A stretch of DNA of 64,000 nt from NCBI RefSeq assembly GCF_010731635.1, contig NZ_AP022583.1, positions 2,108,001 through 2,172,000 of the forward strand, given 5' to 3'. This document shows, piece by piece, positions 1 to 64,000 of this stretch. The translations under genes were made by a program, and so were the position numbers. Every line of letters starts with the position of its first letter. Within the stretch, counting starts at the first letter, position 1. Below the pieces are notes generated by a model. The model saw only the letters and a program-made list of their open reading frames with translations. It was not told where the DNA came from and did no database searches. The stretch comes from Mycobacterium noviomagense. Lineage in GTDB: Bacteria > Actinomycetota > Actinomycetes > Mycobacteriales > Mycobacteriaceae.

Positions 1-467
1 GCGTTCAGAGCCGCCCGCACATAACCGGTACGACCATCGAAATCGATCTTGTTCTCCGACAACGTCGGCCGGTACACGTCGTAGTCGCCGCCGGGGAACA
101 CCACGACCACCCCACCGGAGCGCAACGCCTGCTCGGCGTTTTCGTGGCTGGCGCGGATAAAGCCGGTGCGAATCAGAAAGTCGGCCGTCGGACCGTTGAA
201 CAGCAGGTCGTGACTCAACGTGTAGACGGGACGGTCATAGCCGAACTTCTCGTAGAAGCCGGTGGCGAAGACCGGAACGTCCATCGGGAACAGCCCGCCG
301 GAGTGGTTCGACACCACCAGCGCACCGCCCGGTGGGAAGCTGTCGAGGCCGCGCACCTCCGCGCGGTGATAGCCCTTGATCAGCGGCCGGATCAAGCCGA
401 TGACGCGTTCGGTCAGGCCGGGATCCCACTTGGAGATCTCTGTGGGCTCCGTATCGATGGCAGTCAA
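1..467 (-). CDS. Lysophospholipid acyltransferase family protein (3' end cut by window edge)
   Basis: The reverse strand from a TTG at 467 reads an open protein of at least 155 residues that runs off the left edge. It carries the acyltransferase block NHSGGLFPMD near residue 50 and the VFPGGDYD block near residue 125. These correspond to the active-site and glycerol-phosphate-binding motifs of PlsC/DGAT2-type membrane acyltransferases, which move an acyl group from acyl-CoA to a glycerolipid or other alcohol. The TTG start is chosen because an AGGGGGA ribosome site lies just upstream; no ATG or GTG fits better. It diverges from echA1. The exact acceptor cannot be told from the fragment. Confidence 0.8.
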   Translation of the reverse strand, partial: MTAIDTEPTEISKWDPGLTERVIGLIRPLIKGYHRAEVRGLDSFPPGGALVVSNHSGGLFPMDVPVFATGFYEKFGYDRPVYTLSHDLLFNGPTADFLIRTGFIRASHENAEQALRSGGVVVVFPGGDYDVYRPTLSENKIDFDGRTGYVRAALN

Positions 468-505
468 CGCGTCCCCCTGACCTAGCACGGATTTGCTGTG
501 ATGTT

Positions 506-602
506 AGCCCGGCGACGATGCGGGCTGGGCGGCAGCCCGAGGAGGAGCCGGGCAATCGAATCGAGCCCGGCAACGATGCGGGCTGGGCGGCAGCCCGAGG
601 AG
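506..602. repeat. Intergenic direct repeat, two 39-bp units with internal hairpin
   Basis: Positions 506-544 and 564-602 are the same 39-bp unit with one mismatch (514 versus 572), separated by 19 bp. Each unit contains GGGCTG-GGCGG-CAGCCC, a 6-bp stem with a 5-nt loop, and ends in GAGGAG. The frame CGACGATGC...GAGGAG also occurs at 12601-12640 on the other strand, so this looks like a dispersed mycobacterial intergenic element. It lies in the gap between the divergent acyltransferase and echA1 genes. Confidence 0.75.
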
Positions 603-682
603 CCGCACCCTCCGCGAGCGACGACCGCGGATACGATCGCCTGGTCATCTGTCCCTGAGTTGGAAGGGAGCGTCACAGCGTC

Positions 683-1465
683 GTGAGCGCAGAAGCCGAA
701 AACAGCCAGCCCGTAGTCCTAACCGAACAGCGCGACCGCATCCTGATCATCACGATCAACCGCCCGGAGGCGAAGAACGCGGTCAACGCCGCGGTCAGCC
801 AGGGCCTTGCCGATGCGATGGACCACCTCGACGGCGATACCGGGCTTTCGGTGGGGATTTTGACCGGGGCAGGTGGCTCGTTTTGTGCGGGCATGGATCT
901 CAAGGCGTTCGCGCGTGGCGAGAACGTCATCGTCGAGGGCCGCGGCATGGGCTTCACCGAGCGTCCGCCCGCCAAACCGGTGATCGCCGCGGTCGAGGGC
1001 TACGCGCTGGCCGGCGGCACGGAACTGGCGTTGGCCACCGACCTGATCGTGGCGTCGACGGATTCGGCGTTCGGAATCCCCGAGGTCAAACGCGGGCTGG
1101 TCGCCGGCGGGGGAGGGTTGCTGCGGCTGCCGCAGCGCATCCCATACGCGATCGCCATGGAGCTGGCGCTCACCGGCGACAACCTGCCCGCGGAACGGGC
1201 GCATGCGCTGGGGCTGGTCAACGTGTTGGCCGAGCCCGGCAACGCACTGGACGAGGCGATCAAGCTCGCGGAGAAGATCACCGCCAACGGTCCACTTGCA
1301 GTGGCGGCCACCAAGCGGATCATCGTCGAGTCGCGCGGTTGGAGCCCGCAGACGATGTTCGCCGAGCAGATGAAAATCCTGATGCCGGTGTTCGCGTCCA
1401 ACGACGCCAAGGAAGGGGCGATCGCGTTCGCCGAGAAGCGGGCGCCGCGCTGGACCGGGACGTGA
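683..1465 (+). CDS. echA1: Enoyl-CoA hydratase EchA1
   Basis: This 260-residue crotonase-fold protein matches mycobacterial EchA1 (Rv0222) in length and sequence. It should hydrate trans-2-enoyl-CoA to 3-hydroxyacyl-CoA, or do a related crotonase reaction, in the cytosol. The oxyanion-hole segments GSFCAGMDL (about residue 65) and YALAGGTELAL (about 110) are present, and both acidic positions expected of hydratases remain (GGTE and GIPEVKRG). The GTG start follows a GGAAGGGAGC stretch. It is followed 12 nt later by nat in the same direction, so the two are probably co-transcribed. In M. tuberculosis echA1 has no nat neighbour. Confidence 0.9.
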   Translation: MSAEAENSQPVVLTEQRDRILIITINRPEAKNAVNAAVSQGLADAMDHLDGDTGLSVGILTGAGGSFCAGMDLKAFARGENVIVEGRGMGFTERPPAKPVIAAVEGYALAGGTELALATDLIVASTDSAFGIPEVKRGLVAGGGGLLRLPQRIPYAIAMELALTGDNLPAERAHALGLVNVLAEPGNALDEAIKLAEKITANGPLAVAATKRIIVESRGWSPQTMFAEQMKILMPVFASNDAKEGAIAFAEKRAPRWTGT

Positions 1466-1477
1466 GTTCGGCGCGCG

Positions 1478-2314
1478 ATGGCTGAGCACGACATCGATGT
1501 GGCGGCCTATTTCGCGCGCATCGGGTATTCGGGGCCGCCCGACGCCACGTTGGAGACATTGACCGAGTTGGTGGCTGCCCACGGACGCTGTATCCCGTTC
1601 GAGAATCTCGATCCGTTGCTCGGAGTCCCGGTAGTCGATCTCGGGCCAACAGCGCTGGGCGACAAGCTGATCCGCCGCCGACGCGGTGGCTACTGCTACG
1701 AGCACAACAATCTCATGCGATATGTGCTGCAGCACTTGGGTTTCGAAGTCGATGCGCTGGTCGCGCGGGTGGTGTGGATGAGCACCCACGGATTAGACGG
1801 GCCGCCCACTGCAGAGGACCATCAGGCGCTTGCCGTACGTATCCCTGATGTCGACGACGTGTTCCTGGTGGACATCGGCTTCGGCGGCCAAACCCTGTCT
1901 TCGCCGATCCGCTTGGTAGCCGGGGTGATCCAGCAAACCAGACACGAGCCGTACCGGCTGCAGACCTATGGTCGAGGCTATGTGTTGGAGGCGCTGGTGC
2001 GCGATGTTTGGCAGCCTCTTTATACCTTTACCAACGAGCCGCGCCCGCTGATCGACCTCAAGGTCGGAAGTTGGTATGCCTCAACAAATCCCGAGTCGCC
2101 GTTCGTCACCGGGCTCACTGCTGCGCTGGTCACCGACGACGCCCGATGGAATCTACGGGGGCGCAACCTCGCCAGGCATTCCCGCAGCAAGACCGAGCGA
2201 ACCCGATTCGATACCGCCGCTCAAGTACTCGACGCGCTGACCGACACGTTCAAGATCGACGTGTCCGGGCTGGGTGACGTCGAGGCGCGGGTGGCGGAGG
2301 TGCTTGACAGCTAG
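1478..2314 (+). CDS. nat: Arylamine N-acetyltransferase
   Basis: The 278-residue protein is an arylamine N-acetyltransferase, which passes an acetyl (or propionyl) group from CoA to arylamines and hydrazines such as isoniazid. The catalytic triad is visible: Cys73 in RGGYCYEHN, His115 in AEDHQAL and Asp132 in LVDIGFGG. Length fits the family (about 275-280). The M. tuberculosis nat gene (Rv3566c) sits with the cholesterol ring-degradation genes; this copy instead follows echA1 by 12 nt. It may be a second paralogue or a moved gene, which the window cannot settle. Its stop overlaps the end of the convergent TetR fragment. Confidence 0.92.
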   Translation: MAEHDIDVAAYFARIGYSGPPDATLETLTELVAAHGRCIPFENLDPLLGVPVVDLGPTALGDKLIRRRRGGYCYEHNNLMRYVLQHLGFEVDALVARVVWMSTHGLDGPPTAEDHQALAVRIPDVDDVFLVDIGFGGQTLSSPIRLVAGVIQQTRHEPYRLQTYGRGYVLEALVRDVWQPLYTFTNEPRPLIDLKVGSWYASTNPESPFVTGLTAALVTDDARWNLRGRNLARHSRSKTERTRFDTAAQVLDALTDTFKIDVSGLGDVEARVAEVLDS

Positions 2315-2692
2315 TACGGGTTCGGTTCGGTGAGGTAGCGCTGCACCGTCGGCCCCACCCAGGCAACCAGCTCCTCGACGGCGCTCGAGGCGATCGGCTC
2401 GATGCGAAGCTGGTAACGCGCGAAGGCGAGCCCGGCCAGGTGACTGGCCACCAGCTCCACGCGGAGTTCGGCATCGGCCACCCCGAATTCGGCGGCCACC
2501 CGCTCGGCGATCGGCCCGGCCATCGCGTCGTGCAGCACCTGGCGGGCCCGCGGCTGAATCGCCGCCGATCGCCACAACGTCAGGAACGGCTCGTAGACGC
2601 CGCCGTCGTCCCAGTGCTCGAGGAAGCGGCGCACCAGGCGCGGGCCGATCTGCTCGGCGCCCTCGTCGAGCAGCGTGGCCAGCTTGCTGATC
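2311..2692 (-). pseudogene. TetR-family regulator, C-terminal fragment without the DNA-binding domain
   Basis: The reverse strand encodes the typical C-terminal half of an actinobacterial TetR regulator: a stretch like LLDEGAEQIGPRLVRRFLEHW followed by ASHLAGLAFARYQLRIEP and PTVQRYL at the end. The N-terminal helix-turn-helix, normally about 70 residues, is missing. Reading upstream past about 2692 the family resemblance stops, and the other strand becomes coding for a methyltransferase that is itself cut there. It should not bind DNA and is best read as a deletion remnant. Confidence 0.7.
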
Positions 2693-3028
2693 TGGACGGT
2701 GGTGCTGTTCGACCGCGTCGGCGAGGGAACCCTCGGTCTGGGTGAGGTGATGGGAGAGCCGGTGCACCTCGTCGTACGGGGTCCCTATCAGCATGTGCGC
2801 AACCCGATGATCACCGGTGTGCTGTGCATTCTGCTCGGCGAGGCAGCTATCACCGCGTTGGCTTGGCTGCTGGCGTGGTTTGCGACGTTCCTGGTGTTCC
2901 AGGCCACTGCCATCCGGTTCTGGGAAGAGCCGCATCTCGCCGAGCGCTACGGCAGCGAATACCTGGACTATCGTCGCAATGTGCCGCGCTGGATCCCGCG
3001 AATTTCTGGATGGGAGCCGGCCAGGTAG
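2684..3028 (+). pseudogene. Isoprenylcysteine/phospholipid methyltransferase, C-terminal fragment
   Basis: From about 2684 the forward strand resembles the second half of PEMT/ICMT-type membrane methyltransferases: VLFDRVGEGTLG, LVVRGPYQHVRNPMI (SAM-binding part), a hydrophobic segment around 2830-2900, then EEPHLAERYG and YRRNVPRWIPR. The first half with its membrane helices is absent. The fragment begins where the opposite-strand TetR gene loses its start, so one deletion probably cut both genes. An ATG at 2675 is available but no ribosome site is seen. Confidence 0.7.
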
Positions 3029-3152
3029 ACCTCTCGCAGCACTCCCGAAGGGCATTTCGGTTAGGTGGTCTACAATACAGTTTTGGGCGCGAGTGTCACG
3101 TCCCACCCAAAGGCTGATTTCGAAAAGGGTTTAGGCACAGAGGGATTCGAGG

Positions 3153-4652
3153 ATGAGCATTTCGTTACTTCTCGAGATGGCTGTGTCGAGCAATCCGGAT
3201 CGAACCGCCGTGGTCTGTGGCGACGTCCGGTTGACCACCCAGCAGCTGAGCGACCTGGCCGACGGCGGGGCGGGCGTCATCGCCGAATCGAACGTGCACC
3301 ACGTCGCCTATGTCGGCACCGGCGGCGTGATGCTGCCGCTGCTGATCTTCGCGTCGGCGCGTGCCGGGCTGGCGTTCACGCCGATCAACTACCGGTTGTC
3401 CGCTGACGGTATTCAAACCTTGATCCGGCGGCTGCCAAAACCGCTGGTGATCGCCGACAGCCGCTACCGCGAGATGGTCGGCGACGTCGGCCGGCAAACG
3501 CTGTTGTCCGACCAATTCTTCAGCGACGCCGGCACCGCCGCACCGGCCGCGGAGTTTCCCGACCCCGACGCGGTGGCGATCGTGTTGTTCACCTCTGGCA
3601 CCACCTCGCAGCCCAAAGCGGTCGAGTTGTCCCACAATAACCTCACCAGCTACATCACCGGCACGGTGGAATTCGACTCAGCGGAGCCTGACGACGCCGC
3701 GCTGATTTGCGTGCCGCCCTACCATGTCGCCGGGGTGGGCGCCGCGCTGTCCAACCTCTACGCGGGCCGCAAGATGGTCTACCTTCCCGACTTCGACCCC
3801 GAGGAATGGGTGCGGCTGGTCAACGCCGAACACGTCACCACCGCGACCGTGGTGCCCACCATGCTCGACCGCATCGCCCGGGTGCTGGAGCAAAGCGGCC
3901 ACGAGCTGCCGTCGCTGCGCAACCTGGCCTACGGCGGCTCGAAGGTGGGGTTGCCGCTCGTCCGCCGCGCCCTTGAGCTGTTGCCGAACGTCGGTTTCGT
4001 CAACGCCTACGGGCTGACCGAAACCAGCTCGACGATCGCCGTGCTCACCCCGGAGGATCACCGGCAAGCCTTGGCCGCGTCCGATACCGCGGTGGCGAAG
4101 CGGCTCGGGTCGGTCGGCCAGGCCGTCCCGGGCATCGAACTGCAGATCCGCGACGAAAACGGTGCAGTGCTCGGGCCGGGCCAGACGGGTGAGTTGTTCG
4201 TCCGTGGGGATCAGGTGTCCGGCCGCTACACCGGAATCGGCTCAGTGCTCGACGACGACGGCTGGTTCCCGACCAAAGACATCGCCATGCTCGACGAGGA
4301 CGGTTACCTGTTCATCGGCGGACGTAGCGACGACACCATCATTCGCGGTGGCGAGAACATCGCTCCGGCTGAGCTCGAGGACGTGCTGATCGAACATCCC
4401 CAGGTGCGCGACGTAGCAGTGGTGGGTGTCGACGACCCCCAGTGGGGGCAGGCGATCGTCGCGGTGGTCGTGCCGGCCGGAGGCGCCGAACCCGACCCCG
4501 AGGATCTGCGCGCATACGTCCGCAGAAGCTTGCGGGGTTCGCGTACGCCCGACCGGGTAGTGTTTCGTGACGAGCTGCCAACCAATGCGACCGGCAAGGT
4601 CCTGCGCCGCGTGTTAGTCGACGAACTTCGTGCCGCCCCGGCCGAGCAGTAA
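3153..4652 (+). CDS. Acyl-CoA ligase (FadD type)
   Basis: A 499-residue member of the ANL superfamily, which activates a carboxylic acid as acyl-AMP and transfers it to CoA. The core motifs are in order: LFTSGTTSQPKA (P-loop, about residue 150), NAYGLTET (A5, about 290), DGWFPTKD (A7, about 370) and TNATGKVLRR near the C-terminus with the catalytic lysine. Full length for the family. The upstream gap holds TACAAT at 3070-3075, a plausible -10 box, and AGAGGGATTCGAGG before the ATG. A small gene follows 29 nt downstream in the same direction. Substrate unknown; the surrounding accessory genes suggest lipid or aromatic acid metabolism. Confidence 0.9.
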   Translation: MSISLLLEMAVSSNPDRTAVVCGDVRLTTQQLSDLADGGAGVIAESNVHHVAYVGTGGVMLPLLIFASARAGLAFTPINYRLSADGIQTLIRRLPKPLVIADSRYREMVGDVGRQTLLSDQFFSDAGTAAPAAEFPDPDAVAIVLFTSGTTSQPKAVELSHNNLTSYITGTVEFDSAEPDDAALICVPPYHVAGVGAALSNLYAGRKMVYLPDFDPEEWVRLVNAEHVTTATVVPTMLDRIARVLEQSGHELPSLRNLAYGGSKVGLPLVRRALELLPNVGFVNAYGLTETSSTIAVLTPEDHRQALAASDTAVAKRLGSVGQAVPGIELQIRDENGAVLGPGQTGELFVRGDQVSGRYTGIGSVLDDDGWFPTKDIAMLDEDGYLFIGGRSDDTIIRGGENIAPAELEDVLIEHPQVRDVAVVGVDDPQWGQAIVAVVVPAGGAEPDPEDLRAYVRRSLRGSRTPDRVVFRDELPTNATGKVLRRVLVDELRAAPAEQ

Positions 4653-4681
4653 TAGGGAAGCGACCAGTAGAGGACCACGCC

Positions 4682-4978
4682 ATGATCAAGAACGGAACCC
4701 GCCTCGCCAGCCAGGTGTGCGACACCCAGGTGATCGTCGTGCGGACCGCCGACAGCCTCGAGGACTTGCGCTGCGGCGGTGCCCCGATGGTGCCGATCGG
4801 CGCCGAGCGGTCAGGCGAGCTGAACCCGGCGTTCGCCGACGGCACCGTGATGGGCAAGCGCTACGTCGACGAGAACGGCGCCGAAGTACTGGTGACGAAG
4901 GCCGGCGCCGGCACCCTGACCATTGGCGAGACCCCGCTGCAACTCAAAGAGGCCAAGCCGCTACCGGCCAGCGACTGA
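4682..4978 (+). CDS. Small conserved-looking protein downstream of the acyl-CoA ligase
   Basis: A 98-residue soluble protein with a GAGGA ribosome site 7-8 nt before its ATG and codon use like its neighbours. It lies 29 nt behind the acyl-CoA ligase and probably shares its transcript. I do not recognise a domain. It has two cysteines (Cys13 and Cys31, the second in LRCGGAPMVPIG), no signal peptide and no membrane segment, and short alternating strands typical of a small beta-barrel. A helper role for the ligase is possible but is only inferred from position. Confidence 0.65.
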   Translation: MIKNGTRLASQVCDTQVIVVRTADSLEDLRCGGAPMVPIGAERSGELNPAFADGTVMGKRYVDENGAEVLVTKAGAGTLTIGETPLQLKEAKPLPASD

Positions 4979-5003
4979 CCGGTCCACCAATAGCCGCCTT
5001 CCG

Positions 5004-5633
5004 TTACCGCGGGCGATGCGGCACGCCATTGCGGCGGACGAAATCCCGTGCCTTGATAAGGAATTCGAGCTGGTCGGCGACTTCGCGTAGCGGTTCGGCG
5101 CTGCGCGTCGAGCGGCACAAAACGACGGCGCCTTCAAGCGCGGCGATCCACGTCACCGCCAGCGAGTCCGCGTCAGCCTGGTCGAAGCCGTCGGCGGCGA
5201 AGGCCCGGCTCAGTGCTGCGCGCCACCGGTCGAAAATCCGGCCCGCCTCGGTGGTCAGCCGCGGTTCGTCGTCGGCGGAGCCGATCGCTGCAGCCACCAC
5301 CGGGCAGCCGGCAGTGAAGTTACTGTCGGCCAGCAACTGTTCCCAGTACTCGACGAAGTGACGTACCAGTGCCATCGCGCCTCGGTCGGCCGCCGCATCG
5401 ATGGTGGCGGTGATCGCCTCACCGGAGTAGCGCAGGGCCTCGGTAAGGATCTGGTTGCGGCCGTTGGGAAAGTGGTAGTAGACCGAGCCGCGGGGTGCGC
5501 CGCTGCGGGTCAGCACTTCGTCGATGGTGACGCCGGCCGCGCCGCGCTCACGCATCACCTCAGCGGCGGTGACCAGCATGTTGGTGCGGGTGTCCCCCCG
5601 TTTCTTCCGCGCGGCGTCTACTGCCGTCGACAC
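5004..5633 (-). CDS. TetR-family transcriptional regulator (LmrA/YxaF-like)
   Basis: The protein is 209 residues when started at the GTG at 5633, which has AAGGGGGA about 10 nt upstream; longer in-frame starts lack a ribosome site. The N-terminal helix-turn-helix reads TIDEVLTRSGAPRGSVYYHF (residues about 35-55). The segment TAGCPVVAAAI is typical of the LmrA/YxaF branch, which responds to aromatic or lipophilic compounds. It is convergent with the acyl-CoA ligase operon and divergent from the SnoaL-like gene, so either could be its target. Confidence 0.85.
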   Translation of the reverse strand: MSTAVDAARKKRGDTRTNMLVTAAEVMRERGAAGVTIDEVLTRSGAPRGSVYYHFPNGRNQILTEALRYSGEAITATIDAAADRGAMALVRHFVEYWEQLLADSNFTAGCPVVAAAIGSADDEPRLTTEAGRIFDRWRAALSRAFAADGFDQADADSLAVTWIAALEGAVVLCRSTRSAEPLREVADQLEFLIKARDFVRRNGVPHRPR

Positions 5634-6068
5634 GATCGCCGTCCCCCTTGATGCCGGATCGTTTACGTCGTTTATGCAGCGGGCGAGTGACGGAGCTGCG
5701 AGGCGCGCCAGTGCAGGTGGCTTCGGCCGAACCGCACGCTCCGCCATGGCTGGCTGCGCTGGTCGGAGACCTCACGGGTGAACCGATGACCCGCAAAATT
5801 GAGCTCGATAACCCACATCCTTATCTCCTGACTCACAGGCCAGATGCGCCGACCCACGACTATGCACAAGAGCATACAACATACACACACGCTAACGAAG
5901 TAAGGCTTTGCTTCGACGAATTTACTGCCTAATCCCGAGGCTTTGGGCTGTTGGCGCATCCAGGAGTATGCAGGGTCGCATAATCACTGGTCCTGAAAAC
6001 GGAGAGCGCCGTTATCGCGGCGAGGCGATCATTTATCCAAGGTTTGACCAACACGCCCAAGTGTGGTC
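5634..6068. other. Long intergenic stretch, lower GC, no convincing gene
   Basis: About 435 bp between the TetR and SnoaL-like genes. From roughly 5780 the base composition drops well below the neighbours (roughly half A+T). Open frames exist on both strands but lack ribosome sites and recognisable protein character. One exact copy of GGTGAACCGATG lies at 5777-5788 and matches the middle unit of the tandem repeats at 6069-6101. I see no RNA gene. Confidence 0.5.
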
Positions 6069-6101
6069 GGTTAACTGAAGGTGAACCGATGGTAAACTGA
6101 C
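6069..6101 (+). promoter_or_regulatory. Three tandem 11-bp direct repeats upstream of the SnoaL-like gene
   Basis: Positions 6069-6079, 6080-6090 and 6091-6101 read GGTTAACTGAA, GGTGAACCGAT and GGTAAACTGAC (consensus GGTNAACYGAN) without gaps. An 11-bp period puts the units on one face of the helix, as in arrays that bind a regulator cooperatively. They end 46 bp before the ATG at 6148. The cognate protein is unknown; the nearby TetR is one candidate. Confidence 0.55.
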
Positions 6102-6147
6102 GGTGCTTTCGTGCTCGAACCAACGCACCACCCCGAGAGGTGTGGTA

Positions 6148-6702
6148 ATGCCGGACTTGCCGCCCATCGTTCTCGACAGTGATGTCGATCTCGCAGACCG
6201 GACAAGCGCGGTCGACTTCATCAACCGCGTGAACTTGCTGTTCGATGCCGGGGCCATCGATGCGATGGTCGAGGCCTTCCTCCCGAATTGCGTCATGTAC
6301 CACACCCAAGGCGTCAATCGTGGCCATGCGGAGATACGGCGGTTCTTCCAGCAGGCCTACCCGTACAGTGTCCCGGGCGTCAGCCGGCTGGCGACCAACC
6401 CGATCGTCGATCGTGACGGTGACGGGGTGATCGTCCGCTACCACAACCTTCTCGTGAGGTATGCGGCGCCGGACGACGGCATGGTCACTGGCGAGGTGCT
6501 TGATACGCCGGAGGAGTTGCCGGCGATCTGGGTTTACTCCGCGATGACGGATCGCCTGCGGCGAACAGACCGCGGCTGGAGGATCTTCGAACGCCACGTC
6601 GGGCCGACGACCATGAATGACCGCTGGCGTCCGATTGCTTGCAGCCCGAGTTACGGCTCGGCCTATTTAGACCAGTACCTGCCTCGGGCAGTAGCGCGCT
6701 GA
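6148..6702 (+). CDS. SnoaL-like / NTF2-fold protein
   Basis: A 184-residue protein beginning at ATG 6148, chosen because GAGAGGTG lies 5 nt upstream; the longer frame from 6103 has no such site. The layout fits the SnoaL-like branch of the NTF2 fold: helix pair around INRVNLLFDAGAIDAMVEAFLP, then MYHTQGVNRGHAEIRRFF and alternating strands (VIVRYHNLLVRY, WVYSAMTDRLRRTDRGWRIFERHVG). Such proteins are cone-shaped hydratases, isomerases or binding proteins for lipophilic substrates. Its 3' end is convergent with the reductase/ligase pair, with 17 nt between. Function not determinable. Confidence 0.75.
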   Translation: MPDLPPIVLDSDVDLADRTSAVDFINRVNLLFDAGAIDAMVEAFLPNCVMYHTQGVNRGHAEIRRFFQQAYPYSVPGVSRLATNPIVDRDGDGVIVRYHNLLVRYAAPDDGMVTGEVLDTPEELPAIWVYSAMTDRLRRTDRGWRIFERHVGPTTMNDRWRPIACSPSYGSAYLDQYLPRAVAR

Positions 6703-6719
6703 CAATTTGGCGCGCAGCG

Positions 6720-8127
6720 TCAGTCGCGAACAAAACCCTTGGTGCGCATCAGAAAATCCGCCAGGAACCCGTCGTGCGGGACCTCGGGTGCGCTGTAGTA
6801 GGTCGGGTGGCGGCCGTAGTAAACGTTGGCGACGGTGGGCTCGGCTAGTAGCGCGTCGATCAACGCTTCGTCGTTGGTGATGGCGGTGACGACCAGCGAG
6901 TGCCGCAGCGGAACAGTCCCGTCGTCCCGCGACCACGGCGACACCCACACGCACGGAAACGGCAATTCGGTGTTGAGCTTGTTGACATCGGGCGCGGCCA
7001 GCACATGCACAGCGGGGCGCAGGGCGGCACAGCCATCGCCGAGCGTGGCGACCACGCGATCGGCGCCGAGCAACGGCGTCGTCCCCGCGGATTTGGCCGC
7101 AAGATAGTTCGCCAGTTGATGAGCCTTGTCCAGACTTTGGGTGGGCAGGATCGCGCGCTCGTCCTCGGTCGGTCGCGGCTCGATCGTCGACAAGCGCTCG
7201 GCGATCGCCTGCGCTAGCGGTGCCGGGTCGCCTTCATAGAGCACGGCGGTGGCATTGACGCAGGCCATCCCACCCAGGTGAGCGATCGAGTCCACGATGG
7301 TATCGAGGTGGTCGCGCCAATCCTGGTCTGCGGTGATCAGAATTTTGGCGCGTCCCGGGCCGTTGACGAACACTGTCGGATCGTTGGCGTATGCGTCGAC
7401 GAGGTGCTGGTCGCCGTAGACCATGGCCAGGTCGGCCCATCGGATGACTTCGTCGGCTCCGTCATGGTCTGTCGGCAGATAGGTAACGTCCTCCGGACGA
7501 AAGCCGTTGTCCCGCAGAGCGTTTATGAGACGGTGCGCGGTGAACGGCTCGCGGCTCGACGGGCGGATCGCTACCCGGTAGCCCAGCGCCAGCGCCTGGG
7601 GCCACAGGCCGTGAACGCCGGGACCGTTGCCTGAGGCATGGACGGCGAACACCTCGCCGCGGCGGGTCCACACCGCGCCGCCGCTGCGTACGCACTCTTC
7701 GCGCCAGTCCAGCGCCGCCCCGCGAGGGCGAGCCGGCCGCACCGCATCGAATGCCGACGCGACGCGGTCGGCGACCCCGCGGGGCCCCGGCGCGGGTCAC
7801 GGTGATCGGCAGTCCTGATACTCGGCTGGCGAGCCCGACGTAGGTCTCGAATTCCAGTCCGGCGATCACCGTCGTGGCGAACGCGTCGGCGGCGGCGGAC
7901 AGCGCGGCCTGGCGCTGCGCGAGCGGCAACGGCTGCGTTTTGCGCTGCGCGCTGATGCTGCGCGAAACATAAAGCGGCGGCGCAATACTCAGCTCCGCAA
8001 CCGGCACACCGGTCGTGGTGGCAATAACTTGGCGGTTGCGCGTCCGATACGGCCCGTCCGGGCCGAGTGCGTCGAGAAAGACCAAGCCGGTTGCAGCGCC
8101 GGCTTGTTGATTGGTCAGTGACGTCAC
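6720..8127 (-). pseudogene. Aldehyde dehydrogenase-superfamily acyl-CoA reductase (LuxC-like), frameshifted
   Basis: Two overlapping frames together make one protein of about 468 residues. The N-terminal part (8127 to about 7785) ends in SGLPITVTRAGA; the rest continues one frame over with VADRVASAFDAVRPARPRG. The shift falls in the G/C runs at about 7777-7788, where one base is extra. The C-terminal part has NGPGVHGLWPQALA and a cysteine in GGMACVNATAV where aldehyde dehydrogenases place the nucleophile. Together with the acyl-activating enzyme just upstream, whose stop lies 1 nt before this GTG, it resembles LuxC, which reduces activated fatty acids to aldehydes. It may be a true pseudogene or a sequencing slip. 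Confidence 0.7.
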
Positions 8128-8128
8128 G

Positions 8129-9226
8129 TCAATACACACCTTCGATGACGACCTCGCCGTCGAATGTGGCCACCGGCTGCACCTCGCTCAGCGAGTCGCC
8201 GACCTGTCCTGCTGGTCCCGGCATTCGAATTGCGCTGTCCCGTTCCAGGTTGTTCGGTATGAACATGCCCTTGCTGAGGTGGTTCATCACCACCTGACCG
8301 CGTTGCCCGTACCTCACCTGTTCCCCGGTGTCGGGGTCCACCACCGAGAACACCACATACGGTGTGCGCGGGTCGAAAACGAACGGCTCGCCGTCGCCGG
8401 CGCTGCGGGTGCTGGCTTGCGACAGGATCATGGTGCTGCCGAAAACCATCGTGATCGCGGTATCCGGAAAGATTCCACGAAGCAGATCCAGGGTGTCGGC
8501 GTCGACGTGGGCGCCGCTGAGCAACACGTAGCGAATCTTCTGGTTCACCAAGTCCACCACGTCATCGCGGCGGGCGATCATATCCAGCAGCGGGGGAGTG
8601 GTGTGCATGTTCGCGACATTTTGGCTCCGCAGAACGTGGACCGCCTGCTCGATCACGTGGTCGACGTAGGCAGGCACCTCGGATGCGGCGTTGCGGGCGG
8701 CAATCTTTTTGACCCAACGGGGATCGAGGTCGATCGAGTGGAAAATCGAGCCGAGCCGAGCAGAGACATGACGGGAAAAATAACCCACGCCGTGCGGTCC
8801 GCTGGGCATCATGCACAGGAAGCCGCGGCCCGGCAGAAAGCCGCCCGTAGCGAAATCCTCGGTCTGCCAGCGGATGACTTGCTCGATCCAATCGGGCATT
8901 TGCACGGTCCGTTTGGGGGGACCCGTGGTGCCACCGGACTCGAAGATTTGGGGAACTGGTGGCGGCGAACCGTACCCGCGTGGAATCAGCTCCTCCACCG
9001 GCGCATTGCGCAGTTCGTTGACAAGGTTGGGAAACAAGCGCAGATCCGCGAAGCTGTTGATGTCGGTCAGTGGGTCGAAGTTCAGTGTGGCGGCAGTGCG
9101 CAACCAGAACGGCGAACCGGTCTCTTCGGTGAAGTGCCATCCGACCACGGCACGCAGGTAGGCTCCCGGATCTTGAACCGGCTCTGAGCGGGGCACGTCC
9201 AACAACGACAGATCGACTCCTGCCAC
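8129..9226 (-). CDS. Acyl-activating enzyme (ANL superfamily, LuxE/phenylacetate-CoA ligase-like)
   Basis: A protein of about 365 residues with the adenylate-forming P-loop FESGGTTGPPKRT (about residue 100) and a later VFGST region. It is much shorter than FadD-type ligases and close to LuxE acyl-protein synthetases, which pass an activated fatty acid to a reductase. The stop overlaps the start region of the downstream reductase gene, so the two are one operon. The start is uncertain: GTG 9226 is used, and a TTG at 9262 would add 12 residues. Activation followed by reduction of a carboxylic acid is the inferred joint role. Confidence 0.75.
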   Translation of the reverse strand: MAGVDLSLLDVPRSEPVQDPGAYLRAVVGWHFTEETGSPFWLRTAATLNFDPLTDINSFADLRLFPNLVNELRNAPVEELIPRGYGSPPPVPQIFESGGTTGPPKRTVQMPDWIEQVIRWQTEDFATGGFLPGRGFLCMMPSGPHGVGYFSRHVSARLGSIFHSIDLDPRWVKKIAARNAASEVPAYVDHVIEQAVHVLRSQNVANMHTTPPLLDMIARRDDVVDLVNQKIRYVLLSGAHVDADTLDLLRGIFPDTAITMVFGSTMILSQASTRSAGDGEPFVFDPRTPYVVFSVVDPDTGEQVRYGQRGQVVMNHLSKGMFIPNNLERDSAIRMPGPAGQVGDSLSEVQPVATFDGEVVIEGVY

Positions 9227-9322
9227 GCCACCGATCTTGGCGCACCACCGACCACCCGGCAATCGCAGGCGTCGTCTGCGAGGTCGTTAGCCGACGCCAA
9301 CGCCGGCCGACACAATAAGACG

Positions 9323-10309
9323 ATGAACGGTCGATCAAACAACGCGGAACCGGTCGTGGTGGTCGGTGCCGGGGTGAGCGGACTGACCACAGCGATCTGT
9401 TTGGCTGAGGCGGGTTCGCCGGTGCAGGTGTGGGCGGCGGAGCCGCCAGCGCAGACCACCTCCGTCGTCGCGGGAGCGCTCTGGGGGCCCGCCTTCCAGG
9501 AGTCGCCCACCCAAACTCTGGCGTGGATGGCGATATCACTGCGCGAGTTCCAGCAGCTGGCCACCGTTCCCGATACCGGGGTGCGGTTGGCGCCCGTGCT
9601 GGTAGTCGGCGAGTTGGCGAACGTCGACGAGCTGCCGCCGCAGGCCTACCTGATCCCCGAGCTTCGGCGCTGCGCTGCCGCGCAGGTTCCGGCGGGGTTC
9701 CGTCAGGGTTTTCAGGCGACGATGCCGCTGATCGACATGCCGCGCTACCTGCAGTACCTGGTGGGCCGTCTGGCCGCGGCGGGCGGACAGATCCACATCC
9801 GCCGGGTGGAGTCATTAGCCGATGCCGCCCAGTCCGCACCGATCGTGGTCAACTGCACCGGTCTGGGTGCGCGCGAACTCGCCGGCGACGACACGCTGGA
9901 ACCGCTGTTCGGCCAGCACGTGGTGCTGAGCAATCCCGGGCTGGATCAGGTGTTCCTTGAATTGACCGAGGGTGCGGACTGGACGTGCGTCTTTCCGCAT
10001 CCGCAACGAGTGGTCTGCGGTGGGATCAAGGTGCCGGGCCGCTGGGACCGAACACCCGAACCTGAAGTAACCGAGCGGATCCTGCAGCGATGCAGGGCGG
10101 TCGAGCCGCGTCTGGCCGACGCCGAGATTATCGAGATCGCCACTGGACTGCGGCCGGGCCGCCCAGCCGTGCGGGTCGAGGTCGAGCCCTTGGGCTCGGC
10201 ACGCTGCGTGCACAATTACGGCCACGGCAGCAACGGAGTCACCCTCTCTTGGGGTTGTGCCCGCCAGGCCGCGAAACTGGCATTGGCGTCAACAGCGTCT
10301 CGGGAGTGA
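9323..10309 (+). CDS. FAD-dependent D-amino-acid oxidase-like protein
   Basis: A 328-residue flavoprotein with the N-terminal dinucleotide fold VVVVGAGVSGLTTAI (residues about 11-25), the family segment GALWGPAF, GLRPGRPAVRVE with the substrate carboxylate-binding arginine, and the C-terminal HNYGHGSNGVTLSWGCA that binds FAD. It resembles mycobacterial Aao (Rv1905c), which oxidises D-amino acids to keto acids, ammonia and hydrogen peroxide. The start follows a short gap from the divergent acyl-activating gene. A glycine or sarcosine-type oxidase is an alternative; the motif set favours a D-amino-acid oxidase. Confidence 0.85.
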   Translation: MNGRSNNAEPVVVVGAGVSGLTTAICLAEAGSPVQVWAAEPPAQTTSVVAGALWGPAFQESPTQTLAWMAISLREFQQLATVPDTGVRLAPVLVVGELANVDELPPQAYLIPELRRCAAAQVPAGFRQGFQATMPLIDMPRYLQYLVGRLAAAGGQIHIRRVESLADAAQSAPIVVNCTGLGARELAGDDTLEPLFGQHVVLSNPGLDQVFLELTEGADWTCVFPHPQRVVCGGIKVPGRWDRTPEPEVTERILQRCRAVEPRLADAEIIEIATGLRPGRPAVRVEVEPLGSARCVHNYGHGSNGVTLSWGCARQAAKLALASTASRE

Positions 10310-10378
10310 TCCAGAGCCAAAAATCAAGTGGCACAATAGGAAAGCGTCGCTTCAGCGACCCGGCGTAGCTTTGACCCT

Positions 10379-11116
10379 ATGCCGAATATCGATCGGCGGA
10401 CGATGCTGTCCGTCATTGCCGCCACCTTCGCGGCGGCAGCAAGCCGGGCGGCGCCGGCGGGTGCCGGCCCGGTGCGGTGGGCGATTCCGCTGGCCCCGCT
10501 GCCCACGGCGGCCGGTGTGCTCACCCGATTGCCCGGAGGCGGTAATCAGTTGGCCCTCACTGTCGATGACGGTGCCAGCGTCCCGGTCGTGGGCGCGTTC
10601 GCCGAGTTTTGTCGCGACAGCGGCACTCGGCTCACCTTTTTCGTCACCGGTGCCAATCCGTCATGGTCGGCCAATGCCCCCGCGCTGCGGCCACTGGTCG
10701 ACTCCGGGCAGGTCCAGATGGCCAACCACACCTGGTCACACCCATACCTCAACCGCATCGGGCTGGGCGCGGTAGCCGACCAGATTCGGCGCAACGCCGA
10801 CTTTTTGCAAAGCACCTATGGTGTGGACGGCACCCCTTACTTTCGCCCGCCGTACGGCATCCACAACGCCGACATCGACCGCGTCGCCGCCGATCAGGGC
10901 TATACGACGATCACGATGTGGAGCAGTAGTCTGGGCGATTCCGCCCCGGAGAGCGAAGCCAGCCTCATCGCCAACGCCAGCAAGTCGTTTCAGCCGCAGC
11001 AGATCGTGCTCGCGCACGCCAACCTGCCCACCATCACCCGCTGCTATCCAGCGCTGCTCGACCTCATCCACAGCCGCAATCTGCGGACGGTGACGCTGAA
11101 TGACGTCGCCGCCTAA
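10379..11116 (+). CDS. Secreted polysaccharide deacetylase (NodB domain)
   Basis: The 245-residue protein starts with DRRTMLSVIAATFAAAASRAA, a signal with an RR pair that suggests Tat export. The NodB motifs follow in order: TVDDG (about residue 61, the Asp pair), NHTWSHP (metal histidines, about 120), RPPYG (about 158) and IVLAHANLP near the end. It should remove N-acetyl groups from peptidoglycan or another envelope sugar polymer outside the membrane using a divalent metal. It is convergent with the aldehyde dehydrogenase gene, 11 nt apart. Confidence 0.85.
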   Translation: MPNIDRRTMLSVIAATFAAAASRAAPAGAGPVRWAIPLAPLPTAAGVLTRLPGGGNQLALTVDDGASVPVVGAFAEFCRDSGTRLTFFVTGANPSWSANAPALRPLVDSGQVQMANHTWSHPYLNRIGLGAVADQIRRNADFLQSTYGVDGTPYFRPPYGIHNADIDRVAADQGYTTITMWSSSLGDSAPESEASLIANASKSFQPQQIVLAHANLPTITRCYPALLDLIHSRNLRTVTLNDVAA

Positions 11117-11127
11117 CCAAGCGCCGG

Positions 11128-12600
11128 TCAGCTGTCGATGGTGTAGCCCATGGGCATCAGCACGCTCTTCTGCTGCGTGAAGTGCTCGACGCCCTCAGGC
11201 CCATTCTCGCGGCCGATGCCGGAGTTTTTGTAGCCGCCGAACGGGCAGCAGGGATCGAACGCGTACCAGTTGATGGCATACGTTCCGGTGCGGATCTTCT
11301 CCGCAATCTCGATGCCGCGCGGAATGTTAGTGGTCCACACGCTGCCGGCCAGCCCGTACACCGAATCGTTGGCGATCGCGATCGCGTCCTCCTCGCTGTC
11401 GTACGGGATGATGGACAGCACCGGTCCGAAGATTTCTTCCTGCGCGATCGTCATGTTGTTGTCGACGTCGGCGAACACCGTCGGCTGCACGAAGTAGCCG
11501 CTGTCGAGGCCTTCGGGACGGCCGCCGCCACAGACCAGCCGCGCGCCTTCCTCGATGCCTTTGGCGATGTAACCCTCGACCCGGCTACGCTGCTTCTCCG
11601 AGATCAGCGAACCGATCTGGGCGACTGGGTCCGACGGCAGCCCGACCGGCAGTGCCTGCACGAAATCGCTGACCGCATCGACGATCTCGTCGTACCGCGA
11701 CCGCGGCGCCAGGATACGGGTCTGAGCCACACAGGCCTGCCCGGTGTTCATGATCCCGGAGAACACCAACATCGGGATGGCAGAGGCCAGATCGACGTCG
11801 GCGAGGACGATGGCCGCCGATTTCCCGCCGAGTTCCAGGGTGCACGGCTTGAGCAGGTCCGCGGCGCGCCGACCGATCTCCTTCCCGACGGCCGAGCTGC
11901 CGGTGAAGGTGAAGATGTCGATGTCCGGGTTGGACGTCAATGCTTGCCCGGTCTCGATCCCACCGGGAACTATCGAGAGCACACCCTCGGGTAGGCCGGC
12001 TTCGACGAACACCTCCGCCAAAGCATTTGCGCTCAGCGGTGTTTCGGCGGCGGGCTTCAGCACCACCGTGCAGCCGGCCAGCAGCGCCGGACCCAGCTTG
12101 TTGACGGCTAGGAACAGCGGCACGTTCCACGCGACGATCGCGCCGACGACACCGAGCGGCTCGCGATAGACGATGCTTTGCCCGTATCCGCCGTTGCGGA
12201 TCTCTTTCCACTTGACCTGTTCGACGGCGGGGCCGGCGAAGAAATTCAGCGCTCCGATCGAGCTCATCCAGTGCATCGTCTCGATGGTCGTCGGCGGCTG
12301 GCCGGTTTCGTCGGCGAGCAATCTGGTGAACAGCTCCTTGCGCTCTTCCATCACCTTGAGCGCATTGGCGATGACGGCCGCGCGCTCGGCCGGCGGGGTG
12401 GACGGCCAGGGCCCGGTGTCGAACGCCTTGCGGGCCGCCGCGACGGCGGCGTCGACGTCGGCGGCCGCCGCAAGCGGCACCTTGCCGACATACTCGCCGG
12501 TGGCCGGGCAGTGCACCTCGATCACGTCTGACGTCGACGGCTCCGTCCACTTGCCGCCGATGAAAAGCTTGTCGTACTCGGTCTTCTGGCTGTCGGGCAT
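11128..12600 (-). CDS. NAD(P)-dependent aldehyde dehydrogenase (Rv0223c orthologue)
   Basis: A 490-residue aldehyde dehydrogenase with the catalytic glutamate in LELGGKSAAIV (about residue 265), the nucleophile in GQACVAQTRIL (about 300) and the EEIFGPVLS signature. Length and place next to the Rv0224c-type gene identify it as the Rv0223c orthologue. The ribosome site GAGGAGGAGC comes from the dispersed repeat at 12601-12640, which abuts the ATG. A KstR-like box lies 82 nt upstream; Rv0223c is, as I recall, listed in the cholesterol-responsive KstR regulon, so a role in sterol side-chain or aldehyde oxidation is plausible. Confidence 0.9.
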   Translation of the reverse strand: MPDSQKTEYDKLFIGGKWTEPSTSDVIEVHCPATGEYVGKVPLAAAADVDAAVAAARKAFDTGPWPSTPPAERAAVIANALKVMEERKELFTRLLADETGQPPTTIETMHWMSSIGALNFFAGPAVEQVKWKEIRNGGYGQSIVYREPLGVVGAIVAWNVPLFLAVNKLGPALLAGCTVVLKPAAETPLSANALAEVFVEAGLPEGVLSIVPGGIETGQALTSNPDIDIFTFTGSSAVGKEIGRRAADLLKPCTLELGGKSAAIVLADVDLASAIPMLVFSGIMNTGQACVAQTRILAPRSRYDEIVDAVSDFVQALPVGLPSDPVAQIGSLISEKQRSRVEGYIAKGIEEGARLVCGGGRPEGLDSGYFVQPTVFADVDNNMTIAQEEIFGPVLSIIPYDSEEDAIAIANDSVYGLAGSVWTTNIPRGIEIAEKIRTGTYAINWYAFDPCCPFGGYKNSGIGRENGPEGVEHFTQQKSVLMPMGYTIDS

Positions 12601-12640
12601 ATGCGCCGCTCCTCCTCATCGCTCCGCTCTGCATCGTCGC
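12601..12640 (-). repeat. Dispersed intergenic element that supplies a ribosome binding site
   Basis: Read on the reverse strand this stretch is CGACGATGCAGAGCGGAGCG followed by ATGAGGAGGAGCGGCGCAT, directly before the aldehyde dehydrogenase ATG. I recognise the sequence as one found in many mycobacterial intergenic regions. It shares the frame CGACGATGC...GAGGAGGAGC with the repeats at 506-602 but has a different middle. Its GAGGAGG is the only good Shine-Dalgarno for the gene. Confidence 0.6.
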
Positions 12641-12681
12641 CGGCGGCTATGCCCGCCACCCTACCCAGCCGACGGCAAAAC

Positions 12682-12695
12682 GAGAACACGTTTCA
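12682..12695 (-). promoter_or_regulatory. KstR-like operator
   Basis: The 14-mer GAGAACACGTTTCA fits the KstR consensus TNNAACNNGTTNNA at every fixed position but the first. It lies 82 bp upstream of the aldehyde dehydrogenase start, a normal repressor position. KstR represses cholesterol catabolism genes until a sterol-derived CoA ester binds. Confidence 0.5.
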
Positions 12696-12714
12696 GTCAA
12701 GAGACATTGTTGGC

Positions 12715-13482
12715 TTACTGTGGTCGCAGCACCAGCACCAAGTTGCTCACCAGAAACTCTCGCAGTACCGGCACGGACGTCATCCACCACGCCCATCGTG
12801 GGTGGTAGCGAGGGAAAGCGGCGACCAGCGCGCCCGTGCCTGCCGCCCACGTCAGCCCGTCGGCCGCCGACACCGCGAAAAGTGACGACCCATAGTTGTT
12901 CTTGGCGGGGTGACCGTGTTTTCGGGCGTAGCGCGCCGCGGCGCGGGCCCCGCCGATGTAGTGCGTGGGGCCCATTTCGTGGCCGCCGAAAGGGCCCAGC
13001 CACACGGTGTAGGACAGCAGCGCCAGGCCGCCCGGCTTCGTGACCCGCAGCATCTCGTTGCCCAGCTGCCAGGGTCGCGGCACGTGCTCGGCGACATTGG
13101 ACGACAGGCAGACGTCCACGCTGTCGTCGGCGAAGGGCAGCGCCATCCCCGACGCCCGCACGAACACCCCCGAGTCGTCGCGGGCCGCCGGTCCGCGCGC
13201 ATGCATCTCGGCGGGATGAGGCTCGACCCCGAGGTAGTGAGCACCGACATCGGCGAAGGCTGCCGCGAAATATCCCGGGCCGCCGCCAACGTCGAGCACG
13301 GTACGGCCAACTAGCGGGCTGTAATTGGCGGCGCGCCACAAGTCGGCGACCATCGCCGCGGTGTCCGCGGCCAGTGCGCCGTAGAACCGGGCCGGCTCCG
13401 ACTGCTCGTAGCGGAACTCTGACAGCAGTCGCAGCGAGCGGGACAGTGTCGCCCGCCGAGCGAAGATGTCGGTGACGGCCAT
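12715..13482 (-). CDS. SAM-dependent methyltransferase (Rv0224c orthologue)
   Basis: A 255-residue class I methyltransferase. SAM-binding motif I is VLDVGGGPGYF (about residue 63), the acidic motif II LGVEPHPAE follows, and SSNVAEHVPRPW is the post-motif where target-specific enzymes differ. Size and neighbours match Rv0224c of M. tuberculosis (254 residues). It diverges from the glycosyltransferase gene with only 25 nt between starts, so the two share a promoter region. Substrate is not known; the flanking genes build envelope glycans. Confidence 0.88.
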   Translation of the reverse strand: MAVTDIFARRATLSRSLRLLSEFRYEQSEPARFYGALAADTAAMVADLWRAANYSPLVGRTVLDVGGGPGYFAAAFADVGAHYLGVEPHPAEMHARGPAARDDSGVFVRASGMALPFADDSVDVCLSSNVAEHVPRPWQLGNEMLRVTKPGGLALLSYTVWLGPFGGHEMGPTHYIGGARAAARYARKHGHPAKNNYGSSLFAVSAADGLTWAAGTGALVAAFPRYHPRWAWWMTSVPVLREFLVSNLVLVLRPQ

Positions 13483-13507
13483 CGGGCCCAGGCTAGGCTG
13501 TCATCCA

Positions 13508-14698
13508 ATGTCTGCCGCGCAACGTGAGCCCACGGGCCAGCGATCCCAGGGTGTCAGCGCGGTATTGCTGCTGTGCTGGCGGGACACCGGTCATCCGCAA
13601 GGCGGCGGCAGCGAAGCTTATCTGCAGCGCATCGGCGCCCAGCTGGTCGCTTCCGGGGTGGCTGTGACGCTGCGCACCGCGCGCTACCCGGGCGCGCTGC
13701 GACGGGAAGTGGTCGACGGTGTGCAGATCAGCCGTGCGGGCGGCCGGTATTCGGTGTACGTGTGGGCGCTGCTGGCGATGGCGGCCGCCCGGGTGGGGTT
13801 GGGGCCGCTGCGGCGGGTGCGGCCCGACGTGGTGATCGACACCCAGAACGGCTTGCCGTTTCTGGCCCGATTGCTCCACGGCCAAAAAGTCGCGGTGCTG
13901 GTGCACCATTGTCACCGCGAGCAGTGGCCGGTGGCCGGCCCCGTGCTCGGCCGACTTGGCTGGTTTGTCGAGTCGAAGTTGTCGCCGCGCGTGTACCGCC
14001 GCAATCAATACGTGACGGTGTCGCTGCCGTCGGCCCGCGACCTCGTCGACCTCGGCGTGCACAACGGTCGGATCGCCGTGGTGCGCAACGGGCTTGACGA
14101 GGCGCCACCGCAAACCCTCAGTGGTCCACGCGCGCAGTCGCCGCGCGTGGTTGTGCTGTCGCGGCTGGTGCCGCACAAGCAGATCGAGCACGCCCTGGAC
14201 GCAGTGGCGCTGTTACGGCCACGGATACCGGGTCTGCACCTCGACGTCGTCGGCGGCGGATGGTGGCAGCCGCGCCTGGTCGACCATGCGGCGCGGCTCG
14301 GCATCAGCGACGCGGTGACATTTCACGGCCACGTCGACGACGTAACCAAACATCATGTCGTGCAACGGTCTTGGGTACACGTGTTGCCGTCACGCAAAGA
14401 AGGATGGGGCTTGGCTGTGGTCGAGGCGGCTCAGCATGGGGTGCCTACGATCGGCTACCGGTCCTCCGGCGGGCTGTGCGACTCGATCGTCGACGGGGTG
14501 ACCGGGATATTGGTCGACGACCACGACGAGCTGGTGAGCCGGCTCGAAGAACTGCTGGCCGATCCGGTGCTGCGTGACGAACTCGGCGACAAGGCGCAGA
14601 TTCGATGCGGTGAGTTCTCGTGGCGGCAAAGCGCTGACGCGATGCGCGGTGTGCTGGAGGCGGTGCAATCCGGCCGCCGGGTCAGCGGCTTGGTGTAA
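13508..14698 (+). CDS. GT-B glycosyltransferase (Rv0225 orthologue)
   Basis: A 396-residue retaining GT4-type glycosyltransferase. The N-terminal glycine-rich acceptor loop is GHPQGGGSEAYLQ; the donor domain carries VVVLSRLVPHKQIEHAL (about residue 215) and the EX7E-like segment PSRKEGWGLAVVEAAQHGVP near 300. The ATG at 13508 gives a length similar to Rv0225. It most likely transfers a sugar from a nucleotide donor to an envelope glycolipid at the cytoplasmic face. It lies in the conserved Rv0224c-Rv0228 envelope cluster. Confidence 0.9.
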   Translation: MSAAQREPTGQRSQGVSAVLLLCWRDTGHPQGGGSEAYLQRIGAQLVASGVAVTLRTARYPGALRREVVDGVQISRAGGRYSVYVWALLAMAAARVGLGPLRRVRPDVVIDTQNGLPFLARLLHGQKVAVLVHHCHREQWPVAGPVLGRLGWFVESKLSPRVYRRNQYVTVSLPSARDLVDLGVHNGRIAVVRNGLDEAPPQTLSGPRAQSPRVVVLSRLVPHKQIEHALDAVALLRPRIPGLHLDVVGGGWWQPRLVDHAARLGISDAVTFHGHVDDVTKHHVVQRSWVHVLPSRKEGWGLAVVEAAQHGVPTIGYRSSGGLCDSIVDGVTGILVDDHDELVSRLEELLADPVLRDELGDKAQIRCGEFSWRQSADAMRGVLEAVQSGRRVSGLV

Positions 14699-14724
14699 CG
14701 CCTGGGCAAACCCCGGGCAGGTGC

Positions 14725-14970
14725 ATGTGGGGCGCTCAGCTGATCAGCGACCACGAAGGACTCGTCGCGGTTGCCGATTTCCATAGCCTGCCGCTGCGAC
14801 GTTGGCCGACAAAGCCTTTCATCCGCCGTGCCTACGAATTACGCAGTGCCCACACCGTCGCCGACGGCGTATATGTCGCGCTCGCCGAGGGACTTGCTGC
14901 GCCGTTGATCACCTGCGACGAGCGCCTGGCGCAATCCCAGGGCCATCGCGCAGAGATCGAACTGATCGCC
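14725..14970 (+). pseudogene. PIN-domain (VapC-type) toxin remnant
   Basis: The forward frame encodes the C-terminal half of a VapC ribonuclease: FHSLPLRRWPTKPFIRRAYELR, then ADGVYVALAEGLAAPLITCDERLAQSQGHRAEIELI (split here for reading). Two of the acidic metal residues, Asp in VADGVY and Asp in TCDERLA, remain. The first third with the essential N-terminal Asp is missing, no antitoxin gene precedes it, and the frame has no stop until deep inside the antisense of the next gene. It is a dead toxin gene between the glycosyltransferase and the Rv0226c orthologue. Confidence 0.65.
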
Positions 14971-15004
14971 GGATCACAAAGGCTGCCCCCGAACCACCCA
15001 TTGG

Positions 15005-16744
15005 TCACCGACGTTCGCCGACGAGCGGTTCCCGAAACACACGACGCCAGCCGGCGGCGATCGACCCCGCAGCGCCACCAACGAGCAATGCCAGCCACGC
15101 CATGTGTGCGACCAGCACCGCAAACCGCCGGTGCGCCACCGGGCTTACCCGGTGGCCGCCGATGCGGTACAGCACCAGATCAGGGTCACGGTAGACCGCA
15201 GGCAGCGAGTCAAGGGTGCGGGCTGCCGCACCCATGTCGCCTGCGGTCCCCGACTCGACGACGAGCCACGCCACGCCGGCATCGCGCAGCGCGCCGGGAT
15301 CGGCTCCTGCCAGCAGCAGGCCTTGCACTGCGCGTGCGTGGGCACCTTCGCCGGGAACGGTGACCCCCGAAACGGTCAGGTCACCGGTGGTCAGCACGTC
15401 CGCGCGCAGCCAGCGCGGCAGCGGATCGAGCACCGGTGCCCGACCCGACCAGGAGAAGCGGCGCATGGTGCCGGCCGGCAATGCCGCCACCGGGCCGGGG
15501 TCGCGGTTGATCAGCGACGACACGGCGGGCCAGCTGACGGGGTAGTGCACCGGCTCGAGCTTGCCCGCCACTCCCCAGGCCAGATCGGGCAGCCCCGCAA
15601 CGAGCGCGACGCAGCACGCCACGGCCGTCACCGCCGGCTGCAGCCAACGCTGCAGGGTCAGCACCGCGCCGGCGCCGGCCAGTGCATATCCCGGCATGGC
15701 CAACGCCACCCACTTCTGACCGTCCCGCACCACCGCGAGTGCCGGAGCAACGTCGACCAGCGCTCGCAATAGCGCCAACCCAGGCCCGGTGGCCAGCAGC
15801 GCTGGCACGAACACGGCGGTCATTGCCAACCCGAGCAGGGGCACCGCCGCCGGCCGCCGGACCAATGCCGGCACACCAATCGCCACCACCGCCAGCAGCG
15901 CCACGGCTGCCACCAGGGCGAAAATCGTTGTGCGCGACGTTGGTACGGCCTCGGCGTTCCAGATTCCGCCGAGACTCGCCAGGCTGCCGAGAGTGCCCAA
16001 ACCGGGTTCGGCGCGCGCGGCGAACACGGCAACCGCCGAAGTTTGCGCCCAAGTACGCGCACCCCAAGACGACCCCAGCGCCGACGCCGTCAACCAGGGC
16101 AGCGCCGCCACCACCGCGACGGCGACCGTCGCGCTCCCGCACAGCCAGCGCCCACAGCCGGAGCCGCGCGTCGCCGCGCACACCAGCGCGACGATCGCGG
16201 CCAGCATCAGCCCGGTCGGCGTCAATCCCGCCAACGCGACCCAGAAAGCCAACGCAAAAAACTTTCGACGACCGCCCGCCAACCGCAGACCGAGCATGAT
16301 CGCCGCAACCCATGGCAGGCAGCCGTAGCCGACCAGCAGACTCCAATGCCCCTGCAATAGCCGCTCGGCGACATACGGGTTCCAGATCGCCAGCGTGGTC
16401 GCGACGAACTGACCGGACCGTCCCGACTCGGGCAGCACCACTGCGGCCAAATGGCCCGCGCCCCAGCCGGCCAGCCACAGCGCCAACACCAGCAGCGCTT
16501 TGATCACGATGCCGCCGTCGAGCACATGCGAGGCCAGCGCTACCGCGAAATCCTGTGGCGTTGCCCGCGGCGCCGACTCTCCCAACCCGAGCGCGGTATC
16601 GGACAGATACGACCGCGGCGTGGACACCGCGTCGCGCAGCAACAGATAGCCGGGGCCCAGCAACGGCCCCACCACGAGCAGCGCCAGCAGCAGGGCGTAT
16701 CCCTGCGCCGACCACCGCAGAGCCCGGCGGAGTATCCGGGTCAC
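15005..16744 (-). CDS. Polytopic membrane protein (Rv0226c orthologue)
   Basis: A 579-residue integral membrane protein with about twelve hydrophobic segments and a soluble-looking C-terminal part around residues 440-540. Length and place match Rv0226c (576 residues). The long multi-spanning layout and neighbours suggest a GT-C-like or glycan-handling role at the plasma membrane, but no catalytic motif is clear by eye. Its start lies 6 nt after the stop of the Rv0227c orthologue, so the two are translated from one transcript. Confidence 0.85.
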   Translation of the reverse strand: MTRILRRALRWSAQGYALLLALLVVGPLLGPGYLLLRDAVSTPRSYLSDTALGLGESAPRATPQDFAVALASHVLDGGIVIKALLVLALWLAGWGAGHLAAVVLPESGRSGQFVATTLAIWNPYVAERLLQGHWSLLVGYGCLPWVAAIMLGLRLAGGRRKFFALAFWVALAGLTPTGLMLAAIVALVCAATRGSGCGRWLCGSATVAVAVVAALPWLTASALGSSWGARTWAQTSAVAVFAARAEPGLGTLGSLASLGGIWNAEAVPTSRTTIFALVAAVALLAVVAIGVPALVRRPAAVPLLGLAMTAVFVPALLATGPGLALLRALVDVAPALAVVRDGQKWVALAMPGYALAGAGAVLTLQRWLQPAVTAVACCVALVAGLPDLAWGVAGKLEPVHYPVSWPAVSSLINRDPGPVAALPAGTMRRFSWSGRAPVLDPLPRWLRADVLTTGDLTVSGVTVPGEGAHARAVQGLLLAGADPGALRDAGVAWLVVESGTAGDMGAAARTLDSLPAVYRDPDLVLYRIGGHRVSPVAHRRFAVLVAHMAWLALLVGGAAGSIAAGWRRVFREPLVGERR

Positions 16745-16750
16745 AGTCGG

Positions 16751-18091
16751 CTAGAGACGCTCGGGCGGACCTGATTTGTGCGGACCGGAATCAGCCGGAC
16801 CAGACTCGGCCGGCCCCGACTCGGGATGAGGTGCACCAGCGGTGGGCGTGCCTGACGGCGGTGCGGGCCCCGGGGGCGCGCCGGAGTGTGGTGGAGGGCT
16901 CTCGTCCTGCAAGTCGGGGCGCGTCGGCAGTATCTCGGTCTCGGCTTCAGCCCCCGACACGGGTTGGCCCGCTGTGTCGTCGCGGCCGAAGAAGCCGTGG
17001 TCGGCTCGGTCGAGGCCGGGGTCGATCAGCGCGGCTTCGGTCCGCAGGCTGAACCAGCCGAGTACAGCACCGCCGATCAGCGCGATCAGACCGGCCGCGG
17101 TGAACGTGATGGGCAAAACTCGTGACCACAGCGCCAGCCGGTCACGCTCGTCGCGGGCCGCGTTGACTTGCGACTCAATGGTTTCCTCGTTGGAGGTGAG
17201 TTTGTAGTCGGCGATCGTCACCTCGGGCTTGAGCGGGTCGCGGGCGAAGTAGTGGTTGGCGTGCTCTTGTTCCTTGACGATGGTGCCCGACACCGGGTCA
17301 ACCCAGAACGTGCGCTGGGCCGCGTAATAGCGCGTCATGGTGATTTTTTCGTCCGGGTTGTCCCCGGGCACGCCCCACATCGCTGCCGATGCGGTGACTT
17401 TGCCGTCGTCGTCATTGGCGTAGAGGGAGGGGTATTTGACTGGGTCGACGAGCTTGCCGTCACCGTCGTAGCCGACGTTCTGGGTGAACCGGTAGGTGGT
17501 CAACCCGTTGACGTCGTCTTGGCCTTGGTAGTTGGCGTCGTACGCCTTCTGGGCGATCGGGTCGAAGTAGGGGTAGGTCTTTTTCTCGGTGTGGAACGGA
17601 AACCGGTAGGACAACCCGTCGTGTGGGAGCGCGATGTTGGTGGGCGGGCTCTCGTCGTTGATGCTGCGGGGTTTTTGCACCGAGCCGCCGGGATGGGTTT
17701 CGTCGGAGACGGCCATCGCCGTTTTGCGGTTGAGGGTGACGGTGTCGACGATCGCCAGCAGCAGCCCGGTGTCCTTTTGCTTGTCGCTGCGCCGCACCGT
17801 GCTGCCGACTTGCAGTGTGACGACGTCGGCGTTGGCGGGCGACTCGACGCTGATCTGCTGCTGCGACACCAGCGGCACGTTCTGGTTGACCACGTAGTGG
17901 TCGCCGGCCATCGACGCGGGATCGAGCGCGGTTCCGTTGCCGTCGCTGATCAACGTGGTGTCAAGATCAAGCGGGATCTTGGTGATCCTGCTGGTGGTGT
18001 ATGTCCACAGCAGCAGCGCGGCGATCAGCAGAGCAGCCCCGAGCCCCATGATTCCGCACGCGGCGATCCGCAACATGACTGCTCGGTTCAC
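16751..18091 (-). CDS. PorA-family membrane protein (DUF3068; Rv0227c orthologue)
   Basis: The protein is 446 residues from GTG 18091, which has AAGGAGG seven nt upstream; the longer frame lacks a site. It has an N-terminal membrane anchor (residues about 10-32), a large extracytoplasmic domain, a second membrane segment near 355-380 and a proline/glycine-rich acidic C-terminal tail. From memory, the corynebacterial and M. smegmatis orthologues (NCgl2760, MSMEG_0317) are needed for lipomannan maturation and LAM synthesis. The tail with repeated ESGP/DSGP units is likely disordered. Confidence 0.88.
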   Translation of the reverse strand: MNRAVMLRIAACGIMGLGAALLIAALLLWTYTTSRITKIPLDLDTTLISDGNGTALDPASMAGDHYVVNQNVPLVSQQQISVESPANADVVTLQVGSTVRRSDKQKDTGLLLAIVDTVTLNRKTAMAVSDETHPGGSVQKPRSINDESPPTNIALPHDGLSYRFPFHTEKKTYPYFDPIAQKAYDANYQGQDDVNGLTTYRFTQNVGYDGDGKLVDPVKYPSLYANDDDGKVTASAAMWGVPGDNPDEKITMTRYYAAQRTFWVDPVSGTIVKEQEHANHYFARDPLKPEVTIADYKLTSNEETIESQVNAARDERDRLALWSRVLPITFTAAGLIALIGGAVLGWFSLRTEAALIDPGLDRADHGFFGRDDTAGQPVSGAEAETEILPTRPDLQDESPPPHSGAPPGPAPPSGTPTAGAPHPESGPAESGPADSGPHKSGPPERL

Positions 18092-18271
18092 GCTGCGTGA
18101 CCTCCTTCTGGTCCGAGATCGCCGCCACCGGCGTGTGACCAGGCAGCGAGGCAAAACCCGTTCGACCCTAACAGCAGACCTTAAGGTCGCGGCTTATGTA
18201 CCGCTTCTCGCTGCAAGCACATGCGGTGTACCCAGCTTGGGCAGTCCGACACCGCACGGCAGACTGTGCTC

Positions 18272-19459
18272 GTGACCGATAATGCGCGGGTTGGTGGCAC
18301 CCGCAGCTTCCTGCCGGCCGTGGAAGGCATGCGCGCCTGTGCAGCTATCGGGGTGGTCGTCACCCACGTCGCTTTCCAGACCGGTCACTCCAGCGGTATC
18401 GATGGCCGCTTGTTCGGCCGTTTCGACTTCGCTGTCGCGGTGTTCTTCGCCCTGTCGGGTTTTTTGCTGTGGCGCGGGCATGCCGCGGCGGCACGAGGCC
18501 TCGGGTTCCCGCCGGCGACGGGTCACTATCTGCGCTCCCGGGTGGTACGTATCATGCCCGGCTACGTGGTGGCCGTCGTCGTGATCCTGTGCCTGCTGCC
18601 TGATGCCGATCACGCCAGCCTGACGGTGTGGCTGGCGAACCTGTCGCTCACCCAGATCTACGTTCCGCTCACCCTGACGGCGGGGTTGACGCAGATGTGG
18701 AGCTTGTCGGTTGAGGTCAGCTTCTATCTGGCCTTGCCTATCCTGGCGCTGCTGGCCCGGCGCATCCCGGTCCGGCTGCGGATACCGGTGATCGCGGCTG
18801 TCGCAGTCGCGAGTTGGGCATGGGGCTGGATCCCGTTCGGGGCGACGCCGGGGCTCAACCCGCTGAACTGGCCGCCGGCGTTTTTCTCGTGGTTCGCTGC
18901 AGGCATGCTGCTGGCCGAATGGCTTCACACCCCGCTCGGGCTGCCGCACTGGTTGGCGCGGCGCAGGGTGCTAATCGCCGGCGTCGCACTGGCCGCGTAC
19001 CTGATCGGGGCATCCCCGTTGGCCGGCCCGGCCGGGCTGACACCCAGCACCGCAGCGCAATTCACCGTCAAGACCGCGATGGGCGCGCTGCTGGCCTTCG
19101 CGTTGGTCGCGCCGCTGGTACTGGACCGGCCCGACACCCCGCACCGCTTCCTGGCCACTGCGGGCATGGTGACCTTGGGCCGCTGGTCTTATGGCATTTT
19201 CGTCTGGCACCTGGCCGCGTTGGCCATGGTGTTTCCGGTGATCGGTGAATTCGCGTTCAGCGGTTCGATGCCCGTCGTGCTGGTGTTGACGCTGATATTC
19301 GCCATCGCGATCGCCGCGGTCAGCTACGCGCTCGTCGAGTCACCGTGCCGAGAAGCGTTGCGCCGCTGGGAACATCGCAGCACGCAGCCAGGGCAAGACC
19401 CGCGGGATGTTCCGGGGCTCGAACCGGTCAGCAGTGTTGCCGCGCCTGCAACCGCGTAA
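18272..19459 (+). CDS. Membrane acyltransferase, TmaT-like (Rv0228 orthologue)
   Basis: An acyltransferase-3 family membrane protein of about 395 residues with ten or so hydrophobic segments. The family signature is seen in LPAVEGMRACAAIGVVVTHV near the start, FFALSGFLLWRG and LSVEVSFYLALP. As I recall, the C. glutamicum homologue TmaT acetylates trehalose mycolates before MmpL transport, and Rv0228 is its mycobacterial counterpart. The GTG at 18272 is a best guess; an ATG at 18221 would add 17 residues. Its last 32 nt overlap the convergent acyl-CoA ligase gene. Confidence 0.85.
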   Translation: MTDNARVGGTRSFLPAVEGMRACAAIGVVVTHVAFQTGHSSGIDGRLFGRFDFAVAVFFALSGFLLWRGHAAAARGLGFPPATGHYLRSRVVRIMPGYVVAVVVILCLLPDADHASLTVWLANLSLTQIYVPLTLTAGLTQMWSLSVEVSFYLALPILALLARRIPVRLRIPVIAAVAVASWAWGWIPFGATPGLNPLNWPPAFFSWFAAGMLLAEWLHTPLGLPHWLARRRVLIAGVALAAYLIGASPLAGPAGLTPSTAAQFTVKTAMGALLAFALVAPLVLDRPDTPHRFLATAGMVTLGRWSYGIFVWHLAALAMVFPVIGEFAFSGSMPVVLVLTLIFAIAIAAVSYALVESPCREALRRWEHRSTQPGQDPRDVPGLEPVSSVAAPATA

Positions 19460-20906
19460 TGACATCGGCGCGCACCGCCGAGCGGCGCGCCTTACCGGCG
19501 TCGTCGCGCAGTGGGGCGTCGACGAATTCCACGGCGCGCGGCACCTTGTAAGCAGCGATACGCTCGCGTAGAAACGCTTGCAGCGCTTCCTCGTTCAGCG
19601 CCGACCCGTCGCAGGTGTGTACCAGCGCGTAGGGCACCTGACCCAGATCGTCATCGGGGGCACCCACGACCAGACACGACAGCACGTCGGGATGCGCCGA
19701 TAGCGCATTCTCGATCTCGGCGGGATACACGTTGCGGCCGCCGACCGTGAACATGTCGACGCGGCGGTCCGACAGGTAGAGGTAGCCGTCGGCGTCGAAG
19801 TAGCCGAGATCACCCAGCGAGTCCCAGCCGTCGCGGGACTTGGCCGAGACACCGACGTAGCGATAGGTCGGCGGGGTGCCCGGGCTGGGCCGCATATAGA
19901 TCTCGCCGACCACGCCGGGCGGGCACTCGCGGCCGTCGTCGTCGAGCACCTTCATTTCGCCGGCGACGACGACGCCCACCGACCCCGGGTGGGTCAGCCA
20001 CTGCTCGCCGGAGATGAACGTCAACGCCTGAAGTTCGGTGCCGCCGTAGAGCTCCCACACCTTCTCCGGGCCGAGTAGGTCGATCCAGGCCTGTTTGATT
20101 GCGGGCGGGCACGGCGCCCCGAGATGCCAGAACCGCCGGATCGACGACAGGTCGTAGGCATCGGGGTTGGCGCAGTAGACCGGCAGCAGCCGCTGCATGA
20201 TCGTCGGCACCGTCGTCAAGAAGGTGACGCGATGCTCGGTGATGAGGCGTAGAAACTCATGCGGCTCGAACCGGCTCATCAGCACCAGGTGGTGGCGCAT
20301 CAGCAACGCGATCACCGCCGTCGTGAGGCCGGTGTTGTGGGTCAGCGGCACCGAGACCAGGGTGGTGTCGCCCTCCTGGGCGCCCAGCGGATAGCCGATG
20401 ATGGGCGGTATCCGGCTGTCGCCGCCGGCTTCGATGAGCTTGGGACGTCCGGTGCTGCCGCCGGACGCCATCGACTTCCAGCACGGTGAAACCGCTTCCG
20501 GCAGCGGGGCGTCCGAGGTATCAGGCATGAAACCGGCTGGAATGCTTGGGATTTCACCTTTAGGATCTTCGCGCCCGACCAGCAGTGCTCGCGGCCGCAG
20601 TTCCAGTAAGCCCTCGAATTCCGGGCCGGGGAGCCGCGGGGACAACGGCTGGGGCACCGCCCCGAGTTTCCAGCACGCGACCGCCGCCTGTATCCATTCG
20701 ACGGAGTTGGGCAGCACGATCGTCACGTAGTCGCCGACACCGACGCCGCGTTCGGCGTAGGCGCGGGCCAGCCGGTTGGTCGAGGTGTCCAGTTCGGCGC
20801 GGGTGATGGTGCGTCCGTCGCAGGTGACCGCCGGTTCGTCCGGCGCCATTTCGGCCAGCCGCGAGATCTGGGTGCTGATCGGCGGCACCGGTTCAGGCTG
20901 TGTCAC
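19428..20906 (-). CDS. Acyl-CoA ligase (bile-acid/aromatic-acid ligase-like)
   Basis: A 492-residue ANL ligase. MASGGSTGRPKLIEAGG (about residue 150) is the P-loop, ELYGGTE the A5 motif, and DGWDSLGDLG with YLSDRRVDMFTVGGRNVYP the hinge region; the C-terminal catalytic lysine lies in DDAGKARR. The start is GTG 20906, because it overlaps the php stop as GTGA, a sign of translational coupling. This gene takes the place of Rv0229c in the M. tuberculosis order. Coupling to a lactonase suggests that it activates a hydroxy acid released from a lactone. Confidence 0.88.
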   Translation of the reverse strand: MTQPEPVPPISTQISRLAEMAPDEPAVTCDGRTITRAELDTSTNRLARAYAERGVGVGDYVTIVLPNSVEWIQAAVACWKLGAVPQPLSPRLPGPEFEGLLELRPRALLVGREDPKGEIPSIPAGFMPDTSDAPLPEAVSPCWKSMASGGSTGRPKLIEAGGDSRIPPIIGYPLGAQEGDTTLVSVPLTHNTGLTTAVIALLMRHHLVLMSRFEPHEFLRLITEHRVTFLTTVPTIMQRLLPVYCANPDAYDLSSIRRFWHLGAPCPPAIKQAWIDLLGPEKVWELYGGTELQALTFISGEQWLTHPGSVGVVVAGEMKVLDDDGRECPPGVVGEIYMRPSPGTPPTYRYVGVSAKSRDGWDSLGDLGYFDADGYLYLSDRRVDMFTVGGRNVYPAEIENALSAHPDVLSCLVVGAPDDDLGQVPYALVHTCDGSALNEEALQAFLRERIAAYKVPRAVEFVDAPLRDDAGKARRSAVRADVITRLQARQHC

Positions 20907-21883
20907 TGGTACGCGCCCTGGCGTTCGAAGATGCGGCGCGGGTTGTCGACGAGCATGGTGTGCAGCTGCTCGTCGGTGACGCCGCGCTCCTTGAGCGCAG
21001 GGATCACGTCGTTGTGGATATGCAGGTAGTGCCAATTTGGCGCAGCAACCCGCAGCAGGTCTTCGGGCAGCGCATCGAAGAAGCAGTTGGCGTCGTGGGA
21101 GAGCACCATCTTGTCGGCGTGCCCGCGCTCGCACATCCGCGCCACGGTGTTCACCCGGTCTTCGAACGGCAGGAACGCGTCGATGCCGAACCGGTCCATG
21201 CCGATGTAAGACCCGTTGTTGATCAGCTCTTGCAGGTAGTCGATGTCGGTGGTGTCGCCGGAGTGACCGATCACCACGCGGGACAGGTCGACACCTTCCT
21301 CGGCGAAGATGCGTTGCTGCTCGAGGCCGCGCCGGGTGACCGCGTGGGTGTGGGTGGAGATCGGCACACCGGTGCGCTTGTGGGCCTGCGCGACGGCGCG
21401 CAGCACCCGTTCAACTCCGGGGGTGACGCCGGGTTCGTCGGTGGCGCACTTGAGGATTGCGGCTTTGACCCCGGTGTCGGCGATGCCCTGCTCGATGTCT
21501 CGGACGAACAGGTCCGTCATGATCTCGGGACCGTCCAGTGGCGCGCCCGGGCCGAGATAGTGGAAGCAGAACGGGACGTCGTTGTAGGTGTACAAGCCGG
21601 TCGCGACGACGATATTCAGCTCGGTGGCTTGTGCGATCCGCGCGATGCGCGGAATGTAGCGGCCCAGCCCGATGACCGTGAGGTCGACGATGGTGTCGAC
21701 GCCGCGGGACTTCAGCTCGTTGAGGCGCTCGATCGCGTCGGCCTCGCGTCTGGCCTCGTCGCCCCAGCTTTCCGGGTAGTTCTGGACGACCTCGGTGGTC
21801 ATGACGAACACGTGCTCGTGCATGAGGGTGACGCCGAGATCGGTGGTATTGATGGGTCCCCGTGCGGTATTCACTTGCGCCAC
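20903..21883 (-). CDS. php: Phosphotriesterase-like lactonase
   Basis: The 326-residue TIM-barrel amidohydrolase is the Rv0230c orthologue, a phosphotriesterase-like lactonase that hydrolyses lactones such as acyl-homoserine lactones and, weakly, phosphotriesters. The binuclear metal ligands are all seen: HEH (about residues 22-24), the bridging lysine in AAILKCATDE, His in STHTHA, His in VIGHSGD and Asp in LSHDAN. The start is GTG 21883. It overlaps the downstream ligase by 4 nt. Confidence 0.92.
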   Translation of the reverse strand: MAQVNTARGPINTTDLGVTLMHEHVFVMTTEVVQNYPESWGDEARREADAIERLNELKSRGVDTIVDLTVIGLGRYIPRIARIAQATELNIVVATGLYTYNDVPFCFHYLGPGAPLDGPEIMTDLFVRDIEQGIADTGVKAAILKCATDEPGVTPGVERVLRAVAQAHKRTGVPISTHTHAVTRRGLEQQRIFAEEGVDLSRVVIGHSGDTTDIDYLQELINNGSYIGMDRFGIDAFLPFEDRVNTVARMCERGHADKMVLSHDANCFFDALPEDLLRVAAPNWHYLHIHNDVIPALKERGVTDEQLHTMLVDNPRRIFERQGAYQ

Positions 21884-22019
21884 GCAGCCGATGCTAGAGC
21901 GATCGGGTGGCGCTGTCGGTGGATTGGGAAGCGCGGGCTATCCGCTCCGGGACATCCCGAGTGTGCGGCGCGACGCGGGGCAGGGGCGTACGGATCCACA
22001 CACCGGCTGGCCCTTGATG

Positions 22020-22035
22020 AGTGAACTGGCTCACA
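22020..22035 (+). promoter_or_regulatory. CRP-like site upstream of TetR-R2lox
   Basis: AGTGA-ACTGGC-TCACA keeps the GTGA-N6-TCAC core of cyclic-AMP receptor protein sites (consensus TGTGA-N6-TCACA). It lies 5 bp upstream of the TetR palindrome and 37 bp before the ATG. Confidence 0.4.
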
Positions 22036-22040
22036 CTAAA

Positions 22041-22055
22041 ATGACCACTGGTCAT
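22041..22055 (+). promoter_or_regulatory. Perfect palindrome, probable TetR operator
   Basis: ATGACCACTGGTCAT is a perfect 7-1-7 palindrome 17 bp before the TetR start. It is the size and position expected for an autoregulatory TetR operator that would also control the coupled R2lox gene. Confidence 0.6.
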
Positions 22056-22072
22056 CGACACGAGGAGGACCG

Positions 22073-22744
22073 ATGCCGACAGTGACGTGGGCGCGGGTGG
22101 ACCCGGCGCGTCGGGCAGCGGTGGTAGAGGCCGCGGAGGCGGAGTTCGGTGCGCATGGGTTTTCCCGCGGCAGCCTGAACGTCATCGCGCGGCGCGCCGG
22201 GGTGGCCAAAGGCAGCCTGTTCCAGTACTTCGCGGACAAGCGCGACCTCTACGCGTTCATCGCCGACGTCGGAAGCCAGCGGGTGCGGTCCTACATGGAA
22301 GCACGCATTCGCGAGCTCGATCCGAGCCGGCCGTTCTTCGAATTTCTCACCGACCTGCTCGACGACTGGGTCGCGTACTTCGCCGACCATCCCCGGGAGC
22401 GAGCGCTTCATGCCGCGGCGAGTTTCGAGGTAGATACCGACGCCCGCATCAGTGTGCGCTCCGTGATCCACCGGCATTACTTAGAGGTCTTGCGGCCGCT
22501 GGTGCGCGACGCTCAAGCTCGCGGTGATTTACGGGCGGACGCCGACACCGACGCATTGTTGTCGTTGCTGTTGCTGATCTTTCCGCACCTGGCGCTCGCA
22601 CCCTACGTGCGTGGCATGGATCCGATCCTTGGCCTCGACGAGCCCACCCCCGAGCAGCCGGCGCTGGCAGTGCGCCGACTGGTCGCGGTGCTCTCGGCCG
22701 CGTTCTCGCCGGCTAAGCAGCCAATGAAAAAGGAGGTCACATGA
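22073..22744 (+). CDS. TetR-family regulator (Rv0232 orthologue)
   Basis: A 223-residue TetR repressor with the helix-turn-helix [27 protein letters not shown] at residues about 35-60. The start has GAGGAGG upstream. Its stop overlaps the next start as ATGA, and AAGGAGG for that gene lies inside its last codons, so expression of the two is coupled. The palindrome at 22041-22055 is the likely operator. Order and size match Rv0232. Confidence 0.9.
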
Positions 22745-23682
22745 CACGCACACAGTACGGTTCACTGGCCGCGGGCGGCCTGAACTGGGACAGCTTGCCG
22801 CTCAAGCTCTTTGCCGGTGGCAACGAGAAATTCTGGAATCCCGCCGACATCGACTTCTCCCGCGACCGGGCCGATTGGGAGGCACTATCTGACCGGGAAC
22901 GCGACTACGCCACCCGGCTGTGCGCGGAGTTCATCGCCGGCGAGGAAGCGGTCACCAAGGACATCCAGCCATTCATGGCCGCGATGCGGGCCGAAGGGCG
23001 GCTGGGCGACGAAATGTATCTGACGCAGTTCGCGTTCGAGGAGGCCAAGCACACCCAGGTGTTCCGGCTCTGGCTCGACGCCGTCGGCGTCACCGACGAC
23101 CTGCACAGTTACTTCGACGACCTGCCGGCATACCGGCAGATCTTCAACGACGAACTGCCCGAATCGCTCAACGCGCTTTACGTGGATCCCTCGCCGGCCG
23201 CACAGGTTCGGGCGTCGGTGACCTACAACCACATCGTCGAGGGCATGTTGGCCCTGACCGGTTACTACGCCTGGCACAAGATCTGCGTAGAACGCGGCAT
23301 TCTGCCCGGGATGCAGCAGTTGGTGCAGCACATCGGTGACGACGAGCGCCGCCACATGGCGTGGGGCACCTTCACCTGTCGGCGCCACGTCGCCGCCGAC
23401 GACACGAATTGGACGGTGTTCGAAACCCGGATGAACGAGCTGATCCCGCTGGGCCAGCGCCTCATCGACGAGGGTTTTGCGCTGTATGCCCCCGACGTTC
23501 CGTTCGACCTGTCACTGGATGAGTTCATGGCCTACGCCACCGACAAAGGGATGCGACGACTCGGCACGATCAGCAGCGCCCGCGGACGTCCGCTCGACGA
23601 AATCGACCTCGACTATTCGCCGCTGCAACTGGAGGACACTTTCGGCGACGAGGACGCGAAGGCGCTGGCCGCTTCGGCCTGA
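22741..23682 (+). CDS. R2lox: R2-like ligand-binding oxidase (Rv0233 orthologue, once called nrdB)
   Basis: A 313-residue ferritin-fold protein with a Mn/Fe cofactor. Numbering agrees exactly with the characterised M. tuberculosis protein: ligands Glu68, Glu101, His104, Glu167, Glu202 and His205 are in place, as are Val71 and Tyr162, which form the Val-Tyr ether cross-link. This separates it from true ribonucleotide reductase R2. It binds a fatty acid at the metal site and is thought to be a two-electron oxidase of unknown substrate. It is translationally coupled to the TetR gene. Confidence 0.93.
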
Positions 23683-23694
23683 GGCCATCTAGCG

Positions 23695-25110
23695 CTACTC
23701 GACCTTCTTCCCGCCGCCGGCGTCACCGCTGTCTGCTGAGCCGACCCACACGGTCTTGGCGTTGCAGAACTCGCGGATCCCGTGGCCGGAAAGCTCACGG
23801 CCGTAACCGGAGCGCTTTACGCCGCCGAACGGCAGCTCGGGGTAGGACACCACCATCCCGTTGATGAAGACCTGCCCGGCTTCGATGTCGTCGATGAAGC
23901 GCTGCTGTTCGTCCTCGTCGCGGGTCCAGGCGTTGGAGCCCAGCCCGAACGTGGTGGCGTTGGCGATCTCGATCGCCTCGTCGATGTCGGCGGCGCGATA
24001 CACCGAGGCCACCGGCCCGAATACCTCCTCGCAGAAGATCGGAATATCGCGGCTGATGTCGGTGATCACCGTCGGGGGATAGAACCAGCCCGGCCGGTCC
24101 AGACGCTTTCCGCCGCAACGGATTACCGCGCCGGCGGCGGCGGCCTCGTCGACGAGCTTCTCGACGTCGGCGCGGCCGGACTCGGTGGCCAGCGGACCGA
24201 CGTCGGTGTCCGGATCTGTCGGATCGCCGACCCGCAGCGCGGCCATCTTCTCGGCGAACTTGTCCACGAACTCGTCATAGATGTCGGTGTGGACGATGAA
24301 CCGTTTGGCGGCAATGCAGGATTGGCCGTTGTTTTGCACCCGCGCAGTGACCGCGGTGCTGACCGCCGCATCGAGATCGGCCGACGGCATCACGATGAAC
24401 GGGTCGCTGCCGCCGAGTTCGAGCACGGTCGGCTTGATCTCGTCGCCGGCGATCGCCGCCACCGACTGTCCCGCCGGCTCGCTGCCGGTCAGCGTCGCCG
24501 CCGCCACCCGTGGGTCACGCAGGATGGTTTCCACCGCGCTGGACGGGACGAGCAGCGTCTGGAAACAACCCTCCGGGAACCCGCCGCGAGCGATCACGTC
24601 AGCGAGATAGAGCGCCGTCTGCGGGACGTTGGAGGCGTGCTTGAGGATCCCGACATTGCCGGCCATCAGCGCGGGGGCGGCGAACCGCACCGCCTGCCAG
24701 AGCGGGAAGTTCCACGGCATGACGGCCAGCACCACCCCCAGCGGCTGATACCGGGTGTACGCCTTGGCCGCGTTCACCGCTGCAGCGTCGGCCGGCTCGT
24801 CGGCCAGCAGCTGCTCGGCGTTCTCGGCGTAATACCGAAATCCCTTGGCGCACTTGAGTACTTCGGCCTTGGATGCCGCCAGCGTCTTGCCCATCTCGAG
24901 GGTCATCATTGCCGCGGTCTCGTCGGCCTCGGCCTCCAGCAGGTCGGCCGTCGCGCGCGTCCACTCGGCACGCTGAGCGAAGCTGGTGCGGCGGTAGTCG
25001 AGGAAGCGGGCATGCGCCCGCGCGATGGCCGCGTCGATTTCCTCGTTGGTCGCCGGATTGAACGTCTTGACTGTCTCTCCAGTGGCCGGGTTGATCGTGG
25101 CGATGGGCAT
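23695..25110 (-). CDS. gabD1: NADP-dependent succinate-semialdehyde dehydrogenase GabD1
   Basis: A 471-residue aldehyde dehydrogenase orthologous to Rv0234c. The general base is in VLELGGSDPFIV (about residue 230), the nucleophile in NNGQSCIAAKRF (about 265), and EEVFGPVASV follows. It oxidises succinic semialdehyde to succinate and so completes the 2-oxoglutarate to succinate route used in mycobacteria. The C-terminal tail is charged (GGGKKVE). The 52-bp leader upstream is duplicated before the next gene. The accessory island begins just behind it and carries a second succinic semialdehyde dehydrogenase. Confidence 0.92.
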   Translation of the reverse strand: MPIATINPATGETVKTFNPATNEEIDAAIARAHARFLDYRRTSFAQRAEWTRATADLLEAEADETAAMMTLEMGKTLAASKAEVLKCAKGFRYYAENAEQLLADEPADAAAVNAAKAYTRYQPLGVVLAVMPWNFPLWQAVRFAAPALMAGNVGILKHASNVPQTALYLADVIARGGFPEGCFQTLLVPSSAVETILRDPRVAAATLTGSEPAGQSVAAIAGDEIKPTVLELGGSDPFIVMPSADLDAAVSTAVTARVQNNGQSCIAAKRFIVHTDIYDEFVDKFAEKMAALRVGDPTDPDTDVGPLATESGRADVEKLVDEAAAAGAVIRCGGKRLDRPGWFYPPTVITDISRDIPIFCEEVFGPVASVYRAADIDEAIEIANATTFGLGSNAWTRDEDEQQRFIDDIEAGQVFINGMVVSYPELPFGGVKRSGYGRELSGHGIREFCNAKTVWVGSADSGDAGGGKKVE

Positions 25111-25162
25111 GCTGACATCCTTCTGCTACTCGACCTACTAAACCAACCTCCAGCCTGCCACC
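25111..25162 (-). repeat. Leader copy A, upstream of gabD1
   Basis: This 52-bp segment directly before the gabD1 ATG aligns without gaps to 25613-25664, with 41 of 52 positions the same, including an identical CTCCAGCCTGCCA block. On the coding strand it reads TGGCAGGCTGGAG about 40-50 nt before each ATG and AGGATGTCA just before the start. It may be a shared promoter or operator, or the trace of a duplication. Confidence 0.65.
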
Positions 25163-25207
25163 GCGGGCGCCGGCGCAGGCGCCTGATCGAAACAGCGACG
25201 TCTACCG

Positions 25208-25612
25208 CTACCCGCGTCCGATTCCTGGTAGGGCATCGCCGGCCAACTCCGCACGGACCGCGGCGTGGGCTCGCGGGGTCACCGGATCCAGCAGGTCGTC
25301 GTAACTCTCTTCCCTGTCGACGTAGGCCGCGACGCGAGGACACAGCGCCACGATGCGCTTACCTGTCGTGCGGGTGTCGTCGAGTGCCGTCATGATCAAT
25401 CGGTCGGTCAGCCCACGGCTGCGGGATTCGTCGCTGACCTTGGTGTGGTAGAAGATGCGCTGCCTGTCGGTGTCGACGTAGGCCGTGAGCCCGACCTCGA
25501 CGCCGTCGACGCTGATCGCATACCGCCGGTGTCTCAGCTCGGCGGCGTTGGTAATGACCGGGTCGCCGCTGACGCCCCGATCCGACTGCCGCCTCTTTCG
25601 AAGAAATGACAT
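25208..25612 (-). CDS. Short GNAT-type N-acetyltransferase
   Basis: A 134-residue protein with basic N-terminus (MSFLRKRRQSD) and the compact Gtn/YidJ-like acetyltransferase fold: RRYAISVDGVEVGLTAYV, RIFYHTKVSDESRSRGLTDRLI (acetyl-CoA loop and helix, kept below as residues about 60-85) and KRIVALCPRVAAYV. These small enzymes acetylate unknown amines or act as binding proteins. The ATG at 25612 is preceded by AGGATGTCACC. It lies behind gabD1 in opposite order of transcription start but on the same strand, with a leader similar to that of gabD1. Confidence 0.75.
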   Translation of the reverse strand: MSFLRKRRQSDRGVSGDPVITNAAELRHRRYAISVDGVEVGLTAYVDTDRQRIFYHTKVSDESRSRGLTDRLIMTALDDTRTTGKRIVALCPRVAAYVDREESYDDLLDPVTPRAHAAVRAELAGDALPGIGRG

Positions 25613-25664
25613 GGTGACATCCTGCGGCTGCTCGATCGACAGAACCGCCCTCCAGCCTGCCACT
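25613..25664 (-). repeat. Leader copy B, upstream of the GNAT gene
   Basis: The partner of 25111-25162: about 79 percent identical over 52 bp with no gaps, placed at the same distance (immediately upstream) from its ATG. The most conserved part is CTCCAGCCTGCCA at the far end from the gene. Confidence 0.65.
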
Positions 25665-25977
25665 ATCGAGTGCGAAGGATTGGATCCGCGCCCCTTTTTG
25701 ACTGACGAAGCTGCGGCGTCACCCTTCAGTCCGGACGAGTGAACCACCGCTGCGAACGGTCTACGCACGCGGCCACCGGCGCCAGCCTTATCGCGGATGA
25801 AGTCAAGCTGCGGGTCCGGCTCGCGGTGGCACGAGCGCAGGAAGTGTTGGAGCCTCCCTGACTAACGCATGGTGAGTCGTGGCAACTGCCGTCAGGCGCA
25901 ACAGCTCGCAGCCGTAGCGTCGCGCTTCCCCGCAGCCGCAGGTTTTGTCGGTAGGTCGTGGGATGCTCACAGCTGAG
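25665..25977. other. Gap between GNAT gene and tnpB, probably containing the left end of the element
   Basis: About 310 bp with no convincing gene. A short forward reading ending ...RLAVARAQEVLEPP before a TGA near 25860 looks like the tail of a lost coding region. The GC-rich repeats of CGCAGCCG type at about 25900-25940 may belong to the left end of the tnpB element, but I cannot fix the boundary. Confidence 0.4.
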
Positions 25978-27470
25978 ATGACTCGGCACACCACATTCCG
26001 GTTCTGCCTCGACCCGACGGTGGAACAGCACGAAGCGCTGACCCGGCACTCGGGGGCCTCCCGGTTCGCCTTCAACCAGTGCCTACGCATGGTGAAAACC
26101 TCGCTCACTCATCACAAAACCGACCCGGAGACGCCTGTGCCTTGGACCGGCTTCGATCTGATCAACGCGTTCAATGCATGGAAAAAGACCGAGAACGCTG
26201 GCCGAGTATTCACTGTCGACAGCTCCGGCGTGGCCGAAGTCGTGGTGACCGGCCTGTCATGGCGGCGCAGTGTGTGCCAGCAGGTGTTCGAGGAAGCTGC
26301 CATCGATTGTGGTCGGGCGCTTGGGGCCTGGTCGGACTCCCGCTCGGGGAAACGCAAGGGCAAGCGGGTCGGGTTCCCGCGTTTCAAAAGGAAAACCGAC
26401 AACGTGGCTTCGTTCAGGCTGCGTAACAATCACAAAAAAGACCGGCCACCGCCGATTCGGGTTGGCGACAATAGCCTGCCCCGGTCGGTCACCCTGCCCG
26501 GCATTGGCGCAATCAAGATTCGTGATGACACCCGCCGGTTGCGGCGCATGCTCACCAAAAACCGCGCCAAGATTCTCTTCGCCACCGTTTCGCGGCACCG
26601 CGGGCGCTGGTGGGTCTCGCTAAACATCCAGGCCGCCGAGCTGCACCCCGCCCATCAACATGCACCGCGCGGCGAAGATGATTCTGGTGGGTGGGTCGGG
26701 GTGGATCGTGGCCTATCGGCTTTCCTCGTCGCCGCCACCAGCGACGGCGCCGAGGTCGCCCGAGTCGACAACGCTCCCAAGGCACTGCGCGCCGGGATGC
26801 GTCGCCAGCGGCGGTTGGCGAAGAAACTGTCACGCAAGAAGAAAGGATCGCAAAACCGCAAAGACGCCGGCGCCAAGCTCGGCCGGCACCACAACCACGT
26901 GGCCAACGTCCGACGACATTTCCTGCATCAGGTCTCCAACGCGCTGGTCAAGACCCACGACCGGCTCGTCATCGAAGACCTCAACGTGTCCGGAATGCTG
27001 ACGAACCAGCGCTTGGCACAGTCGATCTCGGACGCGGGATGGGCCGAGTTCGCCAGGCAGCTGCGTTACAAGCAGGCATGGCGCTTCGGTCAAGTATTGA
27101 CCGTCGACCGCTGGTTCCCATCGAGCAAGACGTGCTCGGCATGCGGCGGCGTGAACACAGCATTGACATTGGCCGATCGTGTGTTCACCTGCGGATGCGG
27201 GCATTCCGCGGATAGGGACACCAACGCAGCGGTGAATCTGGCCCGCTGGGGCCAGGCCCATCACGACCTTCATCGGTCCCCGGACCCCCAAGCAGGAGGC
27301 CGGGCCACCAACGCCCGCCGACGGGACGGCGCTGACCAGCACCCTACGTGTGCGGGTGAAACCAGCCCGGAAGAAGCGGGAACCGACGCTCACACCGCAT
27401 CCGCGGCCTGAGCCGAGGACGCCCGAGAAGGGCGGTGCCGAACACTCCCAGGAGTTATTCGGCAGGCTTT
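25945..27470 (+). mobile_element. Lone tnpB element (IS1341-like organisation), borders approximate
   Basis: The element consists of tnpB without tnpA. By analogy with other IS605/IS607 elements, the guide RNA would come from the 3' part of tnpB and the right end up to about 27480. I could not identify the two ends or a target site by eye, so the limits are approximate. Confidence 0.45.
25978..27411 (+). CDS. tnpB: RNA-guided nuclease TnpB of an IS605/IS607-type element
   Basis: A TnpB of about 477 residues from ATG 25978 (ATG 25963 is also possible). The RuvC-like nuclease residues are visible: Asp in GVDRGLSAFLV (about 240), Glu in VIEDLNVSGML (about 325) and Asp in SADRDTNAAVN (about 405). 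The zinc finger is CSAC...CGC between the last two. The N-terminal TTFRFCLDPTVEQHEAL and FKRK basic region fit mycobacterial IS1535/IS1539-type TnpB. No transposase gene (tnpA) accompanies it. All catalytic residues are intact, so guide-RNA-dependent cleavage is possible. Confidence 0.88.
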   Translation: MTRHTTFRFCLDPTVEQHEALTRHSGASRFAFNQCLRMVKTSLTHHKTDPETPVPWTGFDLINAFNAWKKTENAGRVFTVDSSGVAEVVVTGLSWRRSVCQQVFEEAAIDCGRALGAWSDSRSGKRKGKRVGFPRFKRKTDNVASFRLRNNHKKDRPPPIRVGDNSLPRSVTLPGIGAIKIRDDTRRLRRMLTKNRAKILFATVSRHRGRWWVSLNIQAAELHPAHQHAPRGEDDSGGWVGVDRGLSAFLVAATSDGAEVARVDNAPKALRAGMRRQRRLAKKLSRKKKGSQNRKDAGAKLGRHHNHVANVRRHFLHQVSNALVKTHDRLVIEDLNVSGMLTNQRLAQSISDAGWAEFARQLRYKQAWRFGQVLTVDRWFPSSKTCSACGGVNTALTLADRVFTCGCGHSADRDTNAAVNLARWGQAHHDLHRSPDPQAGGRATNARRRDGADQHPTCAGETSPEEAGTDAHTASAA

Positions 27471-27481
27471 ATCGTGGCGAG

Positions 27482-29125
27482 GTGAGTACAGCCGCTCAGC
27501 TGATGGTGAAATGCCTCGAAAACGAAGGTGTGTCCGTGGTCTTCGGACTACCCGGCGAGGAGAACATCCACTTCGTGCAGGCGCTGGCCGCCTCCGATAT
27601 CCGCTACGTGCTGACCCGCCATGAGCAGGGTGCGGCGTTCATGGCCGAGATGTACGGCCGGGTCACCGGCCGGGCCGCGGTTGTGTCGACGACGCTGGGA
27701 CCCGGTGCGATCAACATGCAGCTCGGCGTCGCCGACGCCACCACCAACAGCACCCCGATGGTCGCGATCTCGGCTCAGGTCGGCCATGACCGCGAGTACA
27801 AGGAGTCGCACCAGTACGTCGACCTGGTGTCGATGTTCGCTCCGATCACCCGCTGGGCCGACGGTGTTCCCACCGCGCGGGCGATACCGGAAATGTTCCG
27901 AAAGGCGTTCAAGGTGGCCGAGACGGAACGCCCGGCCGCGGTATACCTGGCCGTGCCCGAGCACATCGACGCCGATGACGCCGACTACGACCTGACGCCG
28001 TTGCCCCGCAACGTGGTGCGCGCCGAGGCCCCGGCAGCCGGTCAAGTGCAGCGGGCGGTCGAGATTCTGCGCTCGGCGAAGCGCCCGGTGGTGCTGGCCG
28101 GCCACGGAGCCGCCCGCAACGACGCCAGCGCGGCCCTGGTGCGGTTCTCCGACGAGCTCGGTGTCCCGGTCGCCAACACATTCCACGGCAAGGGCGTCAT
28201 GCCCGACGACCACCCCAACAGCATCGGCACGATCGGGTTCATGCGGCATGACTACGTCAACTTCGGGTTCGACAACGCCGACGTCGTCATCGCCGTCGGC
28301 TACGAGCTGCAGGAGTTCGATCCCGTCCAGATCAACCCGAGCGGCGACAAGAAGATCATTCACATTCACCGCTTCCCAGCCGAAGTCGATGTGCACTACC
28401 CGGTTGCCGTCGGCATCATCGGCGACATCAGCGCGTCTTTGAATGCACTCACCGACGCCTTAGCTGGGCAGCGCTACTCCAGTGACGCCGCCCCCGTGTG
28501 CCAGATGCTGGCCGATGAATTCGCTCGTGGACAACAAGATTCGCGGTTCCCGCTGGCGCCGCAGCGGGTGGTCGCCGACACCCGCGCGGCGCTGGGCCGC
28601 AGCGACGTCGTGCTGGTCGACACCGGGGCCACCAAGATGTGGATGGCGCGGCTGTATCCCACTTACGAGCGCAACACCTGTTTGATCTCAAACGGATTGT
28701 CCACCATGTCTTTTGCGCTGCCCGGAGCGCTCGGCGTCAAGCTGGCCCGCCCGGGCTGCAAGGTGCTGGCCGCGGTGGGCGACGGAGCGTTCCTGATGAA
28801 CTCGCAGGAGATCGAGACCGCGGTTCGCGAGCGCATACCGCTGGTGGTGCTGATCTGGGACGACGGCGGCTACGGTCTCATCGAATGGAAAATGGACCTC
28901 GAACTCGGCGACCACTACTACGTCAAGTTCGGTAATCCCGACGTCGTGACCTATGCCGAAAGCTTCGGCGCCAAGGGCTATCGCATCGGCAGCGCAGACG
29001 AACTGCTGCCGACGCTCAAGCGGGCGCTCGACGACGACGGCGTGTCGGTGATCTCCTGCCCGGTCGACTACTCCGAGAACCTGCGGCTGACCGACCGGCT
29101 CGGCCAGCTGGACGCGACGTTGTAG
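27482..29125 (+). CDS. ThDP-dependent decarboxylase annotated as acetolactate synthase; candidate 2-oxoglutarate decarboxylase
   Basis: A 547-residue thiamine-diphosphate enzyme. The N-terminal domain has FGLPGEENIHFVQAL and TRHEQGAAFMAEMYGR with the glutamate that activates ThDP; the C-terminal ThDP/Mg motif runs from GDGAFLMNS to DDGGYGLI. The sequence branch (CLENEGV..FGLPGEEN) is that of proteins annotated as acetolactate synthase but shown in Synechococcus 7002 to decarboxylate 2-oxoglutarate to succinic semialdehyde. The next gene is a succinic semialdehyde dehydrogenase, as in that bacterium. The GTG start is used because similarity begins there. No regulatory subunit gene is nearby. 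Confidence 0.82.
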   Translation: MSTAAQLMVKCLENEGVSVVFGLPGEENIHFVQALAASDIRYVLTRHEQGAAFMAEMYGRVTGRAAVVSTTLGPGAINMQLGVADATTNSTPMVAISAQVGHDREYKESHQYVDLVSMFAPITRWADGVPTARAIPEMFRKAFKVAETERPAAVYLAVPEHIDADDADYDLTPLPRNVVRAEAPAAGQVQRAVEILRSAKRPVVLAGHGAARNDASAALVRFSDELGVPVANTFHGKGVMPDDHPNSIGTIGFMRHDYVNFGFDNADVVIAVGYELQEFDPVQINPSGDKKIIHIHRFPAEVDVHYPVAVGIIGDISASLNALTDALAGQRYSSDAAPVCQMLADEFARGQQDSRFPLAPQRVVADTRAALGRSDVVLVDTGATKMWMARLYPTYERNTCLISNGLSTMSFALPGALGVKLARPGCKVLAAVGDGAFLMNSQEIETAVRERIPLVVLIWDDGGYGLIEWKMDLELGDHYYVKFGNPDVVTYAESFGAKGYRIGSADELLPTLKRALDDDGVSVISCPVDYSENLRLTDRLGQLDATL

Positions 29126-29244
29126 CGGCTCACCCGAGACCGGTGGTCGAACCACTCACCCTCACGGTGTAATCGGCGCAGACTGAAACGGGTATGCCCC
29201 AAACCAGAAGCAGCTTGTCGGTAGTGAGTAAAAGGAGTAACGCC

Positions 29245-30819
29245 ATGACCACGATCGCCGGGCGTTCGCCCGAGACGGTAGACACCGTTCTACTCAAGGA
29301 ACTGGCCGATCGGGTGGTGGCGGCTGACGCGGATTCCCGCCTGGAGGTCAGCAACGCGATGACGGGCCACCTGCTCGGGGATGTTCCGCGGTGCACACCT
29401 GATGATGTGGCAGCTGCCGCGCAGCGCGCCCGTGCCGTGCAGCCGGCGTGGGCCGCGCGGCCGGTGCGCGAGCGGGCGGAGGTGCTGCTGCGCTTCCACG
29501 ATCTCGTGCTCAAGCGCCAAGACGAAGTGCTCGATCTCATCCAGCTCGAGAACGGCAAGGCGCGCCGGCATGCTTTCGAGGAAGTTCTCGACGTCTGCCT
29601 GACGTCGCGCTACTACGCGAACACAGCGGCCGACTATCTGGCTCCCAAGCGTCGGCAGGGGGTGCAGTTGGCGCTGACCCAGGTGTGGGAGCACCATCAC
29701 CCCAAAGGTTTGGTGGGAATCATCTCGCCGTGGAACTATCCGTTGACGCTGGGCATCAGTGACGCGATTCCGGCGATCGTTGCCGGCAATGCCGTACTGA
29801 CCAAACCTGATCAGCAGACACCGTTTTCGGCGTTGTGGGCGGTTCAGCTGCTCGAGGAAGCCGGTATGCCGCCGGGTTTGGTGCAGGTGGTCACGGGCTC
29901 GGGCTCCGAGCTGGGGACACCGATCATCGAGCAGTCCGACTATCTGATGTTCACCGGTTCCACCGCGGTGGGCCGTACCGTGGCCGCGCAGGCCGGTGAG
30001 CGGCTGATCGATTGCTCGATGGAGCTGGGCGGCAAGAACGCGTTGCTGGTGCTTGACGACGCAGACGTCGGTAAGGCGGTGTCCGGCGCGGTGCGCGCCG
30101 CGTTCTCCAACGCCGGGCAGTTGTGCATCTCGATCGAACGCATCTACGTGCCCGCGACACTGTGGGATGAGTTCACGTCGAAGTTCGCCGCCGCCGCAAA
30201 GTCGCTGAAACTTTCTGCTGCTCTGGACTATTCGGCCGATATGGGGTCGTTGATCTCCGAGAAGCAACTGAAGGCGGTGGCGGAGCACGTCGACGACGCG
30301 GTGGCCAAGGGCGCCAGCGTGCTGGCCGGGGGTAAGCCGCGGCCCGACATCGGCCCCTACTTCTACGAGCCGACCATCCTGACCGGGGTCCGCGAAGGCA
30401 TGGCCGCGTTCGCCGACGAGACGTTCGGCCCGGTGGTCTCTCTGTACCGTGTCGACAGCGAGGAAGAGGCGATCCAGAAGGCCAACGACAGCGACTACGG
30501 CCTAAACTTCAGTGTCTGGACCTCCGACCCGAAGCGCGGGCGGCGGGTCGCGACCCGGCTGCAGGCGGGCACCGTGAATGTCAACGAAGCATACGCGGCG
30601 GCCTGGGGTTCGATGGATGCGCCGATGGGCGGCATGAAGGCGTCCGGCATCGGGCGTCGCCACGGCGAGCACGGCATCCTGAAATACACTGAGCCCCAAA
30701 CGATCGCGATCGAGCGTGTGCTGCCGGTCGGTGCGCCGCCGTGGATCAACGCCGGTCGCTATGCGCGTGTCATGACCACCGGCTTGCGCGCCCTCAAGCG
30801 ACTGCCCGGCGTCAAATAG
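29245..30819 (+). CDS. Succinic semialdehyde dehydrogenase (GabD2-like)
   Basis: A 524-residue aldehyde dehydrogenase close in sequence to mycobacterial GabD2 (Rv1731): ISPWNYPLTL, SMELGGKNALLVL (general base, about residue 270), FSNAGQLCISIERIYV (nucleophile, about 305) and the C-terminal GIGRRHGEHGILKYTE block. AAAGGAG lies 7 nt before ATG 29245. It follows the ThDP enzyme by 119 nt in the same direction. Together they could convert 2-oxoglutarate to succinate. It would be a third such enzyme in the cell beside gabD1, 2 kb away across the tnpB insertion, and the genomic gabD2. Confidence 0.88.
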   Translation: MTTIAGRSPETVDTVLLKELADRVVAADADSRLEVSNAMTGHLLGDVPRCTPDDVAAAAQRARAVQPAWAARPVRERAEVLLRFHDLVLKRQDEVLDLIQLENGKARRHAFEEVLDVCLTSRYYANTAADYLAPKRRQGVQLALTQVWEHHHPKGLVGIISPWNYPLTLGISDAIPAIVAGNAVLTKPDQQTPFSALWAVQLLEEAGMPPGLVQVVTGSGSELGTPIIEQSDYLMFTGSTAVGRTVAAQAGERLIDCSMELGGKNALLVLDDADVGKAVSGAVRAAFSNAGQLCISIERIYVPATLWDEFTSKFAAAAKSLKLSAALDYSADMGSLISEKQLKAVAEHVDDAVAKGASVLAGGKPRPDIGPYFYEPTILTGVREGMAAFADETFGPVVSLYRVDSEEEAIQKANDSDYGLNFSVWTSDPKRGRRVATRLQAGTVNVNEAYAAAWGSMDAPMGGMKASGIGRRHGEHGILKYTEPQTIAIERVLPVGAPPWINAGRYARVMTTGLRALKRLPGVK

Positions 30820-30829
30820 AGAGCCGCAA

Positions 30830-30949
30830 GACCTTCGATACGACGTCGTGGTGATCGGATCAGGCTTCGGTGGATTGGTGTCAGCGCTACGGCTGACCGA
30901 GAAGGTAATGCGGGTGGGGTTTAGAGGCCGGACCGCCAGCCGAGGATGA
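30830..30949 (+). pseudogene. N-terminal stub of a cholesterol-oxidase/GMC-type flavoprotein
   Basis: Ten bases after the dehydrogenase stop the forward strand reads RYDVVVIGSGFGGLVSALRL followed by TEK. This is the start of an FAD-binding Rossmann fold as in mycobacterial cholesterol oxidase/GMC proteins. After TEK the resemblance ends and a stop follows at 30947. Only about 25 residues remain, so an FAD oxidoreductase once followed the dehydrogenase and was cut away. Confidence 0.6.
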
Positions 30950-31003
30950 CAACTGCCCAAGACCAACCGGCAGGAGCGCAAGTTCTTTGGCGATCGTTCT
31001 CGG

Positions 31004-31936
31004 TCAGCGCCGATACAGGCCGCCAAGCCGCTTGGCGAAAAACTCACCCAGTTTAAGGTGTTGCGCGCTCGCAACAAACGCGCGGGCCAGCGGCGATCGG
31101 GGCCCCTTGGAATTAACGGCAGCGGCGATCTGCGTCTCCAAGCTTGGATCGACGAGTTCGACCGCGCGAAGGCCAGCACTCATCAGGTTGGTCCACAGCC
31201 AGGTCTGCGGGACGATGCACGCCCTGTCACCACTAGCGGACTGCGCGAGCAACGTAGAGACCGAGTCGGTCTCAACTTGCGGACTCACAGTGATGCCATG
31301 GTGGGCAAAAGTCGCGTCGATCACCTGCCGGACACGCATGTCCGGGGTCAACAGCGCCAGCGGGTATTGGCCCGCATCCACCCACCGCAGTGTCAACGCA
31401 TCTTCAGCAAGCATGTCTGTCGGCACGACGAATACATAGCGATCCTCGTAGAGCGGTACAACGTCCAAACCTTGGCTCTCTTCGGGCGCGACGGGGGCGA
31501 TGGCGGCGTCGAGCTCGAACGCCCGCAACCGCCGGTACAAGTCGGAGGTGGCTAGTTGAGAACGGATTTGTACCTTAGCCCGCGGATGCGCTGAACAGAA
31601 TGACGAAATCACCAGTGACGATGTGGTCGAAGCGGTCGGTATGGTCCCGAGCCGGAGTGTGCCGGCGATTTCCCCGGACTGCATCGCGCGAAGCTCGGCC
31701 CGGAAAATATCGTGCTCGGCCAGTATTCGTTTGGCCCACACCAGCAGCCTCTCTCCCTCAGGAGTAAGACCCTCGAAGCTGCGTCCGCGCTTGATCAGCG
31801 TGACATCCAATTCGCGTTCCAGCTTCGCGATCGCGGCCGAGAGCGCGGGCTGCGACACATAGCACTTCTCGGCCGCCCGAGCGAAGTGCCGCTCCTCGGC
31901 GACCGCGACGAAGTACTCCAGCTGCCGGAAGAGCAC
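31004..31936 (-). CDS. LysR-family transcriptional regulator
   Basis: A 310-residue LysR regulator. The N-terminal winged helix is FVAVAEERHFARAAEKCYVS followed by QPALSAAIAKLERELDVTL; the effector domain occupies residues 90-300. The GTG at 31936 is chosen because GAAGGAGATCTC precedes it. It is convergent with the dehydrogenase stub and divergent from the molbindin gene, across 239 bp. Which of the flanking metabolic genes it controls is unknown; the molbindin and the 33-39 kb oxidase/formate dehydrogenase genes are candidates. Confidence 0.88.
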   Translation of the reverse strand: MLFRQLEYFVAVAEERHFARAAEKCYVSQPALSAAIAKLERELDVTLIKRGRSFEGLTPEGERLLVWAKRILAEHDIFRAELRAMQSGEIAGTLRLGTIPTASTTSSLVISSFCSAHPRAKVQIRSQLATSDLYRRLRAFELDAAIAPVAPEESQGLDVVPLYEDRYVFVVPTDMLAEDALTLRWVDAGQYPLALLTPDMRVRQVIDATFAHHGITVSPQVETDSVSTLLAQSASGDRACIVPQTWLWTNLMSAGLRAVELVDPSLETQIAAAVNSKGPRSPLARAFVASAQHLKLGEFFAKRLGGLYRR

Positions 31937-32175
31937 GAGATCTCCTTCCAAGGCTGCTACTGGGCCCGATCAGCCTAGTGTCCCGGATAAGGCTGGCAGC
32001 TGCGGACAAATCTGACAGCTCCTCACGCTGATCGGTAACCTCCTGTTGCCTAACACGACGTTGCCGCCGGGGATTTCGCACGACATGGCGCCAGCTGACG
32101 CTCGAGGCTGAAACTGCAACGCCGACCAATCCGCGGGCCTATGCTCGTCGCAAACCACCGATATGGAGGACTGCG

Positions 32176-32388
32176 ATGCGATTGTCGACTCGAAACCAGC
32201 TCAAAGGGACCATTACCGATGTTGACCTCGGCAACGTCATGGCGATCGTGAAGGTTCGGCTCGATGGCGGCGACCAGGTTGTCACATCCTCGGTCACCAA
32301 GGATGCCGCGGAAGACCTCGGTCTGAAGGCGGGTCAGCCTGCGACGGTGTTCATCAAGTCGACGGAAGTAACGATCGGCGTCGATTGA
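32176..32388 (+). CDS. Single-domain molbindin (Mop/TOBE)
   Basis: A 70-residue protein that is one Mop/TOBE domain: RLSTRNQLKGTITDVDLGNV at the start and AGQPATVFIKSTEVTIGVD at the end. Such molbindins assemble as hexamers and store molybdate or tungstate in the cytosol. TGGAGG lies 8 nt before the ATG. No molybdate transporter or molybdoenzyme is next to it; the formate dehydrogenase 5.4 kb away is of the metal-free NAD type, so the partner enzyme is elsewhere. Confidence 0.85.
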   Translation: MRLSTRNQLKGTITDVDLGNVMAIVKVRLDGGDQVVTSSVTKDAAEDLGLKAGQPATVFIKSTEVTIGVD

Positions 32389-32455
32389 GCACCCGGCTGT
32401 CACGCTGCGCTGTTTGCGCTTGACACCCAACACGGTGTGCTAGTGCAGGTTTCGA

Positions 32456-32851
32456 CTATCTGTACCCCTCTAGATCCGTCTTCTCAATTGATTGTGCAAG
32501 CTGTTCGCCCTTGTCTGTGAGCTGCAACCACACCGAAAACATCCATCGCTCGGGGTCATCGTAGTGTCTGACGTAGACGAGGGAAATCTTATGCATCGAA
32601 TGCTCGAGCGGGTCAGTCCAGGCAATGAAACGTTCAGGGGAGTGTTCTTTCTCCTGGGCCATGCCTCCCAGCCTGACCAGGCCATCGCTGACCAACGAGC
32701 GAATGACTTCCAGGGCCTCGTTCTGGACTTCCGAGGGTGATGCCGCCGGGTTCTGCTGTCTGACATGCCAATCGACAGCATTGAGATCCAATATATTACC
32801 GAGGCCGTCGAGGAGTAGTCCGTGGCGTGCCTTCTCGCGCGGCGTGCTCAT
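32456..32851 (-). CDS. Hypothetical protein, winged-helix-like
   Basis: A 131-residue soluble protein starting at ATG 32851 with AAGGTG nine nt upstream. The pattern SEVQNEALEVIRSLVSDGLVRL, then a WTDPLEHSMHKI region and WLQLTDKGEQLAQ, resembles a winged-helix domain of the kind in small mycobacterial hypothetical proteins, where LTDKGE follows the recognition wing. Base composition is lower in GC than the backbone genes. No function can be assigned. Confidence 0.6.
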   Translation of the reverse strand: MSTPREKARHGLLLDGLGNILDLNAVDWHVRQQNPAASPSEVQNEALEVIRSLVSDGLVRLGGMAQEKEHSPERFIAWTDPLEHSMHKISLVYVRHYDDPERWMFSVWLQLTDKGEQLAQSIEKTDLEGYR

Positions 32852-33295
32852 CGCTGTTCACCTTGCATATCGCGAATCGTTCTGTCCTCACGCTACCGTT
32901 CGGGTTTTTCCGCAAAACCTCCCTTCCCGGGTTGCTGAAGCAATCTCAGTGTCATACGACGGCCTCCAGGGCGTCCAAGAGATGTTTCCGACTGGTTGAT
33001 AAATCCGATCGATCAAGCCTTGGCTGTTGGGATCTGCACGCGTGCCGGTTGCCATCGGGGTGGTCATTCCCGGACTCGCCGTGTACTGGTCACAGGATGC
33101 TCCAACCTAATCACGTACTACCGCAGTCGAATTCGCAGAACCTACCCTGCATTGAAGCATTCAGCGGAGTCGTTACTTCATAAGCGGCGTGCATCGACCA
33201 ATAACTTCTGCGTCTTGGACGGCCGACAGGACGGCCGACAAGACTAGTGGCGACGGCCAATGGCTCGCGTGCAAACCCAGTCCGAGGAGAAACTC
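32852..33295. other. Upstream region of the GMC oxidoreductase gene
   Basis: About 440 bp with moderate GC and no supported gene on either strand. Near its end, 33217-33228 and 33229-33240 are a perfect 12-bp tandem duplication, GGACGGCCGACA twice, 55 bp before the chosen start. It could be part of a promoter or a slippage product. No clear -10/-35 pair was found. Confidence 0.45.
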
Positions 33296-35059
33296 ATGTT
33301 AGAGGAACAACTCAGCGCCCAGGACGGAGCTCGCTTCGACTTTGTGATCGTTGGCGGCGGAACGGCGGGTTGCGTCGTCGCCGGCCGTCTTGCCGAGAAC
33401 CCCAATGTCAACGTCTTGATCGTTGAGGCAGGCATCGGAAACCCCTGGGACGTTGAGCTGGTTACCACTCCGTCACTGGCTATGGAAATCCGCGGCACTG
33501 CGTCAGACTGGAACTACAAGGCGATGTTCGTCAACCGGAATGTTTGGCAGCGCATTGACAAGCAATGCACCCGCGGGCGGGTGCTCGGTGGTAGCTCCTC
33601 TGGCAACTACTTCAGCTGGATTCCTGGCTGCAAGCCGACCTTTGATCGGTGGGCGGAATACGGTGGGCAGGAATGGAGCTGGGAGCCGCTTGTCCCGTAC
33701 CTCCGCAAGAGCGCGACCTACCACTGCGACCCCAAGGATGCCAAGCGTTACCCCGCCGAGCTCGAGAAGATCGGTGCCGGTGGCCCCATCCCCATTTCTC
33801 ATGCCGACATCCCTGAGTTGCAAAACTTCCGCGACGCTCTCATAAAGGCGTGGACGTCGCGTGGGTTGCCCTTGACCGAAAACATTTATGACGGTGAGAT
33901 GAACGGCCTCACCCATTCGATCAACAGCATCTACCAGGGCCAGCGCTCCGGCAGCTACCTGTTCGTGAAGGACAAGGCCAACATCACGATTTTGTCTGAA
34001 ACTCGCTCGAAGCGTCTGATCATCGATTACGCCGATCGCACGTGCAAGGGTGTGACGGTCGTCGACGCTAGCGGCAACGAGCGCAACTTCTACGCCAACC
34101 GTGAAGTCATCCTGTCCCAAGGGGTCTTCGAGAGCCCTAAGCTGCTGATGCTCAGCGGTATCGGTCCTGCCCGCGAGTTGGCTAAGCACGGTATCGCCGT
34201 GATTGTCGACTCTCGCCACGTCGGCCAGCACCTGCTTGACCACCCCGGAGTGCCCTTCGTGCTGCGCATCAACGACGGCTTCGGTATGGACGACACCCTT
34301 ATACGCCATGGTTCCAAGTACGAAGCTGCTGTTGCCGCCTACCGGAAGGACCATTCCGGACCCATCGGCTCGGGTCTGCTGGAAATGATCGGTTTCCCCC
34401 GCGTCGACGAGTACCTGGAGAAGGACCCCACTTACCGCGAGGCCAAGGCCGCCAACGGCGGGCTCGACCCGTTCTCTCCGGAGGGACAGCCGCACTTCGA
34501 ACTCGATTTTGTCTCGATGTTCGGCAGTGCGTTTCAGTGGCAATACCCGACCCCCGAGGAAGGTGACCACCTCACGGTGATGGTTGACCTGGTCCGACCG
34601 GTGTCCGAAGGCGGTGAGGTGACACTCAACAGCGCCGACCCGCTCGTGCAGCCCAACATCAACCTGAACTTCCTCGCCGATGAGCTTGACATCATTGCCT
34701 TGCGTGAGGGCATCAGGTTCACCTATGACGTTGTCACCAAGGGTGACGGCTTCAAGGACCTCGTGGTCAGCCAGTACCCCTGGGATATGCCTCTCGATTC
34801 GGACGAGTTGATGAGGACGTCTATTCAGGACCGCGTCCAGACGTCATTCCACCCATGCGGTACCGCCCGGCTGTCAAAGAACATTGACCAGGGTGTGGTC
34901 GACCCGAAGCTCAAGGTCCACGGGGTCAACAACCTCCGTGTCATCGATGCTTCGGTCACCCCCGTCATCCCTGACTGCCGCATCCAAAACCATGTCTACA
35001 TGATCGGCGAAAAGGGCGCGGACATGATCAAGGATGACCACAAGGACCTTTTCAAGTAA
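33296..35059 (+). CDS. GMC-family FAD oxidoreductase of fungal type
   Basis: A 587-residue flavoprotein from ATG 33296, which has GAGGAG 7 nt upstream (an ATG at 33260 has none). The FAD-binding start is DFVIVGGGTAGCVVAGRLAE (residues about 15-34), the GMC signature RGRVLGGSSSGNYFSW near 93, and the active-site pair His519 in SFHPCGTAR and His566 in IQNHVYMIGEKG. The C-terminal MIGEKGADMIK...HKDL ending and the body sequence are those of ascomycete alcohol-oxidase-like GMC proteins rather than bacterial choline dehydrogenases. GC is visibly lower than the neighbours. It likely oxidises an alcohol and forms hydrogen peroxide; a catalase gene follows. Substrate unknown. Confidence 0.88.
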   Translation: MLEEQLSAQDGARFDFVIVGGGTAGCVVAGRLAENPNVNVLIVEAGIGNPWDVELVTTPSLAMEIRGTASDWNYKAMFVNRNVWQRIDKQCTRGRVLGGSSSGNYFSWIPGCKPTFDRWAEYGGQEWSWEPLVPYLRKSATYHCDPKDAKRYPAELEKIGAGGPIPISHADIPELQNFRDALIKAWTSRGLPLTENIYDGEMNGLTHSINSIYQGQRSGSYLFVKDKANITILSETRSKRLIIDYADRTCKGVTVVDASGNERNFYANREVILSQGVFESPKLLMLSGIGPARELAKHGIAVIVDSRHVGQHLLDHPGVPFVLRINDGFGMDDTLIRHGSKYEAAVAAYRKDHSGPIGSGLLEMIGFPRVDEYLEKDPTYREAKAANGGLDPFSPEGQPHFELDFVSMFGSAFQWQYPTPEEGDHLTVMVDLVRPVSEGGEVTLNSADPLVQPNINLNFLADELDIIALREGIRFTYDVVTKGDGFKDLVVSQYPWDMPLDSDELMRTSIQDRVQTSFHPCGTARLSKNIDQGVVDPKLKVHGVNNLRVIDASVTPVIPDCRIQNHVYMIGEKGADMIKDDHKDLFK

Positions 35060-35077
35060 CGCGCCCACCTTGACCTA

Positions 35078-35115
35078 TCGGCGGGGCGCCCCCACGACCC
35101 AACCCGCCCCGCCGA
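35078..35115 (+). terminator. Hairpin terminator after the GMC gene
   Basis: TCGGCGGGGCG (35078-35088) pairs perfectly with CGCCCCGCCGA (35105-35115), an 11-bp stem with a 16-nt loop, 18 nt after the stop codon. Only a weak T-rich tail follows, as is usual in mycobacteria. Confidence 0.6.
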
Positions 35116-35196
35116 TTCCAACTCAATTGCCTTTCAGGGCCTCTGCACGGTATTGGCGTAGCTGCCTTGAGATTTCAAATGCAAGGAGATAGTGAA

Positions 35197-36651
35197 ATGG
35201 CGGATAACTACACCACGACGAATGCGGGTGCTCCAGCGCCGAGTGACGAACTATCGTTGTCATTGGGCCCCGATGGGCCAATCCTGTTGCAGGATTCCTA
35301 CCTTATCGAGCAGATGGCTGCGTTCAATCGGGAGCGGGTGCCGGAGCGTCAGCCGCACGCCAAGGGGGCTGGTGCGTTCGGTCGTTTCGAGGTCACCAAT
35401 GATCTGAGCGCCTACACGAAGGCCGCGGTGTTCCAACCGGGAGCTACGACCGAGGTGTTTGTGCGGCTCGCGACCAATGCCGGTGAGCGCGGCAGCGCCG
35501 ACACCCTGCGGGACACCCGGGGATTTTCGGTGAAGTTCTACACCACCGAGGGCAACTTAGACATCGTCGGCAACAATGTGCCGATCTTTTTCATCCGCGA
35601 TCCCATCAAGTTTCCGCAGTTGATCCGCTCGGCCAAGCGCCGCGCGAACAACAATTGCCACGACCACAACATGCAGTGGGATTTTTGGACGCTGTCGCCC
35701 GAGACGGCTCATCTGGTGACGCTGGTGATGGGGGACCGCGGTATTCCCAAGACATTTCGGCACATGAACGGCTACGGCCTGCACGCGTTTAGCTGGATCA
35801 ACACCGCTGGGGAGATCTGTTGGGTCAAATACCACTTCAAGACAAATCAGGGCATCCAATGGTTGACCCAGGAAGACGGGGATCGGCTGGCCGGCACCGA
35901 CCCGGACTGCTGCATGCGCGACCTGCATGAGGCGATCGCGTGCGGGGAGTATCCGAGCTGGTCGCTCAAGGTGCAGATCATGCCGTTCGCCGACGCCAAG
36001 ACCTACCGGCTCAATCCGTTTGATGTGACCAAGGTGTGGCCGCATTCCGACTATCCGCTCATCGATCTGGGCACGATGACGCTGGACCGCAACGTCACCG
36101 ATCACCACACCGAGGTGGAGCAGGCCACCTTCGCGCCCCACGACCTGGTGCCCGGCACCGGGCTAAGCCCGGACAAGCTGTTGCTGGGGCGCAGTTTCGC
36201 CTACGCCGATGCGCACCGCTACCGCGTCGGGGCCAACCACAACCAGATCCCGGTCAACGCCCCTAGGTGTGAGGTGCGCAGCTATTCCAAGGACGGGCAG
36301 ATGCGCTTTGTCAACTCCACCGACCCGGTGTATGCCCCCAACTCCGTCGGTGGGCCGAAGGCCGATCCCGATCGGGCGTCCGAGGTGCGCTGGTCGGCCG
36401 ATGGAGAGATGGTGCGCGCCGCCTACACGCTGCGGCCGGATGATGACGATTGGAGTCAGGCCGGCACCCTGGTGCGCGAGGTCATGGACGACGCGGCACG
36501 CGAGCGCCTGGTGCACAATGTCGTTCATCACGTCTCCGATGGCGTGAAAGAACCCGTGCTGTCCCGAGTCGTCGAATACTGGTACAACATCGACGCCGAC
36601 ATAGGCAAGAAAATCGAGGACGGTATCCGCGCAGCCAACCTGAGCCGGTAA
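35197..36651 (+). CDS. Haem catalase (monofunctional, clade 3)
   Basis: A 484-residue catalase starting at ATG 35197 behind AAGGAG. The distal histidine is His54 in RQPHAKGAGAFG, the distal asparagine lies in DIVGNNVPIFFIRD (about 126), and the proximal haem tyrosine is in RSFAYADAHRYRVG (about 330). Length is typical of small-subunit catalases. It turns hydrogen peroxide into water and oxygen. M. tuberculosis has only the bifunctional KatG, so this is an extra enzyme; standing behind a peroxide-forming GMC oxidase it probably protects against its product. Confidence 0.93.
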   Translation: MADNYTTTNAGAPAPSDELSLSLGPDGPILLQDSYLIEQMAAFNRERVPERQPHAKGAGAFGRFEVTNDLSAYTKAAVFQPGATTEVFVRLATNAGERGSADTLRDTRGFSVKFYTTEGNLDIVGNNVPIFFIRDPIKFPQLIRSAKRRANNNCHDHNMQWDFWTLSPETAHLVTLVMGDRGIPKTFRHMNGYGLHAFSWINTAGEICWVKYHFKTNQGIQWLTQEDGDRLAGTDPDCCMRDLHEAIACGEYPSWSLKVQIMPFADAKTYRLNPFDVTKVWPHSDYPLIDLGTMTLDRNVTDHHTEVEQATFAPHDLVPGTGLSPDKLLLGRSFAYADAHRYRVGANHNQIPVNAPRCEVRSYSKDGQMRFVNSTDPVYAPNSVGGPKADPDRASEVRWSADGEMVRAAYTLRPDDDDWSQAGTLVREVMDDAARERLVHNVVHHVSDGVKEPVLSRVVEYWYNIDADIGKKIEDGIRAANLSR

Positions 36652-36729
36652 AAAGCGGAAGTCGCGGCACCCAGTGTCTACCGCTACGGTGCACCTTGAA
36701 AGCTGTTCCACCGTAAATGCCGGCGCGAT

Positions 36730-36885
36730 ATGGCGGAGAACAATACAACGACCTCCCACGACGCTCGCGACCGCGACCTGGTCACGCTGGTGACCGGCTG
36801 CAGCCAGCACATCTCAACGCGGCTGGCATGGCTACGAATGCGGATGAAAGCCGAAGCGCCGCAGGCGCTTCTGGTCGCATCCTGA
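36730..36885 (+). CDS. Possible 51-residue protein between catalase and Dps
   Basis: A short frame beginning MAENNTTTSHDARDRDLVTL and ending in KAEAPQALLVAS lies in the 296-bp catalase-Dps gap. The start resembles that of the catalase (MADNYTTT). No good ribosome site is seen, and the rest of the gap holds nothing recognisable. It may be a relic or a small protein; support is weak. Confidence 0.3.
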   Translation: MAENNTTTSHDARDRDLVTLVTGCSQHISTRLAWLRMRMKAEAPQALLVAS

Positions 36886-36947
36886 CTTCGGCATTAGGTT
36901 GAAATACGCGGTTTCCGGCGCCACCGATACCAGGAAGGGAATCTGTC

Positions 36948-37448
36948 ATGACCACTTCAGTTCCGAGCACCCGTCGTGACGTCAACGATGTGCACATGTT
37001 CCAAGCTCCTGATAGCTTGCCGCAGAATCTGCAGAAGGTACTCGTGGACTTGATCGAGCTGCACCTCCAAAGCAAGCAAGCGCACTGGAACCTCGTCGGA
37101 ACGAACTTCCGAGATCTGCACCTACAACTCGACAGCATCGTCGACACGGCACGCCGAGCCAGTGACACGATCGCCGAACGTATGCGGGCTCTTTGGGTCG
37201 TTCCGGACGGACGCTCCGACACGGTCGCGGCGACCACAACTGTCCCCGCCATAACACCAGGAGAGCTGAACACCACTGAAACGGTCGACACGATCACCGA
37301 CCGGATCTATGCGGTGGTGGACACCATGCGCACAGTGCATGACGACGTGGGCGCCGCCGATCCGTCGACCGCTGACCTCTTACACGCCATCATTGATGCC
37401 CTGGAGAAGCAAGCCTGGATGCTTAAATCCGAAAACCGCAAAGCGTAA
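36948..37448 (+). CDS. Dps-family ferritin-like DNA/iron-protecting protein
   Basis: A 166-residue Dps protein with the ferroxidase motif in ELHLQSKQAHWNLVG (His) and DLHLQLDSIVDTARRASDTIAER (acidic residues, shown here in part) and the standard four-helix pattern. Dps dodecamers oxidise Fe(II) with hydrogen peroxide and store the iron, preventing Fenton damage. GGAAGGGAATC precedes the ATG. It follows the catalase in the same direction and completes a peroxide-defence set beside the oxidase. Confidence 0.88.
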   Translation: MTTSVPSTRRDVNDVHMFQAPDSLPQNLQKVLVDLIELHLQSKQAHWNLVGTNFRDLHLQLDSIVDTARRASDTIAERMRALWVVPDGRSDTVAATTTVPAITPGELNTTETVDTITDRIYAVVDTMRTVHDDVGAADPSTADLLHAIIDALEKQAWMLKSENRKA

Positions 37449-37519
37449 GTTATCCATTTGATCCGTTGAACTTGGGCGCAAGTGGTTTCGTCGTCTAAGG
37501 CCTGCTATGACAGCGTGGG

Positions 37520-37822
37520 ATGCATGATCAAGAAGCAAGTCAAGAGAACTACCAGGTCAATCTGCCAACTGACAAACAGCTTTTCAACTACTTTGGCATC
37601 TCCCAGGTGCAAAAAGCAGTGGCGCAGTGTCAACGTGAAGTGGCTCAGGCGCGACGACGGTGCACTCGTCGCAAGCGACAGCCGACGCTTGATAGAACGC
37701 GGATACCGCCCGATAGCTGGCGCATCTTGGACTCCCCGCCAGATAAGGGATCACACTGGTTGTGGCGGCTACCGGCTGATCGGCTGATGGCCGTCCCGGA
37801 AATTGCATTTGAGGAGAAGTGA
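37520..37822 (+). CDS. Hypothetical 100-residue protein overlapping the formate dehydrogenase start
   Basis: The frame 37520-37822 encodes a glutamine- and arginine-rich protein (LFNYFGISQVQKAVAQCQRE in the middle) with no recognised domain. Its stop TGA overlaps the formate dehydrogenase ATG as TGATG, an arrangement used in coupled translation. Against it: no clear ribosome site, and the 37449-37821 gap otherwise looks non-coding. Kept as a low-confidence candidate. Confidence 0.35.
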   Translation: MHDQEASQENYQVNLPTDKQLFNYFGISQVQKAVAQCQREVAQARRRCTRRKRQPTLDRTRIPPDSWRILDSPPDKGSHWLWRLPADRLMAVPEIAFEEK

Positions 37823-38976
37823 TGGCGAAGTGTGTGATGGTTTTGTATCCCGATCCGGTCAACGGATACCCGCCGAAGTACGCTCGCGACAGCATCCCCG
37901 TGATCAAGAGCTACCCGGATGGGACGTCGTTGCCGACGCCGTCGAAGATCGACTTCACGCCCGGCGAACTGCTCGGCTGTGTATCGGGGGCGTTGGGATT
38001 GCGGAAGTTTTTCGAAGAGAACGGCCACGAGTTGGTGGTGACGTCGGACAAGGACGGTCCGGACTCAGAGTTCGAGCGGGAGCTGCCCGATGCCGACATC
38101 GTGATTTCTCAACCGTTTTGGCCTGCGTACATCACCAAAGAGCGGTTCGCCAAGGCGCCTAAACTCAAGCTGGCGCTCACCGCTGGCATCGGATCGGACC
38201 ATGTGGATCTTGACGAAGCGCAAAAGCGCGGCGTCACCGTCGCCGAAGAAACCTGGAGCAACAGCGTCAGTGTCGCGGAGCACGCGGTGATGCAGATCCT
38301 GGCGTTAGTGCGGAACTTCGTCCCATCGCACCAATGGATAGTCGACGGTGGCTGGAACATTGCCGACTGTGTGGAGCGTGCCTACGACGTTGAAGGCATG
38401 GATGTCGGGGTGATCGCCGCCGGCCGCATAGGACGGGCCGTGCTGGAGCGCATGAAGCCGTTCGGAGTGCACCTGCATTACTTCGACGTTCATCGGTTGT
38501 CGCCCGAGGCGGAGAAGGAGCTCAACGTCACGTACCACCCCAGCGTGGAATCGCTGGCGAGCTCGGTAGATGTGGTGTCGATCCACTCACCGCTGATCTC
38601 GCAGACCCACCGCATGTTCAACGAGAAACTGCTGAAGAAAATGCGACGCGGCTCCTACATCGTCAACACCGCCCGGGCCGAGGAAACCGACCAGAAGGCG
38701 ATCGTGGCGGCGCTGGAAAGCGGCCACCTCGCCGGCTACGCCGGTGACGTGTGGTTCCCCCAGCCGCCCCCGACGGACCACCCGTGGCGCACTATGCGCA
38801 ACAACGCGATGACGCCGCACGTATCAGGCACCACCTTATCAGCGCAGGCGCGCTACGCCGCCGGCACCCGCGAAATCCTCGAAGACTGGTTGGCCGGCAA
38901 GCCCATCCGCTCGGAGTACTTGATCGTGGAGGGCGGAAAGTTCGCCGGCACCGGGGCGAAGTCCTACCAGCAGTAG
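37822..38976 (+). CDS. fdh: NAD-dependent formate dehydrogenase (metal-free, D-2-hydroxyacid dehydrogenase fold)
   Basis: A 384-residue enzyme that oxidises formate to CO2 with NAD+. It aligns to the Pseudomonas sp. 101 / M. vaccae enzyme with a constant one-residue offset: Asn147, Asp222 (NAD specificity), Arg285, Asp309, Gln314 and His333 correspond to Asn146, Asp221, Arg284, Asp308, Gln313 and His332. GAGGAGAAG precedes ATG 37822. The two cysteines linked to inactivation of that enzyme, Cys145 and Cys255, are Ser and His here. The C-terminus is shorter by about 15 residues. It ends the oxidase-catalase-Dps run and would dispose of formate and yield NADH. Confidence 0.93.
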   Translation: MAKCVMVLYPDPVNGYPPKYARDSIPVIKSYPDGTSLPTPSKIDFTPGELLGCVSGALGLRKFFEENGHELVVTSDKDGPDSEFERELPDADIVISQPFWPAYITKERFAKAPKLKLALTAGIGSDHVDLDEAQKRGVTVAEETWSNSVSVAEHAVMQILALVRNFVPSHQWIVDGGWNIADCVERAYDVEGMDVGVIAAGRIGRAVLERMKPFGVHLHYFDVHRLSPEAEKELNVTYHPSVESLASSVDVVSIHSPLISQTHRMFNEKLLKKMRRGSYIVNTARAEETDQKAIVAALESGHLAGYAGDVWFPQPPPTDHPWRTMRNNAMTPHVSGTTLSAQARYAAGTREILEDWLAGKPIRSEYLIVEGGKFAGTGAKSYQQ

Positions 38977-39010
38977 CCGCCCACATCCAACCATCCGCGG
39001 GCGGCGGATT

Positions 39011-39027
39011 ATCGGAAGCCGTCCGAT
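39011..39027. terminator. Small hairpin between convergent genes
   Basis: ATCGGA-AGCCG-TCCGAT forms a 6-bp stem 35 nt after the formate dehydrogenase stop and is followed by an A/T-rich run. It may end both converging transcripts; the stem is short, so confidence is low. Confidence 0.35.
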
Positions 39028-39081
39028 TCCAATTCAATATTGGCTGGTCTTGAACGCTCTACTGGGATAGCACGCGATTGG

Positions 39082-40001
39082 CTATGCAGCGTGCGTGTTG
39101 AACCAATCCATCGGCAGTTCGGGGTGCTCGCCGAAGTAGTTGTAGCCGTCGAAGCGTCGGGTTGTTCCCTCGATCCAGTGCAGCTTCTTCTCCTCCGCGG
39201 GGATGGCGTCATAGATCGACTGCACATCCTCTGGGCGGGTCATCGAGTCGTGGTGAACCTGCACCACCAACGTGGGGATGCGGATCGACTTGGCGTACTC
39301 GATCGGCGACTGCTCGGACAGATGGAAACCGGTTCGTTCGTGGACCGCCTTGGCGAATCGCTCGTATCCGTCCGGAATGTTGTTGGCCCTGACGAACTCC
39401 TCGATGACCGGGTTCGCCGACACCGGCTGCAGCAGGATCAGCGACTTGATGTGCTCGAACTCCTCCGGGTGCTTGGCCATCGCGACGCAGGTCGAGTCAC
39501 CGCCTAGGCACACGCTGAGCAGAAACGTGGTCATCGACGCGGTGTCTGGACGCGACTGGGCGTAGCGCACCGACCCGATCACGTCGCGATACTCCAGCAG
39601 ACCGATTCCGGCGGTGCCGCCGTTGCGTGCTCCGCTCAGCCCGTGGTTGCTCATGTCGTAGCACAAGATGTTGTAGCCGGCGTCGTGCAGCGCCTTGTAC
39701 TCGGGCAGGAAGTTCACCTCGAATCCACCCAACCCACCGAACTCCGGCAGATGGCCGGGATAGCCGTACCGATTGCCGGGCAGAAGTGGTTATGGATGAT
39801 CAGCTTGTCCGAATCGGCTGGGATGAACCACCCTTCGAGCGGAACGCCGTCCATCGAGGGAAAGAACACCTCTTCGTACTCCAGGCCCACCTCCCCGGGA
39901 CGGCGCAGCACCGGTGCACGCCGGCCTGCCGTCGTGCCCGTCACCCACATGTCCACGAAACTGTCGAGGGCTGCTTGACCCTGCTGGTCCTGGTTCGCCA
40001 T
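39082..40001 (-). pseudogene. Alpha/beta hydrolase with cysteine nucleophile, frameshifted
   Basis: The N-terminal part from ATG 40001 (GAGGAAG upstream) reads to LIIHNHFCPA, and the rest continues one frame over as NRYGYPGHLPEFGGLGGFEV, so one base is missing at about 39772-39777. Restored, the protein is 306 residues. The nucleophile elbow reads SVCLGG, a Cys as in dienelactone hydrolase instead of the usual GxSxG serine. Asp and His candidates lie in HHDSMTRPED and LHWIEG. It is convergent with the formate dehydrogenase and divergent from the broken regulator. It may be inactive in this strain, or the shift may be a sequencing error. Confidence 0.72.
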
Positions 40002-40142
40002 GGCGGTGACTTCCTCGATGTCGACGTGAATGCGCTTGCCACATCGACGCTACGCAGGACCGGACCGGAAAGGCAGGTGCTGGTCCTAGGGGTACTGGCG
40101 GACCCTCCCTGCGACCGCGGCCCTTTGCCTACTGTGTTCCAC

Positions 40143-41022
40143 ATGGACATCGCCCAGGACATCAAGGGCTTCCTGGTGTCCCGCCGCGCGAGAATCACGC
40201 CCGAGCAGGTGGGCCTCCCGGCAGGGCGGCGACGGCGCGTTCCGGGCTGCGGCGCGAGGAAGTCGCACAGTTGGCCGGCGTGAGCATCGAGTACTACACC
40301 CAGATCGAGCGGGGAAACGTCACCGGCGTTTCCGACGCGGTGCTCGATGCCGTCGCCAGTGCGCTACGACTCACCGAGGCGGAGACCACGCACCTGTTCG
40401 ATCTGGCCCGCGCCGCTACCACTAAGGCGGGTAGGACGCGGCTGCGGCGCACCGACCGGGGTGTCCCGGACGGGGTGCAGGCGTTGCTGGACAGCATGGT
40501 CACCGCACCGGCTGTCGTCATCAACGGCCACCTCGACATCGTCGCCGCCAATGCGCTTGGGCGGGCTCTGTATGCACCTGTCTTCGACCGGGCGACGGCG
40601 ACGCCGAACCTGGCCCGGTTCGTCTTCTTCGATCCCTGCGCCGACTACCTCTTCCCGGAGTGGAACATCGCCGCCGATGATGCCGTGCCCTGCTGCGGGC
40701 CGAAGCTGCGCGGTCCCTGCACTCGACAGCTGTCACCGGACGTGTTGGGGAACTCGCCACTCGCAGCGAGCAATTCCGTACCCGCTGGGCAGCGCACAAC
40801 GTCAAAGCACATCGTCACGGCGTCAAACGATTTCGGCACTCGGAGGTCGGCGAACTTTCGCTCACCTACAACGCCTTGGACATTACCGCCGCGGGAGGGT
40901 TGACCATGATCGGCTACACCGCGCAACCGCACTCACGGTCCGAAGAAGCCTTGCGTTTACTCGCCAGCTGGACCGCCACCGACCACGCCGCCACTGACGC
41001 CGAGCAAAGCACCGATGCATAG
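40143..41022 (+). pseudogene. XRE-family regulator with MmyB-like ligand domain, two frameshifts
   Basis: Three successive frames make one protein of about 293 residues. MDIAQDIKGFLVSRRARITP runs to VPG at about 40245, the helix-turn-helix LRREEVAQLAGVSIEYYTQIERG to IAADDAV follows in the next frame (written in two parts), and ALLRAEAARSL to the TAG at 41020 in the third. Each junction fits a one-base deletion (about 40245 and 40687). The middle and end match the MmyB-type ligand-binding domain (FVFFDPCADYLFPEW). It is divergent from the hydrolase it probably controlled, which is broken too. Confidence 0.7.
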
Positions 41023-41063
41023 GTCGAGGCGGAATAAGCGCTGCGGCAACGTTATTCGAACCG

Positions 41064-42518
41064 TCAGTCGCCGGACGCCGGTGATGTTTTCGCCCTGCCC
41101 AGCGTGACCGGCCCGACGTATTCGCCAATAGGCGTGCGGTGCCACCATGCCCGGTCGCGCAACAGCTCACGCCAGGTGGTGTAGCGATACTCGTAGAACT
41201 GGACCCGCAAATACCGCGGCGGGGAATCGGGGAACGGATTGTGGCGCAGGAGGCGCAGCGTCGCCGGATCGTTTTCCAGCAGCCGCACCAGCAACGGACC
41301 CAGCCACCGCTCGGCGTACAGCGGTGAGATCGCAGCGAACCACATGAGCCAGTCCAGCCGCAGGTGGTATGGCGCCCATTGCGGCGGCAGCCGGCGTACA
41401 TCGCCGGGCTTGCCCTTGAATTCGTATTCCTTCCATCCGGTCTGCTCGGTGACCTCCGGCTCATCGGTGCCCTCGATGACTAGCTCTCGGCGGATCCGGC
41501 CGATGCTGCCGAAGGCGCCGTAGGTGTTGATGAGGTGGAAGGGGTTGAACGACATGTTCATCCGCTGTTGGCGGGAAAGCATGTTGCGTATCGGCCAGTA
41601 GCTCAAGAACAGTGAGAACACCGTGAACGCGATCACCAGCGCGGCGAACCACAACGGCGGGCCGTGCCACACGGGGTGCTTGGGCAGCGGCAGCACCGTC
41701 GCCCACGACGAGTCGTCGATCACGCTGCAGCCCAACAAGATCGTCAGCCAGTTCAGCCAGGCGAAGTTGCCCGAGATCACCAGCCACAGCTGGGTGACGA
41801 CGACGATCGCACCCGCCACACTGGCGACCGGTTGCGGGGCGAACAAGCCGAACGGCACCACGAGTTGGGCGAAGTGGTTGACCGCCACCTCCAACCGGTG
41901 CAGCGGCTTGGGCAGGTGATGGAAGAACCAGCTCAACGGCCCTGGCATCGGCTGAGTCTCGTGGTGGTAGTACAGGCAGGTGAGGTTGCGCCAGCACAGG
42001 TCGCCGCGCAGCTTGATCAGCCCGGCGCCGAACTCCAGCCGGAACAGCAGCAAGCGCGCCAGCCACATCGCGAGCACCGGCGGTCCAACGTGCTCGTTGC
42101 CGAGGAAGATCGCGAGGAAGCCGGTCTCCAGCAGCAGCGACTCCCAGCCGAACGAGTACCACGTCTGCCCGACATTGACGATCGACAGGTACAGCACCCA
42201 CAGCACCAGCCACATCGGCATCGCCGCCCACAACGGCACAAGATCGGCGGCGCCGGCGACGATCGCGGCCGACAGCGCCGCGCCGAACCACGAAATGGTT
42301 GCGAAAAACCGGTCCGAATAGTGGAAATGAAACAGGCTCGGCGCCTGCCAAAACGTCTGCCGGGCCAGATAATGCGGTATCGGCAGCATTCCGCGCTCTC
42401 CGAGAAGCGCACGGAACTGCCTCGCCGCGGCGACGAATGCGATCACATAGACAGCCGCCACACCGCGCTCGAGTACCAGTCTGCCCAGCCAATATTCCGG
42501 TGCCGTAAACCATCCCAT
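41064..42518 (-). CDS. Lipase-maturation-factor-like membrane protein (Rv0235c orthologue)
   Basis: A 484-residue membrane protein from ATG 42518 (GGGAG upstream), matching Rv0235c (482 residues). It has six or more membrane segments and conserved blocks such as SIVNVGQTWYSFGWESLLLE and RLEFGAGLIKLRGD (family signature of lipase maturation factors), then a soluble C-terminal domain with PPQWAPYHLRLDWLMWF. In animals LMF1 helps fold lipases; the bacterial role is unknown. Backbone synteny resumes here after the island. Confidence 0.88.
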   Translation of the reverse strand: MGWFTAPEYWLGRLVLERGVAAVYVIAFVAAARQFRALLGERGMLPIPHYLARQTFWQAPSLFHFHYSDRFFATISWFGAALSAAIVAGAADLVPLWAAMPMWLVLWVLYLSIVNVGQTWYSFGWESLLLETGFLAIFLGNEHVGPPVLAMWLARLLLFRLEFGAGLIKLRGDLCWRNLTCLYYHHETQPMPGPLSWFFHHLPKPLHRLEVAVNHFAQLVVPFGLFAPQPVASVAGAIVVVTQLWLVISGNFAWLNWLTILLGCSVIDDSSWATVLPLPKHPVWHGPPLWFAALVIAFTVFSLFLSYWPIRNMLSRQQRMNMSFNPFHLINTYGAFGSIGRIRRELVIEGTDEPEVTEQTGWKEYEFKGKPGDVRRLPPQWAPYHLRLDWLMWFAAISPLYAERWLGPLLVRLLENDPATLRLLRHNPFPDSPPRYLRVQFYEYRYTTWRELLRDRAWWHRTPIGEYVGPVTLGRAKTSPASGD

Positions 42519-42601
42519 GTCCGCAACTCCCGGGACCGTGGACGTTGACAACCGCCTCTCTAGATCTCAGCCTAAAACGCGATGTCGCCGAAGGTCTGCA
42601 G

Positions 42602-45600
42602 TTACTGATCGCGCGATTCTGCGGGCCGCATCGTCACCGATGAAGACACCACCGCCAGCGACACCAGGGCCAGCAGCTGCACCCACGGCGAGTGTCCGAC
42701 GTAGCCGTCGACCGACCGCCAGGGATGTCGCGACAGCGCTGCACCGGCCAGAATCAGCCCGCCGGCCGTCAAACCGAGCGTGATCGCGTCGCACCATCGC
42801 TGCCGCTCGCGCAGCGCATAGCGCAGCGCCAGCGCCGCACCGAACACGAAGAACCCGGCTACACCGGCGATCACGATGCCCGCGCCCAGCGCCGCGACCG
42901 CCCCCCACCGCCCGAGAGCCCACGGACGCGCCGGCACGTCGTCGTCACGCCGTCGTCGCGCCGGCCACCACGCGAGCAGGGCCAGCAGCGGCAGCAGAGC
43001 CAGTCCACCCAGCAGCCCGGCGCGGTACCACGAATTCGAGACGAAGGTCAGCGTGATCGTTCCCGAGGTGCCCGCGGGCACCACCCAGCCTTGCTGCCAC
43101 CCGTTGACAGCGACCGGCGTCAACCGTGTTCCGTCGTCGGCGCGTGCCACCCAGCCGGGGTTGATGCTTTCCGGTACCACCAGTACCCGCGACGTGCTCG
43201 CCGGGGGCGCCTGGACCTCGCGGCGCGCCGGGCCCCATGCGCCAGTGACGGCGAACGCCTTTGTGGCCGTGGGTAATTCGGATGCTCCGGAAGCTGTCAA
43301 CGCGGCACCGTCGACCGCGAACGCGTCGCCGGGACTGATGACCAACTCTTGCTGGCCGGCCGGCAGCGCAATGGGCTCACGTTCACACGGTTGGGCTGCC
43401 ACTGGTTCGCCGTTGAGCAGCGCGCCCACCGTTGTGCGGATCGAGGTGTGCACAAAGCGGCCCGCTATCGCGATGACCGGGCCGTTGCCGCAGTCGACGG
43501 TGATTTCCCGCGACCGGTTGCGCCGTGCGTCGGGCGCAGCCACGGGTCGACCGTCACCGCCGAGGACCGCTACCTCGGCCAAGCCTGGTGGCTTGAGCTG
43601 GTCGAAACCCAGCGCGGTGCGGTCGATGATGTCCCGCCAGTCCAGCAGGCTGATTGTAACGGTGTCGGTGGTGCGCGGTTTGAGCCGTACTGTCTGCGGG
43701 GCCGTGCGGTCGCCTGATTTCAGTTCGCGAACCTGCGGACCGTCGCCGAGGTCGACGGCCACCATGGTCGGGTGGGCCGGCACTGCCGACATGCTCGGGG
43801 TGAGCTGCAGTCCGGTCACCTCCGTGGGCCGCGGCAAGGTGAGGGTGAGCGTCGGCGGGGTCTTGTGCGCAACGACATGCTGCGGTGCTGTCCACGCGGT
43901 GGCCGGATCACCGTCGGTGGCGGCGTATGCGGAGCCCAGCACGTCGATAAGGTCGGAGTCGCCGCGGGCCCGCACAGTGTCCGGCTCGGTGACGAGGTCG
44001 GCCAGCTTGGGGCCCTGCCGTGGCCGCACCCACACCGTCGGCGTCACGGACACCGCCCGCGGCACGCTGAGCGTCCGGCTGAAACCCACCTGCTCTTCGG
44101 GGGTCAGTGCCATGGACGCCGCGCAGTGCACGCCGTCGGGTCCCTTGGCACAGCCCGGTCGGCCGAGCGGCTCTGAGCCCAGATCCCATTGCCTGACAAC
44201 CGAATTCGGTGACGGACCCGGAACCAGCACAGTGTGGCGCAGCTCGACCGGATGGGCGTAGCCGGACGCGTCGTACTGGGTGACCGACAGATCGGTGATA
44301 CCGAACTGCACACCGGCGGACCCGTCGTCGGTGCCGATGGCGGTGATCCGCACCCACGGCGTTTCCCCGTAGGGCAGCGCCGCAGTGAGCGGCTTGCCGG
44401 CCTGGTCGAACCGCAGCGTGGTGGTGCCGTTGACGGTGGCGACCTGGATGCGGCGGATCTGGGCGCCGACGGCGGTGGCGCTGGGCGTCAGGGTGATGAC
44501 GCCGTTGGTCACCGGATGGTCGAAATCGACCTGCAGCCATTGGCCGACCGCGGCCTGCAGCGCATTGGACACCCACGCCGTCGCCGGGTCGCCGTCGATG
44601 GCCGCAGCCGGTGAGGTGGCGGGCGCGACATCCGGCAGCGCGGTGGAGTCCGACGATGAACTCGACGCGCTGAGCCGGCCGCCGTTCCAACCGCCGAAAA
44701 CCGTGTCGGCACCGGGCACCGGGTAGTCGGGCACCCGGTTGTAGGTGTGCCGGGCGTCGCCCGCGGCGCGGATCGCCGACGAGTGGTTGTCGACGCGGCC
44801 GTAGTCAGTCTCGCGGGCCAACGGGGTGTCGGTGACGGTCACCAACGGCACCGGCAGGCCGGCCCGGGCGGCGTCGGCGCTCAGCAGGACCGGGCCCAGC
44901 GCGGGTTGGTTGAGCAGGCGGCGTCGTTCGTCGAGACGCAGCAGCACCTCGGGGCCGCCGTCGACGCGGGCCAGCTGGTCGGTGTCGGCGAAGTAGGGCG
45001 CGCCCGGATTGCCGGCGGCGGCGACTCGGTAGATCTCCACCGCGGGATACCGCGGCCGCAGCCCGCTGTCGGTGACGAACCCCGACAGCGCGCCGGCACC
45101 GACCGGCGCCCCGAACTGTGCCACCTTTTCCAGCCCCGGCGACCCGGCGATCGCCCGGTGCACCAGAATCGGCCGCGCCGAGCGCGACGTCTGCGGGTCC
45201 AGGTCGTTGCGCACCACCACATACGAAATGCCTTGGCGGGCAAGCGTATCAACCAACCCCACTGATGGCCGCCCGGCGGCGAACAACCGCTGCACCGAGT
45301 CCAGGGCCCGGATGGTTTGCGGCGGCGTGAGTGGGATGGAGTCTCGGACGCCCCACGGGCTGTCACCCAACACCTGCAGCGGCTCGTCGTGGCTGGTGCC
45401 CCAGACCTGGGTCGCGAACGGCGCGCCGGGAACCACCAGCACCCGCCCGCGCGTCGGGGTGCCGGTGTTGTGCTCGGTGAGCCAGTCGGCGGCGTCACGC
45501 CAGTACTGCGGTATCGCGCGGAAGGTGCCCGGCGGCGCAAGCCGACCAGTCCAGGCCAGCGACGTGCCCGCCAGCAGCGCGATGAGGACGACGATGCCGA

Positions 45601-46909
45601 CCGCAACCCGCTTGTCGCGTTCGGGATGAGAGAACGCGGCGACCCATTCGCGGACGGGCGTGCTGCCCGGCAGCGGTACCCGGCCCAGCAGCTGAGCCAG
45701 ACCCAGCACGACGGGAATACGGATCAGCGACTCCAGCTTGTGGACGTTGCGCAGCGGTGCGCCGCCGGCGTCGAGAAACGCCTGCACCTGATGCGCCACC
45801 GGTGAGCCCAACCCACCGGAGTAGCCGGCGCCCAACAGCGTCACGCCGATCAGCAGCATCGTGACCAGCCGCCCGCTTCCGGGCGCGGCGCGCCCGGCGA
45901 GCCCAGTCAGTCCGGCCAAGCCGGCGGCCGCGACCAGGCAGGTGGCCAGGATGGCCACCGATCCGGTCACCAGCGGCGCGCCTGCGGTGGCGTGGGGTGC
46001 CACGAACGGCGTCCAGCTGTCCGTTCCGCGCAGCACCTCGACCAGCGATGACCATTGGGTGGTGACGCCGGAGGATTCGATGAAATCTAAAAACGGCGGG
46101 CTGATCCGGGCCAGCAGAATTAACGCCACCAGCCACCACAGCATCGCCAGCGCCAGGGCCAGCAGCCACCACGCGGTATAGCGCCACCACACCCGGTTCG
46201 GGCGATGGCATGCCCACCAGATCACGGCGGGTAGGCAGCCCGCCAGCGTCGCGATCGCGTTGACTGCGCCCATCAACGCGACCGCGAGCCCGGCCTGCCC
46301 GGCCAGCCGTCGCACCGATCTGCCCGGCTCCGGGCGCAGCGCCAGAATCGTCGGCAACAGCACCCAGGGGGCCAGCATGATCGGCAAGGTTTCCGACGAG
46401 ATGGACCCCAGGGTGGTCAGCACCCGCGGCGACAACGCGAAGGCCGCAGCGGCGATCACCCGCGAGCTGGGGCTGCCGATGCCGAGCGCTTCGCCGACCC
46501 GCAACAATCCCCAAAACCCGACCGTGAGCAGCAGCGCCCACCACAACCGCTGGGTGACCCAGCCGGGTAGCCCGAGCAGGTGGCCGGCCAGGAAAAAGGT
46601 GCCGTGCGGAAACAGGTAGCCGTAGGCTTGGTTCTGAGCCTGGCCGAACGGCAGCTCGCTGTTCCACAGGTTGGTCGCGCGGGCCAAGAAGCGCAGCGGG
46701 TTGGCGGTCAGGTCGAGTTTGGTGTCGGGGGAGATCTGCCCGGGCGACTGCGCGAAGCTCAGCGCCAACGCGACTGCTGCGACCAACCACAACCAACGGC
46801 GTGGTAGCGGCGCCGCAGCCGACTGTGGAAAGGCAGCGTGGCTCGCTGCGCTCGATCTAGATCCGGGTTGCCCCGCGCTTCCCCGGGCCACCACATCGGC
46901 CCGCATCAT
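42602..46909 (-). CDS. aftD: Alpha-(1->3)-arabinofuranosyltransferase AftD
   Basis: A very large (about 1435 residues) GT-C membrane glycosyltransferase, the Rv0236c orthologue. The N-terminal half has about eleven to twelve membrane segments and the conserved ISPDTKLDL with the catalytic Asp region before the first large loop. The C-terminal half is periplasmic and carries two F5/8-type carbohydrate-binding modules, recognisable by IDGDPATAWVS and TDGDPATAWTA, and a final membrane pair. It adds branching arabinose from decaprenyl-phosphoarabinose in arabinogalactan and LAM. The start (ATG 46909) is uncertain within about 30 residues. It follows the small Rv0236A gene by 4 nt. Confidence 0.93.
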   Translation of the reverse strand: MMRADVVARGSAGQPGSRSSAASHAAFPQSAAAPLPRRWLWLVAAVALALSFAQSPGQISPDTKLDLTANPLRFLARATNLWNSELPFGQAQNQAYGYLFPHGTFFLAGHLLGLPGWVTQRLWWALLLTVGFWGLLRVGEALGIGSPSSRVIAAAAFALSPRVLTTLGSISSETLPIMLAPWVLLPTILALRPEPGRSVRRLAGQAGLAVALMGAVNAIATLAGCLPAVIWWACHRPNRVWWRYTAWWLLALALAMLWWLVALILLARISPPFLDFIESSGVTTQWSSLVEVLRGTDSWTPFVAPHATAGAPLVTGSVAILATCLVAAAGLAGLTGLAGRAAPGSGRLVTMLLIGVTLLGAGYSGGLGSPVAHQVQAFLDAGGAPLRNVHKLESLIRIPVVLGLAQLLGRVPLPGSTPVREWVAAFSHPERDKRVAVGIVVLIALLAGTSLAWTGRLAPPGTFRAIPQYWRDAADWLTEHNTGTPTRGRVLVVPGAPFATQVWGTSHDEPLQVLGDSPWGVRDSIPLTPPQTIRALDSVQRLFAAGRPSVGLVDTLARQGISYVVVRNDLDPQTSRSARPILVHRAIAGSPGLEKVAQFGAPVGAGALSGFVTDSGLRPRYPAVEIYRVAAAGNPGAPYFADTDQLARVDGGPEVLLRLDERRRLLNQPALGPVLLSADAARAGLPVPLVTVTDTPLARETDYGRVDNHSSAIRAAGDARHTYNRVPDYPVPGADTVFGGWNGGRLSASSSSSDSTALPDVAPATSPAAAIDGDPATAWVSNALQAAVGQWLQVDFDHPVTNGVITLTPSATAVGAQIRRIQVATVNGTTTLRFDQAGKPLTAALPYGETPWVRITAIGTDDGSAGVQFGITDLSVTQYDASGYAHPVELRHTVLVPGPSPNSVVRQWDLGSEPLGRPGCAKGPDGVHCAASMALTPEEQVGFSRTLSVPRAVSVTPTVWVRPRQGPKLADLVTEPDTVRARGDSDLIDVLGSAYAATDGDPATAWTAPQHVVAHKTPPTLTLTLPRPTEVTGLQLTPSMSAVPAHPTMVAVDLGDGPQVRELKSGDRTAPQTVRLKPRTTDTVTISLLDWRDIIDRTALGFDQLKPPGLAEVAVLGGDGRPVAAPDARRNRSREITVDCGNGPVIAIAGRFVHTSIRTTVGALLNGEPVAAQPCEREPIALPAGQQELVISPGDAFAVDGAALTASGASELPTATKAFAVTGAWGPARREVQAPPASTSRVLVVPESINPGWVARADDGTRLTPVAVNGWQQGWVVPAGTSGTITLTFVSNSWYRAGLLGGLALLPLLALLAWWPARRRRDDDVPARPWALGRWGAVAALGAGIVIAGVAGFFVFGAALALRYALRERQRWCDAITLGLTAGGLILAGAALSRHPWRSVDGYVGHSPWVQLLALVSLAVVSSSVTMRPAESRDQ

Positions 46910-46913
46910 GGGG

Positions 46914-47087
46914 CTACGTGCGGTTGCCGTACTCGACCCGGTTGAGCACCGACGACTGCGGATCGCCACCGGGCAGCGGCGGCTTGGTGTCCTGTTGCAC
47001 CATCAGCGTGATCCCGAAGATCGCGGCGGCGCCGAGCAGCAGACCAACCACGACGCTAGCCGCCGCAGGCGCAACGAACCGGTTCAT
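46914..47087 (-). CDS. Small membrane protein (Rv0236A orthologue)
   Basis: A 57-residue protein from ATG 47087 with GAGGAG upstream. It is a single hydrophobic helix (VAPAAASVVVGLLLGAAAIF) followed by a short polar tail ending VEYGNRT. Length equals Rv0236A. It sits 4 nt before aftD and is co-transcribed with it, so a role beside AftD is likely but only inferred. Confidence 0.85.
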   Translation of the reverse strand: MNRFVAPAAASVVVGLLLGAAAIFGITLMVQQDTKPPLPGGDPQSSVLNRVEYGNRT

Positions 47088-47231
47088 CGGTGGCTCCTCG
47101 AAATTGCACTCGTGGGTTGTCGCCAACCTAGCAGAAATCCCATTCCCGGCCGGTGGAGCGGCCGGTCGGTGGGCTTAATGCCGCATGTGGCCTCATGCCG
47201 TCCCCGATCGGCGTCGTGACAGCATGGGCTG

Positions 47232-48380
47232 ATGTTTGTCGCCCGCATACTGGCCGTGCTGGCCGCCGTCTCAGTGCTGGCGGGATGCAGCCACGCCGAG
47301 CGCCCTGCACCGTCACGGCAGCCGAGCCCTGGCGCCTCAGCCAAACCGGTACCCCCGGCATGTGGGGATGGGACGGCGATGCTGGCCGCAATGTCGACCC
47401 GCGACAAGCTGGCCCAACTGCTGATGGTGGGAGTGCGCAACGCCGGCGATGCGAAAGCCGTTGTGGCCAACCATCACGTCGGAGGCATCTTCATCGGCAG
47501 CTGGACGGATCTATCGATGCTGACCGACGGGTCGCTGACCGCTATCGCTCGAAGCGCAGGCCCGTTGCCGCTGGCGGTGAGCGTTGACGAGGAGGGTGGC
47601 CGGGTGGCGCGGCTGTCCCCGCGGATAGGACCGGCCCCATCGGCCAGGGTGCTGGCCCAGACGAAAACCGCCGATCAGGTGTACGGCATGGCCCTGGACC
47701 GCGGCCACAAAATGCGCGGCCTGGGCATCACCATCGACTTCGCGCCGGTGGTCGACGTCACCGATGCCCCGGCCGACACGGTCATCGGCGACCGGTCGTT
47801 CGGATCGGATCCGGCTGTCGTCACCGCCTACGCCGGCGCCTACGCACGCGGTCTGCGCGACGCCGGGCTGCTGCCGGTGCTCAAGCATTTCCCCGGCCAC
47901 GGGCACGGCTCCGGTGACTCGCACACCGGAGCCGTCACCACACCGCCGTTGGCCGACCTGCAACACGACGATCTGGTGCCGTATCGGACGTTGGTCACCG
48001 CCAGCCCCGTCGGGGTCATGATCGGTCACATGCAAGTTCCCGGCCTGACCGGGAACCAGCCGGCAAGCCTCAGCCGGGCCGCAGTGCAGTTGCTGCGCAC
48101 CGGCGGCTACGGTGGCCCGCCGTTCGACGGGCCCGTTTTCAGCGACGACCTGTCAAGCATGGCCGCGATCTCGGACCGTTACGGCGTGGCGGAGGCGGTG
48201 TTGCGGACGTTGCAGGCCGGCACCGACACCGCGCTGTGGGTCACGACCGACGAGGTGCCCGCGGTGCTGGACCGACTGGAGAAGGCGCTGGCCGCAGGCG
48301 AGTTGACGGCGCAGGCGGTCGACAAATCGGTGTTGCGGATGGCCGCGGTGAAGGGCCCCAACCCGGCCTGTCGCCGGTAG
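47232..48380 (+). CDS. lpqI: Lipoprotein beta-N-acetylglucosaminidase LpqI (NagZ family)
   Basis: A 382-residue GH3 enzyme with a lipoprotein signal: hydrophobic start and lipobox VLAGC with Cys19 as the lipidation site. Asp119 in SVDEEGGRVARL binds substrate, the KHFPGHG...DSH segment (about residue 217) holds the catalytic Asp-His pair, and FSDDLSSMAA contains the nucleophile. It releases N-acetylglucosamine from peptidoglycan fragments outside the membrane for cell wall recycling. It diverges from the Rv0236A-aftD operon. Confidence 0.92.
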   Translation: MFVARILAVLAAVSVLAGCSHAERPAPSRQPSPGASAKPVPPACGDGTAMLAAMSTRDKLAQLLMVGVRNAGDAKAVVANHHVGGIFIGSWTDLSMLTDGSLTAIARSAGPLPLAVSVDEEGGRVARLSPRIGPAPSARVLAQTKTADQVYGMALDRGHKMRGLGITIDFAPVVDVTDAPADTVIGDRSFGSDPAVVTAYAGAYARGLRDAGLLPVLKHFPGHGHGSGDSHTGAVTTPPLADLQHDDLVPYRTLVTASPVGVMIGHMQVPGLTGNQPASLSRAAVQLLRTGGYGGPPFDGPVFSDDLSSMAAISDRYGVAEAVLRTLQAGTDTALWVTTDEVPAVLDRLEKALAAGELTAQAVDKSVLRMAAVKGPNPACRR

Positions 48381-48404
48381 AGCATGTGGGCGGCAAGCCC
48401 ATTG

Positions 48405-48420
48405 CTTACTCTGGAGTCAC
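48405..48420 (+). promoter_or_regulatory. TTAC-N6-GTAA-type operator candidate before the TetR gene
   Basis: CTTACTCTGGAGTCAC differs at four of 16 positions from the perfect palindrome CTTACTCCAGAGTAAG found between fabG4 and fadA2. It lies 58 bp before the TetR start and could be an autoregulatory site. Confidence 0.45.
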
Positions 48421-48477
48421 ATAACGTCGGATGACAACTCGGGCAGCTCAAGCTCGGCAGTTCGCGAAGGACAGCAG

Positions 48478-49113
48478 ATGGCAGGTGGTACCAAACGGTT
48501 GCCTCGTGCTGTCCGCGAGCAGCAGATGCTCGATGCGGCCGTCCAGATGTTTTCCGTCAACGGCTATCACGAGACCTCGATGGATGCGATCGCCGCCAAG
48601 GCCGAGATCTCCAAGCCGATGCTGTACCTGTACTACGGGTCCAAAGAAGAATTGTTCGGTGCGTGCCTGAACCGCGAACTGTCGCGCTTCATCGAAGGCG
48701 TGCGCGAGGACATCGACTTCGAGCAGAGCCCGAAGGACTTGCTGCGCAACACCATCGTGTCGTTCCTGCGCTACATCGACGCCAACCGGGCGTCGTGGAT
48801 CGTGATGTACACGCAGGCCACCAGCTCGCAGGCGTTCGCTCAAACCGTGCGCGAGGGCCGCGAGCGGATCATCGAGCTGGTCGCCCGCCTGCTGCGCTCG
48901 GGCACCCGCAATCCCGAGCCGGACACCGACTTCGAGATGATGGCCGTGGCGCTGGTGGGCGCGGGCGAGGCGGTGGCCACCCGGCTCAGTACCGGCGACA
49001 CCGACGTCGACGAAGCGGCCGAGCTGATGATCAACCTCTTCTGGCGCGGTCTTAAGGCCTGGCCGGCCGATCGCGACGCCGGCACCGCATCCAAGGTCGC
49101 AACCGGCTCTTAG
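48478..49113 (+). CDS. TetR-family regulator (Rv0238 orthologue)
   Basis: A 211-residue TetR protein with helix-turn-helix SMDAIAAKAEISKPMLYLYY at residues about 38-57. GAAGGA precedes the ATG. Its stop overlaps the convergent htdX gene. The vapBC24 pair that follows it in M. tuberculosis is absent here, so it now abuts htdX. Operator-like sequences before itself, between fabG4 and fadA2, and before fadE5 suggest that it controls the fatty-acid module around it. Confidence 0.9.
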   Translation: MAGGTKRLPRAVREQQMLDAAVQMFSVNGYHETSMDAIAAKAEISKPMLYLYYGSKEELFGACLNRELSRFIEGVREDIDFEQSPKDLLRNTIVSFLRYIDANRASWIVMYTQATSSQAFAQTVREGRERIIELVARLLRSGTRNPEPDTDFEMMAVALVGAGEAVATRLSTGDTDVDEAAELMINLFWRGLKAWPADRDAGTASKVATGS

Positions 49114-49958
49114 AGCGCGCGCACCGTCGCGGTGAGATATGGGTAGCGCTTGGTGATATTGCGCAACGCAAGATCCCAGCCGTCGTCGACGCGCTCCACG
49201 TACAACCCGGCCGTTGCGGGCAGCACCATCGGTTTGCCGAACCGCACCGAATAGCTCACCGCTTCCGGAAGGCGGGCCTCGATATTGGCCAATATCGCTG
49301 CGGCACTGAACATTCCGTGTGCAATCACAGTCGGGAACCCGAACAGCTTGGCCGCGATCGGGTTGGTGTGGATCGGATTGTGGTCGCCGCCCACCGCCGC
49401 ATAGCGGCGAATCTGCCCGGGACTGACTCGCAGCACCACGTTGGGCGGCGGCAATTTTGGCTGCTTTTGCGGCGGCGGTTTGGGTTCGTCGGACAAACTG
49501 GTGCGCTGCTGGTGCAGGAAGGTCGTCACCTGGTGCCACGCCTTGTCGTTGCCGACGCTGACGTCGGTCACCAGGTCGACCAGAAGGCCCTTGCGGTGTT
49601 CGCGCAGGTTTTCCGCGTGGACCTTGATGCCGACGGTGTCGGTCACCGTAATGGGCCGGTATTGGGTGATGTGGTTTTCGGTGTGGATGGCTCCTATTGC
49701 GGCAAAAGGAAAGTCGAACGCGGTCACCAGTGACATCAACGTCGGGAAGGCCAACGCGAAGGGGTAGGTCAGCGGTACGGTATCGCCGTAGCGCAAGCCG
49801 GTGACCGCAGCGTAGGCGGCCACATGCGTGCGATCGATCGGCAGGTCGTCGACGCTGATCGTCCGGTCGGGCAGCCGGTCGTCGCGGGGAACCAACGGCA
49901 ATGCCCCGGCCGCCGCTCGCACCAGGTTTTTCAGCCCACTCGGTTGAGTCACGCTCAC
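49110..49958 (-). CDS. htdX: 3-hydroxyacyl-thioester dehydratase HtdX
   Basis: A 282-residue MaoC-type hotdog protein, the Rv0241c orthologue. The hydratase-2 motif with catalytic Asp and His is [19 protein letters not shown] (about residue 200). It dehydrates (R)-3-hydroxyacyl thioesters or hydrates the enoyl form, pairing with the FabG4 reductase encoded just upstream. Its GTG overlaps the fabG4 stop (GTGA), so the two are coupled. Confidence 0.92.
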
Positions 49959-51319
49959 GCTCCCAGCATTGCCTGGCCGCAGACGCGAATGACGTTGCCC
50001 GTCACCGCGTTCGACGCCGGGCTGGCGAAATACGCGATGGTTTCGGCGACGTCCACCGGCTGGCCACCCTGGAGCAGCGAATTCAGTCGGCGGCCCACCT
50101 CGCGGGTGGCCAGCGGAATGGCCGCGGTCATCTGCGTTTCGATGAACCCTGGCGCCACGGCGTTGATCGTGATGCCCTTCTCGGCGAGCCGGGGTGCCAA
50201 CGCCTGGGTGATGCCGATCATGCCGGCCTTGGTGGTCGCGTAATTGGTCTGCCCCCGGTTGCCCGCGATACCGGCCATCGACGACAACCCGATCACCCGA
50301 CCGCCTTCGCCGATCGAGCCGTTACCGACCAGCCCTTCGGTGAGACGAAGCGGCGCAAGCAAATTTACGGCCAGCACCGCGTCCCAGCGGGCATCGTCCA
50401 TGTTGGCCAGCAGCTTGTCACGGGTGATGCCGGCGTTGTTGACCAGGACGTCGGCGTGACCGTTGTGGTGGTCGCGCAGATGCTGCGTGATCTGGTCGAC
50501 GGCGTCGGCGGCAACCACATCGAGGGTCAGCGCGGTTCCCCCGACTCGGCTCGCGGTCTCGGCAAGCGGCTCGGCAGCGGCTTCCACGTCGATGGCCACG
50601 ACGCGCGCGCCGTCGCGGGCGAACACTTCGGCGATTGTAGCGCCAATGCCTCGGGCGGCACCGGTCACCACCGCGACCTTGCCGTCCAGCGGGCGGTCCC
50701 AATCGGCCGGTGGTGTGGAGTCGGCCGCACCGACGTAAAACACCTGGCCGTCAACGTATGCCGATTTGGCCGACAGGATGAACCGCATCGTCGACTCCAA
50801 ACCCGTCAGGGCCGGTTTGGCGTCCGGCGAAACGTAGACCAGCTGGACCGTCGCCCCGCGCCGCAGCTCCTTACCCAGGGAGCGGGTGAAACCCTCCAGC
50901 GCACGCTGCGCGATCCGCTCGTCGGTACTGCCGGCGGCCTCCGGGGTGGTGCCGACGACGACGACGCGGCCGCAGGCGCCCAGGTTGCGCAGCACCGGGG
51001 TGAAGAACTGATGCAGGCCCTTCAAACCGGTCGGTTCGGTGATCCCCGTGGCGTCGAAGACCAGCCCGCCGAACGAGTCGGCCCAACGGCCGCCGATGTT
51101 AGCGGCCACCACCTCGTAGTCTCGGTCCAACGCCGTCCGCAGCGGCTCGACGACGCGGCCTTCGCCCCCGATCAGCAGGGAGCCTTCCAGCGGCGGATCA
51201 CCGACCCGGTAGCGACGCAGCGATGGGGGCTGCGGAACACCGAGCTGCTTGGCGAGAAACGACCCAGGACCGGAGTTGACGACCTGCGAGAATAGATCGG
51301 ATGAGAGCTTCGGTGCCAC
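49955..51319 (-). CDS. fabG4: 3-oxoacyl-thioester reductase FabG4
   Basis: A 454-residue high-molecular-weight FabG, equal in length to Rv0242c. An N-terminal flavodoxin-like domain (residues 1-200) precedes the active SDR domain with [19 protein letters not shown] and TNYATTKAG (Ser, Tyr, Lys). It reduces 3-oxoacyl-CoA or -ACP with NADH. GTG 51319 behind GGAAGG gives the family length; the frame could extend to 51370 without a site. It diverges from fadA2 across 136 bp that hold a perfect palindrome. Confidence 0.93.
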
Positions 51320-51377
51320 TGAGCTGCCTTCCGTGTGAGTACGTGCCTTGGATCGAACAACGTGTACCAACGACGAA

Positions 51378-51393
51378 CTTACTCCAGAGTAAG
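51378..51393. promoter_or_regulatory. Perfect 16-bp palindrome between fabG4 and fadA2
   Basis: CTTACTCCAGAGTAAG (7-bp arms, 2-bp centre) lies 58 bp before fabG4 and 62 bp before fadA2, so one repressor bound here could control both divergent operons. Related elements occur at 48405, 55055 and 55080. Confidence 0.6.
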
Positions 51394-51455
51394 AACAGTG
51401 GGTAGTATGGCCTTCATCGGCGGACCTATTTCACATCGACAACACGGAGACAAAC

Positions 51456-52820
51456 GTGGCCCCAGCAAGTGATTCGACTAGTTCTCAGGCGAGTACCCAG
51501 CCTGCCGGCAAAAGTATGCAGTCCCGGCGACGTGTCGCCGTGTTGGGCGGCAATCGCATCCCGTTCGCGCGCTCCGACGGCGCGTACGCAGACGCGTCCA
51601 ACCAGGACATGTTCACCGCGGCGCTGAGCGGACTGGTGGAGCGGTTCAACCTGGCCGGCGAACAACTCGGCGCGGTCATCGGCGGCGCGGTGCTCAAGCA
51701 CAGCCGCGACTTCAATCTAATGCGCGAATGTGTACTGGGATCGGCGCTTTCGCCGCATACCCCGGCCTTCGACATGCAGCAGGCCTGCGGCACCGGGCTG
51801 CAGGCGGCGATTGCCGCGGCCGACGGCATCGCCGCCGGCCGCTACGAGGTGGCCGCCGCGGGCGGTGTCGACACCACCTCCGATCCTCCGATCGGCTTGG
51901 GGGACAACCTGCGTCGCACGCTGCTCAAGCTGCGCCGCTCCAAGTCCAACCTGGAGCGGCTTCGGCTGGTGGGCATGCTGCCCGCCACCCTCGGCGTCGA
52001 AATCCCGGTGAACGCCGAACCCCGCACCGGGCTGTCGATGGGCGAGCATCAAGCCATCACCACCAAGCAGATGGGCATCAAGCGGGTCGACCAAGACGAA
52101 CTCGCCGCGGCAAGCCACCGAAACATGGCCGCCGCGTACGACGGCGGCTTCTTCGACGATCTGGTGACCCCGTTTTTGGGTCTTTACCGCGATGACAACC
52201 TGCGCCCGGACGCGTCGTTGGAGAAGCTGGCCAAACTCAAGCCGGTGTTCGGGGTTAAAGCCGGTGACGCGACGATGACTGCGGGCAACTCCACGCCGCT
52301 CACCGACGGCGCGTCAGTCGCGTTGTTGGCCAGTGAGGACTGGGCGGCTCAGCACTCGCTGACACCGCTGGCCTACTTCGTCGATGCCGAAACAGCGGCA
52401 GCGGACTACGTCAGTGGCAACGACGGGCTGCTGATGGCGCCCACCTACGCCATTCCGCGACTGCTGGCGCGCAACGGATTGAGCTTGCAGGACTTCGACT
52501 TCTACGAGTTTCACGAGGCATTCGCATCGGTGGTGCTGGCGCACTTGCAAGCGTTGGAGTCCGAGGAATATTGCAAGCAGCGGCTGGGCCTAGACGCCGC
52601 GCTGGGACCGATTGATCGCTCCAAGCTCAACGTCAACGGCTCGTCTATCGCCGCCGGTCACCCGTTTGCGGCCACCGGTGGGCGCATCCTGGCGCAGACA
52701 GCGAAACTGCTGGCCCACAAGAAGGCTGAGCAAAAAGGTGCCGCCGGCAAGCCGCTGCGCGCGCTGATTTCGATCTGCGCGGCCGGCGGGCAGGGGGTGG
52801 CCGCCATTCTGGAGGCGTGA
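51456..52820 (+). CDS. fadA2: Acetyl-CoA acyltransferase (thiolase) FadA2
   Basis: A 454-residue thiolase, orthologue of Rv0243. Active-site Cys in DMQQACGTGLQA (about residue 110), His in YEFHEAF (about 360), NGSSIAAGHPFAATGGR and the second Cys in SICAAGGQG near the end are all present. It cleaves 3-oxoacyl-CoA to acetyl-CoA and a shortened acyl-CoA. GTG start with GGAG nine nt upstream. With HtdX, FabG4 and FadE5 the locus has an enzyme for most steps of a beta-oxidation cycle. Confidence 0.93.
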   Translation: MAPASDSTSSQASTQPAGKSMQSRRRVAVLGGNRIPFARSDGAYADASNQDMFTAALSGLVERFNLAGEQLGAVIGGAVLKHSRDFNLMRECVLGSALSPHTPAFDMQQACGTGLQAAIAAADGIAAGRYEVAAAGGVDTTSDPPIGLGDNLRRTLLKLRRSKSNLERLRLVGMLPATLGVEIPVNAEPRTGLSMGEHQAITTKQMGIKRVDQDELAAASHRNMAAAYDGGFFDDLVTPFLGLYRDDNLRPDASLEKLAKLKPVFGVKAGDATMTAGNSTPLTDGASVALLASEDWAAQHSLTPLAYFVDAETAAADYVSGNDGLLMAPTYAIPRLLARNGLSLQDFDFYEFHEAFASVVLAHLQALESEEYCKQRLGLDAALGPIDRSKLNVNGSSIAAGHPFAATGGRILAQTAKLLAHKKAEQKGAAGKPLRALISICAAGGQGVAAILEA

Positions 52821-52848
52821 ACCGCCGAACGCTGAATTCCGTTGGGAA

Positions 52849-52874
52849 GTTTAGTAACGCGGGCGTTTGGGTAA
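52849..52874 (+). promoter_or_regulatory. SigF-type promoter for the F6 small RNA
   Basis: GTTT at 52849-52852 and GGGTAA at 52869-52874 are separated by 16 bp, which fits the mycobacterial SigF consensus (GTTT-N15-17-GGGTA). It begins 29 bp after the fadA2 stop, and transcription should start at about 52880. Confidence 0.65.
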
Positions 52875-52879
52875 GCGAA

Positions 52880-53030
52880 ATAACGGATAGCTCCGTGTTG
52901 TCGTCCGACCCCCCGACCCGATGGCAACGCGGGGCATCCCTGAATGGCCCTGATGGACCGTTGAGCCCCGGACACAGGGTCGGTCGGGAATGGCCGCCGC
53001 TGGAGTGAGGGGATCCAGCGGCGGCCTTCT
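52880..53030 (+). ncRNA. Candidate homologue of small RNA F6 (SfdS, ncRv10243)
   Basis: In M. tuberculosis the SigF-dependent small RNA F6 lies between fadA2 and fadE5 in the fadA2 direction. The same gap here has a good SigF promoter and a strong terminator hairpin at 52992-53026, giving a transcript of about 150 nt. M. tuberculosis F6 is about 100 nt with a shorter processed form, so either the 3' end or the length differs. The inside (52900-52985) can fold through CCGACC/GGTCGG pairing. Confidence 0.6.
52992..53026 (+). terminator. Strong hairpin terminator of fadA2/F6
   Basis: GGCCGCCGCTGGA (52992-53004) pairs perfectly with TCCAGCGGCGGCC (53014-53026) around a 9-nt loop and is followed by TTCTGTCATTCT. 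This is a 13-bp stem with a weak T tract, the best terminator in the window. Confidence 0.75.
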
Positions 53031-53088
53031 GTCATTCTCGCCCTCCGGGCGTCCGCAGCGCCGCGGAGTCGGCAGCATATCGACCCAA

Positions 53089-53138
53089 CAGACGCAAGAT
53101 CCCCCGTTTCGGAGTGAAACGGGGGACCTTTGCGTCTG
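53089..53138. terminator. Two-part hairpin between convergent transcripts, AGACGCAA family
   Basis: An outer stem CAGACGCAA/TTGCGTCTG encloses an inner stem CCCCCGTTT/AAACGGGGG with a 7-nt loop. It lies 31 bp beyond the fadE5 stop and works equally on both strands, so it can end fadE5 and back up the F6 terminator. The outer stem recurs at 56504-56560. Confidence 0.65.
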
Positions 53139-53168
53139 GTCGCCGGACAGGGCCCGACGTACGCGCTG

Positions 53169-55004
53169 TCAGAACGCGGCTTCGTCGAGCTCCATCAGGT
53201 CGTTGTCGATCGTCTCGATCACCTGGCGGGTGCTGGTCAACAGCGGCAGGAAGTTCTTCGCGAAGAACGACGCCACTGCGATCTTGCCCTCGTAGAAGGC
53301 CCGATCGGCGTCGCTGGCGCCCGCGTCGAGGGCCTCGACCGCCACGGCAGCCTGACGCTGCAGCAACCAACCGATCAGCAGGTCGCCAACGGCCATCAGG
53401 AACCGCACCGAGCCCAGGCCCACCTTGTAGACGCTGGAGATGTCCTCCTGCGCGGCCATCAGGTAGCCGGTCAGGGTCGCGGCCATGGCCTGCACATCGG
53501 TCAACGCGGTGGCCAACAGCTCACGCTCGGCCTTCAGCCGGCCGTTGCCGTTCTCGTTCTTGACGAACTCCTCGATTTGGCTGGCCACGTGGGCGAGCGC
53601 CACACCCTTGTCGCGGACGATCTTGCGGAAGAAGAAGTCCTGCGCCTGGATGGCCGTGGTGCCCTCGTAGAGCGAGTCGATCTTCGAGTCACGGATGTAC
53701 TGCTCGATCGGGTAGTCCTGCAGGAAGCCCGATCCGCCGAAGGTCTGCAGGCTCTCGGTGAGCTTGGCGTAGGCCTGCTCGGAACCCACTCCCTTGACCA
53801 CCGGCAGCAGCAGGTCGTTGACCTTGACAGCAAGCTCGGCGTTTACACCGTGCACCGCATCGGCCACCGCCTCGTCCTGGAACGTCGCTGCGTAGGTGTA
53901 CAGCGCGCGCAAGCCCTCGGCGTAGGCCTTCTGTGTCATCAGGGACCGGCGTACGTCGGGGTGGTGGGTGATCGTCACCCGCGGCGCGGTCTTGTCGGTC
54001 ATCTGGGTCATGTCCGCGCCCTGGATACGGGACTTGGCGTACTCCAGTGCGTTCAGGTAGCCGGTCGACAGCGTGGCGATTGCCTTGGTGCCCACCATCA
54101 TCCGGGCCTGCTCGATGACCTCGAACATCTGCGCAATCCCGTTGTGCACGTCGCCGACCAGCCAGCCCTTGGCCGGCACGCCGTGCTGGCCGAACGACAG
54201 CTCACAGGTGGCGGAGACTTTCAGGCCCATCTTGTGCTCGACGTTGGTGACGAATACGCCGTTGCGTTCGCCCAGCTCGCCGGTCTCCGGGTCGAAGTGG
54301 AACTTCGGTACGAAGAACAACGACAGGCCCTTGGTGCCGGGCCCAGCGCCCTCGGGGCGGGCCAGCACCAGGTGGAAAATGTTCTCGAAGAGGTCGCCGG
54401 AGTCAGCCGAGGTGATGAACCGCTTGACGCCGTCGATGTGCCAGGAACCGTCGTCCTGCTGGATGGCCTTGGTGCGAGCAGCGCCCACGTCGGAACCGGC
54501 GTCCGGCTCGGTCAGCACCATGGTGGAGCCCCAGCCGCGCTCGGCGGCCAGCACAGCCCACTTCTTCTGCTCTTCGGTACCCAGGTGGTAGAGGATGTTG
54601 GCGAAGCCAGCGCCGCCGCCGTACATCCACACCGCCGGGTTGGCGCCCAGGAGGTGCTCATGCAGCGCCCACACCAGCGCCTTGGGCATCGGAGTGCCGC
54701 CCAGCGCCTCGTCGATACCGACTTTGTCCCAACCAGCCTCGAGCACCGCGTGCACCGAGTCCTTGAATGACTCCGGCAGCGTCACCGAGTGAGTTTCCGG
54801 ATCGAAGACCGGCGGGTTACGGTCGCCCTCCACAAACGACGCCGCAACCGGGCCCTCAGCCAGCCGGCTCATCTCTGCCAACATCTCGCGGGCAGTGTCC
54901 ACGTCCAGGTCGCTGTATGGTCCGTCGCCGAATGCCTTGTCGACACCGAAGACCTCGAACAGGTTGAATTCCTGGTCGCGGACATTGCTCTTGTAGTGGC
55001 TCAC
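53169..55004 (-). CDS. fadE5: Acyl-CoA dehydrogenase FadE5
   Basis: A 611-residue acyl-CoA dehydrogenase, identical in length to Rv0244c. GTG 55004 has GAGGAAG upstream. The FAD-binding blocks [14 protein letters not shown] and [10 protein letters not shown] are in the middle, with the catalytic Glu region [20 protein letters not shown] (about 445) and an extra C-terminal domain typical of this long subclass. It oxidises acyl-CoA to trans-2-enoyl-CoA, passing electrons to ETF. Convergent with fadA2; two operator-like elements precede it. Confidence 0.93.
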
Positions 55005-55054
55005 GTGCTTCCTCCTCGATGAGAACGCCACCAATGGTTGGGTACTAGGGCTAA

Positions 55055-55070
55055 GTTACCCACCAGTAAC
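55055..55070 (-). promoter_or_regulatory. TTAC-N6-GTAA operator candidate 1 before fadE5
   Basis: Reverse strand GTTACTGGTGGGTAAC, with perfect GTTAC/GTAAC arms and a 6-bp spacer, 51 bp upstream of the fadE5 start. Confidence 0.5.
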
Positions 55071-55079
55071 AGACCAAAC

Positions 55080-55095
55080 TTAACGCGTCAGTAAC
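55080..55095 (-). promoter_or_regulatory. TTAC-N6-GTAA operator candidate 2 before fadE5
   Basis: Reverse strand GTTACTGACGCGTTAA, same spacing as the element at 55055 and 25 bp from it. It shares GTTACTG at the same position, so the two look like a tandem pair for one regulator. Confidence 0.45.
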
Positions 55096-55205
55096 TTCAA
55101 AGCAAGCGAGTGTGAGCTAAATAGCACTGCCTAACTAACCAACCGGTTGGGTTCCGGGTGATCTAGACCCTGGCAGACCGGCTGACCTGCAGTAATGATG
55201 TATCA

Positions 55206-56210
55206 ATGGCCACTGTGTTGAGCACCACAGCCCTGCCGACGGTCGACCTCCGCGACGAACCCGGCGTGTTGCGCAAGCGGCTGCGCGATGCCGTTCACGA
55301 CCTCGGTTTCTGCTATCTGATCGGGCACGGCGTGGCGCAGTCGCTGGCCGACGAGGTGCTCGACGTGGCGCGGTCGTTCTTTGCCCTGCCCCAGGCCGAC
55401 AAAGACGCGATCGCGATGGTCAATAGCCCGCACTTCCGCGGCTACACGCGGCTAGGCGGGGAGTTGACCCTCGGTGCGGTGGACTGGCGCGAGCAGATCG
55501 ACATCGGACCCGAGCGTGCGCCGGTCGGCGGGCCCGGTAAGCCCGAGTACCTGTGGCAGCAGGGGCCCAACCAGTGGCCGGCGAGGCTGCCGCAGTTGCG
55601 CGCCGTGATGGCCGAGTGGGATGGCGCACTGTCGGCGGTGGCTCGCAGCCTGTTGCGGCACTTGGCCATCGCCCTGGGCAGCCCGCCAGATGTGTTCGAC
55701 GCGGCGTTCGCCAAAACACCGGCGACCCTGATCAAAATCGTCCGCTATCCGGCGCGTGCCGCTACCTCCCAAGGCGTGGGAGCCCACCGCGACGCCGGCG
55801 TGCTCACGTTGCTGTTAGCCGAACCGGGCAGCCGGGGCCTACAGGTGCGCCGCCCGCGCAGCGAGCACGACGAGGACGGCTGGATCGACGTTCCCGCTGT
55901 CGACGGGGCCTTCATCGTCAATATCGGTGAGCTGCTCGAGGTCGCCACCGGGGGCTACCTGCGGGCCACCGAGCATCGGGTGATCCAGCGTCAGCCGTCA
56001 CGCGAGCGAATCTCCGTGCCGTACTTCTTCAATCCCCGGCTGGACGCGCAGATCCCGGTGTTGCAGCTCCCGCCGAAACTCGCGGCGCAGGCCCGGTTGC
56101 GAGTGGACCCGGCGGATCCCATCTTCTCCGTCTATGGCCGCAACGCATGGAAGAGCAGACTGCGGGCACACCCCGACGTCGCAGCCGCGCACGGCTATCC
56201 GCGCGATTGA
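55206..56210 (+). CDS. 2-oxoglutarate/Fe(II) oxygenase, isopenicillin N synthase family
   Basis: A 334-residue non-haem iron oxygenase. The N-terminal DIOX domain (residues 5-125, with GFCYLIGHGV) precedes the jelly roll; the iron ligands are His and Asp in GAHRDAGVLTLLL (about 195) and His in ATEHRVIQ (about 262), and RERIS is the RxS motif that binds 2-oxoglutarate. It couples decarboxylation of 2-oxoglutarate to oxidation of an unknown substrate. It diverges from fadE5. It is not part of the M. tuberculosis order as I know it, where Rv0245 and Rv0246 occupy this place. Confidence 0.85.
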   Translation: MATVLSTTALPTVDLRDEPGVLRKRLRDAVHDLGFCYLIGHGVAQSLADEVLDVARSFFALPQADKDAIAMVNSPHFRGYTRLGGELTLGAVDWREQIDIGPERAPVGGPGKPEYLWQQGPNQWPARLPQLRAVMAEWDGALSAVARSLLRHLAIALGSPPDVFDAAFAKTPATLIKIVRYPARAATSQGVGAHRDAGVLTLLLAEPGSRGLQVRRPRSEHDEDGWIDVPAVDGAFIVNIGELLEVATGGYLRATEHRVIQRQPSRERISVPYFFNPRLDAQIPVLQLPPKLAAQARLRVDPADPIFSVYGRNAWKSRLRAHPDVAAAHGYPRD

Positions 56211-56264
56211 TCGATTGATTCTGGCGCGACGATCGGTACGGTTACGCCGCGTAGAGACGAGCCG

Positions 56265-56426
56265 TTACGGCCGTTGGCTGAGCTCCTCGCGGTAGCCCTG
56301 GATGCGCTGCTCGATCTCGGCGGCGTCGTCGTGGCGGCCCTCTTTGTGCGCGAGATCGGCGCGAACCGACAACTCCCGGATCGCGGTGCGAATGTCGTTG
56401 ATGCTGGCAGGTTCACGTATGGCCAT
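56265..56426 (-). CDS. Small coiled-coil-like protein
   Basis: A 53-residue protein read from ATG 56426, with GGAAAGG eight nt upstream and a TAA stop at 56265. The sequence starts MAIREPASINDIRTAIRELS and continues with a charged helix (AAEIEQRIQGYREEL) whose heptads suggest a coiled coil. It is short enough to be missed by length filters. It is convergent with the oxygenase gene, 54 nt apart. Function unknown. Confidence 0.65.
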   Translation of the reverse strand: MAIREPASINDIRTAIRELSVRADLAHKEGRHDDAAEIEQRIQGYREELSQRP

Positions 56427-56503
56427 CGAAGCTGCCTTTCCGGTCGTTCCGTTGGGCTGCCCTACGGCATACCCGGATCAACCGAGCACTAAAGCTCTGG
56501 GAT

Positions 56504-56560
56504 GAGCAGACGCAAAAGCACCCGTATTCGGCACGAAATAGGGTGCTTTTGCGTCTGCTC
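56504..56560. terminator. Large perfect hairpin downstream of sdhB, AGACGCAA family
   Basis: GAGCAGACGCAAAAGCACCC (56504-56523) pairs perfectly over 20 bp with 56541-56560, with a 17-nt loop. A stretch of four A/T pairs inside gives a T tract on both strands. It lies 12 bp beyond the sdhB stop. The CAGACGCAA/TTGCGTCTG arms are shared with 53089-53138. Confidence 0.7.
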
Positions 56561-56572
56561 GGCGAGCGGCGC

Positions 56573-57319
56573 CTAGCGCCGGAACAGCTTGTTGCCCAGC
56601 CACACCACCGGATCGTATTTGCGATCGACCACGCGCTCTTTCATCGGGATCAGCGCATTGTCGGTGATCTTGATGCTCTCCGGGCAGACCTCGGTGCAGC
56701 ACTTGGTGATGTTGCAGTAGCCCAGGCCATGGTCCTCCTGCGCTTGGCTGCGCCGGTCAAGCGTGTCCAGGGGATGCATTTCCAGCTCGGCGATTCGCAT
56801 CAGGTAGCGCGGACCGGCGAATGCCTTTTTGTTCTCCTCGTGGTCGCGGATCACATGGCAGACGTTTTGGCACAGGAAGCATTCGATGCACTTACGGAAT
56901 TCCTGCGAGCGCTGGACGTCGACTTGCGCCATCCGGTATTCGCCGGGCTGCAATTCCTTGGGCGGAGTGAAAGACGGGATCTCCCGGGCTTTTTCGTAGT
57001 TAAACGACACGTCGGTGACCAGGTCGCGAATCACCGGGAACGTCCGCAGCGGCGTGACGGTGACGACTTCGTCTTCGGCGAACGTCGACATCCGCGTCAT
57101 GCACATCAGCCGCGGCTTGCCGTTGATCTCGGCCGAACACGAACCGCACTTGCCCGCCTTGCAGTTCCACCGCACTGCCAGATCCGGTGTCTGGGTCTGC
57201 TGCAGACGATGAATGACGTCGAGCACCACCTCGCCCTCGTTGACCTCGACGGTGAAGTCCTGCAGTGCGCCATTGGTGTCGTCGCCGCGCCAGACGCGCA
57301 TGCTCGCGTTGTACGTCAT
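56573..57319 (-). CDS. sdhB: Succinate dehydrogenase 1 iron-sulphur subunit
   Basis: A 248-residue subunit, equal to Rv0247c in length. The plant-type [2Fe-2S] ligands are in CKAGKCGSCS (about residue 53) with the last in CMTR; the second domain has CIECFLCQNVCHV and CCTEVCPESIK for the [4Fe-4S] and [3Fe-4S] clusters. It carries electrons from FAD to the membrane subunit. The start overlaps the sdhA stop (TAATG). Confidence 0.93.
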   Translation of the reverse strand: MTYNASMRVWRGDDTNGALQDFTVEVNEGEVVLDVIHRLQQTQTPDLAVRWNCKAGKCGSCSAEINGKPRLMCMTRMSTFAEDEVVTVTPLRTFPVIRDLVTDVSFNYEKAREIPSFTPPKELQPGEYRMAQVDVQRSQEFRKCIECFLCQNVCHVIRDHEENKKAFAGPRYLMRIAELEMHPLDTLDRRSQAQEDHGLGYCNITKCCTEVCPESIKITDNALIPMKERVVDRKYDPVVWLGNKLFRR

Positions 57320-59235
57320 TAGCCTCTCCGTCCTGGATGCTCGGCCAGCTCTTCGTCGGTGTAGTACTTCTCCAGTTCGGAGATCTCGAAGAGCTCCAGC
57401 AAATCTGGCCGCATCGGAACCTGTTCTTCGCGGCTGATGTCGATGTGCGGCAGGCTCCCCTCGCCACCTTGCGCGCGGCACACCAGCAGCACTTTGCGCC
57501 ACTTGGAATCCATGGCGGGATGGTCGTCGCGGGTGTGCCCGCCGCGGCTTTCCGTGCGTTCCAGCGCGGCTTTGGCCACGCATTCGCTGACCAGCAGCAT
57601 GTTGCGCAGGTCGATGGCCAGATGCCAGGCCGGGTTGTACTGCCGGTGTCCCTCGACCTGCAGGTTGGCGAACCGGGCTCGCAGCTCCTCTAACCGGTTC
57701 ACCGCCTGGGTGATCTCGTCGGCTTTGCGGATGATGCCGACCAACTCGTTCATCGTGTCCTGCAGATCGATCTGCAGTTTGTACGGATTCTCCGCCGGCG
57801 AGCCGTCTTTGGGTCCGTCAAACGGTGACAGCGCAAGCTTGGCGGCTGCCTCGACGGCCTCCCCGGCGATCGCCGGTCGGCTCTTTAGCGCCCGGATATA
57901 GTCGGCGGCGCCCAGCCCGGCGCGCCGGCCGAACACCAGCAGGTCCGACAGCGAGTTACCGCCCAACCGGTTGGAGCCGTGCATACCGCCGGAGCACTCC
58001 CCGGCGGCGAACAGCCCGGGAACGGTGGCCGCTCCGGTGTCCGGGTCAACCTCGACGCCGCCCATCACGTAGTGACAGGTCGGGCCAACTTCCATTGGTT
58101 CCTTGGTGATGTCGACCCCGGCCAGCTCCATGAACTGGTGATACATCGACGGCAGCCGCCGCTTGATCTCCGCGGGTGTCAGCCGTGACGCGATGTCGAG
58201 GTAGACCCCGCCGTGGGGGGTGCCGCGGCCGGCCTTGACTTCGGAGTTGATGGCGCGAGCGACCTCGTCACGGGGCAGCAGGTCGGGGGTGCGCCGGGCC
58301 GAGTCGTTGTCCTTGAGCCACTGGTCGGCCTCCTGCTCGGTCTCGGCGTACTGGCCCTTGAACACCGGCGGAATGTAGTCGAACATGAACCGCTTACCGT
58401 CGGAGTTCTTCAGCACGCCGCCGTCACCGCGCACACCTTCGGTGACCAGGATCCCCTTGACGCTGGGCGGCCACACCATGCCGGTCGGGTGGAACTGGAC
58501 GAACTCCATGTTGATCAGCGACGCGCCGGCCCGCAGCGCCAGGGCGTGCCCGTCGCCGGTGTACTCCCAGGAGTTCGACGTCACCTTGAACGACTTGCCG
58601 ATGCCGCCGGTGGCCAGCACCACCGCCGGCGCCTCGAACAACAGGAACCGGCCGGTCTCGCGCCAGTATCCGAAGGCTCCGGCGATTTGGTCGCCGTCTT
58701 TGAGCAGCTCGGTAATGGTGCACTCGGCGAATACTTTGATCCGCGCCTCATAGTCGCCCAGTTCGGCGTGGTCCTCCTGTTGCAGTGACACGATCTTCTG
58801 CTGGAGCGTGCGGATCAGCTCCAACCCGGTGCGGTCACCGACGTGGGCCAGCCGCGCATAGGTGTGCCCGCCGAAGTTGCGTTGGCTGATGCGGCCATCT
58901 TTGGTGCGGTCGAACAGCGCGCCGTACGTCTCCAGCTCCCAGATACGGTCTGGCGCCTCCTTGGCGTGCAATTCGGCCATCCGCCAGTTGTTCAGGAACT
59001 TGCCGCCCCGCATGGTGTCGCCGAAGTGCGTCTTCCAATTGTCTTTCGGGTTGGCGTTACCCATCGCCGCCGCGGCGCCGCCCTCGGCCATCACCGTGTG
59101 CGCCTTACCGAACAACGACTTACACACCACCGCGACCTTCAGATCGCGTTCCCGCGCCTCGATCACCGCGCGCAACCCCGCGCCGCCGGCACCGATCACG
59201 ACCACGTCGTAGGAGTGCCGTTCGACCTCAACCAT
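57319..59235 (-). CDS. sdhA: Succinate dehydrogenase 1 flavoprotein subunit
   Basis: A 638-residue flavoprotein, orthologue of Rv0248c. It has the FAD fold VVVIGAGGAGLRAVI, the histidine for covalent FAD in GKAHTVMAEGG (about residue 45), the substrate region FVQFHPTGM and HYVMGGVEVD, and the SGGMHGSNRLGGNSLSDLLV block. It oxidises succinate to fumarate. Middle gene of the sdhC-sdhA-sdhB operon. Confidence 0.94.
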   Translation of the reverse strand: MVEVERHSYDVVVIGAGGAGLRAVIEARERDLKVAVVCKSLFGKAHTVMAEGGAAAAMGNANPKDNWKTHFGDTMRGGKFLNNWRMAELHAKEAPDRIWELETYGALFDRTKDGRISQRNFGGHTYARLAHVGDRTGLELIRTLQQKIVSLQQEDHAELGDYEARIKVFAECTITELLKDGDQIAGAFGYWRETGRFLLFEAPAVVLATGGIGKSFKVTSNSWEYTGDGHALALRAGASLINMEFVQFHPTGMVWPPSVKGILVTEGVRGDGGVLKNSDGKRFMFDYIPPVFKGQYAETEQEADQWLKDNDSARRTPDLLPRDEVARAINSEVKAGRGTPHGGVYLDIASRLTPAEIKRRLPSMYHQFMELAGVDITKEPMEVGPTCHYVMGGVEVDPDTGAATVPGLFAAGECSGGMHGSNRLGGNSLSDLLVFGRRAGLGAADYIRALKSRPAIAGEAVEAAAKLALSPFDGPKDGSPAENPYKLQIDLQDTMNELVGIIRKADEITQAVNRLEELRARFANLQVEGHRQYNPAWHLAIDLRNMLLVSECVAKAALERTESRGGHTRDDHPAMDSKWRKVLLVCRAQGGEGSLPHIDISREEQVPMRPDLLELFEISELEKYYTDEELAEHPGRRG

Positions 59236-59269
59236 GAAACCTCGCTAAACTAATCGGCGATACTGCTTG

Positions 59270-60091
59270 TCAGCCAATGAATCTCAAGTCGGAGATGGCT
59301 CCGCTGGACACCAGCATGATGTAGAAGTCGGTGAGCGCGAGCGTGCCCAGCGTGATCCACGCAAACTGCATGTGCCGCGTGTTCAACTTGCTGATCTGGG
59401 TCCACATCCAGTAGCGGACCGGGTGCCTGGAGAAGTGCTTGAGCCGCCCGCCGGTGGCGTGTCGGCACGAATGACAGCCCAACGTGTAGGCCCACAACAG
59501 CAGCACGTTGATCAGCAAAATCACGTTGCCCAAACCGAATCCGAAACCGGACGGGGAGTGGAACGCCACGATTGCGTCATAGGTATTGAGTGCCGCAAGC
59601 AAGAACGCAACATAGAAGAAGTACCGGTGGCTGTTCTGGATGATCAGCGGAAGCCGGGTCTCACCGCTGTAGTGCGCGCGCGGCTCGGGAATCGCACAGC
59701 TGGTCGGCGATTGCCACACGGCGCGGTAATAGGCCTTGCGGTAGTAGTAACAGGTGATCCGGAAGGCGAGCAGGAACGGTAATATGAACGCCCCCAACGG
59801 AAGCCACCATGGGAAGTGGCCGAACCAGACGCCGAGATGGCTGGATCCGGGCACACAGGACGCACTGATGCAGGGTGAATAGAACGGCGTCAGATAGTGG
59901 TACTGCTCGACCCAGTAGCTGCTGCCCCAAAACGCGCGTACGGTCGCGTAGGCGATGAATGCCGCCAGACCGAGGTCGGTCACCAGCGGTGGCAACCACC
60001 AGCGGTCGGTGCGTAAGGTGCGCTGATCTAGCTGTGCCCGGGCAGGTGAGAAGACGCCGGTCGCAGGACGGTTCGCCGTAGGTGCGCTCAT
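59270..60091 (-). CDS. sdhC: Succinate dehydrogenase 1 membrane subunit
   Basis: A 273-residue membrane protein from ATG 60091, equal to Rv0249c. It has about five membrane helices. The cysteine/histidine pairs in ISASCVPGSSH (about 80) and LGCHSCRHATGG (about 225) fit the membrane-embedded Rieske-type cluster reported for mycobacterial Sdh1. It passes electrons to menaquinone. First gene of the operon; the Rv0250c orthologue ends 74 nt before it. Confidence 0.9.
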   Translation of the reverse strand: MSAPTANRPATGVFSPARAQLDQRTLRTDRWWLPPLVTDLGLAAFIAYATVRAFWGSSYWVEQYHYLTPFYSPCISASCVPGSSHLGVWFGHFPWWLPLGAFILPFLLAFRITCYYYRKAYYRAVWQSPTSCAIPEPRAHYSGETRLPLIIQNSHRYFFYVAFLLAALNTYDAIVAFHSPSGFGFGLGNVILLINVLLLWAYTLGCHSCRHATGGRLKHFSRHPVRYWMWTQISKLNTRHMQFAWITLGTLALTDFYIMLVSSGAISDLRFIG

Positions 60092-60165
60092 CTGGTGTGA
60101 TCCTCTTCTGGTTGCCTCGTCGGAGCGTACTGAAGAAGAGCGCACCCGCTATCGCGGGGGGTGTG

Positions 60166-60462
60166 TCAGGCCCTGCTGTGGCCGCCGACGCCCTCGTCGT
60201 CGACGTCGCGCCAGAACTCGGCGTTGTAGTCGGTGTCGGGGATTGCGATCTTCTCTCCCGATTCCGTCACGCCGGCCCGCGCCAAATCCAGCTCTCCGGC
60301 GTCGATATCGAGCAGCTCGATGTCAGCGAGAATCCGGTCAGCGTCGATGACGATGCGCCGCATCGCCGGTGTGTCGCCGTACCGGGACTTCAATGACGTG
60401 ACGCACCGCCGTAGGCCACCGATGAGGTCGTGAAGTTCGGCTAGTTCAGTAGTGGTCGACAA
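60166..60462 (-). CDS. Conserved small protein (Rv0250c orthologue)
   Basis: A 98-residue soluble helical protein starting at a TTG at 60462 with GGGAGA six nt upstream; Rv0250c has 97 residues. Pattern STTTELAELHDLIGGLRRCV, then a long amphipathic helix and an acidic C-terminal part (IPDTDYNAEFWRDVDDEG). It precedes the sdh operon on the same strand and may share its transcript. Function unknown. The hsp20 gene Rv0251c that follows in M. tuberculosis is absent. Confidence 0.82.
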   Translation of the reverse strand: MSTTTELAELHDLIGGLRRCVTSLKSRYGDTPAMRRIVIDADRILADIELLDIDAGELDLARAGVTESGEKIAIPDTDYNAEFWRDVDDEGVGGHSRA

Positions 60463-60751
60463 CGGATCTCCCTGCAGCTGACGTGTCACGGATCACAGTA
60501 CGACCCCGATACTATCCAGCCCACACAACGGCGGCGACCGACGCATGGCCGTCATCCAAGGCTCGGCGTGTCCCCGCGTTGTGATCTTGATCTCCGGCTC
60601 GACTATGAGTCGCTCACGCTCAAGGCCCACCTGGGAATACACGCCGGCGCAACGGTGTCACCGGCCGCGCACAGCGGTGTGAGGACTCCGTCATGGCTGT
60701 GTGACACGAAGCGAAACATTGCGGCAATATCGCGTTCCTAGCCTCGGGGCC
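60463..60751. other. Divergent upstream region of nirB and the Rv0250c orthologue
   Basis: About 290 bp without a supported gene. The segment at 60698-60714 reads GTGACACGAAGCGAAAC, like a GlnR half-site pair but with the wrong spacing by one base. A GTG at 60701 would extend nirB by 17 residues. Confidence 0.4.
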
Positions 60752-63340
60752 ATGGCGGCAGCGGCACACCGGACGGCGATCCGTGAGGTCGTCGTTGTCG
60801 GGCACGGGATGGTGGGCCATCGGCTCGTCGAGGCGCTGCGGTCGCGCGACACCGATAGGCACTGGCGGATCACCGTGCTGGCAGAGGAGGCCGACGCTGC
60901 CTACGACCGGGTCGGGCTGACCGGCTACACCGAGCACTGGGACCGCGGCCTGCTCGCGCTGCCCGGCAACGACTATGCCGGCGACGACAACGTGCGGTTG
61001 CTGCTGCGAAGCCGCGTCGTCGAAATCGACCGTGCCGCCAAGTCCGTGCTGACCGCCGACGGGCACCGGTATGGGTACGACGCACTGGTGCTGGCCACCG
61101 GCTCGTACCCCTTCGTCCCGCCGGTGCCCGGACGTGACCTGCCGCCCTGCCACGTCTACCGCACTCTCGACGACCTCGACGCCATCCGAGCCGACGCCCA
61201 GCGCACGCTGGAGTCCGGGCACACCACGGCCGGCGTGGTCATCGGCGGCGGCTTGCTGGGGCTCGAGGCGGCCAACGCGTTGCGCCAGTTCGGCCTGCAC
61301 ACCCACATCGTCGAGATGATGCCGAGACTAATGGCCCAGCAGGTCGACGAGGCCGGCGGCGCGCTGCTGGCCCGGATGATCACCGAACTCGGGATCGCGG
61401 TACACCTCGAGGTGAAAACCGAGTGCCTCGAATCCGCTACTCGCCCAGACGGTTCGACGTCGGTGCGGGTGCGGCTCTCCGACGGAGAGACCATCGACGC
61501 CGGCGTGGTGATCTTCGCCGCCGGTATTCGCCCACGCGACGAACTAGCCGCCGCCGCTGGGCTCGCTATCGCTGACCGCGGCGGCGTCCTCACCGATTTA
61601 TCCTGTCGCACAAGCGATCCCGACATCTATGCGGTCGGCGAGGTCGCGGCGATCGAAGGGCGTTGCTACGGCTTGGTCGGTCCTGGCTACACCAGCGCTG
61701 AGGTGGTGGTGGATCAGCTGCTGGGCGGCGCGGCGGAATTTCCCGAAGCCGACATGTCCACCAAGCTCAAACTGCTCGGCGTCGACGTGGCCAGCTTCGG
61801 CGACGCTATGGGCACCACGCCCAACTGCTTAGAGGTTGTGGTCAACGACGCGGTGAACCAGACCTACGCCAAGCTGGTGCTCTCCGACGACGCCAAGACG
61901 CTGCTCGGCGGGATCCTGGTAGGCGATGCCTCCACTTACGGCGTGCTACGTCCGATGGTTGGCTCCCAACTGCCGGGTGATCCATTGACACTGATCGCAC
62001 CAGCCCAAAATGGCGGCGTTGCAGCAGGTTTGGGGGTCAGCGCCCTGCCGGACTCGGCCCAGATCTGCTCTTGCAACAACGTCACCAAAGGTGATCTGAC
62101 CGCGGCCATCGCCAACGGTTGCGCTGACGTGCCGGCGCTGAAGTCGTGTACTTCCGCGGGCACCTCATGCGGTTCCTGCGTGCCGATGCTCAAGCAGCTG
62201 TTGGAAGCACAAGGGGTACAGCAGTCCAAGGCGCTGTGCGAACACTTCAGCCAGTCACGTCAAGAGCTGTTCGAGATCATCATGGCGACCGGAATCCGCA
62301 CGTTCTCGGGCCTGTTGGCGCGGTTCGGCAGCGGAAAAGGTTGCGACATCTGCAAACCTGCGGTCGCCTCGATCCTGGCCTCTACCGGGTCCGAGCACAT
62401 CCTCGACGGCGAGCAGGCGTCTTTGCAGGACTCCAACGACCACTTCCTGGCCAACATCCAGAAGAACGGCAGCTACTCGGTGGTGCCGCGGGTGCCCGGC
62501 GGCGACATCAAGCCGGAGCATCTGATTCTGATCGGCCAAATCGCGCAGGAATTCGGGCTGTACACCAAGATCACCGGGGGACAGCGGATCGACATGTTCG
62601 GTGCGAGAGTCGACCAGCTTCCCGCGATTTGGAAGCGGCTGGTCGACGCTGGGATGGAATCGGGCCACGCGTACGGCAAAGCTCTTCGCACCGTGAAAAG
62701 CTGTGTGGGAAACGACTGGTGCCGCTACGGTGTTCAGGATTCGGTGCAGCTGGCCATCGACTTGGAGCTGCGTTACCGCGGGCTGCGGGCACCGCACAAA
62801 ATCAAAATGGGTGTCTCCGGGTGTGCCCGCGAGTGCGCCGAAGCGCGAAGTAAGGACGTCGGCGTCATCGCCACCGAAAAGGGCTGGAATCTCTACGTCG
62901 GCGGCAACGGCGGGTTCACCCCCAAGCACGCGCAACTGCTGGCCGGCGACCTCGACAAAGAGACTCTGATCCGCTATATCGACCGCTTCCTGATGTTCTA
63001 CATCCGCACCGCCGACCGGCTGCAACGCACCGCGCCGTGGATCGAATCACTCGAGGGCGGACTGGATCACGTGCGTGACGTGGTGTGTAACGACTCCCTC
63101 GGGCTGGCCGAGGAGTTCGAGGCCGCGATCGCCCGCCACGTAGCGAACTACAAGTGCGAATGGAAAGGGGTGCTGGAGGACCCGGACAAGCTCTCCCGGT
63201 TCGTGTCGTTCGTCAACGCACCCGACACCCCTGACCCCACTGTGACATTCACCGAATACAACGGACGCAAGAGACCGGCGCCGCCCAACGACGGACAGGC
63301 TGATCCGGTGCTGATCGGTATGCCGCGAGTGCGGGCATGA
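60752..63340 (+). CDS. nirB: NADH-dependent assimilatory nitrite reductase, large subunit
   Basis: An 862-residue enzyme, orthologue of Rv0252. The N-terminal FAD domain (VVVVGHGMVGHRLVEAL) and NADH domain (VIGGGLLGLEAANAL) are followed by a BFD-like [2Fe-2S] domain with CSCNNV and CGSC (about residue 435), then the sirohaem/[4Fe-4S] part with KSCVGNDWCRYG and VSGCARECAEA (about 660-710). It reduces nitrite to ammonium with NADH. ATG 60752 fits the family start. nirD follows 21 nt later. Confidence 0.94.
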   Translation: MAAAAHRTAIREVVVVGHGMVGHRLVEALRSRDTDRHWRITVLAEEADAAYDRVGLTGYTEHWDRGLLALPGNDYAGDDNVRLLLRSRVVEIDRAAKSVLTADGHRYGYDALVLATGSYPFVPPVPGRDLPPCHVYRTLDDLDAIRADAQRTLESGHTTAGVVIGGGLLGLEAANALRQFGLHTHIVEMMPRLMAQQVDEAGGALLARMITELGIAVHLEVKTECLESATRPDGSTSVRVRLSDGETIDAGVVIFAAGIRPRDELAAAAGLAIADRGGVLTDLSCRTSDPDIYAVGEVAAIEGRCYGLVGPGYTSAEVVVDQLLGGAAEFPEADMSTKLKLLGVDVASFGDAMGTTPNCLEVVVNDAVNQTYAKLVLSDDAKTLLGGILVGDASTYGVLRPMVGSQLPGDPLTLIAPAQNGGVAAGLGVSALPDSAQICSCNNVTKGDLTAAIANGCADVPALKSCTSAGTSCGSCVPMLKQLLEAQGVQQSKALCEHFSQSRQELFEIIMATGIRTFSGLLARFGSGKGCDICKPAVASILASTGSEHILDGEQASLQDSNDHFLANIQKNGSYSVVPRVPGGDIKPEHLILIGQIAQEFGLYTKITGGQRIDMFGARVDQLPAIWKRLVDAGMESGHAYGKALRTVKSCVGNDWCRYGVQDSVQLAIDLELRYRGLRAPHKIKMGVSGCARECAEARSKDVGVIATEKGWNLYVGGNGGFTPKHAQLLAGDLDKETLIRYIDRFLMFYIRTADRLQRTAPWIESLEGGLDHVRDVVCNDSLGLAEEFEAAIARHVANYKCEWKGVLEDPDKLSRFVSFVNAPDTPDPTVTFTEYNGRKRPAPPNDGQADPVLIGMPRVRA

Positions 63341-63361
63341 ACACCGAAGTAAGGAGATGCC

Positions 63362-63730
63362 ATGACGCTGCTTGACGACACCACCGAATTGCTGTCCGTC
63401 TACGTCGAAACTTGGACGGCGGCTTGCTCTTACGACTATCTGGTTCCCAACCGGGGTGTCGGCGTGCTGCTCGCCGACGGCTCGCAGGCGGCGCTGTTCC
63501 GGCTTGACGACGGCTCCTTGCACGCGATCGGCAACATCGACCCGTTCACCGGCGCCGCGGTGATGTCGCGTGGCCTCGTCGGGGACCGCGCCGGACGGCC
63601 CATGGTCCAATCGCCCATCGGCAAGCAGGCATTCGCGCTCGACGACGGCCGCTGCTTCGACGATCCGTCAGTGGCGGTGCCGGTGTATCGCACCCGGCTG
63701 GTCAACGGAATGGTGGAGATCGGGCAATAG
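63362..63730 (+). CDS. nirD: Nitrite reductase small subunit
   Basis: A 122-residue Rieske-fold protein, orthologue of Rv0253, that partners NirB. The usual Cys/His ligands of Rieske clusters are absent (AIGNIDPFTGAAVMSRG in place of the first pair), as is normal for NirD. AAGGAGA precedes the ATG. Same operon as nirB. Confidence 0.93.
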   Translation: MTLLDDTTELLSVYVETWTAACSYDYLVPNRGVGVLLADGSQAALFRLDDGSLHAIGNIDPFTGAAVMSRGLVGDRAGRPMVQSPIGKQAFALDDGRCFDDPSVAVPVYRTRLVNGMVEIGQ

Positions 63731-63734
63731 GGCG

Positions 63735-64000
63735 TCACGCCGGCAGCGGCATGCGGGCCCGCTGGAACCGGCTGGCAATCAGCCGTACCAGCCGCGGGTG
63801 GTTACCCAGCGGATCGGTAACGATGTCGGCGCCGCAGTTTCGCAGCTGCTGCGCAAACAGTCCGTCCGCCAGCAGATACGAGCCCACCACGACCGGGCGC
63901 GACGACCGGCGCCGTGCCTTGGCCACCGCATCGGCCACGCTGGGAGCACCGATGGCCGCAATCGCCAACTCCACCCGCGACCCCGTCAGCGCCGAGAGCA
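63735..64000 (-). CDS. Sirohydrochlorin chelatase-like (CbiX) protein, C-terminal part
   Basis: The reverse strand is open from the right edge to a TGA at 63735 and encodes at least 87 residues: ELAIAAIGAPSVADAVAKAR, then VVVGSYLLADGLFAQQLRNCGADIV and a HPRLVRLIASRF end (split for length). This is the second half of a CbiX/SirB-type chelatase as in Rv0259c, which inserts iron into sirohydrochlorin to make sirohaem. It is convergent with nirBD, whose product needs sirohaem. The genes between Rv0253 and Rv0259c are absent here. Confidence 0.8.
   Translation of the reverse strand, partial: LSALTGSRVELAIAAIGAPSVADAVAKARRRSSRPVVVGSYLLADGLFAQQLRNCGADIVTDPLGNHPRLVRLIASRFQRARMPLPA

Follow-up and report, generated by a model that had tools for sequence, protein, structure and literature searches.

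The oxidation of methanol in methylotrophic yeasts uses an alcohol oxidase, a catalase, a formaldehyde dehydrogenase, and a formate dehydrogenase (FDH), and a membrane-bound "formate oxidase" activity was reportedly described for acetic acid bacteria by Shinagawa in 2008. The latter activity likewise couples bacterial formate oxidation to O2 but is membrane-bound, to judge from its title, in contrast to the soluble GMC flavoprotein predicted here. In the passages cited, the soluble GMC formate oxidase is described as a fungal enzyme (PMC11236828; PMC13059055) in which 8-formyl-FAD formation depends on R87 and S94 (PMC11236828), and its His-Arg catalytic pair is named in the title of Doubayashi 2011, a reference in PMC5827430. 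Among the papers searched, text pairing "formate oxidase" with mycobacteria consisted, in the parts seen, of reference-list wording or of citric-acid work on Aspergillus niger. Analysis of a 64,000-nucleotide stretch of the Mycobacterium noviomagense genome (the window) by open-frame list and profile searches identified genes for a GMC oxidase, a catalase, a Dps-type ferritin, and an NAD-dependent FDH, all on the plus strand and in this order between positions 33296 and 38976. An earlier note had claimed these four same-strand genes, and all were present with the stated families (GMC_oxred_N/C, Catalase, Ferritin, and NF005750). We consider it very probable that the oxidase, catalase, and FDH constitute a two-route module for formate oxidation.

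The GMC gene (33296..35059, plus strand; ATG at 33296 in a frame opening at 33260) encodes a 587-amino-acid protein with GMC_oxred_N/C domains (Pfam). In a search of solved structures, residues 20-598 of the 599-amino-acid frame matched the A. oryzae formate oxidase and its variants (3q9t, 5zu2, and 5zu3) at 976-978 bits, followed by an alcohol oxidase (8rpg) and aryl-alcohol oxidase at 226 bits, while Pichia alcohol oxidase 1 (5hsa) scored 106 bits. The family alignment comprised 119 rows, made up of 118 of the 120 listed relatives and the window, whose sequence is the same as that of P0005 and which is hence counted twice (P0024 and P0114, under 540 amino acids, were left out). The catalytic pair corresponded to His531 and Arg574 in the 599-amino-acid frame numbering, which agrees with its positions in the fungal chain, 511 and 554. 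The Arg was aligned in 119/119 family rows, whereas seven other GMC proteins kept the His but carried Asn (six) or Gly (one) at the Arg position; the outgroup GMC rows were the longest open stretch per fetched locus and may include residues ahead of the start. The equivalents of R87 and S94 were Arg105 and Ser112, again in 119/119 family rows, and are also found in some other GMC proteins, so they are necessary but not diagnostic for a formate oxidase. From the whole-length similarity and the active-site residues we infer an Aspergillus-type formate oxidase, with the corresponding predicted activity and probably a self-made 8-formyl-FAD cofactor. It differs from the A. oryzae enzyme in its bacterial host, its single uninterrupted frame, its catalase and NAD-FDH neighbors, and a Gly in place of L97, a residue near flavin C8, such that 8-formyl-FAD formation could differ in the mycobacterial protein.

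The earlier note had applied the logic of yeast methanol oxidation to this locus, reading the GMC protein as an oxidase of alcohols or aryl alcohols that supplies a C1 route of the methanol type. The proteins do belong to the same superfamily, the alcohol and aryl-alcohol oxidases are the next-best solved relatives, and a catalase and an FDH adjoin the gene as such a route would have, but the four-fold lower bit score and the presence of the formate oxidase catalytic Arg make this reading highly improbable. A methanol or alcohol oxidase identity was accordingly rejected (106 and 226 versus 978 bits), and together with the His-Arg pair and the R87/S94 equivalents the scores replace it with formate oxidase. 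The note's own reservation that the protein lies outside the yeast methanol-oxidase branch was borne out by the Pichia and A. oryzae scores, and its suggestion of a fungal-type oxidase forming peroxide becomes probable with the formate oxidase identity. The module resembles the yeast system in combining a predicted peroxide-making GMC oxidase, a catalase, and an NAD-FDH, while formate, the final intermediate, is the expected substrate of its oxidase. With both oxidoreductases starting from formate, the formaldehyde-to-formate step that the note had found lacking is not missing from the module. Another part of the genome encodes a mycothiol-dependent formaldehyde dehydrogenase (688 bits; cut-off 512.9), which could act as formate supplier.

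The FDH gene (37822..38976, plus strand; frame opening at 37819) encodes a metal-free enzyme matching NCBIfam NF005750 at 676.7 bits (cut-off 329), with 7ya3 (613 bits) and 2nac (583 bits) as solved relatives. Residues 1-382 of 2nac align to 3-384 of the FDH, an offset of two, and the motifs SNS, NTAR, PQP, PHVSG, and FDVHR place the expected residues at the catalytic (Asn146, Arg284, Gln313, and His332) and NAD-related (Asp221) positions of the Pseudomonas enzyme. It is like the Pseudomonas sp. 101-type FDH in family model, length, and catalytic positions but belongs to a sub-lineage whose linkage is to catalase and, in most cases, to formate oxidase. In a tree of 24 of the 53 listed FDH places plus three from L009, L103, and L105, the linked FDHs formed a single clade of eight (the window and seven others; support 100/99).

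The monofunctional haem catalase (35197..36651, plus strand; likely ATG at 35197 in a frame opening at 35167) carries the Catalase (568 bits) and Catalase-rel (67 bits) domains (Pfam), with 9t0l (651 bits) as its closest solved structure. As a catalase is present in 230 of the 248 genomes in the genus, its mere presence was rejected as a signal, which lies instead in adjacency and lineage. The linked catalases formed one clade of 13 (the window and 12 others; support 99/100) in a tree of 19 listed catalase places and four further ones taken from L009, L103, and L105. Both trees omit L104, a draft assembly with the FDH in pieces, whose catalase and FDH were nevertheless counted as neighbors. 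A stretch at 36724..36752 (plus strand) resembles the 5'-terminal part of an additional catalase gene, with weak blastn matches (E only 0.001) to the start of the L008 second catalase (86% over 29 bases) and close to the beginning of one member of the L105 catalase pair (89% over 27 bases), and is possibly the scar of a tandem duplicate.

Comparison with the 10 other mycobacterial oxidase loci revealed that nine have a catalase and seven an FDH at most 5 kb from the oxidase, while a catalase lay near just one of 16 fetched FDH copies unlinked to an oxidase, so that the grouping is more than chance. A formal chance estimate (5.8e-20 for catalase and 1.7e-16 for FDH) presumes independent loci and assumed copy numbers of 3 and 1.5, and was not relied on. 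Computation thus showed conserved linkage and co-inherited catalase and FDH lineages in the oxidase loci, and the group of oxidase, catalase, and metal-free FDH proposed earlier withstood this comparison by recurring in other mycobacteria. The Dps-type ferritin (36948..37448, plus strand; Ferritin family, Pfam), with 219 bits to the starvation-inducible DNA-binding protein/Dps chain 2z90, dropped out of the group as a window-specific neighbor, with no match in the 10 other loci. An open frame upstream of the FDH (37520-37822) matched no Pfam family and, at the DNA level, none of 11 related loci. The successive gaps of the four-gene group to the likely starts (137, 296, and 373 bp) and the shuffled gene order among the 10 other loci argue against one fixed operon. 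Terminator-like sites in 31900-39200 were at chance level (six observed versus 6.3 expected), and nothing in the promoter and terminator scan of the module region exceeded chance.

Of the 396 genomes of the genus, 10 have the oxidase, and in M. icosiumassiliensis an insertion-sequence-like element disrupts the gene; this rarity and interruption mark it as dispensable. It stands without a nearby catalase or FDH on the 7.7-kb contig of G239, and G172 carries FDH and catalase of the linked type with no oxidase match, so the FDH-catalase pair can exist alone. The scarcity, the interrupted copy, and the solitary copy would suit a little-used passenger near FDH, kept in some lineages and being lost, but invariant active-site residues in all aligned rows, recurrent linkage to catalases and FDHs of specific lineages, and the intact frame in the window render this very improbable.

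Two possible regulators are encoded on the minus strand upstream of the module. Relatives of a 131-amino-acid protein (32456..32851) were found near the oxidase in six of the 10 other loci (L008, L018, L022, L103, L104, and L105; tblastn 52-70%); it has no Pfam match, and its structural model (pLDDT 60) gave PadR regulators as top Foldseek matches (E 0.03), a likeness that is a lead only given the low-confidence model, such that the protein is a possible winged-helix regulator. The LysR-family protein (31004..31951; LysR_substrate 8.5e-34, Pfam) has relatives at 62-68% no more than 7.5 kb from the oxidase in five of the 10 other loci, compared to 47-55% for LysR near unlinked FDHs, and L022 also carries two at 80-82%, making it a candidate regulator of the module.

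The outer flanks correspond to the usual mycobacterial FDH locus, with an acetolactate-synthase-like (ALS) gene at the left (27350..29125, plus strand; NF006187, 782 bits) and a lipase-maturation-factor homologue (LMF) at the right (41064..42551, minus strand; Pfam LMF1), present in 11/16 and 12/16 neighborhoods of unlinked FDHs, respectively, and AftD (42602-46969; Pfam) beyond the latter. In G116, the oxidase and two catalases directly adjoin LMF-AftD, and in G187 the same set lies 4 kb beyond ALS-LysR; no FDH was found in either genome at E 1e-100. The oxidase and two catalases could substitute for FDH in these genomes, as gene content suggests. Formate is a reductant of catalase compound I, and both genomes fit a cross-kingdom formate-burning cycle in which oxidase peroxide would be used peroxidatically by catalase on a second formate, with no NAD+ and no net peroxide, and which could replace FDH; we regard this cycle as doubtful.

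The oxidase gene was likely acquired from a fungus. Of the 120 relatives listed, 24 are named and non-mycobacterial, and every one of these is fungal. In a careful tree of 44 of the 119 family rows plus three outgroups, the mycobacterial rows (n = 15: seven labeled so, seven assigned by earlier tree placement, and the window) were nested among fungi, with support of only 87/87 and 80/95 at the nesting forks and very long outgroup branches, and the rooting test is not proof since constraining the fungi to one clade was not rejected (p-AU 0.251). The inferred direction of transfer is therefore based on distribution and on residue 97, which is still the fungal Leu in the mycobacterial rows that branch off earliest; four rows nested more deeply (P0030, P0032, P0042, and P0044) also have this Leu, against a clean polarity. 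Plasmid carriage of the oxidase was rejected, with no match at E 1e-100 in 72,556 plasmid records, a set that may lack entries for the window itself or for very close sequences.

In the proposed two-route module, the oxidase gene, probably of fungal origin, would have been combined with FDH and catalase genes from mycobacteria. The cytoplasmic formate oxidase would convert formate and O2 to CO2 and H2O2, the latter cleared by the dedicated catalase, while FDH would convert formate and NAD+ to CO2 and NADH, thereby conserving the electrons of formate. The oxidase may thus provide an irreversible formate sink independent of NAD+, useful when there is ample formate or when the NAD pool is reduced. 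Dps in the window genome may add iron and DNA protection, and in L020 a DyP peroxidase encoded ~90 bp after the oxidase may add peroxide removal. These same neighbors, and the H2O2 yielded by formate oxidase, could also suit a module making peroxide as a signal or weapon, with formate as fuel and catalase for self-protection. However, no signal peptide was evident by eye on the GMC protein, whose FAD motif begins ~15 residues into the chain, and any peroxide would therefore be formed intracellularly; in addition, the partner FDH would compete for formate without making peroxide and the two catalases present in three of the loci would destroy the product, leaving a peroxide purpose improbable.

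If the two-route module is confirmed, a bacterial formate oxidase would correct the names "choline dehydrogenase" and "GMC family oxidoreductase" currently given to related proteins among the 120 listed relatives. Formate oxidase, already used as a biocatalyst, would gain a physiological setting, and naturally matched sets of oxidase, catalase, and FDH would be on offer to biotechnology. Should the direction of transfer also be confirmed, the locus would clearly exemplify gene transfer from a fungus to a bacterium.

On its forward strand, the window (G000:C1:2108001-2172000 of the 4.78 Mb M. noviomagense genome) encodes a GMC oxidoreductase at 33296-35059, followed by a catalase of the monofunctional type (35197-36651), Dps (36948-37448), and, last in the group, NAD-dependent formate dehydrogenase (FDH; 37822-38976); the grouping at 33296-38976 described in the earlier note therefore stands. 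To the left of the group lie genes for an acetolactate-synthase-like protein (ALS), succinic-semialdehyde dehydrogenase, a LysR regulator (reverse strand), a 70-aa TOBE-domain protein, and a 131-aa protein without a Pfam family (32456-32851, reverse strand), and to its right a hydrolase-like stretch (reverse strand), a lipase-maturation factor homolog (LMF), and AftD. The stand-alone, molbindin-like TOBE protein (32176-32388, forward strand) precedes the module although the FDH is of the metal-free kind. The hydrolase-like gene (39082-40001) looks degraded, comprising two short frames compared to a single frame in the matching place of M. icosiumassiliensis locus L009 (302 aa) and locus L021 (324 aa).

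The window GMC protein is, as judged from sequence, a formate oxidase. In a search of PDB sequences it matched the A. oryzae formate oxidase over the whole length at 978 bits, followed by alcohol and aryl-alcohol oxidases (226 bits) and choline oxidase (197 bits), whereas the Pichia alcohol oxidase scored 106 bits, in line with the earlier placement of the protein outside the yeast methanol-oxidase branch. The His-Arg catalytic pair of formate oxidase (Doubayashi et al., 2011, as cited in PMC5827430) corresponds to His531 and Arg574 in the 599-aa frame and was kept in 119/119 family rows (the window and 118 of the 120 listed relatives), whereas in seven other GMC proteins (six same-genome paralogs and one from Chryseobacterium) the Arg was replaced by Asn in six and by Gly in one. 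Formation of 8-formyl-FAD depends on R87 and S94 (PMC11236828); L97 is likewise near the flavin C8. Equivalents of R87 and S94 were conserved in all 119 rows and the window oxidase has Gly at position 97, where Gly, Ala, or Ser occurred in 31 rows, every one within a 42-row clade that includes all rows labeled mycobacterial and whose remaining 11 rows retain Leu.

The oxidase was identified in 7/248 genomes of the genus and in 10/396 of a larger draw (window genome counted), in 3/401 genomes and 1/31 genera across the family, and, when sampling across the phylum, in 1/396 genomes and 1/236 genera. A one-genome-per-species pattern scan, not exhaustive since it partly missed the loci of the genus search, returned two mycobacterial loci and an unrelated Chryseobacterium GMC gene (30% identity). 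Among the best 120 of 2854 protein relatives, the labeled rows were 7 mycobacterial and 24 fungal, with a protein labeled Mycobacterium marseillense 89% identical to that of the window. Two of these relatives were labeled “Mycobacterium tuberculosis variant bovis” (P0036; one contig, 77%), possibly a mislabeled assembly, and “Mycobacteroides abscessus” (P0039; 19 contigs, 78%). In trees, the mycobacterial oxidases formed one clade (100/99) nested among fungal rows at moderate support; with outgroups only about 30% identical, a tree constrained to a monophyletic fungal group was not rejected (p-AU 0.251). Transfer from a fungus to a mycobacterium is the likelier, if unproven, direction because the oxidase is widespread in fungi, rare in bacteria, and retains the fungal Leu97 in early-branching mycobacterial rows.

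Ten other mycobacterial oxidase loci were compared (M. icosiumassiliensis, G022, G046, G116, G187, G219, G239, G1043, G1073, and G1115). A catalase lay within 5 kb of the oxidase in nine and an FDH in seven, but Dps in none, such that the proposed four-gene group recurs without its Dps member. Relatives of the 131-aa protein (52-70%) were near the oxidase in six loci and of LysR (62-68%) within 7.5 kb in five. Gene order varied, including FDH-catalase-oxidase (L018, L020, and L103), oxidase-FDH-catalase (L021 and L104), oxidase-catalase-LysR-FDH (L009), and catalase-catalase-oxidase (L008, on the same contig as the G187 oxidase locus, L022, and L105, where FDH lies further out). A DyP-type peroxidase gene lies ~90 bp downstream of the oxidase in L020. 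The G239 oxidase (L023) is without module partners on a 7.7-kb contig, with an FDH (65%) on a different contig. In Mycolicibacter icosiumassiliensis, an insertion-sequence-like element, presumably IS3-like, splits the formate oxidase gene (L009:8177-11269; rve integrase at 8683-9528, reverse strand). Between catalase and Dps in the window, 29 bases (36724-36752) resemble the beginning of a second catalase gene, and as three relatives carry tandem catalase pairs, Dps may occupy the place of a lost catalase copy.

The linked catalases (12 oxidase-linked plus the FDH-linked copy of G172) formed a single clade of 13 (99/100), separate from the outgroup and nine unlinked catalases, and the linked FDHs a single clade of 8 including G172 (100/99) apart from 19 others, with one FDH of each type in both G046 and G219. 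Co-inheritance of the oxidase with its catalase and FDH therefore seems likelier than repeated juxtaposition, although gene order has been reshuffled. In the surroundings of 16 oxidase-unlinked FDHs (13 from oxidase-negative genomes and remote copies in G046, G219, and G239), LysR (47-55%) recurred in 15, LMF in 12, and ALS in 11 neighborhoods, a catalase of the module kind in one (G172), and the oxidase in none. Mycobacteria thus share a common FDH locus of ALS, LysR, FDH, LMF, and AftD, within which the window module is placed. In G172 (L057; G172:C101:56000-70000), a linked-type FDH adjoins a linked-type catalase, plus LysR, without the oxidase; either this pair arose first or loss of the oxidase left it behind.

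The LysR and 131-aa proteins are candidate regulators of the module. Close copies of the latter occurred in 4/7 oxidase-bearing versus 0/7 other genomes, with distant copies (33-39%) in oxidase-lacking G029, and its low-confidence model weakly resembles PadR regulators (E 0.03), suggesting a possible winged-helix regulator. The literature searched by title and abstract start, mostly outside subscription journals, contained no description of the oxidase-catalase-FDH module, and in the portions covered “formate oxidase” and “mycobacteri” co-occurred only in one reference-list mention and an Aspergillus niger citric-acid paper. PMC9977764 also uses the wording, seemingly for an annotated CO dehydrogenase, and a membrane formate oxidase activity of acetic acid bacteria is reported in a 2008 paper cited in PMC8523742.

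Formate could be supplied by one-carbon metabolism or, for example, from formaldehyde via the mycothiol-dependent formaldehyde dehydrogenase encoded at G000:C1:4728378. Oxidation by FDH would gain NADH, while the predicted oxidase would consume formate and O2 irreversibly without NAD+. The oxidase has no evident signal peptide by eye; its peroxide would arise in the cytoplasm and be removed by the linked catalase. Formate is a possible peroxidatic reductant for catalase, and the linked enzyme may also use it as such. In G116, oxidase-catalase-catalase directly adjoins LMF-AftD and in G187, catalase-catalase-oxidase starts 4 kb past ALS-LysR, with FDH absent from both in a genome search at E 1e-100. 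From these two genomes with the formate-locus frames but no FDH, we infer that the oxidase and two catalases replaced FDH at the formate locus, and this would be the strongest support from gene context that the oxidase acts on formate.
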